DNA of 49,042 bases from Candidatus Zhuqueibacterota bacterium (lineage in GTDB: Bacteria; Zhuqueibacterota; Zhuqueibacteria; Residuimicrobiales; Krinioviventaceae), in contig JAFGJB010000059.1 in assembly GCA_016929295.1 (NCBI GenBank), forward strand, positions 1 to 49,042, given 5' to 3'. Below the pieces are notes generated by a model. It saw nothing but the letters and a program-made list of their open reading frames with translations. It did no database searches and was not told the origin of the DNA. The position numbers and the translations under genes were made by a program. This document shows, in pieces, positions 1 through 49,042 of this stretch. How positions within the stretch are numbered: the first letter of the stretch is position 1; every line of letters starts with the position of its first letter.

Positions 1-156
1 ATCAGATGGCAACTCATCTTTTAAAGTCGAAGCCGGATTGTTATCGATGACGAGAATCTCAAAATTGCCCGATTGAACGAGAATGCTCTTGACGGCCTCA
101 ATAACTTCGTTATCGCGCTTAAAAGTGACAATGATAAATGATACCAGGGAAGCCAT
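1..156 (-). CDS. Family 2 glycosyltransferase, N-terminal fragment (cut by window edge)
   Basis: Only the first 52 codons are present; the gene runs off the left edge. The translation starts MASLVSFIIVTFKRDN and continues to a VIDNN motif near residues 36-40. This is the beta-strand and nucleotide-sugar binding start of GT-A fold family 2 glycosyltransferases, which move a sugar from a nucleotide donor to a growing glycan on the cytoplasmic side of the membrane. The start is the ATG whose complement ends at 156; a purine-rich GAGAAAA precedes it. It is divergent from the Wzz gene across a 348-base gap, and the neighbouring polysaccharide genes fit the same job. Donor and acceptor cannot be inferred. 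The family call is fairly firm, although most of the protein is outside the window. Confidence 0.75.
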   Translation of the reverse strand, partial: MASLVSFIIVTFKRDNEVIEAVKSILVQSGNFEILVIDNNPASTLKDELPSD

Positions 157-504
157 GCGAATTTTCTCGGCGATACGGCAAGTTGTGCAAGAAAGACCAG
201 TTTTTTACAGCAAATTGAACAATCACGGCGCCTCGTGCAAGTCTTGATCATGAATGAAATGTCATAAAAGATACGCATTTGTACGTATTTCTGCAACGTT
301 TTCCATTGCGCAGGTGAAAAAGGTTAGTTCATGGTCAAATCGATTATCATCACAGCTACCAGAAACTGACCTCTTACATCAGGCTTAAATTAGCGTTTGT
401 TTTTTACAGTTCATTTTTCTAATATTGCCATCGTGTCTAAAAATTGACGATCTCTATATTTCTCTCACGATCACATTTGTTACGCAGGAGAAAGGCCGCA
501 GCCA
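157..504. other. Divergent intergenic region
   Basis: This 348-base AT-rich stretch lies between the leftward glycosyltransferase and the rightward Wzz gene, so it should hold both promoters. I see no convincing ORF, RNA gene or intrinsic terminator. TTGACG at 444-449 resembles a -35 box but has no well-spaced -10 box. The only clear signal is the AGGAG at 486-490 with AAAGG after it, the ribosome binding site of the Wzz gene. Confidence 0.5.
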
Positions 505-1725
505 ATGAGTGATAAAAGAATATCCATTCTGGACTATATATACAAGGCAGCCCAATACAAGTGGAAAATTTTAGTCAATTTTTTTCTTGTCTGCGCGCTC
601 GCCGTCGGCATCAGTCTCGCTGTGCCCAAGACGTATTTAGCGTCGGCGACCGTTTTGCCGGCTTCGGACGAGATTCAGAATATGGGCATTTCGGCCCTTT
701 TATCTGACATTCCCGCGATGGGTGGACTCGGCGGTCTCATGGCCGGACTGGGGAGCGAAGGAACGACGCTCGTTGCCATTTTGAACAGCCGGTCGCTGAA
801 AGATTCTCTCATCCAAAAATTTGATTTGATGAAACTTTATAAAACAAAGACCATGGTTGAGACTCGCAAGGCATTGGAACAATATATTGGCTTTGAACTG
901 ACCGAAGAGGGCACAATCAAAGTATTCGCCAAAGCGAAAACCAAGTACTTTTCCTTTGGCAATAAGGATGACGAAGCGAAGAACCGCTGCTACGCCATGG
1001 CTGTCTATATGCTTGAACGCCTGGACCGCATGAATCAAGAGCTGCGCACCGAGAGCGCGAAAAATCAGCGAGTTTTTATTGAAAAGCGCTATATGCAAAA
1101 CAAGGATGACCTCAATGAGATTGAAAATGAATTCAGCCGTTTCCAGAAGCGCACCGGCGTCATCGCCCTTGAGGAGCAGACAAAAGCAACCATTGAGGTC
1201 ATTGCCCAGGTTAAGGCTCTCGTCGTCGCCAAAGAAGTTGAAATTGCGCAATACAAACAGATCATGAGCCCGGAACACAGCACCATCATAACGGCGCAGA
1301 AAGAGCTCGCAGGGCTGGAGAAAAAATACGACGAACTCCTCCGCAGATCAACATCTGACGAAACACCTGATGTATTCCTGTCGATGAGCAACCTGCCTCA
1401 AGTTGGCGTTGAATATCTTCGACTTTATCGCGATCTTATGATCCAGGAAACAATCCAGGAATTCCTTGTCCCCATGTATGAGCAAGCCAAAATCCAGGAA
1501 GCGAAAGACACGCCCTCGCTGCAAGTGTTGGATAAAGTCATTGTGCCGGACAAAAAGTTCAAACCCAAACGCGCCTTTATCGTCCTCTTTGCCGGCTTTG
1601 CCAGCCTTGTCCTGTCACTCATTTACATCTATCTCAAAGTGAATCTCGAAGACTTGCGAGAACATGACAGCACAACCTACAGAAAACTGCAGCAAGTCGC
1701 CAAAGAATTAAGTTTGAAGAAGTGA
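505..1725 (+). CDS. Wzz/GumC-type polysaccharide chain-length determinant (co-polymerase)
   Basis: This 406-residue protein has the layout of a polysaccharide co-polymerase. There is a cytoplasmic N-terminus, a membrane helix at about residues 20-42, a long polar and partly coiled-coil periplasmic region, and a second helix at about 353-375 preceded by a proline-rich stretch (VPDKKFKPKR). Such proteins set glycan chain length with Wzy and Wzx in the inner membrane. No C-terminal tyrosine kinase domain is present. A GGLGGLMAGLG segment near residues 75-85 resembles the glycine-rich part seen in GumC-like members. The ATG at 505 follows AGGAG/AAAGG. The next gene, a flippase, starts 3 bases after the stop, so the two are co-transcribed. 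The family call is firm; the polymer made is unknown. Confidence 0.85.
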   Translation: MSDKRISILDYIYKAAQYKWKILVNFFLVCALAVGISLAVPKTYLASATVLPASDEIQNMGISALLSDIPAMGGLGGLMAGLGSEGTTLVAILNSRSLKDSLIQKFDLMKLYKTKTMVETRKALEQYIGFELTEEGTIKVFAKAKTKYFSFGNKDDEAKNRCYAMAVYMLERLDRMNQELRTESAKNQRVFIEKRYMQNKDDLNEIENEFSRFQKRTGVIALEEQTKATIEVIAQVKALVVAKEVEIAQYKQIMSPEHSTIITAQKELAGLEKKYDELLRRSTSDETPDVFLSMSNLPQVGVEYLRLYRDLMIQETIQEFLVPMYEQAKIQEAKDTPSLQVLDKVIVPDKKFKPKRAFIVLFAGFASLVLSLIYIYLKVNLEDLREHDSTTYRKLQQVAKELSLKK

Positions 1726-1728
1726 CGC

Positions 1729-3210
1729 GTGGCGGATCCGAACACCAAAAATCTGCTTCAACGAACCGCTCGCGACTCTGTCATTTACCTCCCCGCCATG
1801 ATTATACCGGCCGTAGTGGGCATTTTCATGCTGCGCGTCTTCACCGCACTTTTCTCGCGTGAACAGTTCGGCTATTACAGCACTGCATTATCGACAACTG
1901 GTCTGGTGAAAACTTTTAGTGTAATTTGGCTATCTTCATCAGCTGTGCGTTTTTATCAGGTCTATGTCAACAATAAAAAGGAAAAGGAGTTTTTTTCCAG
2001 CCTGTTGTTGGCAACAACGCTGAGCGCATTTTTATTTGCCCTGACAGCTTTGGGCATATTGCTCATCATTCATCCCGGACTTGAAAGCGAATTATTCTCA
2101 ACGTTGCAGGCTGCCATCATTTCGACCATCCTCACGGCTTTTTTCGAAATATTCATTGTCATATTTCGAGTCTCGATGCAGCCCTCCAAATATACGCTCT
2201 ACTGGGTCTTGTACGTCATCGTCAAACCGGCTCTCGGCCTCCTCTTAATAAAAAAATTCTCGTTTGGTGTGGAGGGCCTGTTCTGGAGCTGGTGCCTGAC
2301 GCCATTTTTTCTCACTTTTTTTGTCTTTAAGGATTTAAAAATCAGACGCTATTTAGGTTTTCATTCAATATCCCGCTCAACATTGCGCGACATGGCATCC
2401 TATGGCTTTCCATTGGCGATATCCAATTTCGCTATCTGGTTATTATCGCTGTCCGATCGCTATCTGATCGAAATATTCCGAACAAGTGAAGAGGTTGGGC
2501 TCTATGGCGTGGGCTTTGCCATTCCGGAAAAAACATTGCAATTCACCTACATGACGCTGATGCTGGCGGCATATCCCATCATCATTGAAAATTTTGAGAA
2601 CAGAGATCAGCACTCCACCCAGCATCTGATCACAGAGATGAGCCGTGGCTATATTTTATTGATAACGCCGCTCATGCTCCTCCTGGCGGCAATGCCCGAA
2701 CAGATTGTCCTCATCTTAGCCGACAAGCGCTTTGTCGCAAGTGCCCAGGTGATTCCGTTCATTTCGATTGGCTTTTATTTTTATGGCCTGGCAATGTACG
2801 TTCAAAAAGGCCTGGAATTGCAAAAGAAAAGCAAACGAATCGCCATGATCGCGCTATCTTCAGGCGTCATTGCCATCGCGTCGAACGTGATCCTGATTCC
2901 ACGCTTCGGCTATTTTGGCGCAAGCATGTCGTTCTTGCTCGCCTATTGCAGCTATTTTGTCATGGCCATTCTTCTCGTCTCTAAAATCATGCCCTGGCGT
3001 CCACCGCTCCGAACGGTCTTCAATACGGTCATCGCCTCGTCCGCCATGGTGGCGGCGATCAAGATCACCCTGAGATTTGATCTGCCCCTTATGCTGAAAT
3101 TGTTGAGCGGTTTTTTTAGCGGCCTGATACTGTATGCCGGCATCCTGCACATGTTCGGCGAGTTGCACAAGGATGACTTGATGATGTTTGGCTTTAAAAA
3201 ATTCAGATGA
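1729..3210 (+). CDS. Wzx-type polysaccharide flippase (MATE/MVF superfamily)
   Basis: A 493-residue, very hydrophobic protein with about 12-14 predicted membrane helices and the N-terminal pattern typical of O-antigen or polysaccharide flippases: a helix pair near residues 15-50 and FGYYSTALST near 47-56. It would move lipid-linked repeat units across the inner membrane to the periplasm. The start is a GTG at 1729, 3 bases after the Wzz stop, with no good Shine-Dalgarno sequence between them, so translation is probably coupled. It is followed immediately by the polymerase/ligase gene. Substrate cannot be read from the sequence. Confidence 0.85.
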   Translation: MADPNTKNLLQRTARDSVIYLPAMIIPAVVGIFMLRVFTALFSREQFGYYSTALSTTGLVKTFSVIWLSSSAVRFYQVYVNNKKEKEFFSSLLLATTLSAFLFALTALGILLIIHPGLESELFSTLQAAIISTILTAFFEIFIVIFRVSMQPSKYTLYWVLYVIVKPALGLLLIKKFSFGVEGLFWSWCLTPFFLTFFVFKDLKIRRYLGFHSISRSTLRDMASYGFPLAISNFAIWLLSLSDRYLIEIFRTSEEVGLYGVGFAIPEKTLQFTYMTLMLAAYPIIIENFENRDQHSTQHLITEMSRGYILLITPLMLLLAAMPEQIVLILADKRFVASAQVIPFISIGFYFYGLAMYVQKGLELQKKSKRIAMIALSSGVIAIASNVILIPRFGYFGASMSFLLAYCSYFVMAILLVSKIMPWRPPLRTVFNTVIASSAMVAAIKITLRFDLPLMLKLLSGFFSGLILYAGILHMFGELHKDDLMMFGFKKFR

Positions 3211-3211
3211 C

Positions 3212-4546
3212 ATGGCAACGTTGACCCAAAAAGAATATATCACATCAAAGCAGCTGCTGGCCATCTTCATCTGCCTGGAAATTGTGCTCTTGCTCATTGT
3301 GCTCAAATCGGCCGAGATTTCGCTCATCTGTTTCATAATGTTCCCGCTCTTTTTCTACGTCTATCATCAACCCGAATTTGGTCTGGCGATGGCGCTGACC
3401 GGACGAATTTTGATTGGTCTGTTTTTCGACAACCTTTCGCTCGAGCTGCCTTTTCCGATTTTAGCCAGCCATCTCATCATTGTGCTGAGCGGCGTCATCA
3501 TTTATTATCTGAAGAATCCCGTCAGGCCAGTGACATTTTATGCGCCACATTTTTGGACGACTGCGATCTTTATCATTTTGCTCATCGGACTCACATACTC
3601 GACAAATATGAGCTATGGCAAACAAAAAGTGATGTTCTTTGCAGCTCACAATCTGCTGCTGGTCGTCGTTCCGATACTCATCGTAGATTCCGAGAAAAAG
3701 GTACGAGGTATTTTGGTTACAACTTATATACTCGGGCTCGCTCTCGCCATCATATCAACATTTTTAGCACTGGCGTCGCCCGCCATCTACCGGTTCCAAC
3801 CGAGCGAAAATGTCAATCCCATCTGGTTTTCGCGCAGTCTCGGCGCTTCGCTGATCGCATCGTTGTTTCTGATCGCGACAGTCAGACGGAGAGGTCTCAA
3901 ACTCTTCATTTTGGCGACGTGGCCCGTCTTCATCTACCCGATTCTCCGTTCATGGTCACGCGGCCCATTATTAGGCGTTTTTTTAGGTCTGATTGTATTT
4001 TTTTATCTGCAACCGACAATTTCGTGGCGCCTCAAATTGATCAGCGGCCTGTTCATCGCCATCGCAGGATTTGTCATGCTGGCTGTGACATCAAATGTCA
4101 TACTGTCGCGGCTGCAGACGCCACTCACCGAAGAGGCGAGCGCCGCCTTTCGTATTCTCGCCTGGATTGAAGCTGTCGACATCTTTAAAGCGAATCCACT
4201 CAAAGGCATCGGTACGGGCAGCTTTTTCATCGACTTTCCGTTTGTCCCCTTTATCTGGCCACACAATATCTTCCTGGAAGCCGCAAGTGAAAACGGACTG
4301 TTCGGTCTGTTCGCTTTATGCATGTTTTTTCTCACATCATTTCTGCGCGGATTGAAAAACATCCGTCTGGCAGCGTCGCGGATGACAGGGCAGATAAATA
4401 TTATCATCATGACGATTTTCTTTTTCTCACTCTGGAATGCACAGGTGAGCGGTGACATCACCGGCAACGAGAGCATCTGGCTTGCTGCGGGGCTCATTTG
4501 TGCCCTGGCCGCGACGAGAGAAAAAGAGCGGCCGTCCGACCAGTAA
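3212..4546 (+). CDS. Wzy polymerase / O-antigen ligase-family membrane protein
   Basis: A multi-pass protein of 444 residues from the ATG at 3212. A longer frame opens with TTG at 3188 inside the flippase gene; I prefer the ATG because it lies one base after the flippase stop. About ten membrane helices surround a central periplasmic loop containing SRGPLLG and later a GIGTGSFF...PHNIFLE block, the signature region of the Wzy_C/WaaL family. Members either polymerise repeat units or ligate finished glycan to lipid A or protein; sequence alone does not separate these. It completes a Wzz-Wzx-Wzy set, which favours polymerase, and converges on the leftward glycosyltransferase gene with only 25 bases between stops. 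Confidence 0.8.
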   Translation: MATLTQKEYITSKQLLAIFICLEIVLLLIVLKSAEISLICFIMFPLFFYVYHQPEFGLAMALTGRILIGLFFDNLSLELPFPILASHLIIVLSGVIIYYLKNPVRPVTFYAPHFWTTAIFIILLIGLTYSTNMSYGKQKVMFFAAHNLLLVVVPILIVDSEKKVRGILVTTYILGLALAIISTFLALASPAIYRFQPSENVNPIWFSRSLGASLIASLFLIATVRRRGLKLFILATWPVFIYPILRSWSRGPLLGVFLGLIVFFYLQPTISWRLKLISGLFIAIAGFVMLAVTSNVILSRLQTPLTEEASAAFRILAWIEAVDIFKANPLKGIGTGSFFIDFPFVPFIWPHNIFLEAASENGLFGLFALCMFFLTSFLRGLKNIRLAASRMTGQINIIIMTIFFFSLWNAQVSGDITGNESIWLAAGLICALAATREKERPSDQ

Positions 4547-4571
4547 ACAGATCGTCTCCGGAAAAACTAGA

Positions 4572-5756
4572 TTAATACTTGAGGCTCATAATTTCAGCAG
4601 CCAGGCGCTGAGCTTGTGCTTTGCGAGAATAAAAACCGATGTCACGCCGTTTGTCAATAGTCCATTCAGTATAAGCGCCATAAAACAGATTAATGTCATT
4701 TCGGTGTGAGAGATAGATACCCGCGTTCAACTCTCGCAATATGGCGCCCACTTCATCGTCCGCGTGCCCCAATCCCAGGATGAATCTGCCTTTTAAAAGA
4801 TGACGATAAAACTTGGCCGGGATGACGTCATTGCCCCGCGCATGAGGCAGGTTGAGCAATATGAGCACATCAGAATCGACCTCAAGCTGATCAGCTTCTG
4901 CAGCGGTCAAACCAACATAAAGCTCAACCTGCTGTTCTACGCCATAGGTCTCGGCATATCGTTTGACCAAATTCGCGTCAATCTCTTCAAGCACCGCAAC
5001 CTTGAGGTGATATTTTTTATCCTGCGCCAGGAGTGGGAAGAGCCATTGCAGAGGTCTTTTGCCGCCGTACAAACTGCCGCAGTAGCTGAAGGTGATGCGA
5101 TCTTGATTCACAGCGGCATCTCTGTTGCGATTTCCGAGCGGCGCCGCGTCCCAAAAACCGTTATATATCGTGACAACTTTATGTCCGAAGCGTTTTTGTA
5201 ATTTCTCCGTAGCACCGCGGGTGGACGCAATGACGAGAGAGGCGTGCCGGTTGATTCGTCCCTCCAGGACGCGTACGAATAGCGCATCCATCGGCGTCCA
5301 GTCAGCATAGCCGTTCTGCAGCCACAGATCCCGGTAATCGATGATCAAGGGCCTCTCCCAGCGCCGCGAAAGCGCATAGCCGATGCGAAGGCTATCTTCC
5401 AGGGGATAACTCGCCAAAATCGCATTGTATCGATTTTTGTCAAGCCTGGATGCATATTTTAGCGAGCTGTGATAAAAAGCGCTGGTCAGGTAATGACGAA
5501 AGGCTCGGATGCCAGTCTGCTTTAAAACCTGCTTGACGATAGTGCTCTCAGTGGCGTACTGGAAAAAAGTCGGCAAGTGCAACGGATAGTGGACGTCGAT
5601 GCCCGATATGTCGAGCGACAAGCTGCCGTCCCGCCGGGGTGTCAGGACATCGACCTTGATGCCAAAATTGGGCAGGTGCGTCGCAAAACTGTACATGCGG
5701 TGCGAGGCAATGATATTCGTGGGCGGGAAAAAATTGGTGATCAGCAAAATTCGCAT
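4572..5756 (-). CDS. Family 4 (GT-B fold) glycosyltransferase
   Basis: From MRILLITNFFPP the protein is 394 residues. The frame extends 22 codons further upstream, but that part overlaps the preceding acyltransferase gene, so the internal ATG at 5756 is taken as start. The N-terminal half has a Rossmann start with RDLW near residues 145-148 and a SLVIAS segment; the C-terminal half holds the donor domain (FSYCGSLYGGKRP, then DVLILLNLP). This is the two-domain GT4 pattern common in capsule and O-antigen assembly. It is the last gene of a leftward operon after an aminotransferase and an acyltransferase, 13 bases behind the latter, so it may transfer the amino sugar those enzymes make. The donor is inferred, not seen. 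Confidence 0.8.
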   Translation of the reverse strand: MRILLITNFFPPTNIIASHRMYSFATHLPNFGIKVDVLTPRRDGSLSLDISGIDVHYPLHLPTFFQYATESTIVKQVLKQTGIRAFRHYLTSAFYHSSLKYASRLDKNRYNAILASYPLEDSLRIGYALSRRWERPLIIDYRDLWLQNGYADWTPMDALFVRVLEGRINRHASLVIASTRGATEKLQKRFGHKVVTIYNGFWDAAPLGNRNRDAAVNQDRITFSYCGSLYGGKRPLQWLFPLLAQDKKYHLKVAVLEEIDANLVKRYAETYGVEQQVELYVGLTAAEADQLEVDSDVLILLNLPHARGNDVIPAKFYRHLLKGRFILGLGHADDEVGAILRELNAGIYLSHRNDINLFYGAYTEWTIDKRRDIGFYSRKAQAQRLAAEIMSLKY

Positions 5757-5769
5757 GCATCGACCGCTT

Positions 5770-6447
5770 TCATGCCATTTGATACGGCGGCCAGCAGTAG
5801 GGCTTTTCATAAAAGCCGGCAAAGCATTTCAATTCATCGACGCGCTTCACTATCTTTGCCGGCGATCCGGCGACCACCACATTATCCGGGACATCTTTGA
5901 TCACAACCGAACCGGCGCCAACAAATGCGTTCTCGCCAATCGTCACGCCTGGCAATATCGTCGAGCCGGCACCGATGCGCGCCAGTCGTTTGACCGTGAC
6001 GCCGCCGCGACAGTCGAGATAGCGCGGGCAGCCCATGGGATGTGGGTCATCCGTGAAGACGACGTGCGGGCCGACAAACACATCTTCTTCAATCGTGACC
6101 ATCTCCAAAAAGCAGAGCGAGTGGATGCGGACGCGGTTGCCAATTCGGTTGCCAAACTCCAGGACGGCGTTGGTGCCGATGCTGGCATTGTCGCCGATGA
6201 TATTGTTCTCCCGGATAGAGGCGCCCTGGCCTGTTTGTACACCAGTGCCAATGGCCGATCCGGCGTAGATCGTTGTGAACGGCCGCACAATGACATTGCA
6301 GCCCAGGAAAAGCGGCCGCTCGCCCGCCTGTGCCCCGCGCGGCGGCTTGCCGATGACGGATGGCCCCTGTATCTCGGCGCCGCTGCCGATCTCCACATTG
6401 TCGTAGACTGTGCAGTTCGAGTCGATGTGATAATTATGCTGTGTCAT
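5770..6447 (-). CDS. Hexapeptide-repeat sugar N-acyltransferase (WbpD/WxcM-N-like)
   Basis: A 225-residue left-handed beta-helix acyltransferase. Isoleucine/valine-led hexapeptides run through most of the protein (for example [16 protein letters not shown] and [12 protein letters not shown]), with [15 protein letters not shown] near the middle and a terminal [10 protein letters not shown]. These features match the UDP- or dTDP-amino-sugar N-acetyltransferases; the His in the VGPH loop is at the usual active-site position. The start is the ATG ending at 6447, preceded by AGAGAT and 16 bases after the aminotransferase stop; a longer frame starting at 6480 would overlap that gene. It most likely acylates the amino group installed by the upstream enzyme. 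The exact sugar and acyl donor are unknown. Confidence 0.85.
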
Positions 6448-6463
6448 TCGTTTATCTCTGTGA

Positions 6464-7576
6464 TCAGTGATGGTTTGCAAAGAATTCCTTGATCATTGAA
6501 CAAACATGCTCAATTTCGTGTTCTTTGAGTTGTTCCGACATGGGCAATGATAAAATATCATCCGCATACTCTTCCGTCGTCGGCATATCGCCGGCGTTGT
6601 ATGACAAAAACGCATATGCCTTTTGCAGATGGCACGGAATCGGATAGTGGATGCCGGTGCCAATTTCATGCTCGCCCAGATACTTTTGCAGCTCATCCCG
6701 CTCTTTTGTTCGAATGACAAATAAATGATAGACATGGCGGGCGTCCGGCATCTCCGCCGGCGTGTTCACCTCGGAGCAATCGCTCAACAAGCGGCGATAG
6801 ATATCGGCGTTGATACGACGTACAGTGGTCCATTCGTCGAGATGCTTCAATTTAACATCGAGAATGGCGCCCTGAAGGCCTTCAAGACGATAATTATGCC
6901 CGATCAGATCATGATGATACTTTTGCGCCATACCATGATCGCGAATCATGCGTAATTTTCGACAAAGATCTTCATCATCCGTGACAATCGCCCCGCCTTC
7001 GCCATAGGCGCCGAGATTTTTTCCGGGGTAGAAGCTGAAACAGCCGCAGATGCCGAACGTCCCCACAGATTTCCCGTTCGAGGTCGCCATATGCGCCTGG
7101 GCGCAATCCTCCACCACAAGAAGGTTATGTTTTTGCGCGATCACCATCATTTTGTCCATCTGCGCCGGTTGTCCGTACAGATGCACAGGGATGATCATTT
7201 TTGTCTTTTCCGTAATCGCCGCTTCAATGGCATCGGGATCGATATTATAGTAGTGCGGTTCACAATCGACGAAAACGGGCGTAGCGCCGGTTAGACTGAC
7301 GGCTTCAGGTGTGGCAAAAAAGGTATTCGCCGGCACAAGGACCTCGTCACCGGCTTTGATCTCTAGAGCCATGAGGGCGGCGTGCAGCGCGGCTGTGCCA
7401 GAATTCACGCCCACGCAATATTTTGTCCCGTGAGCGCGGGCAAAATTTTCTTCAAACGCCTTGACAAATGGCCCCGAGGCGAATGCAGATTTTTCCAAAA
7501 CAGCCGATATTGCCTGATCAATCTCGGCTTTGATCGAGTGATACTGCGATTTCAGATCTAAAAAATTGACTTTCAT
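6464..7576 (-). CDS. DegT/DnrJ/EryC1/StrS-family sugar aminotransferase
   Basis: A 370-residue PLP enzyme of the sugar aminotransferase family, converting a keto nucleotide-sugar to an amino sugar in the cytoplasm. It starts MKVNFLDL, has the cofactor-binding [11 protein letters not shown] segment near residues 58-68, the VEDCAQAH motif near 160, and the Schiff-base lysine K186 in [14 protein letters not shown]. The start at 7576 is set by a perfect AGGAGATG-like ribosome site just before it; the frame runs 38 codons further upstream without support. Together with the acyltransferase it resembles FdtB/FdtC or QdtB/QdtC pairs making 3-acylamino-3,6-dideoxyhexoses, but WbpE/WbpD-like pairs are equally possible. 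First gene of a three-gene leftward operon. Confidence 0.88.
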
Positions 7577-7755
7577 AGCATCTCCTGTGATAAAAAGTAG
7601 TTTCATCCGGTGAAAAATATTGCAGATACACCGGCAACTGTGACTAATAAAATAGCTATGAAAACAAAACTGATGATGCAATTCTGCCAAGCGGGATCAT
7701 TCTTCTACCTCAATCCAAAGGAGAGCAGATCAGCATCACCCTTCTCGGAATCAAC

Positions 7756-9660
7756 TTATAGCCTTTTCCCGCATGACCGACTGATAAGAAAAACTCCCAA
7801 TAAAACAAAAATGAGCAGGGAAATGATTTCTCCGCCAATCCCCGGCCACTTGATATCCAATCCTTCCGGCTTGCCGGAAAAAAACGCATAAGCAGCGACA
7901 AGCACACCAATAATCCCCTCACCGGCGATGAGCCCTGAGCCAAGCAGTATGCCGCGTTCTTTGCGGCTCTCTCTTTCCTCACTGCTTCTGGATGACTTTT
8001 CAACAAAGTGTCTGATCACGCCGCCCATAAATACCGGCGTCATTGTTGCCAATGGCAAATAAATGCCAACTGCAAATGGCAGTGATGGAACTCCGAGCAG
8101 TTCGGCAGTCAATGCCAGGGCTACCCCACTGAGCACCAGACTCCATTGCAGGTTGCCATGCAGCACGCCTTCGATAACTGTCTTCATCAAGGTCGCCTGC
8201 GGTGCGGCAAGGTCGGCGGAGCCGAATTCATAGACTCTGCCGAGCAACCATACCGCGGCAGCGATGCCAAATGCCGAGGTCATCACACCGATGAGCTCGG
8301 CAGTCTGCTGTTTTTGCGGCGTCGCACCTATGATATAGCCGGCTTTTAAATCCTGAGAGATGTCACCTGCAATGGACGATGCTATGCAGACGACCGTGCC
8401 GACCGTGAGAGCCGCTGCCTTGCCGAAATCATCGGTCCAACCAAGAGCGGCGAAGACCAGGCTTGTGCCGAGCAGAGTGACGATCGTCATACCAGACGTC
8501 GGATTGGATGACACGCCGACCAATCCGACAATTCGCGAGGATACTGTCACGAACATAAACGCAAAAACGGCGATGCAGAGGGCGCCGACAATCCTGATCA
8601 TCAGCGATGAACCGATGCCGAGGACATGCGGCGTGATGACGACGCCGAGCATGACGAGCATGACGCCAATCAACACCACATGAATGCTCACATCGTGGTC
8701 TGTACGCACTGGTCGGATGAATTCAGCATTGGATTTTCGCCGAATCCCCTGAATGCCAATTTTCAACGATTTATACATTGTCGGGATAGATTTAAAAACC
8801 GTAATGATGCCGGCGCATGCAACAGCGCCGGCGCCAATATATTTTATATAGCTGGACCAGATGTCGTACGGCGTCATATTGAAAAGGAGTTCATTTGCCG
8901 GCGCCAGGGGATTGCCCAAGCCTTCGCCAAAGTAGCTGATGATGGGTATGATGCCGATCCACGACAATAATCCGCCGGCGACCATGATGGCAGAAATGCG
9001 ATAACCCAAGATATATCCCACTCCCAGGAGTGCCGGGCCGGCCTCGAGGCCCAATTCTGCTTTTTTCAAAACGGGCAGCCGGACATGAAGCGATTCCGGC
9101 CATAATTTCACAAAACCGGTGAAAAACTTGTAGAGTGCGCCGACGCCGAGACCAAGAAAAACATTATTGGCGCGTGCACCGCCGACATCGGCGGCGATGA
9201 GCACCTGCGCAGCGGCTGTGCCTTCGGGATATGGTAGCGAGCCATGTTCTTTGACGATTAAAAAGCGACGCAACGGAATCATAAATAAAACGCCCAATAC
9301 GCCACCGAGCAGCGCCAACGTACCTATCTGCAGAAGCGGCGGATTGAAACCCCAGATAAAAAGCGCGGGGATTGTGAAAATAATGCCGGATGCCAAAGAT
9401 GAGCTGGCAGATCCGGTCGTCGCCGCGATGTTCTGTTCCAGCACATTCGAAGGCCCAAGGACCGGGCTGAGGAGCTTGAAAATGGCAACGGCAACAATAG
9501 CCAGCGGGATGGCAGTCGATATTGTCAGTCCAACTCGGAGTCCAAGATAGGCGTTTGCCGAGCCAAAGACAATGCCGAAAATAATTCCGGTGCATATCGC
9601 CCTGAAACTGAAATCACGCAATTTTTGTTCAACAGAGATGTACGGTTTGAATTCAGCCAC
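7756..9660 (-). CDS. OPT-family oligopeptide (or metal-chelate) transporter
   Basis: A 634-residue integral membrane protein. The start FKPYISVEQKLRDFSFRA followed by a glycine-rich first helix (GIIFGIVFGSANAYLGLRVGL) is characteristic of bacterial OPT/YSL family proteins, which are secondary transporters of peptides or, in some lineages, metal-chelator complexes. About 14-16 hydrophobic helices follow, with an SLPYPEGTAAA segment near residues 140-150, a family signature. The start is a GTG at 9660 with AAGGGA upstream. It stands alone: 179 bases separate it from the aminotransferase gene downstream, and it is divergent from yggT. Substrate is not predictable. Confidence 0.85.
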   Translation of the reverse strand: MAEFKPYISVEQKLRDFSFRAICTGIIFGIVFGSANAYLGLRVGLTISTAIPLAIVAVAIFKLLSPVLGPSNVLEQNIAATTGSASSSLASGIIFTIPALFIWGFNPPLLQIGTLALLGGVLGVLFMIPLRRFLIVKEHGSLPYPEGTAAAQVLIAADVGGARANNVFLGLGVGALYKFFTGFVKLWPESLHVRLPVLKKAELGLEAGPALLGVGYILGYRISAIMVAGGLLSWIGIIPIISYFGEGLGNPLAPANELLFNMTPYDIWSSYIKYIGAGAVACAGIITVFKSIPTMYKSLKIGIQGIRRKSNAEFIRPVRTDHDVSIHVVLIGVMLVMLGVVITPHVLGIGSSLMIRIVGALCIAVFAFMFVTVSSRIVGLVGVSSNPTSGMTIVTLLGTSLVFAALGWTDDFGKAAALTVGTVVCIASSIAGDISQDLKAGYIIGATPQKQQTAELIGVMTSAFGIAAAVWLLGRVYEFGSADLAAPQATLMKTVIEGVLHGNLQWSLVLSGVALALTAELLGVPSLPFAVGIYLPLATMTPVFMGGVIRHFVEKSSRSSEERESRKERGILLGSGLIAGEGIIGVLVAAYAFFSGKPEGLDIKWPGIGGEIISLLIFVLLGVFLISRSCGKRL

Positions 9661-9851
9661 AGGGGAAGTCCCTTCATACTCTTGTCCATCCAGATTTTTT
9701 ATAAATTAGTGAAAAATTGTTGGATAGACAAGCTCCTTTTGCTAACAACATTTTAATTGATTTTTATGCTCTATTGAACTATATTTATAATCTGATTACT
9801 GATAATGGCATCAGTTCTTTTATAAATAAACAGATTCAATTCGAGCGCCTC

Positions 9852-10145
9852 ATGTTTATAATTTCTAATTTTTTTGCCGCGCTGGCATCCGTCATACATC
9901 TCATTCTAACGCTTTACATGTATGTCATCATTGCGCGGGCTGTCATGTCATGGTTTAATCCGAATCCCTACAGCAACATTGTTCGATTCATCTATCAAAT
10001 AACCGACCCGGTGCTCGATCGGGTGCGTCGGTTGATACCGCCGATAGGCGGATTGGATCTGTCGCCTGTCGTCGTCATTTTTGCTATTCTATTCATTGAC
10101 AGATTTCTCGTCTCCACATTGAGAAATCTTGTACATTCACTTTAA
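9852..10145 (+). CDS. YggT family membrane protein
   Basis: A 97-residue protein with two hydrophobic regions (about residues 5-35 and 76-92) separated by a loop containing SWFNPNPYSNIVRFIYQITDP, the conserved YggT core. YggT proteins are small membrane proteins commonly found beside cell-division and septum-site genes; their molecular role is poorly defined. The frame is open 45 codons further upstream, but that extension reads as AT-rich leader, so I take ATG 9852. No strong ribosome site precedes it. The stop lies 15 bases before the DivIVA start, whose ribosome site directly follows the yggT stop, so the genes are coupled. Confidence 0.8.
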   Translation: MFIISNFFAALASVIHLILTLYMYVIIARAVMSWFNPNPYSNIVRFIYQITDPVLDRVRRLIPPIGGLDLSPVVVIFAILFIDRFLVSTLRNLVHSL

Positions 10146-10160
10146 TTGCGGGGAGTCATT

Positions 10161-10838
10161 GTGAAACTGACGCCGTTGGATGTTAGAAAACAAGAATTCA
10201 GGCGCACAATGCGCGGGCTTGATCCTGAAGAAGTCGAAGCTTTTCTGGTCATGGTGGCGGATGAACTTGAATTTCACATTCGTGAAAAAAATCAGCTCAA
10301 TGATGAGCTGATTAAACTGAGAACCCAGCTCAAGGATTATCAGCGAGTCGAAAGCACCCTGCGCGATACGCTGGTGCGTGCACAGAGCACCGTTGAGGAT
10401 TCGCGCACGAATTCGCGTCGTGAGGCCGAGATCATCATTCACGAAGCCGAGATTCAGGCGGACAACATCATCAAAGAATCGCGCGAGGAGTTGTTGAACA
10501 TTCGTCACGAAATCAGCTTGTTGCGCGCGCAAAAAGATGCCATTGCCAAACGGCTTCGTCATATGCTGGAATCTCAGCTCGAGATGCTGGAAGTGATGGA
10601 AATTGAGGATTTTAAAAATCTTGAGCCGCGACGCGCGGACAAAATTGAGCAATCAAGGCTACAACCGTCGATCAAGAGAGGGCTGCCATCGCAGCCGCCC
10701 GTATCCGGTCGTCAGGAATATAGTCAAGATGGCAAGCCGCGTATCATTCAATCTCAAAATCCGGCCGGGAATTTATCCAAAGATGCTAATTCTCTCGATC
10801 ACCCGCAGCCATCGCGACCAAAGGATATGCCGTCTTGA
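10161..10838 (+). CDS. DivIVA-domain coiled-coil protein
   Basis: A 225-residue protein opening with KLTPLDVRKQEFRRTMRGLDPEEVEAFL in pieces that match the DivIVA/GpsB N-terminal domain: the TPLD(V/I) membrane-binding turn and the RGxDPEEVEAFL coiled-coil entry. A long coiled coil fills about residues 30-150; the last 70 residues are low-complexity and Pro/Gln/Ser-rich. DivIVA proteins bind negatively curved membrane and recruit division, polarity or wall-synthesis proteins. The start is GTG 10161 with GGGGAG 5 bases upstream; a TTG start at 10146 would put that site inside the gene. The order yggT-divIVA matches the division-associated cluster seen in many bacteria. Confidence 0.87.
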   Translation: MKLTPLDVRKQEFRRTMRGLDPEEVEAFLVMVADELEFHIREKNQLNDELIKLRTQLKDYQRVESTLRDTLVRAQSTVEDSRTNSRREAEIIIHEAEIQADNIIKESREELLNIRHEISLLRAQKDAIAKRLRHMLESQLEMLEVMEIEDFKNLEPRRADKIEQSRLQPSIKRGLPSQPPVSGRQEYSQDGKPRIIQSQNPAGNLSKDANSLDHPQPSRPKDMPS

Positions 10839-10881
10839 GCCAAATGGTTGAATCATCCTGGCAACTTCACGGGGATCTGTT

Positions 10882-11586
10882 TTGAACGGCTTGAAAAAAT
10901 TTGTCCGACTGTTCTTTGCACTCTGCACCCTTTTGTTTTCTTGCAGCAGCCAATATGTCCTGCTCAATCCAAAGGAGCTTCACCGGAATCAGACAGTGCT
11001 ATTTGAAACGGCAGAGGGCGAAAAAGTGTCCGGTATCGTCGTTCTTGCCAACGCCGACGCCTTGCTGGTAAATGACAGCTATGGAGAGGAGAGAGGATTT
11101 CTAACAAAAAATATCGTCACGATCAAGGGTCCGCAACCGGTTCTGGATGGTAACGGCATCGTTGTGAGCGAAGCGGAGATTGATTCATTTCTTACCAACA
11201 GCAATATCACGGTCTATGCCATTGTTGGCGGCATCATCTCCGGCGGCTTGAGTTATTTAGCTGCCAGCCTCATGACGCACGAGGTTCTGAACATCGACAA
11301 CGACGCACCCGTCTATGTCGGCGCCACAGCCGGATTGACGGTTGGAACATTGCTCTTCGCCCAGTCTGGTGCGCGCCGAGATCGCGAAAAGGCGATAGAG
11401 AATATCCTTCTCTCGCGCACAGAACCGGGATATGAAATTTCATTGCCCGATCAGTATGACGATATCATGCTTCGACAAAAAATCAAGGAGATCGTTGAAG
11501 AGCGAATGCAAATGGAAGCTGAAATTGATCAATTGCTGAATGAAATGGATAACATCGAAGAACCCGCAAAAAAAGGTGAGAATTAG
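10882..11586 (+). CDS. Lipoprotein with two glycine-rich hydrophobic segments, function unknown
   Basis: A 234-residue protein with a short charged N-terminus, a hydrophobic h-region and a lipobox LFSC, so Cys21 should be lipidated after SpII cleavage. Residues 30-80 look like a small beta domain. Two hydrophobic glycine/alanine-rich segments at about 111-130 and 141-160 could be membrane-associated hairpins, and the C-terminus (about 185-230) is acidic and helical. I do not recognise the family. The start is TTG 10882 with GGGGAT upstream; no ATG or GTG precedes the signal peptide in frame. It sits between divIVA and the purine phosphorylase gene on the same strand. LspA, which would process it, is encoded at 16875-17429. 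Confidence 0.7.
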   Translation: MNGLKKFVRLFFALCTLLFSCSSQYVLLNPKELHRNQTVLFETAEGEKVSGIVVLANADALLVNDSYGEERGFLTKNIVTIKGPQPVLDGNGIVVSEAEIDSFLTNSNITVYAIVGGIISGGLSYLAASLMTHEVLNIDNDAPVYVGATAGLTVGTLLFAQSGARRDREKAIENILLSRTEPGYEISLPDQYDDIMLRQKIKEIVEERMQMEAEIDQLLNEMDNIEEPAKKGEN

Positions 11587-11592
11587 TACAGC

Positions 11593-12420
11593 GTGAATTT
11601 TTTGTCATTGAAAGAAAAAACAACAAAGGCCGCCTCTTATTTATTGGAGCATTTGCATATGGCGCCTCACATCGGCCTCATTCTGGGGACCGGCCTTGGC
11701 GATCTCGGCGAGAGAATTCAGCAAAAAACTGTCATCCCTTATGCTGAAATTCCATATTTTCCGGAATCCACTGTACAGTTTCATGCCGGCAAATTAATTT
11801 CCGGTGAGTTGGGGAGCAAGCAGATTTTGGCAATGCAGGGCCGTTTTCATTATTATGAAGGTTATCCGATGCACGAAATCACCCTGCCCGTTCGCGTCAT
11901 GTACCAGCTCGGAATACGCACATTGATCATCTCAAATGCGGCCGGAGGCATTCGCCAAGAGTTCGCTCCCGGGACATTGGCGCTGGTCAATGATCATATT
12001 AACCTGATGGGTGACAATCCGCTCATTGGACCTTATGAGACGTTTCTTGGCTCACGCTTTCCAGATATGAGCGAACCGTACAGCCGTCTTTTGCGTGATT
12101 TGGCGCACAAAACGGCGGATGATTTAGGCATTGAGCTGCTTGATTGTATATATGCCGCTGTCAGCGGCCCGAATTTTGAGACGCGTGCGGAAATTCGCAT
12201 GCTGCAAGCTTTTAACGTTGACTCGATTGGCATGTCAGTCGTGCCGGAAGTGCTGGTGGCGCGGCAATTAGCCATGGACGTCCTGGCTATCAACGCCATC
12301 ACCGATCAGGCATTGCCAGAAAAAATGCAGCCGATCAGCCACGAACAAGTTTCAAGAGTGGCAAAAGAAATAACGCCAACTTTTAACCTCCTTGTCGAAG
12401 AAATCATAAAGAGGATTTAA
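11593..12420 (+). CDS. Purine nucleoside phosphorylase, class I trimeric type
   Basis: A 275-residue enzyme that cleaves inosine or guanosine with phosphate to base and ribose-1-phosphate. Visible signatures are GLILGTGLGDLG near residues 28-39, MQGRFHYYEGYPMHEIT near 80-95 (conserved phosphate/nucleoside His), SNAAGGI near 115-121, SGPNFETRAEIR with the base-site Glu, and GMSVVPEVLVARQ near 215. The AITDQA segment near the end carries the usual purine-site position (Asn in guanosine/inosine enzymes is at the preceding INAIT). The start is GTG 11593, 6 bases after the lipoprotein gene. It is followed after 4 bases by a methylthioadenosine phosphorylase gene, forming a purine salvage pair. Confidence 0.9.
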   Translation: MNFLSLKEKTTKAASYLLEHLHMAPHIGLILGTGLGDLGERIQQKTVIPYAEIPYFPESTVQFHAGKLISGELGSKQILAMQGRFHYYEGYPMHEITLPVRVMYQLGIRTLIISNAAGGIRQEFAPGTLALVNDHINLMGDNPLIGPYETFLGSRFPDMSEPYSRLLRDLAHKTADDLGIELLDCIYAAVSGPNFETRAEIRMLQAFNVDSIGMSVVPEVLVARQLAMDVLAINAITDQALPEKMQPISHEQVSRVAKEITPTFNLLVEEIIKRI

Positions 12421-12424
12421 TCTG

Positions 12425-13285
12425 ATGTCACGAATCGGAATCATCGGCGGATCTGGACTCTATCAGATTGAAGGTATTAAAAATATTAAGACAGTCTATG
12501 TCGAAACACCTTTTGGTCCGCCGTCAGACGCCTACATCACCGGAACACTGGCAGGCTGTGATGTTGTATTCCTGCCGCGCCATGCCCGCGGACATCGTCT
12601 GCTGCCGACGGAGGTGCCCTATCGCGCCAATATCTATGGCATGAAGAAACTCGGCGTGTCCCACATCATATCCGTCTCGGCAGTGGGATCCCTGCGAGAA
12701 GATTACAGGCCAACGGACTCGATCATCATCGACAATTTTTTTGACCGTTCGAATCAGGCGCGGCCACATACATTTTTTGGCGATGGCATCGTCGCCCACG
12801 TGCAAATGGCGCACCCGGTATGCGATAAATTGCGTCAAGTTCTGTTAAAAGCCGGACACGAAGCCAGGGCATCCGTCAAGGACGGCGGCATTTATCTCAA
12901 TATGGAAGGGCCGCAATTTTCGACGCTGGCAGAATCGAAAACCTATCGACAATGGGGCATGGACGTCATCGGCATGACGCAGATGAGCGAAGCCCGTCTG
13001 GCTCGAGAAGCGGAAATTTGCTATGCGACCATTGCGCAGATCACGGACTTTGACTGTTGGCATGAGGAAGAAAGTGGAGAAACCGTTTCGGTGAACGGCA
13101 TTATTGAAATCATGCAGCAGAATACTGAAACCGCTAAAAAGATCATCCAACATGCCATACCGAAGATCACCGATGCCGAGTGCGACTGCGAAAACGCCCT
13201 CGCCGTCTCGTTCATCACGGATAAATCGTTATGGCCGCCCGAGACCGTCGAAAAACTGCGACCGATTCTGGAAAAATATCTATAG
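12425..13285 (+). CDS. mtnP: S-methyl-5'-thioadenosine phosphorylase
   Basis: A 286-residue MTAP-type enzyme that converts 5'-methylthioadenosine and phosphate to adenine and methylthioribose-1-phosphate for methionine and purine salvage. It starts RIGIIGGSGLYQIEG, then has FLPRHARGH with the phosphate-binding Arg/His near residues 50-58, the SAVGSLRE motif near 90-97, MEGPQFSTLAES near 158-169 and GMTQMSEARLARE near 181-193. The SVSAVGSL and GMTQ forms are those of methylthioadenosine enzymes as opposed to inosine/guanosine phosphorylases. AGAGGA precedes the ATG at 12425. The next gene, ileS, begins 8 bases after the stop. Confidence 0.92.
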   Translation: MSRIGIIGGSGLYQIEGIKNIKTVYVETPFGPPSDAYITGTLAGCDVVFLPRHARGHRLLPTEVPYRANIYGMKKLGVSHIISVSAVGSLREDYRPTDSIIIDNFFDRSNQARPHTFFGDGIVAHVQMAHPVCDKLRQVLLKAGHEARASVKDGGIYLNMEGPQFSTLAESKTYRQWGMDVIGMTQMSEARLAREAEICYATIAQITDFDCWHEEESGETVSVNGIIEIMQQNTETAKKIIQHAIPKITDAECDCENALAVSFITDKSLWPPETVEKLRPILEKYL

Positions 13286-13293
13286 AGCACAAG

Positions 13294-16200
13294 ATGAAAT
13301 ACAAGACGATCAACAACAGCAAGCTGCCGGAGCTTGAGCAAGAAATTCTCAAATTTTGGCGACAAGACAAAACATTTGCACGCAGTGTCAACGAAAGAGC
13401 GGTCGAAAATCCATTTATTTTTTATGAAGGACCACCGACCGCAAATGGCCGCCCCGGAATCCATCATGTCATTGCCCGCACGGTCAAGGATGTCGTCTGC
13501 CGTTTGAAGACGATGCAGGGATATCGCGTGGAACGCAAAGCGGGCTGGGATACGCACGGATTGCCCGTCGAAATTGAGGTCGAAAAAGAACTCGGCCTCG
13601 ACGGCAAAGACCAGGTCATTGCGTACGGCGTTGCGGCATTTTGTCAAAAATGTCGCGAGAGCGTCTGGACCTACAAAAAGGAGTGGGATCAGCTCACCGA
13701 GCGCATGGGTTACTGGCTTGATCTGGATGATCCATACATCACCTACACCAATGATTACATCGAGTCGGTGTGGTGGATTCTTCAGCAGTTCTGGAACAGA
13801 GGCCTCATCTACCAGGGTTTCAAAATTTTACCCTATTGTCCCCGTTGCGAAACGCCATTATCCGGCCATGAGGTATCGCAGGGCTATGAGGAAGTCAAAG
13901 ATCCGTCGATCTTTGTCAAGGCGAAAATCAAAAACCTGGACGATACTTACTTTCTCGTCTGGACGACAACGCCGTGGACGCTCATCTCCAACGTGGCGCT
14001 GGCATTACATCCGGATGTCACCTATGTCAAAGTGCGTCATCAGGAGCACTATTTGATACTGGCGCAGGAACGGCTGGGAGTGCTCGAGGGAAATTACGAC
14101 ATTGTCGAATCATTCACGGGCTCTGACCTGGCTGATATGGACTATGAACCATTTTTCTCCTATGTGGAGCCGAACAAGAAAGCGTATTACACCATTCTGG
14201 CAGACTTTGTCACCACCGAGGATGGTTCGGGCATCGTCCACATAGCGCCGGCTTTTGGTGAGGACGATTATCAGATAGGACTCGCATATGATCTGCCGAT
14301 CATTCATCCCGTCGATAAAAGCGGCAAATTTGACACGACGATCACACCGTGGGCCGGATGTTTTGTCAAAGATGCCGATGTCGATATAATCGTCGATTTA
14401 AAAAATCGGGGCCTGCTCTATCGCTCCGTAAAGATCACCCATAGTTATCCGCATTGCTGGCGCTGCAAATCTCCGTTGTTATACTATGCGCGCAAATCGT
14501 GGTACATCAAAACGACGGCCATCAAAGACAAGCTCATCGCCAATAACAACAAGATAGACTGGCATCCGAAAGAGGTCGGCGCCGGCCGATTTGGCGAGTG
14601 GCTCGAAAATAACATCGATTGGGCATTATCGCGCGATCGTTTCTGGGGCACCCCTCTGCCGGTCTGGCGATGTGAAGCATGCGAACATGACATCTGCATC
14701 GGCAGCGTGGCCGAGCTGCATGAGAAGGGCATCAACGTCGCAGAAAATCTCGACCTGCACAAACCATCTGTTGATGAAATCGTCATGACCTGCGAAAAAT
14801 GCGGCGGCGCCATGAAACGCGTGCCCGAAGTCATCGACTGCTGGTTCGATTCCGGAAGCATGCCGGTGGCGCAATGGCACTATCCGTTCGAAAACAGGGA
14901 CGTTTTTGCGAAAAAATTCCCCGCCGACTTTATCTCGGAAGGCGTGGACCAGACCCGCGGCTGGTTTTATTCCATGCTGGTCATCGGTACACTATTATTT
15001 GATCAGCCGTCTTTCAAGACCTGTCTTTCCGTCGACATGATACTTGACAAAGAGGGCCAAAAAATGTCCAAGTCAAAGGGCAACACGGTCGATCCCTTTG
15101 AACAGATGGAAAAATATGGCGCCGATACCTTGCGCTGGTATCTTTTAACCGTTAGTCCGCCCTGGTTGCCGACGAGATATGACGAGGATGGTCTGCAGGA
15201 GGTGAGCCGAAAATTTTTTGGAACATTGACCAACACCTATTCATTCTTCGCCATGTACGCCAACATTGACCAGTTCGAATACAAGCGATCGGAGCGCGTC
15301 CCGCCCGAGAAACGCGCGCAAATCGATCGCTGGATACTGGCAGCCTTGCGCAGTGTGTCGGCGGAGATCATCAGCAACCTTGGGGAGTTTGAATTGACGA
15401 AAGCAGCGCGCGCGCTCTCCGACTTTGTGGTTGATGATCTGTCCAACTGGTACGTACGCCGCTCGCGTCGCCGATTTTGGAAGTCGGAGATGGGCGATGA
15501 CAAGCGGGCAGCGTTCCAGACGCTGCATGAATGTCTGGTGACAGTGTGCAGATTGATGGCGCCGATGGCGCCGTTCATCTCGGAGGCTATTTACCGTCAT
15601 TTGACACAGGAGACGGATGATTTCCCCAGCAGCGTTCATTTGGGCGAATATCCCGTAATCGACGCTGCGCCGCTCGATTACGCCGACGCACTGCTCGAAG
15701 AACGCATGCAGCTCGTCCGCCGAATTGTCGAAGTGGGTCGATCCATACGCAATGATGTGGGCGTGCGGGTGCGCCAGCCATTGGCCAATATAGTCGTCGT
15801 TGATAAAAATGGCCGTCGCGCCGAGTTGATCAAGGGCATGGAAAATCTCGTCATCGACGAGTTAAATGTCAAGGGCATTCAGTTTGTCAAAGATCAGAGT
15901 GCGCTCTTGATCCAAAGAGCCGACCCCGTCTACAAAAATCTCGGTCCGAAATTTGGCAAACTGATCGGCCAGGCAGCTCAGGCCATCAAGTCATTTGGCG
16001 AACATGAGATAAAAAATATATTGAATAATGGCGGTGAACGATTGGTTTTAGATGGGCATGAAGCAATGATTCTGCCGGATGACATCGCTATAAAAACCGA
16101 AAATAGACCCGGCCTCGCTGCAGCGTCAGAAGGTGATTTGACAATAGCATTGACAACAGATATTTCAGAAGAACTCCTGGACGAAGGGCTGGCGCGCGAA

Positions 16201-16437
16201 TTTGTCAATCGCGTTCAAAACATGCGTAAAGACGCCGATTTTGAGGTGACGGATCGTATCAATATTTCCGTCAAGGCATCGGAAAGGCTGGCGAAAGCAC
16301 TCATCAGTCAGGCGGATTATATTAAAAATGAAACACTCTGCCTGAAGATTGAACACGGCGCCACCGATGGAGATTTTCAAAAAGAGTTCAAGATCGATGA
16401 CTTGCTTGCTTCAGTTGGAATCGCAATTGTCAAATGA
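13294..16437 (+). CDS. ileS: Isoleucyl-tRNA synthetase, eukaryote-like (IleS2) type
   Basis: A 1047-residue class Ia synthetase charging tRNA-Ile. The HIGH-box equivalent reads PGIHH at residues 54-58 after GPPTANGR, and the KMSKS loop is at 590-594. The editing domain shows the threonine-rich WTTTPWTL segment near residue 220. Cys pairs CPRC near 185, HCWRC near 388, CEAC near 460 and CEKC near 500 are probably zinc-binding or structural. The C-terminal region is the anticodon-binding domain followed by the extended tail of this type. PGIHH and overall length place it in the IleS2 clade shared with eukaryotes and with mupirocin-resistant bacteria. The frame opens 21 codons earlier inside mtnP; ATG 13294 fits the usual N-terminus. 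Confidence 0.95.
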   Translation: MKYKTINNSKLPELEQEILKFWRQDKTFARSVNERAVENPFIFYEGPPTANGRPGIHHVIARTVKDVVCRLKTMQGYRVERKAGWDTHGLPVEIEVEKELGLDGKDQVIAYGVAAFCQKCRESVWTYKKEWDQLTERMGYWLDLDDPYITYTNDYIESVWWILQQFWNRGLIYQGFKILPYCPRCETPLSGHEVSQGYEEVKDPSIFVKAKIKNLDDTYFLVWTTTPWTLISNVALALHPDVTYVKVRHQEHYLILAQERLGVLEGNYDIVESFTGSDLADMDYEPFFSYVEPNKKAYYTILADFVTTEDGSGIVHIAPAFGEDDYQIGLAYDLPIIHPVDKSGKFDTTITPWAGCFVKDADVDIIVDLKNRGLLYRSVKITHSYPHCWRCKSPLLYYARKSWYIKTTAIKDKLIANNNKIDWHPKEVGAGRFGEWLENNIDWALSRDRFWGTPLPVWRCEACEHDICIGSVAELHEKGINVAENLDLHKPSVDEIVMTCEKCGGAMKRVPEVIDCWFDSGSMPVAQWHYPFENRDVFAKKFPADFISEGVDQTRGWFYSMLVIGTLLFDQPSFKTCLSVDMILDKEGQKMSKSKGNTVDPFEQMEKYGADTLRWYLLTVSPPWLPTRYDEDGLQEVSRKFFGTLTNTYSFFAMYANIDQFEYKRSERVPPEKRAQIDRWILAALRSVSAEIISNLGEFELTKAARALSDFVVDDLSNWYVRRSRRRFWKSEMGDDKRAAFQTLHECLVTVCRLMAPMAPFISEAIYRHLTQETDDFPSSVHLGEYPVIDAAPLDYADALLEERMQLVRRIVEVGRSIRNDVGVRVRQPLANIVVVDKNGRRAELIKGMENLVIDELNVKGIQFVKDQSALLIQRADPVYKNLGPKFGKLIGQAAQAIKSFGEHEIKNILNNGGERLVLDGHEAMILPDDIAIKTENRPGLAAASEGDLTIALTTDISEELLDEGLAREFVNRVQNMRKDADFEVTDRINISVKASERLAKALISQADYIKNETLCLKIEHGATDGDFQKEFKIDDLLASVGIAIVK

Positions 16438-16445
16438 AAACGCCA

Positions 16446-16473
16446 GGCTGTCCCATGAATCGACAGCCATTTT
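16446..16473 (+). terminator. Hairpin with short T-run after ileS
   Basis: GGCTGTC (16446-16452) and GACAGCC (16462-16468) form a perfect 7-bp stem with a 9-base loop, followed by ATTTTG. It begins 9 bases after the ileS stop and ends before the dksA-like gene's ribosome site. The T-run is short, so it may only attenuate read-through into the next genes. Confidence 0.5.
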
Positions 16474-16494
16474 GCTGGTGATTGAGAGGTTAAT

Positions 16495-16878
16495 ATGGAT
16501 AAGACACAGTTGAATCATTACAAAAAAATCATTCTGCAAAAACGTCGTGAGCTCGTCGAGCAACTCGACAAGCTTAAAGAAAGCGGCTTGAACAGCAGCG
16601 TGAGTGATTCTTCCGGGGATCATTCGACCTATTCGTTGCATATGGCGGACCAGGGAACGGACACCATGGAACGCGAAAAGCAGTACATGTTTGCCTCGCG
16701 GGAACAGAATTATCTCTACCACCTGGATATGGCCCTGGAGCGAATCGAAAAAGGCGAGTTCGGCAAATGCATTAGCTGCGGAGAGGAAATCGGACGCGAC
16801 CGGCTCGAAGCCGTGCCGCATGTGCGCCTGTGCATCAACTGCAAGGCAAAAGAAGAACTAACGAAAAGCAAATATTGA
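16495..16878 (+). CDS. DksA/TraR-family C4 zinc-finger protein
   Basis: A 127-residue protein with an N-terminal helical part (about residues 1-80, including HSTYSLHMADQGTDTMEREK, the usual family signature) and a C-terminal C4 zinc finger: CISC near residues 95-98 and CINC near 116-119. DksA-like proteins enter the RNA polymerase secondary channel and modulate initiation, often with ppGpp; short versions next to ileS-lspA occur in many bacteria. The acidic pair normally at the coiled-coil tip of DksA is not clearly present, so true DksA activity is uncertain. GAGAGG precedes ATG 16495. The stop TGA overlaps the proposed TTG start of lspA. Confidence 0.87.
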   Translation: MDKTQLNHYKKIILQKRRELVEQLDKLKESGLNSSVSDSSGDHSTYSLHMADQGTDTMEREKQYMFASREQNYLYHLDMALERIEKGEFGKCISCGEEIGRDRLEAVPHVRLCINCKAKEELTKSKY

Positions 16879-17429
16879 TCAAGTCGCTGAAAATTCTCAT
16901 CATCACCGCGATCATCGTCGCCATCGACCAGATGACGAAAATCTACATCAGTCGATCGATGCAACTGTACCAGTCTTTTCGTCTGCTGGGTGATTTTATA
17001 CGCCTCACCTATGTGGAAAACAAGGGAATAGTCTTTGGCATCAAAATGGCGCATGGTGGATTCTTCACTGTCTTTGCCGCAATTGCCAGCCTGGCGATCA
17101 TGTTCTATCTCTTCAGAATGAAGGGTGAAAAATTTATCGCTCGACTTTCAATGGCGCTCATCCTCGGCGGCGCCATCGGCAATTTGGGAGATCGTCTCTT
17201 TCGGGGCTCGGTGGTTGATTATCTCGATGTTGAATTTTTCGATATCACCATCCCCGCCTTTCAATTTCTCTTCATCCATTTCCCCGGCTACGCCCTGCAG
17301 CGCTGGCCGGTCTTCAACGTGGCGGATGCGGCGATAACGGTGGGGATGCTGCTGCTGTTTGTTTTCATCCTGACCGAAAAGCCACCCGCAGAACCGGAAC
17401 GGCTGGGGGATGCGGAGATGATACATTGA
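16875..17429 (+). CDS. lspA: Lipoprotein signal peptidase (signal peptidase II)
   Basis: About 184 residues with four membrane helices. The two catalytic aspartates are visible in NLGDRLFRGSVVDY and FNVADAAI; the early DQMTK and VENKGIVFG motifs are also typical. SpII cuts prolipoproteins before the lipid-modified Cys in the inner membrane, and many lipoproteins are encoded in this window. The start is uncertain: the frame runs back into the dksA-like gene to 16830, but TTG 16875, overlapping that gene's stop, gives a normal N-terminus. A loop of about 25 residues between the two catalytic motifs (FDITIPAF...HFPGYALQRW) is longer than in E. coli LspA. It ends the housekeeping run. Confidence 0.9.
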   Translation: MIKSLKILIITAIIVAIDQMTKIYISRSMQLYQSFRLLGDFIRLTYVENKGIVFGIKMAHGGFFTVFAAIASLAIMFYLFRMKGEKFIARLSMALILGGAIGNLGDRLFRGSVVDYLDVEFFDITIPAFQFLFIHFPGYALQRWPVFNVADAAITVGMLLLFVFILTEKPPAEPERLGDAEMIH

Positions 17430-17503
17430 TGTCGACATAGTAAACCAGCCCCGCCGGTCGCCGCACCTTCATACTCCTCCTCCCTTTTCCCACCAAATTA
17501 ATG

Positions 17504-17536
17504 TTGATATCAAAATTTTATATTCTATATTATAAT
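17504..17536 (+). promoter_or_regulatory. Possible promoter of the sigma/CHAT island
   Basis: TTGATA at 17504-17509 and TATATT at 17526-17531 are 16 bases apart, with an overlapping TATAAT at 17531-17536. The segment lies in the 265-base gap before the sigma gene and is the only clear vegetative-type promoter pattern in it. No ECF-type GGAAC -35 element was seen, so autoregulation by the encoded sigma factor is not evident here. The rest of the gap (17430-17694) holds no gene I can support. Confidence 0.35.
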
Positions 17537-17694
17537 GAGGGTTTAGAGGAAATACGACTCTTCTATTACGCACTTTCTCATCTGACAAGGTTTTCTCTCC
17601 CAACCCTGACCCACATGCGTTGCATTTTCACCTTTGTGTAATAACAGCTATAACCACGCTCACAGCATGCCAAAATATGCAAAGCGAGGACAAT

Positions 17695-18270
17695 ATGGAA
17701 AAGTTACAAGGTATTCATGATCTGCTCAAGAATGCATATCTGGGAAACAAATCGAGCGAAGATGAACTTTTTGAATTAATTCGCGCAAGAATTTCCAACC
17801 TTCTCCGATATAAAATATGGGGGGCGAGTCGATCGCGAGGTGGACTCACAGAAGATGCGCGCGACTTATTACAGCAAATTATGATGGAGCTATATGATCA
17901 ATACAAAAAAAATAAATTGCCAACAGATGATCTGCTAAAATGGATTTTCACCATCATGAATCGACGAATTGTGGATTATTTCCGAAGAAAAAAGACAACA
18001 TCTCTGGAGGACATTCCCTATCCGCTACTGGACGAGGAGCAGATGGAAAGGGTGTTAGAAGCGAAAGAGCTGCACCGCCTGATCGGGCGAGCACTGGCGC
18101 GGGTGCCAGACAAATGTAAAAAGATCATCCAGGCTCTGTTGTACGAGAGCAAAAAAGACTATATCGAAAAACAATCTCACTATCAGGAAAAGAATACGAT
18201 CTATTCGGACATTCATCGCTGCCGCCGCCATTTTAGCGACATGCTGAAACTGGAGGGTTATGAGAGATGA
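17695..18270 (+). CDS. ECF-type RNA polymerase sigma factor
   Basis: 191 residues from ATG 17695, which follows AGGA with a 4-base gap; an upstream ATG at 17677 is possible but has a worse site. Region 2 spans about residues 20-100 (SEDELFELIRARI..., LLQQIMMELYDQY, IMNRRIVDYFRRKK) and region 4 spans about 125-185 (LIGRALARVPDKCKKIIQALL, then a helix-turn-helix-like ...IYSDIHRCRRHFSDML). There is no region 1 or 3, as expected for ECF factors. It overlaps the anti-sigma gene by 4 bases (ATGA). The sequence around region 4 is divergent: the usual LPxxxRxVF core reads VPDKCKKII. It probably activates some or all of the downstream island; the target promoters are unknown. Confidence 0.8.
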   Translation: MEKLQGIHDLLKNAYLGNKSSEDELFELIRARISNLLRYKIWGASRSRGGLTEDARDLLQQIMMELYDQYKKNKLPTDDLLKWIFTIMNRRIVDYFRRKKTTSLEDIPYPLLDEEQMERVLEAKELHRLIGRALARVPDKCKKIIQALLYESKKDYIEKQSHYQEKNTIYSDIHRCRRHFSDMLKLEGYER

Positions 18271-19067
18271 AATGTGTGGATAAAAAAACAGGCCGACTGC
18301 TATTTTTATATGAATTTGACAAGCTATCCGAGGCGGACCGGCATAGATTTGAAAAGCACTTGTTCGAGTGCGATTATTGTTTCCAAAGCCTGCATGCCTT
18401 ATCTCCTGTCGTCACATTAATGCGACAGGAAAAGGAGGTTTTTGCCAGTGATTTATTACCAGCGCCAGACGGAGGGGGGGCGGAAAAACGAGCAAAGAGG
18501 TATCGCCTTTTTCCGAGTCCAGCCGGGGGGTGGCGCTGGATTTTCAAGCCGGCGTTGGGTGTCGCGGTGTTGATGGTTTTCGCACTGTTTATCATTCGTC
18601 CATGGATCAGTGGGCCGCAAACGTTCGCGGATTTAGCCCGCATTGAGCCGTGGCCATATTACGCTTTGCATACGAGAGGCCAATTGGATGAAGATAAAGC
18701 GGATAAACTCTTTGAACAAGGCATGGAGTTGTACAACGAAAAAAAATACACCGCCGCGCTGGTCTCATTGGACTCGGCAAAAATACTCGATCCTGCGGAT
18801 ATGGGAAAGCAATTCTATTTGGGCCTAACATACTTGTTGGCGGACAGCGTAGATAGCGCGATCGTCTATTTGAACAACGTGATCCAATCCGGCGATGTCA
18901 CTTATCTAGACAAGAGTTATTGGTATCTCGGCAATGCTTATTTGCTCGAGGAAGATGGGGAAAAGGCAATACAGCAATTCGAAGCGTTGAGAGAGCTTGA
19001 CGGAGAGCGATGGAAGGTGGATAAGATGATGGGGAGGATAAAAAAATGTAAGGAGAATCAGCCATGA
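18267..19067 (+). CDS. Transmembrane anti-sigma factor with zf-HC2 domain and extracytoplasmic TPRs
   Basis: 266 residues. The N-terminus carries HLFECDYC near residues 31-38, the H-x3-C-x2-C zinc motif of ZAS/zf-HC2 anti-sigma factors, so the first 50 residues should hold the sigma factor in the cytoplasm. A Pro/Gly-rich linker leads to one membrane helix at about residues 91-111. The C-terminal part (about 140-260) contains TPR-like units (KLFEQGMELYNEKKYTAALV, YWYLGNAYLLEEDGEKAIQQF) and would lie in the periplasm, where it could sense a protein partner. Translational overlap with the sigma gene (ATGA) and with the next gene (ATGA) supports one transcript. Release may be by regulated proteolysis; this is inference. 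Confidence 0.8.
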   Translation: MKCVDKKTGRLLFLYEFDKLSEADRHRFEKHLFECDYCFQSLHALSPVVTLMRQEKEVFASDLLPAPDGGGAEKRAKRYRLFPSPAGGWRWIFKPALGVAVLMVFALFIIRPWISGPQTFADLARIEPWPYYALHTRGQLDEDKADKLFEQGMELYNEKKYTAALVSLDSAKILDPADMGKQFYLGLTYLLADSVDSAIVYLNNVIQSGDVTYLDKSYWYLGNAYLLEEDGEKAIQQFEALRELDGERWKVDKMMGRIKKCKENQP

Positions 19068-19924
19068 GAAACTTTTTTTTAGCAGTATCTGTGTTATTGA
19101 TTATCACAATGACATGCACAACTCCAGAACAAAAATTTCAAAAAGCTCAGGAAGAAAATACCATCAAAGCCTATCAGGAATTCGTCGATAAATATCCAAA
19201 CAGCAAATTTGCCGATATTGCGGGAAAAAAAATTGCAAGTCTGGCCTTTGAAAAGGCCATCAGCAGTAATACTGAACAAGCTTTTATAGAATTCATTGAC
19301 AAATACCCAGAGAGTGAGCTGGTTGTTGATGCAAAAAAGAATGTAGAACGTATCGCATTCGAACAGGCTGCGGGAAAAGCCACCGAACAAGCCTGTCGTG
19401 ATTTCATTGAAAAATATCCCGATAGTGAATTGGTGCCGGATGCGAGGAAAAAGATGGAAAAAATATCATTTGATGAAGCATCAAGAAATAACACCAAACA
19501 AGCCTACAAAGAATTCATAGCGAAATATCCAGGAAGCGAGTTAGTCGAAGAAGCGCAAAAGAAAATCGGCGCCATGCTATGGAAAACGATCTATGTAAAA
19601 AAAGAGGTGTTGGATTATTTAGCCGAGCTCGAAGTAAAAGAAAAACGCAAAATTGCCTTCTATACCTTTAGCAGAAATCCGCTGAGTAAATTTGAGGATA
19701 TAACGAACTCAAGCCAGTGGGGTTTTTGGGCAATGAATATGAGCATTTCCGAGTTTGCTGAAAATACCGGGATACAAGAAAAAAGTTGTAGGGCTATCGG
19801 GAATCCGCAATTCGTTGCCGAAACCCCTGATTTAAAGTTTTTCATGGTGCCGCTTGACGATTATTGGGACAAGGAGTTAATCGAGCAGGCAGGTGCACTG
19901 CGAATTCAATTTAAAAGTCGTTAG
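19064..19924 (+). CDS. Repeat lipoprotein with four 37-residue tandem repeats
   Basis: 286 residues. A signal peptide ends at ITMTC, so Cys18 is probably lipidated, though the lipobox is atypical (Thr at -1). Residues 32-179 are four tandem 37-residue repeats with the pattern (N/A)T-x2-A-x3-F(I/V)-x-KYP-x-S-x10-KK, resembling TPR-like helical pairs of the BamD/YbgF kind. The last 100 residues are unique: a lysine-rich link (KEVLDYLAELEVKEKRK) and a compact domain with WGFWAMNMSISEF and a Cys near 243; I do not recognise it. The gene overlaps the anti-sigma gene by 4 bases. A single related repeat occurs in the protein at 25525-26607, so the two may share a partner or an interaction surface. 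Confidence 0.72.
   Translation: MRNFFLAVSVLLIITMTCTTPEQKFQKAQEENTIKAYQEFVDKYPNSKFADIAGKKIASLAFEKAISSNTEQAFIEFIDKYPESELVVDAKKNVERIAFEQAAGKATEQACRDFIEKYPDSELVPDARKKMEKISFDEASRNNTKQAYKEFIAKYPGSELVEEAQKKIGAMLWKTIYVKKEVLDYLAELEVKEKRKIAFYTFSRNPLSKFEDITNSSQWGFWAMNMSISEFAENTGIQEKSCRAIGNPQFVAETPDLKFFMVPLDDYWDKELIEQAGALRIQFKSR
19157..19600 (+). repeat. Four in-frame 111-bp tandem repeats within the lipoprotein gene
   Basis: Units lie at 19157-19267, 19268-19378, 19379-19489 and 19490-19600, each encoding exactly 37 residues. The protein-level match is clear (each unit has (F)-(I/V)-(D/E/A)-KYP then S and KK at fixed spacing), while the DNA has drifted, so duplication is not recent. Confidence 0.8.
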
Positions 19925-19970
19925 TAAAACTTGGAAAATTTTATGAATAACATTTCATTGGAGAGGAATC

Positions 19971-22900
19971 ATGAGACAATTGACGTTCTCATTTATGTTG
20001 ATTTTTCTCGCATTATCAGCGATCCAGTCGCAAACGCAGGTTTCCGGATCTGTCTTTGGAACATGGACTTTGGATAATTCACCATATATCGCTACAAATA
20101 ATATCAAAATAGAAAAAGATGACTCATTGCTCATCGAACCAGGTGTTCAAATCCTTTTTGATGGTCATTTTTCACTGCGTGCCGATGGCTACTTGTATGC
20201 GGTGGGGACAAAAACAGATTCCATTTTATTTTCCAATAATCACCAGGGCTCGATGTGGGCGGGGATAGGCATCTATAATGACAAAAATAGCAGCACTCTC
20301 GAATTCTGCCGCATCGAACACTCGGATCAAAGCGGGATTAACATTTATGATGCATCGCCAAAGATTCGCTTTTGCCACATTTTGAATAATACTGATAGCG
20401 GGACGCAAAATCATATCGGCGAAGGCGGCGGCATCGATGTGCATTATGCCGATCCGGTGATTGAATTCAACTTGATCGAAAACAACTCGAGCGATCGCGG
20501 CGGGGGAATTCACATTTACGAAGATCCAAACAATAGACCTGGGCAATGTCGCATTTATAACAACATCATCCGTTTCAACACAGCAACCTGGGGTGGCGGG
20601 ATTAGAGTTTTCACGGAAGGAGCAGCGACAACCGGCGCCAAATGTACACCGATCATTCGTAACAACGTACTTGACGGCAATAGTGTCGCCGATCCGCAGT
20701 ATGGAGGAAATATCTACATCTTCCCTGGAGCCAAACCGGAAATAATTAATAATATTGTGATAAATAGTCCGAATGGAGGTGGTATACTTGACCTCTCGAG
20801 CTCGATCATTCAATACAACGACGTGTGGAACAACAAGCCGTATAATTATATTGATGCGACTCCAGGTTTAGGTGACTTTTCTGCGAATCCGCTTTTCATC
20901 GGCGGCTCACCTTTTGATTATCACCTCACTTCTTCGTCGCCGTGCATTGATGCCGGCCATCCAGCCGCGCCTCTCGATCCCGACAACTCGCGGGCGGATG
21001 TAGGTGTCTTTTATTTTGGCACGGATGCACCACCTCTCGGCGTCACTGACTTGACGGCGAACGCGGGTCATCAGAGAATAACATTGAGCTGGTACAATCC
21101 GAATATTATCGACTATGATTATACGCTCGTCGTTCGCGGTGAAACATCATATTCACAAAATCCAGGCGATGGATTTCCTATCTATTCTGGAGCGCGAACG
21201 ATCTGTCAAGATACAAGTTTGGTGAATAATAAAACATACTTTTACTCGGTGTTTGTTTTTGACAAAGCGGGCATGGTGTCACAACCTGCTCATATTTCTG
21301 CTCAACCTGAGCATCACGATTTATCGGTGCTGCGCGTTCCCTGGGATTTTCTAAAAATTCAAGATGCAATGAACGCCGCTGATCAGGGTGATACAGTGCT
21401 GGTGTGGCCTGGCACGTACAGTCCATCGGCAAATGGAGAATCGTTTCCCATTGTTATGGCGGACAATGTAGTGCTAATGAGTAAAGATGGTCGAGAAAAT
21501 ACGACTATTGACGCGGAACAGACGAATCTGGTAATGCTGGGAGCCAATTACTGTACTCTCGAAGGCTTCACGATCAGGAACGGTTGGAACTCAAGTTATT
21601 CACCGGACAATTCTGATAAAGTCGCCGGTGGAGGAGTACTGTGCCGGGGCATTATAGACATGAAAATAATTGATAACATAATAGAAAAAAATAGTGCTTT
21701 TCATAGCGAGTATTGGAATAGTGGTTATGGAGGCGGTATCTACTGCGCCGATTCAAAAGTGGATATCATCGGAAATATAATAAGGGATAATCGGACTGGC
21801 AGTGAATGTGGAGGGATAGGGTACACATACAGCAGCAATCCACTATCGCCGCCTCGGATATTAATTCTGGATAATTTAATTATCAGAAACGATGCTGGTA
21901 ATGCGGGAGGTATTGGCATCGGCGGGGTACATGCTGTTATCAAAAATAATGTCATCGCATTGAATAAAGTCCATGTCTTTGTTATTCCAACCCCTGGCGG
22001 CATTCATCTGGATAGTTTTTATTGGGGAAGTGCTGAAATCATTAATAACACAATTGCATACAATTACAATGTTGATATGCCCGGTAATATTAGCGGGATA
22101 TACTATAAAAGTGGCAGCAATCCGATCACATTAAAAAACAATATTGTGTGGGGACACAGGGAGGATGAAGTGGTAATAGGTAACACTGTCGCTTCTTCCG
22201 GTGCTAAAAAATTCATTGTCTCATATTCTTGTATTGAGGGTGGATATCCGGGCATTGGAAACAATAGTGACGATCCTCAATTCATTGATGTAGATTCTCA
22301 TGATTATCATCTAACAGCAAATTCTCCCTGTATTGATGCAGGAGATCCAAATCTCTCTCTAGATCCCGATTGTACACGAGCAGATATTGGCTCATTTTAT
22401 TTTCATCATGCTGATCTTGCGGATATAGAGATTGCAAGAGATCAGATAATTGTTCATGCTGATGAAAATATTGATACAACTTTGCAGATCTCTATTTCTA
22501 ATAAAGGTACAAGATCGCTCGGATTTAAAATCTACGACAAATCAGAATTTAATAACGAGGATGATAGTACACCAGACGAATATGGCTATTCATGGATCAA
22601 TAGCGACAATGATACAAAACTTGATTTTGAATGGATTGATATAAAAAATGTTGGTACAGAACTTGGGTATAGCAGTTTTGGCAAAAATTATGGCCCATTT
22701 CCGTTGGGATTTGATTTTGTTTTTTATGACTACATTTATTCTTCTATTCGAATCTGCTCAGAGGGCTTTCAAAGTTTTATGGACAATGATCACGGTGGTT
22801 GGAATCATCCAATCCCCTTTGAACTTGGGCCGAAAAATTTAGTTGCTACATTTTGGGATGATTTTGATGCTTCGGGTGGTAATCGAGTCAGCAAAATATA

Positions 22901-24251
22901 TTTTTGGCTTGATGAAAAAAATAAAAGATTCATTGTGCAATACGATAGCTTATTGCATGCTGATACTTCGTTAGGATACGAAACATTTCAAACAATCTTT
23001 GAAGAAAATGGTTCAATTCTCTTCAACTATAGAAATATCACTTCGCCAAACAACTGTACCGTCGGAATTCAAAATAACAGCGGTTATTTCGGATTACAGG
23101 TTGTCTACAACCATGAATTCCTTCATAGTAATCAATCCATCAGAATATTTCAGGGAGCTGAATGGTTGGAACTTGCGCCACAAAGGCACAATCTAGATCC
23201 AGGAGAGTTTGTAGAGTTGCCCATAACAATCTCCACTCATTATCTTAATCCTGGCTCATACAATGCATCCATCCTCATCGAATCCAACGACAATGATCAG
23301 GCGACGGTCAAAATCCCCGTCTATCTCAACGTCAATCCCACTGGCGGTGATTTTGTCCGGCCTTACCCCGTGACAGACCTGTCACTCGCCAGCACCTCGG
23401 ACAGCACCGTCACCCTCTACTGGACCGCCACTGGCGATGATTCCACCACCGGTGTAGCGAGCTATTACGATTTGCGTTTTCAAACAAAGCCTCCGGCGGC
23501 TGATACATTAGTCTGGTGGGAAAACGCACAAAAACATATGAATATGCCTGCGCCCTCTCCGGCCGGTCAACGCGATAGCGTGGTCATAAAACACCTCACA
23601 CCCGCCGAGGTGTATTATTTTGCCCTCAAAGTGGGGGATGATGCCGGCAATTGGTCGGATCTGTCTGATATCGTTTATATCTTGTCCGTACCCGTCGAAT
23701 TTGCCGTTTTTGAGGCGAGAGTTGCGGATACTAAAATAATCCTCAATTGGAAAACCTGCAGCGAATCAAATAATCTTGGTTTTGAGGTGCAACGAAAAAG
23801 TGCTCAATTTGAATTTCAGAACATCGGTTTTATCAAAGGATTTGGCACACCCTTAATCGAGAACCGGTACACTTTTGTGGATGAAAAAGTTGAGGCTGGA
23901 CAGCTTTACCAGTATCGTTTGAAACAGATCGATACAAATGGCTCTTGCACTTATTCCAACATTGTCGAAGCGTCGGCAGCACTGCCGAAAACATATGCGC
24001 TGCACCAGAACTATCCCAATCCGTTCAATCCGAGCACAACGATCAAGTATGAGCTGCCTAAGGAGGCGCATGTCACCTTGACTATTTTCAATTCCCTGGG
24101 ACAGGAAGTGGAGAGGCTTGTGGATGAAAATAAAGTAGCGGGCTATTATAAAATCGAATGGAATGCGTTAGATAAACCAACCGGCGTCTACTTTATTGTG
24201 ATGCAATCAAATGATTTTCACAAAACACGAAAATTGCTTCTCATGCGATAA
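19971..24251 (+). CDS. Secreted right-handed beta-helix protein with type IX secretion C-terminal domain
   Basis: 1426 residues. A signal peptide (about 1-20, ending near SAIQSQ) is followed by a first parallel beta-helix (about 60-330) with repeated short N/G/I-rich turns such as GEGGGIDVHY and NNIIRFN. A fibronectin III-like domain lies at about 350-440, a second beta-helix at about 455-790, a beta-rich region with SNKGTRSLGF at about 800-1110, another fibronectin III-like domain at about 1120-1220, and a C-terminal NYPNPFNPST domain (about 1350-1426) that directs export by type IX secretion. Beta-helix domains of this type bind or cleave polysaccharides; no catalytic site is evident. AGAGGA precedes the ATG. 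It is the largest secreted product of the island. Confidence 0.82.
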   Translation: MRQLTFSFMLIFLALSAIQSQTQVSGSVFGTWTLDNSPYIATNNIKIEKDDSLLIEPGVQILFDGHFSLRADGYLYAVGTKTDSILFSNNHQGSMWAGIGIYNDKNSSTLEFCRIEHSDQSGINIYDASPKIRFCHILNNTDSGTQNHIGEGGGIDVHYADPVIEFNLIENNSSDRGGGIHIYEDPNNRPGQCRIYNNIIRFNTATWGGGIRVFTEGAATTGAKCTPIIRNNVLDGNSVADPQYGGNIYIFPGAKPEIINNIVINSPNGGGILDLSSSIIQYNDVWNNKPYNYIDATPGLGDFSANPLFIGGSPFDYHLTSSSPCIDAGHPAAPLDPDNSRADVGVFYFGTDAPPLGVTDLTANAGHQRITLSWYNPNIIDYDYTLVVRGETSYSQNPGDGFPIYSGARTICQDTSLVNNKTYFYSVFVFDKAGMVSQPAHISAQPEHHDLSVLRVPWDFLKIQDAMNAADQGDTVLVWPGTYSPSANGESFPIVMADNVVLMSKDGRENTTIDAEQTNLVMLGANYCTLEGFTIRNGWNSSYSPDNSDKVAGGGVLCRGIIDMKIIDNIIEKNSAFHSEYWNSGYGGGIYCADSKVDIIGNIIRDNRTGSECGGIGYTYSSNPLSPPRILILDNLIIRNDAGNAGGIGIGGVHAVIKNNVIALNKVHVFVIPTPGGIHLDSFYWGSAEIINNTIAYNYNVDMPGNISGIYYKSGSNPITLKNNIVWGHREDEVVIGNTVASSGAKKFIVSYSCIEGGYPGIGNNSDDPQFIDVDSHDYHLTANSPCIDAGDPNLSLDPDCTRADIGSFYFHHADLADIEIARDQIIVHADENIDTTLQISISNKGTRSLGFKIYDKSEFNNEDDSTPDEYGYSWINSDNDTKLDFEWIDIKNVGTELGYSSFGKNYGPFPLGFDFVFYDYIYSSIRICSEGFQSFMDNDHGGWNHPIPFELGPKNLVATFWDDFDASGGNRVSKIYFWLDEKNKRFIVQYDSLLHADTSLGYETFQTIFEENGSILFNYRNITSPNNCTVGIQNNSGYFGLQVVYNHEFLHSNQSIRIFQGAEWLELAPQRHNLDPGEFVELPITISTHYLNPGSYNASILIESNDNDQATVKIPVYLNVNPTGGDFVRPYPVTDLSLASTSDSTVTLYWTATGDDSTTGVASYYDLRFQTKPPAADTLVWWENAQKHMNMPAPSPAGQRDSVVIKHLTPAEVYYFALKVGDDAGNWSDLSDIVYILSVPVEFAVFEARVADTKIILNWKTCSESNNLGFEVQRKSAQFEFQNIGFIKGFGTPLIENRYTFVDEKVEAGQLYQYRLKQIDTNGSCTYSNIVEASAALPKTYALHQNYPNPFNPSTTIKYELPKEAHVTLTIFNSLGQEVERLVDENKVAGYYKIEWNALDKPTGVYFIVMQSNDFHKTRKLLLMR
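24009..24077 (+). repeat. Duplicated type IX secretion C-terminal domain segment, copy 1
   Basis: These 69 bases match 25218-25286 at 59 of 69 positions, counted by eye, and similarity continues for about 90 more bases. Both encode the start of the type IX C-terminal domain (NYPNPFNPSTTIKYELPK). The high DNA match between neighbouring genes suggests recent duplication or gene conversion. Confidence 0.75.
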
Positions 24252-24308
24252 ACAAGTTACCGAAAAGGTACTTTATCCAAACTCACAGACGAATGAGGAG
24301 GCTATGAG

Positions 24309-25460
24309 ATGAAAACAAAAAAACATGCACTAGTTTTTTTATTCTCTTTTATATTGATTTTCTCACCGCATAATATACTAGCCAACTATGCCGGCGAATG
24401 GGTGGGAAAAACTGATAGTGGCCAGGATGTCTCATTCTTTGTAATGTCAGACTCAACCATCGAAGATTTCCAAATATTCCCCACGCTTGCCTTTTTCGAT
24501 GTCACAGCAATAAATAAAAATAGTGAGAATTGGACCTTTTCGTTTGCTAATAACAACGGAGATAGCATTTGGGGATCTTTTAATAGTTCTATGAATATCT
24601 TTGCAGGTAAATACTTTATGAATGGAACACAAATAGACGGCTGGCATGCTTCACCGATACAATCATCTTTGAAAGAGAAAATCCGTTTGTATTTAAAAAA
24701 TGGCTTTTCAAAAAAGAGCAAAGTAATGAATTTGTACGAATATGTAACGCTGCCAAAGCTCTCTGAAAATCCCGAATTTAAAAACAAGATTTATCTTTGG
24801 TCAGCGCCCGGCTCCGGAACGGGCCGATCCATACTTTGGCATGGCTATTTTCTTCCATATCGCATTGAAGGCAAAAAGTTTGAATTTAATGTCCATTTGG
24901 CAAATGGAAGCAAAGCGGCACCAAATTGGATTATGGCATACCTGCAAATTGGAAAAAACAAAATTTTTACAGAGCTTTTTCAAATTTCGAATGAATCTTT
25001 GCAAGCCTATAAAATGCTCGTTGAAACAGATTCTTTGATTTCGGCAGAAAAAGGTGAAGAAGTTCAATTTCTTCTATCGTTAGCGATAGGGAATGGTCCA
25101 ATTCAGACTGTATGGGGTTCTGAATTTGAGGCATATCTTGAAATTCCTGGTGTTGCAGAATCAAGCATTCCGCACTCAACGGCAAAAAACCGACCGAACA
25201 ATTTTTGTCTAAATCAAAACTACCCCAATCCCTTTAATCCGAGCACGACGATCAAGTATGAATTGCCGAAAGATACGCATGTCACCCTGACTCTTTTCAA
25301 TTCGTTAGGACAAGAAGTGGAGAGGCTTGTTGATGAACATGAAAAGGCGGGATATTATTCGATTACTTGGAATGCTGTTAAGTACTCGACAGGTGTCTAT
25401 TTTGTGGTGATGGAGGCGGAAGATTTCAAAAAATGGCTTAAGATTTTATTAGTACGATGA
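24309..25460 (+). CDS. Secreted protein with type IX secretion C-terminal domain, function unknown
   Basis: 383 residues. A signal peptide (MKTKKHALVFLFSFILIF..., cleavage near ILANY at about 25) is followed by about 90 residues with a YAGEWVGKTDSGQ start, resembling small beta-barrel domains. A middle region without recognisable family follows, then a C-terminal domain with NYPNPFNPST, LGQEVERLV and a final lysine-rich KWLKILLVR, as in the preceding gene. It should be exported across the outer membrane by type IX secretion and probably anchored or released by PorU. A strong AGGAGG lies 7 bases before ATG 24309; an ATG at 24304 gives only a two-codon frame. Codon usage is AT-rich compared with the housekeeping genes. 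Function unknown. Confidence 0.75.
   Translation: MKTKKHALVFLFSFILIFSPHNILANYAGEWVGKTDSGQDVSFFVMSDSTIEDFQIFPTLAFFDVTAINKNSENWTFSFANNNGDSIWGSFNSSMNIFAGKYFMNGTQIDGWHASPIQSSLKEKIRLYLKNGFSKKSKVMNLYEYVTLPKLSENPEFKNKIYLWSAPGSGTGRSILWHGYFLPYRIEGKKFEFNVHLANGSKAAPNWIMAYLQIGKNKIFTELFQISNESLQAYKMLVETDSLISAEKGEEVQFLLSLAIGNGPIQTVWGSEFEAYLEIPGVAESSIPHSTAKNRPNNFCLNQNYPNPFNPSTTIKYELPKDTHVTLTLFNSLGQEVERLVDEHEKAGYYSITWNAVKYSTGVYFVVMEAEDFKKWLKILLVR
25218..25286 (+). repeat. Duplicated type IX secretion C-terminal domain segment, copy 2
   Basis: Partner of 24009-24077 (59 of 69 bases identical). It encodes the same NYPNPFNPSTTIKYELPK segment in the neighbouring secreted protein. Most differences are in third codon positions. 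Confidence 0.75.
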
Positions 25461-25524
25461 TCTTGCCGCCTTTAATATTGAACTTTTTGCCTGAAAGAAG
25501 TTAACTTTTAAATAGGAGATGCAA

Positions 25525-26607
25525 ATGGAACCGAAAGATTGTTTTTTTTGGCTCGTTTATCGGAAATATCTTGCCTTTGTAATCATAACCTCGCTTATAT
25601 TTTCAATAGCTCCCTTGACAAAAATAGAAGGTCAAGAGTGTAATTTACAAAAAATAGACTTGGAGGAAAAAGACGGATATTATTTTGATGAAGGATATTG
25701 GCTCAACACATTTACAAAAAAACCTGAAATTTATTATTCTTTATCAAAAACTCTATTGATTGGTACTAAGGATAGTTTTTTATATTCTTCCATGGCCGTC
25801 ATTACTTTTGGTGGATTAGCGGCTCTTTTGGGGGCAAAAAAGGATACATGGAAAGTTGCTGCGGGCGTTTTTACTATATATTTCCCTATTACCACAACCG
25901 TAAATCTTAGATCGATCAAGAAAAAAACGATTGTTAGATATCAGGGCAATTGGAAGGATCCAGATCAACTTGGACTTTATAAGTATAAAGAGCACTGGAT
26001 TTCTAAGGCCGAATTTTGTTATCTGTCCTGGATGGGAGCAAAAAAATTAAATACGAAAGAAGCATATGAAGAATATTTAGCAAACTTTCCGATAGGTGAC
26101 TCTTCTGCCGTTGCCAGAGAAAAGCTTAATCAAATCTCATCGCTTAGGATGGGCAACAAAAATTCTATAAAAATTCAAGGTCCCAGCAAAGTACTAGTAA
26201 TTGAAAAGTTTTTCCTAAACAACGAAGAATGCGATGATAGCTTTCTAAATTTAAGAATACCAAGACAAGTGAAAAATAGCCTAGAAATAGACAAGCAAAA
26301 CTTTTTTGACCGAATCACAATATCATCACAGCAAGGAAATTACGAAGACTGCTTTTCCGATCATATCTTTGTTCTCAAAGCAGAACTGGAGAATTTTAAA
26401 TATGATAAAAATACATTAGACTTGCTGATAGACAACAAGAATCCGATTAAATGCAATTATTCCCTTTATAATCTATCAACGAATAAAGAAATTTTGTCAG
26501 GCTCCGCTAGTGGAAAAGGAAATAGCGTAAATGGAATATCACAAGCCATTGCATCTGCAATTTGTTCACATATTCTTGAACAAAAAGAGCAAATCACGAA
26601 AAATTAA
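25525..26607 (+). CDS. Membrane-associated protein of unknown function with one island-type repeat
   Basis: 360 residues from ATG 25525, which has AGGAG 6 bases upstream; an ATG at 25519 abuts that site and is less likely. A hydrophobic N-terminal segment (about residues 15-33) may be a signal anchor, and two more hydrophobic stretches (about 86-105 and 110-130) may form a membrane hairpin. At about residues 176-205 there is one copy of the helical repeat found four times in the lipoprotein at 19064-19924 (NTKEAYEEYLANFP then REKLNQI). The C-terminal half (about 215-360) is beta-rich and ends in a helix with SQAIASAICSHILEQ, resembling the last helix of DUF4410-type outer-membrane or secretion-accessory proteins. 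No family is certain. The gene is AT-rich. Confidence 0.6.
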   Translation: MEPKDCFFWLVYRKYLAFVIITSLIFSIAPLTKIEGQECNLQKIDLEEKDGYYFDEGYWLNTFTKKPEIYYSLSKTLLIGTKDSFLYSSMAVITFGGLAALLGAKKDTWKVAAGVFTIYFPITTTVNLRSIKKKTIVRYQGNWKDPDQLGLYKYKEHWISKAEFCYLSWMGAKKLNTKEAYEEYLANFPIGDSSAVAREKLNQISSLRMGNKNSIKIQGPSKVLVIEKFFLNNEECDDSFLNLRIPRQVKNSLEIDKQNFFDRITISSQQGNYEDCFSDHIFVLKAELENFKYDKNTLDLLIDNKNPIKCNYSLYNLSTNKEILSGSASGKGNSVNGISQAIASAICSHILEQKEQITKN

Positions 26608-26643
26608 TTTCATGAAGAAACGTTAATGTAAAGGGGATAGAAA

Positions 26644-28179
26644 ATGAGAAACAATAGGACTGTATTACTTTTCATTTTTTGCTATTATTTATTTTCGGGT
26701 TCTCTGCTTCCAGAAGAAATTCTTTGGAAATCCAATATAGATCGTCATCTCACCAAATTCTTGAAATTATTCAAAGATACGAATGAGATTATTGCTTTGG
26801 ATAAAAATAATAATCTCGTTTGTTTTGATACTCAAAATGGACAAGAAAAGTGGAAATGTACACTCAAAGCTGAGCTTGTCGGACTTTATCTTCTCGATGA
26901 TAAAGTTTATTGCGTTGTGGGCAAAGAAGAGAAAAATGTTTGCTATTATGCAATAAAGTATGACTCTGCGATGCTAACATTGGATAAATTGTTCGAATAT
27001 CCTGCCAAATTAGACAAAGAGTGGCTAATCGATAATTACTCAGCAGTCATTTTTTATCCTTATTTCGGCCAAGCTTTTCTTTTTGACTATGAGATAGCAG
27101 AGAATATTTTAATTCTATCAGCCTCTCAAGGCTACCCCTATGTTAATAATTTCATAACAGTCGCTATTGATTTAGCTTCAGACTCTTTGTTATGGACGCA
27201 TGAATTGAAGCCATATAAAAATAAAATCACATACTATTATAATGATCTATATTCATTTGTTTCCGGCAATTCATTCATCGATGTTTCAGATGTCTATACA
27301 CATAATGTTCTGAGTCTATGGCCTGTAAATAATGTAATAACTCCTAATCTTTTGTATAATAACGTGAATAAAAATTTGTACATTAAAAATCCTAAAAATA
27401 TAATTTCCATAGATATCAAAACAGGCAAAGGCAAATGGATGTCAAGGGATTTTGATAGCATTATAAATGTCCAATTTATTAATCTCAATAATCATTATGA
27501 TAAAATTATCATAGAAACAGAGGCTTGTATTCAGTGCTTAAACAATGAAACTGGAGATTTATTATGGTCTCAAAAAAAGCCATTGAGTGGGCGTTGTTAT
27601 AACACGACTTTGGTTGTTGACAATTACCTCCTCTATTTCGGTGAAAAAATAATAAAAGCAATAAATTTGATAGATGGTCAACAACTTTGGGACTTTAAGA
27701 ATAAAAGGTGCTTTAGCACATCACCCATAATTGACAAAGATAAAATAACTTTAATTGATGAAAATAATTTAGTGCTAATTGATAGATATTCCGGTCAAAT
27801 CATCACAAAACTGTTGCTATACTCCTCTCATGATAGCGGAAATAGAGAATACCTTCTCTCTACTCCCAAGTTTTATATATACAGAGAGTCAAAAGAACTT
27901 GTGGCGATTAACAAGAATACCATACAAATCTCTTGGAGAAATCAATTGAAAAACGATGCGCTTCCAGTATGGGTAAAAGAAAATCCTTTTCGCTTGTATT
28001 ATTCTGATGGCAAAGACTTTTTTGTACTCGATGAACATGGCAATAAAGAATTCAATATGAAACTACATGATAAGCAAGATCGACAAAATCGGATCATTAC
28101 AACCACTCTTGATGTTGAAAATGATATACTTTATGAATTGTCGAATGATGCCATGATAGCCTATTCTCTAAATGATTGA
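26644..28179 (+). CDS. Exported PQQ-like beta-propeller protein
   Basis: 511 residues. A signal peptide (about 1-24, RTVLLFIFCYYLFSGSL) precedes repeated four-stranded blades with the pattern (D/N)-x-x-(T/D)-G-x-x-x-W: TQNGQEKWKC, IKTGKGKWMS, NETGDLLWSQ, LIDGQQLWDF and RYSGQIITKL. These are the tryptophan-docking repeats of PQQ-like/BamB-type propellers. The conserved PQQ-ligand residues of the alcohol dehydrogenases were not seen, so it is probably a binding scaffold and not an enzyme. It lacks the NYPNPFNP C-terminal domain of its neighbours and should remain in the periplasm or at the inner or outer membrane. AAGGGGAT lies before the ATG; the gene is strongly AT-rich. Its place before the CHAT gene suggests a partner in the island. 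Confidence 0.72.
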   Translation: MRNNRTVLLFIFCYYLFSGSLLPEEILWKSNIDRHLTKFLKLFKDTNEIIALDKNNNLVCFDTQNGQEKWKCTLKAELVGLYLLDDKVYCVVGKEEKNVCYYAIKYDSAMLTLDKLFEYPAKLDKEWLIDNYSAVIFYPYFGQAFLFDYEIAENILILSASQGYPYVNNFITVAIDLASDSLLWTHELKPYKNKITYYYNDLYSFVSGNSFIDVSDVYTHNVLSLWPVNNVITPNLLYNNVNKNLYIKNPKNIISIDIKTGKGKWMSRDFDSIINVQFINLNNHYDKIIIETEACIQCLNNETGDLLWSQKKPLSGRCYNTTLVVDNYLLYFGEKIIKAINLIDGQQLWDFKNKRCFSTSPIIDKDKITLIDENNLVLIDRYSGQIITKLLLYSSHDSGNREYLLSTPKFYIYRESKELVAINKNTIQISWRNQLKNDALPVWVKENPFRLYYSDGKDFFVLDEHGNKEFNMKLHDKQDRQNRIITTTLDVENDILYELSNDAMIAYSLND

Positions 28180-28357
28180 TCTTTGGATCTGGTTAATTAA
28201 ATTAGCATAGCTATAAAGTGGGCGAAAGGCAATAGTCGCTGGATGTTAATATAATAATTGCGAGAGGGAAATCACAGTACTAGTTGATTTGTTCTTATAG
28301 CCCTTGGAGATGAAATCATCAGAATAGAATTCAACATCTAAATTGTAGGGATTCAAA

Positions 28358-31300
28358 ATGACAAGCCGGTTTTTTTTAACTTCATTTATTGTGCCCGTAT
28401 TCTTAATCTCGATTTTATCGCAAAGCATTTCGAACAACCTCTTTGCAAACGATACGCATCCTATAACAGAGGAAACTTTCATTTTTCAACTCCTTAAAAC
28501 TCTACAAAAAAATGATAGCTTAAAAATTCAGGAGCTCATCCAACAGCATCGCTATCCCACCCTCCATGCCGCAAACAAACTCCTGGACGGCTCAATCAAA
28601 GACTGGTTCGAAGAACGCCCAGATTCGGCAACTATAAAAATAGAGCAGGCTGAAAAGTTAGCCATCCTGTATCATCAGATCTATGAAACGCCTATCCTGC
28701 GTGAGCGTGTAGCACTTTATAAAAGCTGGTCCGCCATCGAAAAACGCGCCAAAGTGCGCGCCGATTCGCTGGTGAGAGTGGGGCTAGAGAACGGCAAAGC
28801 TGGCAAGCTCCAGGACGCCATCAATGTATGGGAAAAAACTCAAACGACATTCAAAGAGCTCGACCACGACCTCGCGGTCGCGCGCGGTTCGAAAGACATC
28901 GGTTACGCTTATCGACAATTAGGACAGTTTGATCCTGCCTTGCGCTATTTCGAAGAAACGAAATCAATCGCCCACGCCATCGACGAAAAAGCGCTCGAAG
29001 CGGATGCGATTCGCGAGATGGGCGTCGTTTCTTATATTAGGGGCGATGCAAGCACAGCGCTTAAGCGCTGGCAAGGGGCGATCCCCATGTTTCAACAAGC
29101 CGAAGATCGAAAAAGTGAAGGCATCGCCACCGCCCATATCGCTATCTATTATAAAAACAGGGGAGAAATCGACAAAGCGCTCGAGTACAACGAACGCGCC
29201 CTCACGTTGGCACGAGAAATCGGCAATGACTCGGAAGAGGCGAACATTCTCAATAATATTGGCAATATCTATATGGATTTTTTAGCCGACTATGACGTTG
29301 CGATCAGTAATTTTGAGCGCGCGGTCAAAATTAAAAAAGAACTCGGCGAGTTGCAGTATGTGGCTTACATCAACGGCAATATCGGCATTTGCAATAAGAA
29401 AAAGGGCGATTATGCGCAAGCATTCAAATATATTAACGAGGCATTGGATATCGCCGCACAGCTCAATCACAAACCTGTCAGAGGAGAGAATCTGAGTGAG
29501 CTGGCAACTTTATACACGGATGTCGGACAATATGGACAAGCAGCTCCCTATTACGAGCAGGCGTTAAAAATCCATCGAGAGACACAAAATGTCGGCGCCG
29601 AGCTGGAAACATTGATCAATTACGCTGTCAACTATGGACGATCGGGTGACTTTCACAAGGCGGATTCGTTGTATAGAGTCGCTCTGATCAAAGCGCGAAA
29701 GGCAAAACTCATCTCGTTCGAATGTTCACTATTGGCCAATCTGGGTTCACTTTGTTTTGATCAAGGTGAATACGGCGACGTCAAAGCCTATTGGGATGAA
29801 GCACTGGAAATATGTGCAGAGATTCATAATGTGCGACAGCAATCGCGTCTTTTCATCGATTACGGCTCACTCTTCCTGCAACAAAATGACCTCGTGCAAG
29901 CATGTAATCGATATCAGGAGGGACTTAACATTGCACGAAAAATTCAAGCGCCCGAGCTCATCTGGAAAGCCTACTTTGGCTTGGGACAGGTCTCCGAAAA
30001 ACAGAATAAACTGAATCAGGCAGTCGCTTATTATGATAGCTCGATCACGGAAATCGAATCCATGCGCATGCGAATCAAAGCCACGTCACTCAAAGAATCG
30101 TTCATGGAAGAAAAATATCGAGTGTACGAGGCCATCATTTTATTACTATTTAAATTAGGTGAGGAAGAAGAGGCTTTTGAATATCTGGAAAAAGCAAAGG
30201 CACAAAACCTGCTCGATATACTCTCTCGCGACAAAATAAAAATTGCCAGAGGCATACCACCCGAGCAGCTGCGTCGGAAGCAACTGCTTGAGTACAAGAT
30301 AACCAACATTCATAATGCCATCGCTGAGGCTTATTCCCAGAGTGGTGATAGTACGGCCATTGAGAAAAATGCGCAAAGCTTGAGAGACAGCCTGCAAGCC
30401 GTAAAAAATAAATATGAAAAATGGCTTGATCATATGGAGATCGAAAATCCAACTCTTTCACACTTGTCGGCAACATCACTGCATTTGCCGCAGGTGCAAA
30501 AAGCTCTTCCGGCAAGCACTGTTCTCATCGAATATTTCGTCGGAGAAGAACAAACATTCGTTTGGATTATTCGAACGAATGAATTCAAAACAGTCAGTAT
30601 GAATGTTAAAAAGCATGGACTTGACAGCCTAGTGACTTTGCTTTTAAATCAATTGAAAGATGCCAGAGATGGGAACATAAAAAATCTTGTTGATATTGTT
30701 TATGATTGTCAAGTGGCGCACGATTTATACATGCAAATCTTTGAACCTGTTGAGATTTTTCTCCGAAAAAGAGAACACGTCATCATCGTACCTGATGGCT
30801 TATTACATTACCTCCCCTTTGAGGGCCTGGTGACAAAGGTCAAAAAAAGGAGACATAGTCGTGATGACCTTAAGGTCTATCGCCAAACAAAATACCTCAT
30901 CCATGACTATAATATATCTTATACTCCATCTGCCACCATTCTATTCCTGCCACGCCAACAAGATGAACAGCTCGAATACAGTGGCCAATTGCTCGCATTT
31001 GGCAATCCAGATTTTAGCGGAGAACAAAAAGACGCCGACGTCATTGAAGCGCAATACAGTGCTCTCCGGTTACGTTCAGCTTTAAATTTTGCATATACAC
31101 CTTTGCCAAAATCCGAGCAAGAAGTAAAAAATATCTGCAATTTAATAAAACCTTCTGTTTATTACCTGGGACCTGAGGCGAAAGAGCAAAACTTTAAGCT
31201 ATACGCCAGCAATTATCCCAACATTCACATCTCGACCCATTGTGTTGTCGAAGAATCTCAACCTCTTTATTCAAAAATCGTTTTCGCACAAAAAAAAGAC

Positions 31301-31663
31301 TCACTGGATGATGGCTTGCTGCACGCTTTTGAAATCTTTAATCTGCAGCTCAATGCAGACATGGTCACTCTAAGCGCCTGCGAAACCGGCCTTGGCCGCT
31401 TTAATCGTGGAGAGGGACTGATAGGTTTGACGCGAGCATTTATGTGTGCCGGAACACGCACTCTTGTTGTGAGCTTATGGAGCATTGATGAATATACTGG
31501 CGAGTTAATGATTTCATTTTATGAAAATCTGAAAAAAGGCAAAAGAAAAGTCGAGGCGTTGAGAGATGCGAAACTTGAATATATCAGTGCACCGAAGGAT
31601 AAGACATTCCGCGCCCACCCCTTTTTATGGGCGCCATTTATTCTAATAGGAACTGCAGACTAA
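28358..31663 (+). CDS. TPR-CHAT protein: exported caspase-like protease of the island
   Basis: 1101 residues. A hydrophobic N-terminal segment (about 5-27) followed by SNNLFAN looks like a signal peptide, so the protein is predicted outside the cytoplasm. TPR units (A-x4-G-x2-Y-x3-A) fill about residues 135-560. Residues about 590-720 form a helical linker, and a CHAT (caspase/HetF-type) domain spans about 745-1101, with IVPDGLLHYLPFEGL near 810-823. The His of HISTHC is His961 and the Cys of LSACETGLG is Cys1008, a complete His/Cys pair; THC replaces the more common THG. AGGGAT lies 6 bases before ATG 28358, and a 178-base AT-rich gap separates it from the propeller gene. Substrate unknown. 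It converges on porU. Confidence 0.85.
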   Translation: MTSRFFLTSFIVPVFLISILSQSISNNLFANDTHPITEETFIFQLLKTLQKNDSLKIQELIQQHRYPTLHAANKLLDGSIKDWFEERPDSATIKIEQAEKLAILYHQIYETPILRERVALYKSWSAIEKRAKVRADSLVRVGLENGKAGKLQDAINVWEKTQTTFKELDHDLAVARGSKDIGYAYRQLGQFDPALRYFEETKSIAHAIDEKALEADAIREMGVVSYIRGDASTALKRWQGAIPMFQQAEDRKSEGIATAHIAIYYKNRGEIDKALEYNERALTLAREIGNDSEEANILNNIGNIYMDFLADYDVAISNFERAVKIKKELGELQYVAYINGNIGICNKKKGDYAQAFKYINEALDIAAQLNHKPVRGENLSELATLYTDVGQYGQAAPYYEQALKIHRETQNVGAELETLINYAVNYGRSGDFHKADSLYRVALIKARKAKLISFECSLLANLGSLCFDQGEYGDVKAYWDEALEICAEIHNVRQQSRLFIDYGSLFLQQNDLVQACNRYQEGLNIARKIQAPELIWKAYFGLGQVSEKQNKLNQAVAYYDSSITEIESMRMRIKATSLKESFMEEKYRVYEAIILLLFKLGEEEEAFEYLEKAKAQNLLDILSRDKIKIARGIPPEQLRRKQLLEYKITNIHNAIAEAYSQSGDSTAIEKNAQSLRDSLQAVKNKYEKWLDHMEIENPTLSHLSATSLHLPQVQKALPASTVLIEYFVGEEQTFVWIIRTNEFKTVSMNVKKHGLDSLVTLLLNQLKDARDGNIKNLVDIVYDCQVAHDLYMQIFEPVEIFLRKREHVIIVPDGLLHYLPFEGLVTKVKKRRHSRDDLKVYRQTKYLIHDYNISYTPSATILFLPRQQDEQLEYSGQLLAFGNPDFSGEQKDADVIEAQYSALRLRSALNFAYTPLPKSEQEVKNICNLIKPSVYYLGPEAKEQNFKLYASNYPNIHISTHCVVEESQPLYSKIVFAQKKDSLDDGLLHAFEIFNLQLNADMVTLSACETGLGRFNRGEGLIGLTRAFMCAGTRTLVVSLWSIDEYTGELMISFYENLKKGKRKVEALRDAKLEYISAPKDKTFRAHPFLWAPFILIGTAD

Positions 31664-31668
31664 AACAT

Positions 31669-34600
31669 TCAGCGCGCCACAATCAGCTTTTCAACAATCT
31701 CCGCCGTCAACGTCTCTTCCCCGCGCGACGATTTGACCGAAATCTTGTACAGGTAGACGCCATTGGCCACCGGATCACCCGCATCATCGCGGCCGTCCCA
31801 CTGCTCCGGGAAGACGTTGTAACCGACTCGCCCCGGCAGAGTCGCGAAGGATTTTATCAATCGTCCGGCCACGGTGAAAATCTTGATCGACACCTCCGCG
31901 TCCTGACTCAACTCATAACGGAACGTGCACTCTTCCAACATCGGATTGGGATAAGTGAGGGGATGCCGGATCTCCAATCTGGAATCATCGATGACGACAA
32001 AATGAGTCTCGACGATGGAAGAGTTGTTCGAGTTGTCCCAGGCCTTAACCTGAACCGTGTGTTCGCCGATCGGCAGGTCGAGAATCGTGTATGTGAGTGT
32101 GCCGTCGGTGTAGCTGCCTTCGTTGTAGGTGAAATATTCCGTGATATCGATAGAGTTGTTATAGTCTTGATCAATGGTGAGAAGAATCTGATGTCCGACA
32201 TCGCCTGCCGTATTGACGCCGCTCACCGAATCGGAGATGGCAAGATGTAATGTCGGCCGCGAAGAGACATAGTCACCCGGTATAAAATCTTCACTGCCAA
32301 AATAGACATTCATCCTGGGACCGTCCTTGTCGATGAGGTCGACCGCTGTGCCGCCAACCGCCAGGCCGCGTCGGTCGCCGGTGCCGGAGCTGGCATCATT
32401 CCAGAAATAGAGGCTGATCCGCCCGTCGCGCCCGCCGTAGGATATATCTTTTGGCACGATGAACTGCACATTGAACGCACCACTGACAATCGTGGCACCG
32501 CCGCGAAAGATGGTATTGCCGGTCGTATACAGACCGGTAATTGCACTGGTGCCGCCGGGATTATTATAGTTATACTTTTTGCGCGTATCCAGCGTGCGCA
32601 CCAGTATCTTACCTGTATAATCCTGTAAAAGCCGGCCCTGGTCTTCAACATGGCCGCGAATCATCATCCGACTGAGCGCCTGGATGCTGTCGGGTTGGAT
32701 GTCATCAATCACGGCCCGATAGCGGGGAGCGCATAGACGCATGGCCGGATCGCCAAAAAGATTGTATTTTTCATTATTGATGCTGTTGCCGCTGCCCGCC
32801 AGTTTGGCACGCATGACGGCATCTCCAAGACGCGCTGTCAGGCCGCTCCTGTCATAGGTGAGAAAAAGTTGGTCGTACAAGCTTTTATTGAATGCAGCAT
32901 TGTCGCTGGCGTACGCCAGACGGGCGGATGACACCATGGCAACCGCCCCTCGCGCCGAGGCATTGAGGATATCCTCGGCAAAACTCTGTGAGGTCGGTTG
33001 ATCCCAATGAGCAAATTCGCAGGTGGCCGCCACCCACAACGCCATGCGTCTGCCGTTCTGTATTTTTCCAAAATCACGCGTATTGAGCAGCACGCGTTCG
33101 TGCGCCCATAAATCGGGATTGCCATGGCCGATGTAATTAATCAGCAGCGAGCCGGCATTTATCTGTTCGAGCAAATCGAGCGTTGCAGCGGGCTTTTCGC
33201 GTCCGGTAATGCTGGCCGTGCGCACTTGTGGATAATTGATCAGATAAATTTTCTTCACATCCAAAAGCTCGGGGACATGCCGCTCGGCCAGGTCCTCGGC
33301 ATCTTCGGTGTGAATTTTCTCCCAGTCCGTGTCGTTAGTGTACTCGTCATCCGCGACGATGGTGATCGTTTTGAGCCATTCGCCGTACTCCGGATTGGTC
33401 TCGTACGCAATGATCTTGTCAACCGCATTTTGCGCTTCATCCACGGTCTGCGCCACCAGTCTGCCGATGGCTATCTGCATGCCGCTATTGTCGCCATTGA
33501 GATAGGTGTACCAGTCATCGGTGACGCGCGTGTTGGTCTCCGATTGGCCACCCGTTTCATAGGGTATGATTAGATTGGGGACATTGTTCTTGAGAATATT
33601 TTTATAGTCAAAATGACCATCGCCAAACAGCAACACATAGCCGGGATTTCCCCAGTTTTCTTTTGCATAGCCCAAAAAATTCCGTATCGCCGCCGGATCG
33701 TTCAGTCCCCAACCGAATTCATTAATCACATCAGAGATGTCAACCACCTCGGTATCAAGTTTTTCTTGCGGGCTCCAGTTTTCTCGCAGACTTGCCAGTT
33801 GTTCCGCCTGCTGGCGAAAGTCGTCATGGGTGATGATGATGTAATCGACATCCTTTGTCTGTCGCAAGCCGGTGATATTCTCGACGGAGATGGCAGCTTC
33901 TTCAATATTTTTGTATGCCGGCGAGGCAAGAGCGACATAGCGTCTGGCGTCGATTGTCGTGGCCTGATCGGCAAAATCGATGACGCCGTTGGCATAGTTT
34001 ACATCAGCGATCTCGCGAATATCTGATATATCTGTGACATCGAAGACGCGCACGTCGTTGTGCGAAAAACCGCTGATCTGATAACGAGCGATATCGTTTC
34101 TCAGTGGTGAATGAAATAAAAGCAGATCGTCGACGGCATTGAACCGGCGTTTGTATTCCAGTTCAATATAGTCGACGTATGAAAAAGACAAGTCCGAGGC
34201 GACATTATAGTTGATGGTGACTGTGTTGTCTCCTTGCATCAGAACGCCGTCCGCACTGAAGAGACGCTCGATGAGAGAATAGCTCGTCGAACCGCCATAT
34301 TGATCAAATTGACCGAGATTGTTGCCGTTGACATAGACGGAAAAATAGTGTTGGCCCGTGGTGAGCGAAGAAACAGCCGTCCGCACTGTTGTCTCCTCCG
34401 CAGCAACCGCGTCCGGCAAATGAAAGGTGACGGAATAGGCATTATCGTCTCGCCGCAACTCGCGCCCCAGCCAGGTGATGCCGGATTTATAGACATTATA
34501 CTTTTCCTCTTCGATCCAGGCCAGATCATTGAAAAAAGGCTCTGCTGTCCGTCCGGCTGTCGACTGCGAGGAAACCGGCCGAATGCGTTTGCCCGGCGCC

Positions 34601-35682
34601 CGATTGAACGTCAGCCAATAGACATTGTCATAACCGTAGGGATTGATATAATGTTTTAGCTGATTTCGCGTTGCGTCGAAATCGACGCCCTCGAGGGAAC
34701 GGCCATAAAAAAGAATATAGTCGGAATTGTGCAGCCTGCCATCGGACTCTCCGACCACCAGGATCGGATTTTCGATGAGCGTGTCATTCCTCGCAGCCTG
34801 ATCAAAACGCAACTCGCGGCCGCCGTTGTTATAAAGTTGAATGGTTGACGGATCGATCGATGAAAGCGAAATATTTCTTTTCGCCAGCGCCTGGCCCAGT
34901 GCAGCGCCACTTAATTTGTACATACCCTCCTTGCCGCCCGCGCCAGCGCCGGTTATTTTTATTTTGAGCCAGTTGTCACCTTGAAAAAAGCCCCTGTCGA
35001 TTTTTCGCAAGGCGGATCTGTCAGCCGGCCTGCGCCACACTTTCGCCTGTTCATCATTCAACAGCAGGCCGTCATAGAGTTCAGCTTCTCTATCCGGCAG
35101 CGTATTTGTCGCCGCCGTATTGCCGGCGTAATTGATTTGCAGAACGATCTTTATATATTTCCGCACGCGCTGTTGCAGCGGATGATATTGCAGCGGCTGC
35201 AGGTATATTTTCACAACGCGCTGCGAGCGAAAAGAGTGGGGCTCACTCACGCGCACGAGATTTTCGGGTTCGAATCGGTTCGTCTGGTAGCTTGTACTTT
35301 CCTGTTCAAAGAGATATTGGTAGCCGATTTCCTGGCGCACGATTATAGGAAGCGGGGCCAGGTCTATATTCTCATGCGTTTCGAACTCGGAATCAATCAC
35401 CTGCACGCGGGCATCACCGCCCTCGGGCACTGCGATGAGCACGGCCTTGACCGGAATCTGCGGTGCGCCAGGCTCGGCGTGCATCACTGCACCGTCAAAT
35501 GAGAACTCGTGATACAGATGAGATCCACTCTTGACGTCGCGAATCCGCCAGTTCATCGGCTCGAATTCAATGATCATCTGTGCCGCTGTTGAGGAAATCA
35601 CCCGAATGCCCTGATTCGCATACGCAAAAGCGGGCGCTAAAAATCCGAGCAAAACGAATGTATATAAAAGAGCTTTGCGCAT
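31669..35682 (-). CDS. porU: PorU-like type IX secretion sortase (gingipain-family cysteine peptidase)
   Basis: 1337 residues starting MRKALLYTFVLLGFLAPAFA, a clear signal peptide; the frame is open for 122 more codons upstream but that part is the shadow of the next gene. The peptidase C25 core holds a GHG with His853 and the catalytic Cys888 in AATCEF, plus LLFGDGHFDYKN near residue 700. An N-terminal pro-like beta region covers about 30-330. The protein ends in its own beta-sandwich resembling a type IX C-terminal domain (TYPNPMLEECTFRYEL). PorU removes the C-terminal signal from type IX substrates and links them to a surface glycan. AAGGGA precedes the start. The stop lies 5 bases from the CHAT gene's stop. 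Confidence 0.85.
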   Translation of the reverse strand: MRKALLYTFVLLGFLAPAFAYANQGIRVISSTAAQMIIEFEPMNWRIRDVKSGSHLYHEFSFDGAVMHAEPGAPQIPVKAVLIAVPEGGDARVQVIDSEFETHENIDLAPLPIIVRQEIGYQYLFEQESTSYQTNRFEPENLVRVSEPHSFRSQRVVKIYLQPLQYHPLQQRVRKYIKIVLQINYAGNTAATNTLPDREAELYDGLLLNDEQAKVWRRPADRSALRKIDRGFFQGDNWLKIKITGAGAGGKEGMYKLSGAALGQALAKRNISLSSIDPSTIQLYNNGGRELRFDQAARNDTLIENPILVVGESDGRLHNSDYILFYGRSLEGVDFDATRNQLKHYINPYGYDNVYWLTFNRAPGKRIRPVSSQSTAGRTAEPFFNDLAWIEEEKYNVYKSGITWLGRELRRDDNAYSVTFHLPDAVAAEETTVRTAVSSLTTGQHYFSVYVNGNNLGQFDQYGGSTSYSLIERLFSADGVLMQGDNTVTINYNVASDLSFSYVDYIELEYKRRFNAVDDLLLFHSPLRNDIARYQISGFSHNDVRVFDVTDISDIREIADVNYANGVIDFADQATTIDARRYVALASPAYKNIEEAAISVENITGLRQTKDVDYIIITHDDFRQQAEQLASLRENWSPQEKLDTEVVDISDVINEFGWGLNDPAAIRNFLGYAKENWGNPGYVLLFGDGHFDYKNILKNNVPNLIIPYETGGQSETNTRVTDDWYTYLNGDNSGMQIAIGRLVAQTVDEAQNAVDKIIAYETNPEYGEWLKTITIVADDEYTNDTDWEKIHTEDAEDLAERHVPELLDVKKIYLINYPQVRTASITGREKPAATLDLLEQINAGSLLINYIGHGNPDLWAHERVLLNTRDFGKIQNGRRMALWVAATCEFAHWDQPTSQSFAEDILNASARGAVAMVSSARLAYASDNAAFNKSLYDQLFLTYDRSGLTARLGDAVMRAKLAGSGNSINNEKYNLFGDPAMRLCAPRYRAVIDDIQPDSIQALSRMMIRGHVEDQGRLLQDYTGKILVRTLDTRKKYNYNNPGGTSAITGLYTTGNTIFRGGATIVSGAFNVQFIVPKDISYGGRDGRISLYFWNDASSGTGDRRGLAVGGTAVDLIDKDGPRMNVYFGSEDFIPGDYVSSRPTLHLAISDSVSGVNTAGDVGHQILLTIDQDYNNSIDITEYFTYNEGSYTDGTLTYTILDLPIGEHTVQVKAWDNSNNSSIVETHFVVIDDSRLEIRHPLTYPNPMLEECTFRYELSQDAEVSIKIFTVAGRLIKSFATLPGRVGYNVFPEQWDGRDDAGDPVANGVYLYKISVKSSRGEETLTAEIVEKLIVAR

Positions 35683-35699
35683 ATGAACTCGATCCCTTT

Positions 35700-36119
35700 C
35701 TAACGCTCCATTTCCGGAGCGTAATCGACAACGATCGCCGGGTTGAAATCGTCGGAAGAGCGACGTTTTTCGGTCAATTTTATGATAAAGAATGCGATTA
35801 CAAATGCCGAGAAGGCGCCAACAATGCCGACGCTTTCGGAAAAAGGCGGAACGAACCGTAAGGCCAGATAATAGCCGGCGAGCATGGCGACGAGCGGAAA
35901 GATGAACAGAATCATCGAACTTTTCACCACAAGTTTCGGTTCGATGCTCACATTCACCCGGTCTCCAACCGCAGCGCCGATAGAGTTCAGCGCTTCGAGC
36001 TGCATTTTGTTTTCGCCAAAAGCGTGGCAAAGATGACAGCCATCGCATTGATCACCGCGATGCAGTTGGATGATCGCTTTCTGTCCGTCAAGTGAAATAA
36101 TTGTTCCCGTCTCTAGCAT
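35700..36119 (-). CDS. RseC/MucC-family membrane protein
   Basis: 139 residues. The N-terminal cytoplasmic beta domain contains a Cys cluster, QCDGCHLCHAFG near residues 24-35, as in RseC/SoxR-reducing (Rsx-associated) proteins. Two membrane helices follow at about residues 70-88 and 95-112, then a short tail. RseC-type proteins are thought to influence the envelope stress sigma factor or electron transfer to SoxR; here no rpoE or rsx genes are adjacent. The gene is followed after 17 bases by porU, so the two form an operon. A weak TTTGGAAT precedes the ATG at 36119. Confidence 0.8.
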   Translation of the reverse strand: MLETGTIISLDGQKAIIQLHRGDQCDGCHLCHAFGENKMQLEALNSIGAAVGDRVNVSIEPKLVVKSSMILFIFPLVAMLAGYYLALRFVPPFSESVGIVGAFSAFVIAFFIIKLTEKRRSSDDFNPAIVVDYAPEMER

Positions 36120-36248
36120 ATTCCAAAGATAATCATTTCAATGTCAATAATCAAATTACACAATCTAACATCTGTAAAGCGGCGATTGTTCCGTGATTTT
36201 GTCCGACGGCCGGGATTGGCTCGCTTCCTTTTACGCCCCGCATGCGTT

Positions 36249-37049
36249 CTATTTCCGCAGCCGATCCAGCCGCAGCCGATGCCTCTCATCAAACAACCGT
36301 CGCGAGGCGAAATAGACGGCTGCCAAACTGCCAAAACCGGTGCCGGAAGCGATCATGAACATGATGAGAATTTGGTACTTGACCGCTTCGAGTGGCGGAT
36401 TGCCGGCTAAAATTTGGCCGGTCATCATGCCGGGCAAACTGACGAGTCCGGCGATCGACATGGCGTTGATGATCGGTATAAGGGCGCTGCGAATGCTGTC
36501 CTTGCGGATATCGCCGATGGCCTGACTCCACGTCTGTCCGAGCATGAGTCGTCCTTCGATGACGGCTCGTCCTTGCCAGGCGATCGTCGTCAACCGGTCC
36601 AGGCCGATGGCAACGCCGTTCATGGTGTTGCCGAGCATCATGCCAAGGATCGGAATCGCGTATTGCGGCAGATACCACGGTTCATTGTGAATGACAAAGA
36701 CGAGCGCCAGAAAAGTGATCGTGAAGGAGGACAAGAACATGGCCACGGCGCCGAAGGAAAAGCCCCATATGCCGACAAATCGCCGCTTTTGTCGCAGCGC
36801 CGCTTCCCGGCCGGCGGCTAAAAGCATCACAAGAGCCAACGCTGTGATGAAGATAAAATCCGATCGTGCGAAAATCCATTTCAGCACAAAACCAATGAGA
36901 AAGAGCTGGGCAGTCGTTCGCAGCCCCGCGACGATGATCTGTTTCCATAAGCCGAGGTGCAAAAGGATAGTCAATGCCGCCAGCAGCACCAGCAGAATGG
37001 CCGCCAGGGCCAAATCGAGCGGCGACAGCGCAATGATCTCGCTAGCCAC
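36249..37049 (-). CDS. fetB: Iron-export ABC transporter permease (FetB/YbbM-like)
   Basis: 266 residues with about seven membrane helices and the UPF0014/FetB signature: GLWKQIIVAGLRTTAQLFLIGF split over residues 33-54, IPILGMMLGNTMNGVA near 133-148, and LPGMMTGQILAG near 205-216. FetB with FetA exports iron and confers oxidative-stress resistance in E. coli; other metals are possible. The start is GTG 37049, with GGAGGTGA just upstream inside fetA; the genes overlap by 8 bases. It ends 130 bases from the RseC-like gene on the same strand. Confidence 0.87.
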   Translation of the reverse strand: MASEIIALSPLDLALAAILLVLLAALTILLHLGLWKQIIVAGLRTTAQLFLIGFVLKWIFARSDFIFITALALVMLLAAGREAALRQKRRFVGIWGFSFGAVAMFLSSFTITFLALVFVIHNEPWYLPQYAIPILGMMLGNTMNGVAIGLDRLTTIAWQGRAVIEGRLMLGQTWSQAIGDIRKDSIRSALIPIINAMSIAGLVSLPGMMTGQILAGNPPLEAVKYQILIMFMIASGTGFGSLAAVYFASRRLFDERHRLRLDRLRK

Positions 37050-37641
37050 GATTCACCTCCAGCAGGTGCTGATCCCTGATTTCAAAGATACGATCCGCCA
37101 CGCGCTCGAGCTGGCCGCGATCATGGCTCACCCAGATCAGAGAGGCCGGGCGCTGTTTCTTATAGCGATCGAGAATGGCCTCAACCTCACCGACAAATCG
37201 CGGATCCAGATTGGCGGTCGGTTCATCGAGCAAGAGGACAGCGGGGAGGTTCGCCAGGAGTCGCAAAAGCCCCAGGCGCTGTTTCTCGCCGCTGGAGAGA
37301 CGGCTGACCTGCCAGCGCATGACGTCATTATCAAAACCGAGTCTGCCGAGCGCGTCGCCATCACAGTCGTGAAAATGCTCGCCGACCGTGTCGAACCACC
37401 ACTGGCTCTCCGACGGCAGCAGTCCGACCTTTTTTCGCCAGTCGTGCGGCTTGTAGTCGTTCGCCGGCTTTTCATCGAGCGAGACAGAACCGCCGTGCGG
37501 ATCCAGATCCGCCAGCGCCCGCAGAAAGAGCGTTTTGCCCGCGCCGGACGACCCAAAGAGGCCGATGCAGAACGACTCGGGAAGGTGCAGGGAGACGGGA
37601 TTGAGGTTATGAAAAACGAGGTTTTCGATTTCAAAGGTCAT
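37042..37641 (-). CDS. fetA: Iron-export ABC transporter ATP-binding protein (FetA-like)
   Basis: 199 residues forming one ABC ATPase. The Walker A motif GSSGAGKT is at about residues 30-37, the signature LSSGEKQRLG near 114-123, Walker B VLLLDEPTANLD near 134-145, and the switch His in WVSHDRGQ near 170. The small size and the direct 8-base overlap with the permease gene match FetAB. A short QSWW-type Q-loop region (LLPSESQWWFDTV) is seen near residue 75. It is probably transcribed on its own from the short gap before it; no convincing promoter was read there. Confidence 0.88.
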   Translation of the reverse strand: MTFEIENLVFHNLNPVSLHLPESFCIGLFGSSGAGKTLFLRALADLDPHGGSVSLDEKPANDYKPHDWRKKVGLLPSESQWWFDTVGEHFHDCDGDALGRLGFDNDVMRWQVSRLSSGEKQRLGLLRLLANLPAVLLLDEPTANLDPRFVGEVEAILDRYKKQRPASLIWVSHDRGQLERVADRIFEIRDQHLLEVNRG

Positions 37642-37705
37642 ACCATATTCTCAAGCAAAATTCATACGAGACGTCAAGAATGGCCGCTCATGCTTTTTTT
37701 CATTG

Positions 37706-37726
37706 TTCGTCATTCGTCATTCGTAA
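37706..37726. repeat. Three tandem heptamers (TTCGTCA type)
   Basis: Two perfect TTCGTCA units (37706-37719) and one TTCGTAA (37720-37726) lie just past the stop of the DUF5060-type gene. A second period-7 array of different sequence lies at 40165-40192. Confidence 0.6.
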
Positions 37727-37729
37727 TTT

Positions 37730-39583
37730 TCATATTCTTTTCAGCAAAACCACCCAATCTTTTCCTCTATCTGCCGGCGGCCAGCCTAGCGACTGCAATC
37801 CCGGCCCCAGCGCCTGTTTTACATCACCCTCGATCAGCTCACCGCCCTGGCGCGGATTATACCACTTGACTGAATAGGTTCCGTCCGCCAGCTCGATTTT
37901 TGTCGATCCGCCTTCAGGGAGATAGACCGCATAAACCTCGCCGGTTTTGGCAAAACAATAATCATGCACATCCGGCGTGAGGGCATCGGCTGTGCTCATT
38001 TCGCAGAATGGCAAATAGTGATGGAAAAACTCGAGGGCATAGCGCGTCAAGTCCCACATATGATCGCGCGAACGCCAATCCTCGCAGTTCAAATCGTTGT
38101 GCGCGAACTGGTAGCCGAAATACCACTCGCAGCCCGAGCCACCGGCCATGAGGTTGCCCCAGAGTGAATAGCGACGCACATCATCGTGCCAATAGTCATC
38201 GGCATCGGGCTTGACGCCGGTATGCGCGGGACCGATTTCATCCAGAGCGACGAACCACTTGTGGCCGGATTCGGCGGAATGTCGCAGCCATTTGATCGTC
38301 TCGGCGTGCGTCTCTTTTTGATCGCCCATCTGCAGTGAGGGGCCTTCGATGGAGGGATGCCCCAGGAGCGGCGCATAAATTTCATCGTAGCGCCCGGGGA
38401 GGGTGTGCACGACGATCGGATGGTCGTAGGGATCAATGGCTTTCAGCCAGTCGGCGAACATCCTACGTTGTTCATCGGAATTGGCAGCGCCGTAGGCGAC
38501 GTCCGCGTTATCCCAGCCGTTCTCTTCACCAATATTAAAGACGATCGCCGGATGGTAGCCAAAGCGCGCCACAATTTCGCGATAGTATAGTTTACGGCTG
38601 TTCGCAAAACCGCTGGAAGTTGATAGACCTTCATTGATCTCGAACAGCGCCTCGTTCTCCGTCTCGGTCAGAACGATGTGCTGCGCCAGGCCGAGCTCGT
38701 CCATGTGCGCCATAACAATATCCCACTGGTCGAGTTTGGAGCAGTCGTAGCGATAGCGCTCATCATAGCTCGTCCACGGCCAGACATCCTTGCCGTCGCC
38801 GCCGACATTCATGGTGAGGAAATAGACGGAATTCATCCCCTTGCTCGCCAGATAGTTGAGCGCGCCGATGATGTTCACACCCTTGCCGTCCTGCCAGGTC
38901 GGATCACCCGATCGCCAGTCATCGGCGTGCGCGGCGTATTCGTGCGATCCGCCACGTAACACTTTGTGCGCTTCTCCCTCGCGCGCCTCGCCTTCTTTGG
39001 CCATGCGTTCAGAATCATCAAATTCAAAGTAAGCTAAAAAGTTTTCCGGGCTATCGGCACCGCCCTTGAGAAAACAGTCGCCGGTTTCAGCATAGCGCAG
39101 ATAGTGTTCGCCGGCCCGCAGTGCGCCTGTGGCGCGAGCATCTCTGCCGATTTTATCGCTTTCGCTGACGACAAAGCGTCCTTTCCTGCCGTCGAATGAG
39201 GTCGCTGTGCCGGCCTGCGGATCGAGGCTCATCGCCACGTTTTCGCCCGTGCGAAACAGAGCCTCAAAGCTCCACTCGCCCGCTTCATCGGGGGTAAAAT
39301 GGACGCGCCATTTATTGCCCGCGGTCGCGCTCGTTTCAGCGGCATGACCGTCGGCTGCATAAAAACCGGGCACAATGCAGCTCTTTTCGCCATGACGGAA
39401 AGCGACATCGAGACGGTAATCGGTGAACGGATTCGGCGTCGCCGCTTCGCTGGAGTGCGGACCAGCAAAGGTGAGGGTGATGCGATGCCACTTTTTCATC
39501 TCTCCGGAAAACTGCACGGATGGGGCGCAGGAAAAAAGAGTGCTCAATATAGTCAGGACAAGGAGAAAGTTAACATATTTCAT
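37730..39583 (-). CDS. DUF5060-type lipoprotein, putative glycoside hydrolase-like surface protein
   Basis: 617 residues from ATG 39583, which has AGGAG 5 bases upstream; a GTG at 39589 overlaps that site. A lipobox LFSC gives lipidated Cys19. The first 120 residues form an Ig-like beta domain of the DUF5060 kind (KKWHRITLTF..., then ...NPFTDYRLDV and VHFTPDEAGEWSFEALF). The middle 200-520 region looks like a TIM barrel: FLTMNVGGDGKDVWPW near 255-270, NIGEENGWDN near 350 with two acidic residues at a strand end, and LDEIGPAH near 440. The final 90 residues fit the small beta domain of collagen-binding type found after such barrels. A glycan hydrolase is plausible but substrate and catalytic residues are not certain. 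Confidence 0.75.
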   Translation of the reverse strand: MKYVNFLLVLTILSTLFSCAPSVQFSGEMKKWHRITLTFAGPHSSEAATPNPFTDYRLDVAFRHGEKSCIVPGFYAADGHAAETSATAGNKWRVHFTPDEAGEWSFEALFRTGENVAMSLDPQAGTATSFDGRKGRFVVSESDKIGRDARATGALRAGEHYLRYAETGDCFLKGGADSPENFLAYFEFDDSERMAKEGEAREGEAHKVLRGGSHEYAAHADDWRSGDPTWQDGKGVNIIGALNYLASKGMNSVYFLTMNVGGDGKDVWPWTSYDERYRYDCSKLDQWDIVMAHMDELGLAQHIVLTETENEALFEINEGLSTSSGFANSRKLYYREIVARFGYHPAIVFNIGEENGWDNADVAYGAANSDEQRRMFADWLKAIDPYDHPIVVHTLPGRYDEIYAPLLGHPSIEGPSLQMGDQKETHAETIKWLRHSAESGHKWFVALDEIGPAHTGVKPDADDYWHDDVRRYSLWGNLMAGGSGCEWYFGYQFAHNDLNCEDWRSRDHMWDLTRYALEFFHHYLPFCEMSTADALTPDVHDYCFAKTGEVYAVYLPEGGSTKIELADGTYSVKWYNPRQGGELIEGDVKQALGPGLQSLGWPPADRGKDWVVLLKRI

Positions 39584-39643
39584 TTTCACTCCTGTTGTTT
39601 GGCTGCCACGGGGCTGTCGCGGTGCGGGCTCCCTTCTTCTTTA

Positions 39644-40078
39644 TCATAAAGTGACGCCACCCTTTAATTTCAGCGTCAAAGAATTGTCGGTGATTGTCAA
39701 ATCCTCAATAGTGAGATGCGAAATGACTCCATAGTGTGCTGCGAGTGAATCGATGTGGATGCGGATCGACTGGTTGCCGGCGTCGAGCGTAGCGAAATGG
39801 ATGAATTCGACCATCTTTGATAAAAATTTTGACCGGAATGCATTCATTGGCTGGATCGTGACGAGACGCGCTATGATATCAGAGGATGTATGTGACAGTT
39901 CAAAAAAGGCGGCAAATTTCACCGCAAGCAAAACCTGTACATGCCCGCTCAAGACGAGATGATCCTCCTCGAAAGCGGCGCCCATATTGGCAATTGCGCC
40001 CTTTGTCGGTGCATGTCCAGAGACGAGGCGATTCAAGTCAGTTTCGTTCAAACAAAATTCGAGTGAGCGGATGTACAT
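39644..40078 (-). CDS. Conserved-looking small protein, function unknown
   Basis: 144 residues from ATG 40078, with AGGAG about 6 bases upstream; a frame start at 40099 would bury that site. It is soluble, with no signal peptide or membrane helix. The composition is alternating hydrophobic/polar, suggesting beta strands, for example DHLVLSGHVQVLLAVKF and the end TIEDLTITDNSLTLKLKGG. This resembles proteins of the LmeA/DUF2993 lipid-binding type, but the match is only by pattern. It precedes the DUF5060-type lipoprotein by 60 bases on the same strand, so the two may be co-transcribed. Confidence 0.6.
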   Translation of the reverse strand: MYIRSLEFCLNETDLNRLVSGHAPTKGAIANMGAAFEEDHLVLSGHVQVLLAVKFAAFFELSHTSSDIIARLVTIQPMNAFRSKFLSKMVEFIHFATLDAGNQSIRIHIDSLAAHYGVISHLTIEDLTITDNSLTLKLKGGVTL

Positions 40079-40164
40079 TGACGGCTCCTCTCTCCGCACT
40101 GCAAATCTGCCATATTATTCTGAAAAGTTTTGTTATTTTGACAATCTTTTGAACAGTCAAAAGA

Positions 40165-40192
40165 GTGAAACGTGAAACGTCAAACGTGAAAC
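40165..40192. repeat. Four tandem heptamers (GTGAAAC type)
   Basis: GTGAAAC, GTGAAAC, GTCAAAC and GTGAAAC follow one another exactly in the 272-base gap between the small unknown gene and the SNF2 gene. The same gap contains a 6-bp inverted repeat, TGCAGC-tat-GCTGCA, near 40254-40268, without a T-run. No gene is seen in the gap. Confidence 0.75.
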
Positions 40193-40350
40193 GTTACAAT
40201 AGGCTCGTTCCAGGCTATAAAACATCTCACTTTTCAGGTTTCACTTTTGACTTGCAGCTATGCTGCACTAGGTTTTATTGGTAGCCAAAGGCTGCGCTGT
40301 ACATACTTTGAGCAGACACAATGGCATGGATGAAAATTCAAGGTTGGATA

Positions 40351-43300
40351 TTATCCAAACAAAACATTGATATCATCGCGGGTGAGCGATTTAAAAAAGC
40401 TGCTATCCGTGGTGATCAGATCGGCGACGAGCTTTTTTTTGCGCGCCTGCAGCTCGACCATTTTTTCCTCGACAGAGTCTTTGGTGATGAGTCGATAGAC
40501 AAAGACTCTTTTATCCTGACCAATTCGATGGGCGCGATCGGTCGCCTGCACTTCCACGGCGGGGTTCCACCACGGATCATAGTGAATGACATAGTCCGCA
40601 GCGGTCAAATTCAGCCCCACGCCACCGGCTTTGAGACTGATGAGAAAAACGCGGATATTCTCATCAGCTTGAAAACGATCAACATGTTTCATACGATGGG
40701 TGGTATGGCCGTCCAGATACTCGTACAAAATGCCATTTGCATCGAGAAAAGCGCGAATGAGCCGCAGCATTTTCACGAATTGCGAAAATATGAGCACCTT
40801 GTGCTTTCCGGCGAGGATCTCTTCGACCAGTTCTTTCAGCGACTCGAATTTGCCCGAATCTTGCTCGACACTTTTGTCCACCAGGTACGGATGGCAGGCG
40901 AGCTGTCGCAGTTTGACCAATCCTTCGAGGACGCTCATGCGCGCCTTGTCGATGCCCACGCTGTCGATGGTGTCAAGTATTTTTGCCCGGTAATGATCCC
41001 GCCAATAAAGATAGAGCTTTTCCTGTTCGGCACTCATGGTACAATAAAAAGTCTGCTCAATCTTGGGCGGCAGCTCTTTAGCGACGCCTTCCTTGGTGCG
41101 GCGCAGGACGAACGGAAAGATCAGAGTGCGCAAGAACGCCGCAGCGCTTTCATCTTTTTTCTTTTCAATGGGATGGGTAAAAGCCCGCTTGAAATAGTAA
41201 AGCGATCCTAAAAGTCCCGGATTGAGGAAGGCGAACTGCGACCATAACTCGATGGTATTGTTCTCGACCGGAGTGCCGGTCAAGACGAGGCGAAAGCGCG
41301 AAGAAAGGAGTCGAGCGGCTTTTGCCGTTTGCGATGCCGGATTCTTTATTTTTTGCGACTCATCGAGAATGACATAATGAAAAGGGTATTTTTTGAGGAA
41401 GAGGATATCACGGCGCATCACGCCATAACTTGTCAGGATAACATCGTACTGATCAAACCGGCAGGCCTCTTTGTCGCGCTGCAAGCCGACGTGGATGAGC
41501 ACCTTCAAGTCAGGGGTGAATTTTTGCACCTCTTTTTCCCAGTTGTAAACAACGGAGGTGGGGCAGACGATGAGCGATGTCGCCTGGCGCACGCGTTCCT
41601 TATCAGACAAAAGTACGGCCAACGTCTGCAGCGTTTTTCCAAGTCCCATATCATCGGCCAGGCAGCCGCCAAAACCATATTCCTGCAAAAAGTAAAGCCA
41701 ATTGTAGCCGGCCTTTTGATACGGACGCAACTCTCCCTGCAATTTGGGTGAGAGCGGCTGGCTGGCGATGCCGGCAAAAGATCCCAGTTTTTCCACGCTG
41801 GTACGAAACTTTTCATCCGCCTGAAAATCATCGACGTGCGCAAAAAGTTTATCGATGAGCGTCGCATGGTACGCAGAAACTCTGACATGCTGCTCATCGG
41901 TCTCGGTGAAATTGAACAAATGCTGAAATTTGACAAACCACGACTCTGGCAGTTGCGCGATGCTTTTATCCGCCAGCTTGACGTAACGTAAATTTTGCCG
42001 GACAGCCTTTTTCAACTCTTTGAGAGAGAGGGGAACGCCGTCAATATCGATCTGCAGATTCAGATCAAACCAGTCAATTTTAGACGTGATGCCGATGCGG
42101 AGGTTTGGCTCACCCGTTCGCACCTTGAAACGTTGCAGCTGTTCTCGACCAATGACGTCAAAGCCATCCGCGGCAAGTTTCGGCAAATTGACAAACAGCC
42201 AATTCAATGCCTTTGCATCGATGATCCGCAGCCCACCCTTGGGATCATCCTTGAGGCCCGACTGCACGAGTTGCTCGCGAGCACGCAGCTCGTCTTCCCG
42301 GTCGCGAATAATCTGAGCGATCGTCGCGCCATCATTCTTAAAGTACAATTCCTGTGCCGCACAAAAATCCACTTCCAACGGGCCATAATCAAATTTAAGC
42401 GAGACCTCCAGGTGGCGCTCACTCTCCTGCAGCACAATCTTTTTACGCGTGATCTGGCTCAGCAGTGAAATATTGAGAGATCCTGGCAGCGGTACGGGAG
42501 TGGTCTTGATGAGCCGAGGGTAGACGCTCTCCAGAAAAAGCGGAAATTCTTTTTCCGGAATCGATAGCGTAATATCGGATTTTGTAAATGGCACGAGCAA
42601 ATTGGCATGATCCAGATTTTCGACCTTGATCAAGGTCCTGTTCATGAGCAACCAAATGGGTTGTTCAGTGAGCACCTTATATCGTGAATCCACCTTTTCT
42701 TCCCGTCCCTTGAACTCAATGTACGGGATCAAACAATAATCGCCGCTTTTTCGTTCAAAGGCAAAGCGGATGCGGGCGCCTTTTTTGGCAAATTTGAGGG
42801 GTGACAGCTGCTCTTCGAAGGGGCTCAGGTAGACAAGACTGTCGCACAAGAGGTCAAAAAGCGGCCCAAGGCGACTGCCATAGCGGTAGTGATAGACTTG
42901 CTCGTTAAAGGACAATCGACCAAAGTAGCGATTGTTATAAAAGGAGTTGCTCTGTTGTTCAATCTTTTGGATGTGCGAGACAACGATCGGATCATTCGGT
43001 GAAAAGACGAGGTCTTTGCCGCTCAGATCAAACTCACCAATATTGGAAAAACGACCCAGGAAACCGTTCTTTTTAATGTATGCCTTTTGCGGTGCAATGG
43101 ACCAGGACTCGTTGTTCAAATCGAGCAGATAGACGACGCGCCATTGCTGAATCTGTTTTTTCCAAACCTCGGACTCGACATCGATGACCTTTTCAAAGAA
43201 CCGTTTCCACTGCGGATGGCTGTGCGCGGACAGATCGTCGACGTTTTCATCATACCACTGTTTGGCCTGCAAAAGCGCCGCGACGACATGTTTGCAGGTG

Positions 43301-43509
43301 GCCCAATAGGGGCAGGTGCAGCTCGAATACAAACTGTCGCCGATCTCCTGGACGCTGACGCGGTAGGGCGCGGCGCCCTGCACTTCAGCCTCAAACTTGT
43401 CCGGTTCAATCGTGATCAGCTTGACCTTCTGGTCGTGAAAGCACTTTTCACCGCGGCGATAGATGTCGCTGCCGGAGAGATGTCGTATGCGTTCTTTGGT
43501 TAACTTCAT
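40351..43509 (-). CDS. SNF2-family DEAD/DEAH helicase with SWIM zinc finger
   Basis: 1052 residues. The N-terminus holds a SWIM zinc finger, CTCPYWATCKH near residues 64-74. A long middle part (about 100-560) is the region seen in bacterial SWIM-SNF2 proteins. The ATPase core begins near 600 with DDMGLGKT (motif I), LDESQ (motif II, in place of DEAH), LTGTPVEN (motif III) and ends with QATDRAHRIGQ (motif VI) near 1000. Such proteins translocate on duplex DNA or protein-DNA complexes; bacterial members often act in transcription recycling (RapA-like), repair or defence. ACAGGATAA precedes ATG 43509. It is divergent from the restriction-modification remnant, which may hint at a defence setting, but the SWIM-SNF2 family is also common in ordinary genomes. 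Confidence 0.87.
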   Translation of the reverse strand: MKLTKERIRHLSGSDIYRRGEKCFHDQKVKLITIEPDKFEAEVQGAAPYRVSVQEIGDSLYSSCTCPYWATCKHVVAALLQAKQWYDENVDDLSAHSHPQWKRFFEKVIDVESEVWKKQIQQWRVVYLLDLNNESWSIAPQKAYIKKNGFLGRFSNIGEFDLSGKDLVFSPNDPIVVSHIQKIEQQSNSFYNNRYFGRLSFNEQVYHYRYGSRLGPLFDLLCDSLVYLSPFEEQLSPLKFAKKGARIRFAFERKSGDYCLIPYIEFKGREEKVDSRYKVLTEQPIWLLMNRTLIKVENLDHANLLVPFTKSDITLSIPEKEFPLFLESVYPRLIKTTPVPLPGSLNISLLSQITRKKIVLQESERHLEVSLKFDYGPLEVDFCAAQELYFKNDGATIAQIIRDREDELRAREQLVQSGLKDDPKGGLRIIDAKALNWLFVNLPKLAADGFDVIGREQLQRFKVRTGEPNLRIGITSKIDWFDLNLQIDIDGVPLSLKELKKAVRQNLRYVKLADKSIAQLPESWFVKFQHLFNFTETDEQHVRVSAYHATLIDKLFAHVDDFQADEKFRTSVEKLGSFAGIASQPLSPKLQGELRPYQKAGYNWLYFLQEYGFGGCLADDMGLGKTLQTLAVLLSDKERVRQATSLIVCPTSVVYNWEKEVQKFTPDLKVLIHVGLQRDKEACRFDQYDVILTSYGVMRRDILFLKKYPFHYVILDESQKIKNPASQTAKAARLLSSRFRLVLTGTPVENNTIELWSQFAFLNPGLLGSLYYFKRAFTHPIEKKKDESAAAFLRTLIFPFVLRRTKEGVAKELPPKIEQTFYCTMSAEQEKLYLYWRDHYRAKILDTIDSVGIDKARMSVLEGLVKLRQLACHPYLVDKSVEQDSGKFESLKELVEEILAGKHKVLIFSQFVKMLRLIRAFLDANGILYEYLDGHTTHRMKHVDRFQADENIRVFLISLKAGGVGLNLTAADYVIHYDPWWNPAVEVQATDRAHRIGQDKRVFVYRLITKDSVEEKMVELQARKKKLVADLITTDSSFFKSLTRDDINVLFG

Positions 43510-43654
43510 TTATCCTGTTGATGAATGCAAAAAATTGAGCATGTATTTTAGCGCTCAGGAAGGTAAAAATCAAGGTTTATTTTTATCAGATCGATTTGGT
43601 CCAAAATGCCAGGTGACGGGAGCGATCAAGTTTTTGCTTTCGATTATTTTTTCA

Positions 43655-43672
43655 CTGTTGTATATTATACAG
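43655..43672 (+). promoter_or_regulatory. Palindrome upstream of the methyltransferase remnant, possible operator
   Basis: GTATATTATAC (43660-43670) is a perfect 11-base palindrome around a central T; outer bases CTGT on the left and AG on the right extend it with one bulged T. It lies 33 bases before the GTG of the methyltransferase fragment, where a repressor or a controller protein would bind. It also contains AT-rich -10-like sequence, so it may simply be part of a promoter. Confidence 0.35.
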
Positions 43673-43703
43673 TATCTATAGCACAAGATAATAGGAGCTG
43701 CTG

Positions 43704-44045
43704 GTGGAGGTAATCGAAAAAACGAGAAAGAAATTGGCAATCAACTATGAAAGAACCTGCAATTGCGAAGCCTCTCATATCAACTGCCTGTCCGCCAAAC
43801 AGTGGCTAAAAAACCAATTGGGAGTGTGGCAATTCAATTATGAGGCGCGGGACATTCGCGATAAAAACCTTCATCCAGCTACTTTTCCAATTTCATTATC
43901 AAAAAGGATCATTGAGCTTTTCACACATGAAGGTGAATTGGTATTTGGGCGTGTCCCTCGCTACGCTCGGGTTGGGTTTTCCGCTTCTACTCCTCACATT
44001 GCTGCGGGCAACTCATTAACCATTTACGCATTTTTAAGGTGGTGA
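43704..44045 (+). pseudogene. Truncated DNA methyltransferase (N-terminal part of an amino-methylase)
   Basis: 113 codons from GTG 43704 with AGGAG 6 bases upstream. The first 80 residues match, from memory, the N-terminus of a family of site-specific DNA methyltransferases: CEASHINCLSAKQWLKNQLGVWQF and the stretch RDIRDKNLHPATFP...IIELFTHEGELV, which normally runs straight into the SAM-binding DPFxGxGTT motif. Here it breaks off at 43943 and is replaced by a sequence (FGRVPRYARVGFSAS...) that reads like translated intergenic repeat. SAM-binding motif I and everything after it are absent, so the product should be inactive. It was probably the modification gene of a restriction-modification pair, now decayed. 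Two small remnants follow. Confidence 0.7.
43944..44036 (+). repeat. Repeat-like sequence that interrupts the methyltransferase
   Basis: From 43944 the DNA reads TTTGGGCGTGTCCCTCGCTA and continues with TCGGGTTGGGTTTTCCGC. I recall similar sequences (CCCTCGC...GCTCGGG...GGGTTTTCCGC) recurring in Bacteroidota and related genomes inside and between genes. The right end is approximate. Its origin cannot be settled here. Confidence 0.45.
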
Positions 44046-44049
44046 TGAT

Positions 44050-44247
44050 ATGGATGAAATTGACAACAAAGAAGAAATTATCATTGAAATTTGTAGTCAT
44101 TGTGGCAAGGATGTTTCTTGGGGTTCGGGTTTATTTGTTAACAGAGTCCCTGATTTCAATGATATATTCACACGAATTGCAAATAACCGCGTGTTCCCTT
44201 TAGGGGATTTTGTTTGCAGAATTTGCGACAATCCAACTGATGATTAA
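44050..44247 (+). CDS. Small zinc-ribbon-like protein
   Basis: 65 residues with CSHC near residues 15-18 and CRIC near 56-59, a pair of C-x2-C knuckles spaced like a small zinc ribbon; the rest is acidic with no membrane helix. AGGTGG just upstream, overlapping the end of the methyltransferase fragment, serves as ribosome site. It sits between the methyltransferase fragment and a broken ORF and is probably part of the same former restriction-modification module. It might be intact but without function now. Confidence 0.55.
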   Translation: MDEIDNKEEIIIEICSHCGKDVSWGSGLFVNRVPDFNDIFTRIANNRVFPLGDFVCRICDNPTDD

Positions 44248-44524
44248 TTCGATTTCAAAAAAAATAATTGAAGACATTCTCACTGCAGACAAGTCAATAC
44301 TGGCAGAGATTTTAAGTGTCTCTGCTTCTGATCTGAGTTTAACAGCCCGACAAAAAATAGTTACTTCTGGTTGATTATCGGGTATGCGAGTCAATACCCA
44401 ACGCGGCGGAATGGGAATTAAAATGTCAGCGGTCAAACACATCTTCGTTAACCACTGCACAAAATTCCGCCTACGCCAAAGATCTCGTCCCGAACTTTAC
44501 GACGAGATCATTGATATAATCTGA
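44240..44524 (+). pseudogene. Broken ORF with one in-frame TGA, possible restriction endonuclease remnant
   Basis: From ATG 44240 the frame encodes 44 residues (MINSISKKIIEDILTADKS...) to TGA at 44372-44374, then continues in the same frame for 49 more codons to TGA 44522-44524, including RVNTQRGGMGIKMSAVKHIF and ending RSRPELYDEIIDII. Both halves look like real protein sequence. The first half reads like the N-terminus of a small nuclease of restriction systems, recalled from memory and not certain. It overlaps the stop of the zinc-ribbon gene by 8 bases. I read it as one degraded gene (or two fused remnants) of the former restriction-modification operon. A downstream in-frame ATG exists at 44384. 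Confidence 0.45.
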
Positions 44525-44594
44525 AACCGCGCATTCAGTTCAGGCAAGCCTCCCGCCGCGCACACCGCTCCTACATTCGCATCGATCAGTGGGC

Positions 44595-47132
44595 TCACAT
44601 GAAAAACGCCTTCAGCTCGGCAAAGACCTCTTCGCGATTTCCCACGACGGTTCGGCAGGTCGGCAACGAGCTGATGAATTTTTTCCCATAACTTTTTTGA
44701 ATGACGCGGTTGTCAAAGATGATGACCGATCCGCGATCGGTCTTGCGGCGTATCAGGCGGCCAAATCCCTGTTTGAATTTCAGCACGGCGAGCGGCACGG
44801 CATAGTCCATGAAGGCGTTGCCGCCGTTTTTTTCGATGGCTTCGTAACGCGCTTCGATGATCGGCTCACTCGGGACCTTGAAGGGCAGCTTGGTGATGAT
44901 CACCGATTCAAGGGCGTCGCCCTCGACATCGACGCCCTCCCAGAAACTGTCGGTGCCGAACAATACCGAGGTCTTGTCGCGTTTGAATCGTTTCAGCAGC
45001 TCGTGTCGATTTTCAGCCCCCTGCTTGAGCGCGCTGATGCCGATCATGCGCAGGGACTCTTCGAGCTGACGATAGATCATGTTGAGCAAACCGTAAGAGG
45101 TGAACAGAATGAAGGCGCGTCCCTCGGAGATCGTCAGAGCCTTGAATATCGACTTGCCGAGTTCCTGCGCAAATGTCGAATGCCGCGGATCGGGCATATC
45201 CATGGGTATGGAGAGAAGAACCTGCCGCTCATAATCGAACGGCGCCGGCAGAATGACTTCTGTCCGCCGATCGGCTTGCACAGAATCGAGTCCAATGCGT
45301 TCAGCTAAAAAGTGAAAAGAGCTCTCAACCGTGAGCGTCGCCGAGGTCATCACCACAGTGTCAAACGCCTCGTAAACGGCATTTTTCATGGTGTTTTTGA
45401 TTTCCAGCGGCGACATTTGAAATCGGATGATGCTTTTGCCGCGCCAGCCGGGTCGCGCCTCGATCCAGCGAATATGATCTTCGTCCCAGGTGAAAATGAT
45501 CTCATGCAGCACGTCCCCCACGGCGGCGAGACGTTCAGCCTGCGCTTGCAGCTCGATGATCAGCGATTGCCAATTATCCTCGCTGCGTCCGCGACACTTT
45601 TTCGCCAGAGCGATGAGGTCATGCAAATCCGCAACAAAGAGCCTGATTGTCTGGATATAGTCCTTGAAATGAACGGTCAATCCCTCGCCATGAAAGAGAG
45701 CGTCAATGACGTGTGGCAAGAGGCGGATTTTAATTTCAGCGTCGACGGCGCCCGTATGATGATGTTGAAGCGCGCTGAATAGCAGGTCCATGATCGTATC
45801 GGTCTGCTGGACCAGTTGTTCCACAGCCGGCGCCAGTTGCAGTCGAATTTTGTCAATAATCCTTTCAACCAGATCGTCGGGGATATCTTGCCGCTGCTGC
45901 AGGACCTTGAAGCGGAGAGAGTGCAGAAAACCTTTTTCCACTGACTTTTGTTTACGATGCAGGCGATGCAGGATGCGAATAATGCCGGCGCGGGTGATTT
46001 GACTGCCAAAGTAATTCGTCGCCACGTTTTCTATGTGGTGCGCCTCATCGAAAATGATTTTTTGATAGGGCGGCAGGACGGCGGCATCCTGGAAACTGCC
46101 CGTCTGGTGGCGAATCGCCAAATCCGCGAACAGCAGGTGATGATTGACGACGAGAATCTGCGCTCTGCTCGCCTGTCGTCGGGCTCTGTTGACAAAACAG
46201 TCGCGAAAGTGTACACAGCGATTATGGGTGCAGGTGTCGCTTTCAGCGGCAATTTTTTCCCATACCGTCGATTTCGGCATGATGGCCAAATCGGCTTTGC
46301 TGCCGTCTTTTGTGAACTTGGCCCAGCCGATGAGCGCTTTCAATTCATCGCGCTCCTCTTCTTCGGTGTACAAATCAAATTCACCTTCGATATCATCGAC
46401 CTTGCGCAGACAGACATAGTTGGAGCGTCCCTTCACCAGCACGGCCTCGAATTTGACTGGCAGCACCTTTTGCAGAAAGGGAATGTCTTTTTTGACGAGT
46501 TGTTCCTGCAAATTGATCGTATTCGTGGAAATGACGATGCGTTGCCTGTTTTTCACCGACCAGTAAATAGAGGGCAACAAATAGGCCATGGTTTTGCCCG
46601 TGCCGGTGCCGGCTTCGATGGTCGAAATCTTGTTGTCGTTGAACGCCTCTGCCACATAGTCGATCATTTCAATCTGTTGCGGACGATCTTCATAGCCGGA
46701 GAGCTTGCGCGAGACCGGCCCGCCGGGCAGCAGCAGCTTTTTAATGTCGTCGGTTTGCAGGGCTTGAATGTCATTTTTCGCATAGGGCTCTACGACAGCA
46801 TAAATATCATCAACATTGTTATTGACAATGAAAAATGCGACGCTGAATTTTTCGAGCATACCGGCGATCTTGAGATCGGCAGCGGACGGTTTCAGAACGG
46901 CGGAGGGATGGTTATGAATCACCACATCGGCTTCTTGCGCGATTTTCATGATGGCGGGCGCGGCGCTCTCATTGCCGCGCGCCACAACCTGCACGTCGTG
47001 CACAAGCATATCCTCATCGATCCAGCCGACGAAAAAAACCTCGTTGCCGTACGCCTCTGCAATGGCGGCGCGCATGCTGTCACATATGTCGGCCGTGATG
47101 TATTTGGCGATATCTGCCATGTCAACGTTCAC
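44595..47132 (-). CDS. DinG/XPD-family helicase fused to an N-terminal JAMM/JAB domain
   Basis: 845 residues. The first 125 residues are a JAMM metalloprotease-like (RadC/JAB) domain with Glu31, HNHP (His73, His75), Ser83 and Asp86, the full set of metal-site residues. After a linker the DinG/XPD helicase begins with EAGTGTGKT (Walker A) near residue 170. It has four cysteines (YVCLRK, then TCTHNRCVHFRDC) fitting the 4Fe-4S cluster, FDEAHH (motif II) near 365, TSATL near 615, and FGRLIRR (motif VI) near 790. DinG-type proteins unwind DNA 5' to 3' and resolve R-loops or act in repair. The start may be GTG 47132 or ATG 47120. Close to, but not co-oriented with, the restriction remnant. Confidence 0.87.
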   Translation of the reverse strand: MNVDMADIAKYITADICDSMRAAIAEAYGNEVFFVGWIDEDMLVHDVQVVARGNESAAPAIMKIAQEADVVIHNHPSAVLKPSAADLKIAGMLEKFSVAFFIVNNNVDDIYAVVEPYAKNDIQALQTDDIKKLLLPGGPVSRKLSGYEDRPQQIEMIDYVAEAFNDNKISTIEAGTGTGKTMAYLLPSIYWSVKNRQRIVISTNTINLQEQLVKKDIPFLQKVLPVKFEAVLVKGRSNYVCLRKVDDIEGEFDLYTEEEERDELKALIGWAKFTKDGSKADLAIMPKSTVWEKIAAESDTCTHNRCVHFRDCFVNRARRQASRAQILVVNHHLLFADLAIRHQTGSFQDAAVLPPYQKIIFDEAHHIENVATNYFGSQITRAGIIRILHRLHRKQKSVEKGFLHSLRFKVLQQRQDIPDDLVERIIDKIRLQLAPAVEQLVQQTDTIMDLLFSALQHHHTGAVDAEIKIRLLPHVIDALFHGEGLTVHFKDYIQTIRLFVADLHDLIALAKKCRGRSEDNWQSLIIELQAQAERLAAVGDVLHEIIFTWDEDHIRWIEARPGWRGKSIIRFQMSPLEIKNTMKNAVYEAFDTVVMTSATLTVESSFHFLAERIGLDSVQADRRTEVILPAPFDYERQVLLSIPMDMPDPRHSTFAQELGKSIFKALTISEGRAFILFTSYGLLNMIYRQLEESLRMIGISALKQGAENRHELLKRFKRDKTSVLFGTDSFWEGVDVEGDALESVIITKLPFKVPSEPIIEARYEAIEKNGGNAFMDYAVPLAVLKFKQGFGRLIRRKTDRGSVIIFDNRVIQKSYGKKFISSLPTCRTVVGNREEVFAELKAFFM

Positions 47133-47300
47133 ACTTTAGCACCGAAACCTCGATCTCGTAAGGCGATAAAATAGTCTTTTTTCTTCTACAAACAAAACAA
47201 AATGACAGGGGCGATGCAGTGGTGGGCGCTTTAATTAGAATTTGCGTCTCTTTTTTAAAATATCTACTTTCTATCCGCTGACAAAATATGGAGTGAAAAT

Positions 47301-48164
47301 ATGAAAGCTATCTTCTGCAGTCTCATCCTTGCCGCATCCTGGACGTTTGCAGCCTCCCCCACGGATGGCATTTACCTGATCGTTCGAGCTGACGACATCG
47401 GCTCGTCGCATGCCGCCAACCTCGCCTGCATCGAGTCGTATCAGCAGGGCATCGCCCGTTCGGTGGAGGTGATGGTGCCCTGCCCCTGGTTTCTGGAGGC
47501 CGCCGCCATGCTGCGCGACAATCCCGGTTATGACGTCGGTGTGCATCTGACGCTCACCAGCGAGTGGTCGAATGTCAAATGGCGGCCGCTCACCTGCGCG
47601 CCGTCGTTAGTGGACTCGAATGGCTACTTTTATCCTAAAGCAAAGATCTGGAGTGATGAAAATAGTCATGATGCTTTTTATGACGCCCGACCGGACATCG
47701 AACAGGTCGAAGCCGAGCTGCGCGCGCAAATAGAGATGGCGCTCAAGCACATCGCGCAGGTTTCGCATCTGTCGAGCCACATGGGCGTCACCGGACTGGA
47801 TGATGAACTGCGCGCGCTCGAAAAGAGACTGGCGGAAGAGTATGACCTTGACATCGATCTCTCCGGCTTGGGAGCTACATACGGTCGATGGGGCTCCGAC
47901 ACGCAGGACGATGCGGCGACGCGCGAACAAAAGCTCATTGATATGTTGGAAGCGCAGCAGAACGGCTTGACGGTGATCATCGAACACCCTGGCCTCGACA
48001 CACCGGAGATGCGGGGGCACGGACATCCGGGTTACGAGCACGTCGCCGCGCATCGCCATGGCGTGACCAAGGCCTTCACGTCTGAAAAGGTAAAACAAGT
48101 CATTCAAAAGAGAAACATTCAGCTCATCAGCTATAAACAGGCGCAAGAGCTATTCGGGAAATAA
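47301..48164 (+). CDS. YdjC/ChbG-type carbohydrate deacetylase with signal peptide
   Basis: 287 residues. A signal peptide (MKAIFCSLILAASWTFAAS, cleavage after about residue 18) precedes the YdjC domain. RADDIG near residues 29-34 and GVHLTLTSEW near 80-89 carry the metal ligands (Asp and His), SSHMGV near 158-163 supplies the second His pair, and a late HPGLD/GHGHPGYEHV block completes the site. The family deacetylates chitobiose or other N-acetylated glycans and uses one divalent metal. E. coli ChbG is cytoplasmic; the signal peptide here puts this one in the periplasm or outside. GGAGTG lies before ATG 47301. It is followed closely by an exported hydrolase, so the two may be a glycan-use pair. 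Confidence 0.85.
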   Translation: MKAIFCSLILAASWTFAASPTDGIYLIVRADDIGSSHAANLACIESYQQGIARSVEVMVPCPWFLEAAAMLRDNPGYDVGVHLTLTSEWSNVKWRPLTCAPSLVDSNGYFYPKAKIWSDENSHDAFYDARPDIEQVEAELRAQIEMALKHIAQVSHLSSHMGVTGLDDELRALEKRLAEEYDLDIDLSGLGATYGRWGSDTQDDAATREQKLIDMLEAQQNGLTVIIEHPGLDTPEMRGHGHPGYEHVAAHRHGVTKAFTSEKVKQVIQKRNIQLISYKQAQELFGK

Positions 48165-48181
48165 AATTTACCTGCGGATTT

Positions 48182-49042
48182 ATGCAAAAGCGCAAGATGA
48201 AAAGACGGAGCTTTCTCAAAACCATTCCCATCGGGCTGGGGACGATGGCGCTGTCATGCGACAGCAAGAAAAATGAATTCGCCGATCAGCTGCGCTCCCC
48301 CGATGATTCGCTCTATCATAATTTCCTCCATCCCAAAGCGACCGCCAGACCATTCTACCGCTGGTGGTGGAACGACAATCGGGTGACGGCAAAAGAGGTC
48401 CGGCGCGAATTGCAGTTGATGGCAGCGCAGGGCGCCGGTGGTGTGGAGATCAATCCCATCGCCTTGCCGGACATTTATAAAAATCTACCCGGCGAAAAGC
48501 TCACCTGGCTGAGTCGCGAATGGAATCAAGTGCTGCTCGCTGCGGTGGATGAAGCACAAAAGCTCGATATGATCATCGATTTGATTGTCGGCACCGGCTG
48601 GCCATTTGGCGGAAAATTCCTCAACGAACAGGAGACCATTCAGGGGATTGCCGTCGAGGTTCAAACCATCAACGGGCCAATCTCTCTTGAAAAAGAAATC
48701 AATATCGACGACAATCCCGCCAGCAAAATTATGCAAATCAAGCTATTTCCGCTCAAGATCACTGCAATTGATCAAGGTATTGACCTGTTTTTTCATCTTG
48801 AAGAAGGACACATTCTGCGAGCCGACATTCCGCATGGCGAGTGGAATCTGTACATCGTCACCTGGCGTAACAAATTCCGCGACGTTATGTACGGGGCTAA
48901 GGGCGCGGACGGTCCGGCATTGGACCACTTTAACAAAGAAGCCGTCGAAAAATACTTGCACAGAATATCGGACGTTCTGAATCCGTTGTTCGGCGGTTCG
49001 ATGGGAAATGGGCTGCGCGCTCTGTTTTGCGACAGCATCGAG
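48182..49042 (+). CDS. Tat-exported glycoside hydrolase, GH106 rhamnosidase-like (cut by window edge)
   Basis: 287 codons to the right edge with no stop. It starts at ATG 48182 or, 15 bases later, ATG 48197. The N-terminus KRRSFLKT is a twin-arginine signal, and ALSC at about 23-26 looks like a lipobox, suggesting a Tat-exported lipoprotein. Near residues 55-80, FYRWWWNDNRVTAKEVRRE and GAGGVEINP match the start of GH106-type alpha-L-rhamnosidases and related large hydrolases; DLIVGTGWPFGG follows near 145. The rest of the catalytic domain is outside the window. It begins 17 bases after the deacetylase stop, so the two are probably co-transcribed. Family assignment is from the N-terminus only. 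Confidence 0.72.
   Translation, partial: MQKRKMKRRSFLKTIPIGLGTMALSCDSKKNEFADQLRSPDDSLYHNFLHPKATARPFYRWWWNDNRVTAKEVRRELQLMAAQGAGGVEINPIALPDIYKNLPGEKLTWLSREWNQVLLAAVDEAQKLDMIIDLIVGTGWPFGGKFLNEQETIQGIAVEVQTINGPISLEKEINIDDNPASKIMQIKLFPLKITAIDQGIDLFFHLEEGHILRADIPHGEWNLYIVTWRNKFRDVMYGAKGADGPALDHFNKEAVEKYLHRISDVLNPLFGGSMGNGLRALFCDSIE

Follow-up and report, generated by a model that had tools for sequence, protein, structure and literature searches.

An eight-gene block inserted between lspA and a PorU-like gene

We analyzed a stretch of 49,042 nucleotides from a Candidatus Zhuqueibacterota bacterium (GCA_016929295.1, JAFGJB010000059.1), hereafter the window, in which eight same-strand ORFs on the + strand constitute the block under study. 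The features of the locus are as follows:

16830..17429, + strand: lspA, left flank of the empty site, outside the island (empty-site comparison)
17430..31667, no strand: whole island, 14.2 kb, between lspA and the PorU-like gene (blastn against the sister-species locus)
17695..18270, + strand: gene 1, ECF-type sigma factor, 191 aa (Sigma70_r2; TIGR02937)
18267..19067, + strand: gene 2, transmembrane anti-sigma factor, 266 aa (zf-HC2, TM, TPR_2)
19064..19924, + strand: gene 3, TPR_6/YfiO-like repeat protein with a signal sequence, possible lipoprotein (Cys18) (domain search)
19971..24251, + strand: gene 4, 1426-aa exported parallel beta-helix-like/fn3 protein with a type IX C-terminal sorting domain (NYPNPFNPST) (Por_Secre_tail, TIGR04183)
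24309..25460, + strand: gene 5, 383-aa exported protein with a type IX C-terminal sorting domain (Por_Secre_tail, TIGR04183)
25519..26607, + strand: gene 6, 362-aa orphan protein (no family found by domain search)
26644..28179, + strand: gene 7, 511-aa exported PQQ/BamB-like beta-propeller protein (PQQ_2, 54.8 bits)
28358..31663, + strand: gene 8, TPR-CHAT protease, 1101 aa (CHAT PF12770, 214 bits; many TPRs)
31669..36048, - strand: PorU-like gene, right flank of the empty site, outside the island (kind assigned by eye from the sequence, no family search)

All eight ORFs were present and domain searches agreed with the labels given to them in the initial annotation. The 4-base overlaps described there among the first three genes were confirmed at both junctions (sigma/anti-sigma and anti-sigma/lipoprotein), and gene 3 is translationally coupled to the anti-sigma gene. 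The remaining intergenic gaps measured, in order, 46, 57, 58, 36 and 178 bases; the previously given values of 178 and, as a lower bound, 36 were correct, whereas the upper bound of 64 for the other gaps has to be lowered to 58. In a promoter and terminator scan, counts equalled those of shuffled sequence and therefore no operon claim rests on it; a sigma-70-like site was seen at 17504-17533.

The block is a discrete, gained insertion. Using blastn, homology with the sister locus (L333, G001:C130) ended at window position 17429 (82%), the final base of lspA, and restarted at 31668 (80%). The sister belongs to the same genus, and about 40 bp separate its lspA from its PorU-like gene (45 bp between the genes, 37 bp between the two ends of homology), each gene being 79% identical to its window counterpart. 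The same adjacency was found in two further genomes of the family (G004 and G003), so that one gain on the branch leading to the window is a more economical account than several losses. The CHAT stop codon lies 4 bp from the right edge of the insertion. The eight genes arrived, or were kept, as one unit. No 12-mer common to the two island edges was found, i.e., no flanking repeat or target-site duplication. The GC content of the island genes was 32-47%, against about 50% (49-52%) in the flanks. Within the island, genes 6 (34%) and 7 (32%), at 25519-28179, were far under the rest (38-47%), which hints at an island assembled from more than one source.

The sigma factor and its transmembrane anti-sigma factor

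The sigma gene starts with an ATG at 17695, with an in-frame TTG at 17620. Its product matched Sigma70_r2 (31 bits, cut-off 24) and TIGR02937 (47.7 bits, cut-off 42.9). Taking ECF sigma factors as having Sigma-70 regions 2 and 4 without regions 1 and 3, the window protein belongs to them, region 4 having no Pfam match in the window member itself and being present in 22 of 37 linked relatives. Its nearest relative was the sigma gene of a second island described below (phmmer, 2e-13).

Gene 2 is a class I (zf-HC2) anti-sigma factor by its N-terminal HxxxCxxC zf-HC2 domain, its single TM and the adjoining sigma gene. The zf-HC2 domain (25.8 bits, cut-off 22.2) spans residues 10-38 with the HxxxCxxC motif at 31, followed by a TM at about 92-110 and three TPRs at 143-264, which are predicted to be periplasmic. 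Nearly all the anti-sigmas of linked loci likewise had a single TM after zf-HC2. The AlphaFold model (mean pLDDT 85.5) gave the TPR domain a predicted fold resembling the peptide-binding TPR domains of CHIP and HOP, and among PDB entries the anti-sigma profile matched the anti-sigma domains of RsiW and DdvA.

A predicted exported TPR-CHAT protease

The product of gene 8 carries an N-terminal signal sequence, about 12 TPRs and a CHAT domain at 786-1098, whose catalytic candidates are His957/His961 and Cys1008. His957 and Cys1008 were invariant in 32/32 CHAT sequences, and by its domain and residues the window protein is a CHAT peptidase with an intact catalytic pair. A hydrophobic N-terminus was found in 53 of the 62 linked CHATs with a complete start, compared to 3 of 88 sigma factors. 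Since 52% of all same-size ORFs at these loci also had one, export of the CHATs is enriched rather than exclusive, the calls being made by a hydropathy rule and not by a trained signal-peptide predictor. A C-terminal TM segment was present in 32 linked CHATs, with a K/R-rich tail after at least 13 of them; CHATs with this second hydrophobic segment would be held N-out, C-in. The CHAT protein is thus predicted outside the cytoplasm, as previously annotated, on the side of the membrane where the anti-sigma TPRs are predicted to lie, and the two topologies match.

The outer part of the linked CHATs varied. Two of them (L173:3941-6325 and L185:2216-4588; 790-794 aa), in sigma>anti>CHAT operons, had no TPR, and their first 500 residues matched no Pfam family. 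A third locus (L309:4294-9977, G024:C183) encoded an exported protein of 1451 aa in which FG-GAP repeats and UnbV_ASPIC are combined with a CHAT domain at the C-terminus, its gene lying directly upstream of the sigma/anti-sigma pair; its ectodomain is likewise not made of TPRs. A constant CHAT with a varying outer part beside sigma/anti-sigma reads like a set of sensors with one output route.

Genes 3 to 7 of the island

Among all loci fetched, a relative of gene 3, limited to its N-terminal half, was found only in the second island. Genes 4 and 5 encode type IX secretion substrates, having a signal peptide ahead and a C-terminal sorting domain, with scores of 32.5 and 35.5 bits for Por_Secre_tail (cut-off 27) and 36.4 and 34.4 for TIGR04183 (cut-off 23), respectively. 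Outside the sorting domain, gene 5 matched no known family and its N-terminal 300 aa had no relative at other loci. One repeat of gene 6 resembled the lipoprotein repeats, a weak match (E 6e-4). Apart from the sorting domain of gene 5, genes 5, 6 and 7 had no counterpart at the other loci fetched and therefore look like cargo.

Type IX proteins near the core trio of sigma, anti-sigma and CHAT were weakly enriched (23/43 vs 7/24 loci, Fisher p = 0.07). We therefore rejected them as a defining part, and they too look like cargo. Of the eight-gene system first proposed, the sigma/anti-sigma/CHAT core was retained and the type IX proteins, as an integral part, were not.

The sigma/anti-sigma/CHAT trio recurs across several phyla

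Starting from the CHAT protein alone, we surveyed 53 genomes of the class, fetched the flanks and called sigma and anti-sigma genes with profiles built from those of the window. An anti-sigma lay within 5 kb of 39 of the 59 TPR-CHATs of 850-1400 aa in these genomes, and an ECF sigma was near 37 of the 59. At the measured anti-sigma density, about 0.7 linked loci would be expected by chance for 59 such proteins. When the profile calls were checked with Pfam, zf-HC2 was recovered in 22/39 anti-sigmas and Sigma70_r2 in 31/37 sigmas. None of the 21 TPR-CHATs longer than 2000 aa had an anti-sigma or sigma nearby. Very long TPR-CHATs (2500-2900 aa), at G000:C84 (L078) and 20 similar loci, form a conserved family seen in nearly every class genome, never beside a sigma/anti-sigma pair in the stretches fetched. 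Among the short CHATs with at least 5 kb on both sides, 64 were linked and 19 unlinked; these 19, without an anti-sigma within 5 kb, suggest that some CHATs act alone.

As the full-length CHAT profile was too variable for a collection scan, and its PDB matches were swamped by TPRs, we used the CHAT domain alone for GTDB. An anti-sigma was found near 25 of 80 loci and a sigma near 24 of 80. The linked loci included members of Saprospiraceae, Flavobacteriaceae, Cytophagales, Acidobacteriota and Thermodesulfovibrionia; several came from cultured strains, e.g., Olleya, Aureibaculum and Agaribacillus. The window genome itself held two further trio modules (G000:C297 and C232). The pairing of the sigma pair with CHAT, for which a neighbourhood search had been suggested at the outset, was therefore borne out at dozens of loci in several phyla, the genes being not always apart.

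The association could be accidental or a shared-island effect, if sigma pairs and CHAT genes both ride genomic islands; the low-GC insertion in the window and the somewhat enriched T9SS genes would fit this explanation. However, it does not account well for 39 linked loci where 0.7 were expected, for trio members that are adjacent, often within 100 bp of each other, in both gene orders and in several phyla, or for long TPR-CHATs without linkage. We consequently disfavour an accidental association, which we consider highly improbable.

At 65 linked loci, 28 CHAT genes were convergent with the sigma pair (tail-to-tail), 26 were in the order sigma>anti>CHAT and 11 in others; overall, CHAT lay outside the sigma operon, tail-to-tail or otherwise, at 32 of the 65. 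Both orders occur, so that the linkage is more than simple operon drag. The window has the loosest spacing among the linked loci, with CHAT 9.3 kb from the anti-sigma, five genes between and the 178-bp gap ahead of the CHAT gene. In a tree of CHATs the linked label was clustered, and the window CHAT grouped with the CHATs of G037, G024 and the second island (support 98). CHAT and anti-sigma distances were correlated (r = 0.50; partial r = 0.29 given sigma); this positive mirror-tree signal is partly accounted for by shared ancestry and, being so confounded, was rejected as evidence of co-evolution.

The core of the island is the sigma/anti-sigma/CHAT trio, which belongs to a widespread and, it seems, so far unnamed variant of sigma/anti-sigma signalling in which the partner is an exported caspase-like protein. 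We found no description of the split sigma/anti-sigma/TPR-CHAT trio in the part of the literature that was covered, an absence of evidence.

A homologous island and other CHAT clusters

The second island was found in G061, the MAG 'Bacteroidetes bacterium FW215_bin.12', with all genes on one strand in the order sigma, anti-sigma, small lipoprotein, TPR-CHAT, three genes, second TPR-CHAT and type IX protein; farther on came a relative of the window TPR lipoprotein (8e-10) and a WD40-caspase. Besides the sigma match given above, phmmer related the anti-sigmas of the two islands (7e-36), and the second TPR-CHAT showed 47% identity over the CHAT domain. Both islands have the sigma/anti-sigma pair, a CHAT, the TPR lipoprotein and a type IX protein. 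The WD40-caspase (L305:6575-10078, G061:C16), exported and 1167 aa long, has its caspase domain (Peptidase_C14) at the C-terminus, so that three caspase-superfamily proteases (two TPR-CHATs and this one) lie under one sigma/anti-sigma pair.

Elsewhere in the window genome (L077, G000:C343:16000-32400), two large WD40 proteins (1487 and 1499 aa) alternate in tandem with two small weak-CHAT proteins (588 and 583 aa), followed by a strong CHAT protein and then a TPR protein, all on one strand. The arrangement resembles a CHAT/WD40 cluster in its own right, for conflict or surveillance.

Comparison with known systems

The closest known system is DdvS/DdvA of Myxococcus xanthus (PDB 8rot, 8rw5 and 8rlz; Bernal-Bernal 2018 and 2024, as cited in PMC12288465). 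DdvA (8rot and 8rw5) is a transmembrane anti-sigma whose single chain also carries TPR and CHAT, and DdvS/DdvA controls a CBASS/CRISPR island (PMC12288465). The signal inactivating DdvA was unknown as of 2015 (PMC4374960). The two systems have in common an ECF sigma, a transmembrane anti-sigma, TPR and CHAT parts: the anti-sigma profile (A1) found the DdvA anti-sigma domain (E 0.0095), the CHAT profile found DdvA with His and Cys aligned (E 0.013), and a fold search found it at E 3e-14. They differ in that these domains form one chain in DdvA, whereas here they are divided between two genes, zf-HC2-TM-TPR and SP-TPR-CHAT. In addition, DdvS drives a CBASS/CRISPR island, whereas the neighbours here are surface proteins. 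Not being a single polypeptide, the window pair falls outside the DdvA-type anti-sigmas, and no DdvA-like anti-sigma/CHAT fusion was found among the 226 CHAT-bearing ORFs fetched; the pair carries that domain set in split form. It plausibly works like DdvA, whose CHAT is not known to be catalytic.

The fused anti-sigma/TPR/CHAT structure of DdvA would also suit a non-proteolytic sensory complex of CHAT and anti-sigma, in which TPR-TPR contact passes a conformational signal, as DdvA may do, and the CHIP/HOP-like fold of the anti-sigma TPRs points the same way. However, the catalytic His and Cys were invariant in 32/32 CHATs, although a mere scaffold could do without them, and we regard such a complex as quite unlikely.

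In type III-E Craspase, the TPR-CHAT protein Csx29 cuts the inhibitor of an ECF sigma and thereby acts upstream of that sigma (Csx30, CASP-sigma; PMC10028731). Csx29 and the window CHAT have the same fold (8eey, 7xsq, 8d9f; E about 1e-14, TM-score to target about 0.5), whereas Csx29 is cytoplasmic and RNA-guided and the window CHAT is predicted exported, and Csx30, unlike the window anti-sigma, is not a zf-HC2 protein. Family searches found no Csx30 or gRAMP among the eight island genes, and the window sigma scored 22.4 bits against the type III-E sigma family NF041236, well under the cut-off of 100; a CRISPR link was therefore rejected, and the window lies outside type III-E, which requires that sigma, Csx30 and gRAMP/Cas7-11. 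The initial annotation had limited the parallel to one of logic; this was fair, although the fold is also common to both. A shared fold does not show that the pathways descend from a common ancestor.

The genomic surroundings of ECF54 sigma factors include genes for CHAT, subtilase and carboxypeptidase proteins, with proteolytic control proposed; these sigma factors are described without an anti-sigma, and the model is actinobacterial (Geodermatophilus; PMC8999054). A CHAT gene likewise lies in the context of the window sigma, which nevertheless does not belong to ECF54, since a zf-HC2 anti-sigma gene is present and overlaps the sigma gene. With DdvA (PDB 8rot) fusing anti-sigma, TPR and CHAT, and with the CHAT context of ECF54, the initial statement that the combination is not described could not be upheld. 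EACC2/TRADD-N caspase systems have ECF sigma and TPR (DUF1822) genes in their neighbourhood (PMC8195603), and thus also bring together a caspase-superfamily protease, an ECF sigma and a TPR protein; by contrast, they have a caspase rather than a CHAT and an EACC2 domain, with no transmembrane zf-HC2 anti-sigma described. PADLOC returned only generic TPR matches, and a known defence system was rejected.

A proposed route from the CHAT protease to the sigma factor

In DegS-RseA-RseP and RasP-type proteolysis, a single-pass anti-sigma receives a periplasmic site-1 cut and then a site-2 cut; the known site-1 proteases are DegS, PrsW, signal peptidases and Prc, and the review names no CHAT or caspase (PMC10202637). 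As far as sequence can tell, the topology of the window pair fits such regulated intramembrane proteolysis: the anti-sigma is single-pass, with a predicted periplasmic domain that would be available to a site-1 cut. The difference is that a CHAT is proposed here, whereas the site-1 proteases there are not CHATs. The window genome has two M50 site-2-protease-like genes.

With modest confidence, we lean towards reading the island as a horizontally gained sigma/anti-sigma/TPR-CHAT signalling unit in which the TPR-CHAT cuts the anti-sigma and so acts upstream of sigma. The zf-HC2 domain would hold the ECF sigma in the cytoplasm, while the single TM would place the three-repeat TPR domain in the periplasm, the compartment to which the TPR-CHAT would be exported. 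There, the long TPR array of the CHAT protein, alone or with the TPR lipoprotein, may sense an envelope or surface cue, and the CHAT domain would make the site-1 cut in the periplasmic part of the anti-sigma. The remnant would then fall to site-2 and cytosolic proteases, as is usual, and sigma, once free, would transcribe its own operon, the downstream surface proteins being the output. The analysis shows the gene content, the insertion in one piece, the recurring linkage of the trio, the agreement in topology and the intact catalytic residues; the cut, its direction, the signal and the regulon we infer.

The main rival is that CHAT is itself the output of sigma, a periplasmic protease made once other proteases have freed sigma, which would act on misfolded or foreign proteins or kill the cell. 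Such a role may be read from the 26 linked loci with sigma>anti>CHAT operons, from the downstream position of CHAT in the window and from the multi-protease G061 island, where two TPR-CHATs and a WD40-caspase downstream of one pair look like a set of effectors. By contrast, CHAT is outside the sigma operon at 32/65 linked loci, DdvA fuses CHAT to the anti-sigma itself, and both the CHAT protein and the anti-sigma carry TPR arrays. The convergent CHAT genes (28/65) fit a partner or activator better than an only product and, together with the DdvA fusion, suggest a partner role. The initial annotation had CHAT as an induced product. We see an output role for CHAT as possible, if on the improbable side.

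Significance

A large fraction of the ECF sigma factors of Bacteroidota and neighbouring phyla have no known route by which they are switched on. In one survey, just 6% of Bacteroidetes ECF genes had a class I anti-sigma nearby (PMC7406223). A broader generalization, which we put forward as rather doubtful, is that periplasmic CHATs are a widespread, unnamed class of site-1 protease for ECF anti-sigmas in Bacteroidota-related phyla and Acidobacteriota, mobile as islands, with the fused DdvA and the Csx29/Csx30/sigma circuit of type III-E CRISPR as offshoots of this sigma/anti-sigma/TPR-CHAT circuit, which itself has no CRISPR part. The recurring sigma/anti-sigma/protease trio offers a concrete and testable candidate activator for such ECF sigmas, and brings caspase-superfamily proteases into ordinary envelope signalling. 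It also provides a non-CRISPR relative for studying the origin of the protease-sigma circuit of type III-E, and predicts what inactivates DdvA.

Follow-up and report, generated by a model that had tools for sequence, protein, structure and literature searches.

The window, by which we mean the whole 49,042-nucleotide stretch of DNA analysed here, carries on its minus strand a gene that joins a RadC-type JAB/JAMM domain to an Fe-S helicase of the YoaA/DinG type. The earlier note had placed this fusion at 44595-47132, and the open reading frame, of 845 residues on the minus strand, lies exactly there. The features discussed below are listed here, with invariance referring to 70 aligned rows (the window protein and 69 other fusions, two rows repeating genomes):

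44595..47132, minus strand: RadC-like DinG gene, JAB/JAMM domain plus YoaA/DinG-type Fe-S helicase, 845 residues
46785..47102, minus strand: RadC-type JAB/JAMM domain, residues about 11-116 (Pfam PF04002, AlphaFold2 model, Foldseek match 2qlc)
47040..47042, minus strand: codon of Glu31, the JAMM general acid-base residue, invariant in 70/70 rows
46875..46916, minus strand: HNHPSAVLKPSAAD, with His73, His75, Ser83 and Asp86 of the JAMM site, invariant in 70/70 rows
44598..46718, minus strand: YoaA/DinG-type SF2 helicase, residues 139-845 (NCBIfam YoaA and DinG models)
46590..46610, minus strand: Walker A motif GTGTGKT, residues 175-181
46038..46049, minus strand: Walker B motif DEAH, residues 362-365
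46197..46412, minus strand: stretch containing C241, C301, C306 and C312, the four candidate Fe-S cysteines

Ahead of the GTG start codon come, in frame, a TAA stop and then a single Ser codon; translation could equally well begin at an ATG four codons in (47120). Since the fusion is found near full length in related genomes as well, it is neither a product of chance nor an assembly artefact. Two long open frames lie antisense to it (44589-45308, plus strand, 239 residues; 45948-47174, plus strand, 408 residues) and are probably a by-product of codon composition. Downstream is a SWIM-SNF2 helicase gene (40351-43509, minus strand), which was not a recurrent neighbour in other loci. Elsewhere in the window are a gingipain-like C25 peptidase of 1459 residues with a propeptide and an FlgD-Ig-like C-terminal domain (31669-36048, minus strand) and a TPR protein of 1101 residues ending in a CHAT peptidase domain (28358-31663, plus strand). 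An Rfam scan of the window gave no match.

The helicase motifs and Fe-S cysteines reported in the earlier note are all present: in addition to GTGTGKT and DEAH, the protein has SATL at 597 and GRLIR at 791, and the candidate cysteines stand at 241, 301, 306 and 312. YoaA was the best-scoring NCBIfam model for this half, at 591.7 bits and so short of the 680 cut-off, with the DinG models next, and Pfam Helicase_C_2 matched with 165 bits. The model of the window protein ends in a helix at 833-844.

The earlier note had allowed that the fusion might prove to be a long-known architecture, and this is what we found, so that a novel architecture can be discounted: RadC fusions to DinG/RAD3-like helicases are mentioned in a passage of PMC5512222 (2017), and the accessible text of a recent review (PMC11981726, Cheng 2025) treats such proteins as a subgroup under the name RadC-like DinG, calls it unstudied and reports no experiments. 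According to that text, whose model protein is from Desulfuromonas soudanensis, RadC-like DinGs have an extra C-terminal helix (alpha7) like that of YoaA and occur in genomes without HolC. The window protein shares with them an N-terminal RadC-like domain before the DinG motor, conserved E/H/H/D residues, a YoaA-like helicase with ATP-site motifs and Fe-S cysteines, and a genome lacking HolC, and is almost certainly a member of the subgroup. Compared with the accessible text of the review, our data add the adjacency of an MBL-fold gene, the occurrence of E1-free genomes, the invariance of the active site over many genomes and a split between classes; a word search of that text found no mention of an MBL gene or of KSB1, and a literature search for MBL/DinG pairing found no paper.

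Fold and active site of the JAB domain

Several lines of evidence assign the N-terminal domain to the RadC-type JAB fold. Residues 15-95 matched the Pfam RadC family (PF04002) with 24.4 bits against a gathering cut-off of 22.1, and all 60 aligned N-terminal domains matched it when scanned as single domains (E 0.01). The earlier note's claim of a JAMM fold was borne out by structure prediction: an AlphaFold2 model built from a 60-sequence alignment of the domain had a mean pLDDT of 90.4 and matched JAB/MPN folds, with the RadC crystal structure 2qlc as the top Foldseek match (E 1e-5) and JAMM proteases next. VIA-align Z values were 9.5 for Rpn11, 9.1 for PfJAMM1 and 8.6 for 2qlc, the order among the three not being clear-cut, and a profile search against solved sequences likewise put 2qlc on top (E 2.7e-7).

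Stand-alone RadC has an N-terminal helix-hairpin-helix domain ahead of its JAB domain. Pfam found no other N-terminal domain in the fusion, and the JAB domain starts near residue 11; we therefore regard it as a RadC-type domain and not as a RadC protein. The two share the HNHPS...PSxxD signature (PF04002; 2qlc), while their RadC profile scores in the window's genome, which also encodes a stand-alone RadC (G000:C64), were 150.7 bits for that protein and 27.8 for the fusion.

All five JAMM positions named in the earlier note (Glu31, His73, His75, Ser83 and Asp86) are exactly where it had put them, and all are invariant in the 70 fusion rows, as are Gly53, Asn74, Pro76, Pro82 and Ile102; with Arg52 kept in 66 of 70 rows, the Arg52-Gly53 pair is nearly invariant. 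The five residues were also invariant among the 37 class rows that came from a whole-protein search and so carry no motif bias, in which 15 of 106 JAB positions were invariant. They are more constant than the Fe-S cysteines of the same 70 rows, in which Cys was found at 241 in 65 and at 301 in 63. A Ser or Thr stands in for one of the four cysteines in fusions L030, L032, L125, L127-L130, L050, L054, L059, L060 and L065.

The domain agrees with JAMM/MPN+ metalloproteases (AfJAMM, PfJAMM1, Rpn11) in fold and at each of the five catalytic positions but departs from the strict motif E-Xn-H-S/T-H-X7-S-X2-D in having Asn74 where Ser or Thr lies between the two histidines, and it lacks a known ubiquitin-like substrate. 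Asn occurs at this position in distant JAMM relatives, where it has the same bracing role, and the equivalents of the other residues bind zinc, carry out acid-base catalysis and stabilise the intermediate, the Ser of JAMM peptidases stabilising the tetrahedral one (accessible text of PMC300881). Given these assigned roles and the invariance of the residues, we infer that the JAB domain works as a single-zinc hydrolase; its site is intact and under strong selection.

Distribution and genomic neighbours of the fusion

We searched 82 genomes of the window's phylum, 63 from the window's class (KSB1 relatives) and 19 from other classes. A fusion match was found in 59 of the 63 class genomes, one apiece; 57 extend into the JAB domain and the other two, in G006 and G056, end at contig edges. 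The fusion is thus a single-copy core gene of the class. DinG matches were present in 17 of the 19 genomes from other classes, and none extended into the JAB site. Among 12 sister-class N-termini inspected, 10 resemble DnaQ-type exonucleases and two (L115, L117) seem degenerate; Pfam, run on eight of them, identified RNase_T in six and nothing in L115 and L117. This is the ExoDinG layout (DnaQ exonuclease-DinG), which places an enzyme domain before the DinG motor as the fusion does, but with a DEDDh exonuclease instead of JAB and a motor that falls on a different branch of the DinG tree. RNase_T had no Pfam match in the window protein, which accordingly lacks the N-terminal exonuclease of ExoDinG.

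A quick tree of 102 helicase halves, made with part of the available fusions and after five rows were dropped for short coverage, grouped the exonuclease-type DinGs on a single starred branch (97); most JAB fusions lay elsewhere, in a region shared with short DinGs. The JAB label required four changes on this tree, against a mean of 33.9 when shuffled, although JAB rows form no clean clade: L077 and L078, both without JAB, fall among them, and some deep forks are open. Since the helicase halves sit in different branches, one DinG lineage stands where the sister classes have another, and we rejected a local swap of JAB and exonuclease domains.

The nearest named records were MAGs of candidate division KSB1 (59% and 57% identical across the N-terminal query). 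A genome-collection scan outside the phylum search retained 80 loci, 33 of them fusions, two being KSB1 ones (L033 and L034, by coordinates genomes G013 and G012, both in the window's order). The others came from Geobacter relatives and other deltaproteobacteria, Gemmatimonadota and Sumerlaeota, from single MAGs labelled Spirochaeta, Dadabacteria, Halanaerobiaceae, Fusobacteria and Acidimicrobiia, and from two labelled only 'bacterium'; such taxon labels can be wrong, and the scan favours intact sites because its pattern contained the HNH motif. Viral contigs, scanned by pattern, yielded 28 loci and no full fusion: 27 matched only from query residue 100 onward and one (L174) weakly from 52 (24% identity). 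We set aside a phage or mobile origin on this result, while noting that absence from viral contigs is no proof because the scan relies on two conserved peptides.

Across 48 loci (the window, 16 relatives and 31 others), an MBL-fold gene alone recurs broadly beside the fusion in the window's class; Gemmatimonadota fusion loci have their own local neighbours in common. The MBL protein has about 320 residues, its PDB relatives are CPSF73, SNM1A, Apollo and Artemis, and the metal motif SHxHxDH is present in 14 of 14 copies inspected. Five of five copies scanned matched TIGR04122 (ligase-associated DNA damage response exonuclease) with 183.7-218.4 bits, below the equivalog cut-off of 325. The gene occurs in 51 of 63 class genomes versus 1 of 19 sister-class genomes. 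It is found in 49 of the 59 fusion genomes and lies immediately upstream of the fusion on the same strand in 36 (including G003 and G009), at gaps of -4 to 541 bases; in the remainder it is on the same contig but farther away (five) or on another contig (eight, the window's genome among them). Of the class's 13 families, 11 (f1-f10 and f12) are represented among these 36 genomes, and the adjacent pair is an apparent operon. The copy in the window's genome (G000:C143:617-1564, minus strand) is unlinked to the fusion and keeps a pdxT-like neighbour. As a general feature of the subgroup the partner was rejected, with a distant match in just two of 27 fusion genomes outside the class.

Two smaller points concern these genes. 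Single internal stop codons, from assembly error or decay, interrupt the MBL copies G005:C22:41747-42688, G037:C272:2226-3158 and G109:C358:2509-3447. Five LexA-like spacings gave no match in the 250 bases ahead of 17 genes or operons; the class's own box may differ, so this says little on SOS control.

Possible roles of the JAB domain

RadC-type JAB domains are widespread in bacteria, and here one is joined to a motor whose type is known, with its active site always kept. We tentatively propose, with a probability of roughly 40%, that the domain hydrolyses proteins met by the helicase. Judging from its family, the helicase would load on single-stranded DNA and run into obstacles; the JAB domain may then hydrolyse a protein unfolded by the motor, for example one trapped covalently or bound tightly at stalled forks; and the MBL-fold nuclease encoded upstream, in what would be the ancestral arrangement of the class, might trim the DNA. 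DinG-type helicases move on single strands, and FANCJ is an XPD-family Fe-S helicase from the same wider family as DinG. The model for this scheme is eukaryotic DNA-protein crosslink repair, in which the Fe-S helicase FANCJ, working with a metalloprotease, translocates into the crosslinked protein and unfolds it, whereupon SPRTN cuts (accessible text of PMC12279946). FANCJ and SPRTN differ from the fusion in being separate proteins, so the comparison is one of analogy; it is the feeding of substrates from helicase to protease that the fusion might reproduce. The protease fold of SPRTN is unrelated to JAMM.

Protein hydrolysis is consistent with the invariance of all five JAMM residues, the Ser of JAMM peptidases included, with the structural neighbours of the JAB domain, which are RadC and JAMM peptidases, and with the contrast between classes: most sister-class DinGs carry a nuclease in cis, and the MBL gene is missing from 18 of the 19 genomes of those classes. 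That an MBL gene stands beside JAB-DinG and is missing where an exonuclease is present in cis argues mildly against a nuclease role for JAB, as a single phylogenetic comparison. On the other side, the MBL partner lies apart from the fusion in the window's genome and is missing or only distantly matched in the 27 fusion genomes outside the class, and accessible literature on RadC-family JAB domains yielded no demonstrated substrate.

The main rival, which we consider possible but somewhat doubtful, holds that JAB is a nuclease or nucleic-acid-processing enzyme in place of ExoDinG's DnaQ, cutting the strand that the helicase unwinds. This reading of RadC-type JAB domains reportedly goes back to Iyer, Aravind and colleagues, in a source said to date from 2011. 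In the accessible text of PMC5512222 and PMC3482391, JAB domains of the RadC type are said to have no groove that would take a ubiquitin tail, and a nuclease is proposed because JAB occupies the position that nucleases have in other helicases. This positional argument agrees with the exonuclease-DinG of the sister classes, the fusion and the DnaQ-exonuclease DinG belonging to different classes of the phylum, and Arg52-Gly53 could equally well bind phosphate. Yet the helicase halves come from different DinG branches, so that these are separate DinG lineages and not the outcome of a local domain swap; the peptidase Ser83 is invariant; and since 36 of 59 genomes already have a gene for an MBL nuclease-type enzyme beside the fusion, JAB need not be the nuclease. 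We therefore prefer protein hydrolysis.

It is improbable that JAB is a non-catalytic docking module, for example one that, in the absence of HolC, brings the helicase to the replisome. Many MPN domains do act as scaffolds, and such domains typically lose their JAMM residues, which were lost in none of the 70 rows. HolC scored above cut-off in none of the 82 phylum genomes, as a docking role might predict, with one sub-threshold match in G006 and positive E. coli and Caulobacter controls.

Least probable is an isopeptidase stripping a ubiquitin-like modifier from DNA-bound proteins: the JAMM fold and site are common to deubiquitinases, but no ThiF/E1-type match (PF00899, E 1e-5) was obtained in the window's genome or in 25 more of the 59 fusion genomes, 20 of these 26 having a completeness of 90% or more and a contamination of 5% or less (one to four candidates unscored in G003, G020 and G046), which makes an E1-attached modifier unlikely as common substrate, and no modifier-like recurrent neighbour stood out in the 48 loci (compared as similarity clusters, few scanned for families). 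The same counts tell against the earlier note's suggestion that a modifier is cleaved.

A narrower and distinctly less likely version of protein hydrolysis is that RadC-like DinG is a one-protein bacterial FANCJ plus SPRTN, which would unfold DNA-crosslinked proteins and feed them to its own JAMM protease, here alongside a co-transcribed SNM1-like nuclease. Among the papers listed by a literature search, none treats RadC as a crosslink protease in its title or abstract opening. Bacteria would then have a dedicated DNA-protein crosslink protease, and RadC-type JAB domains a first substrate class. The fusion turns the role of these domains into a direct biochemical question: is protein or DNA cut while the helicase runs?

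The sister-class proteins L115 and L117 (genomes G100 and G101), whose N-terminal exonuclease region has no Pfam exonuclease family match, resemble the pExoDinG subgroup. Unlike that region, the JAB domain shows no decay in the fusions examined.
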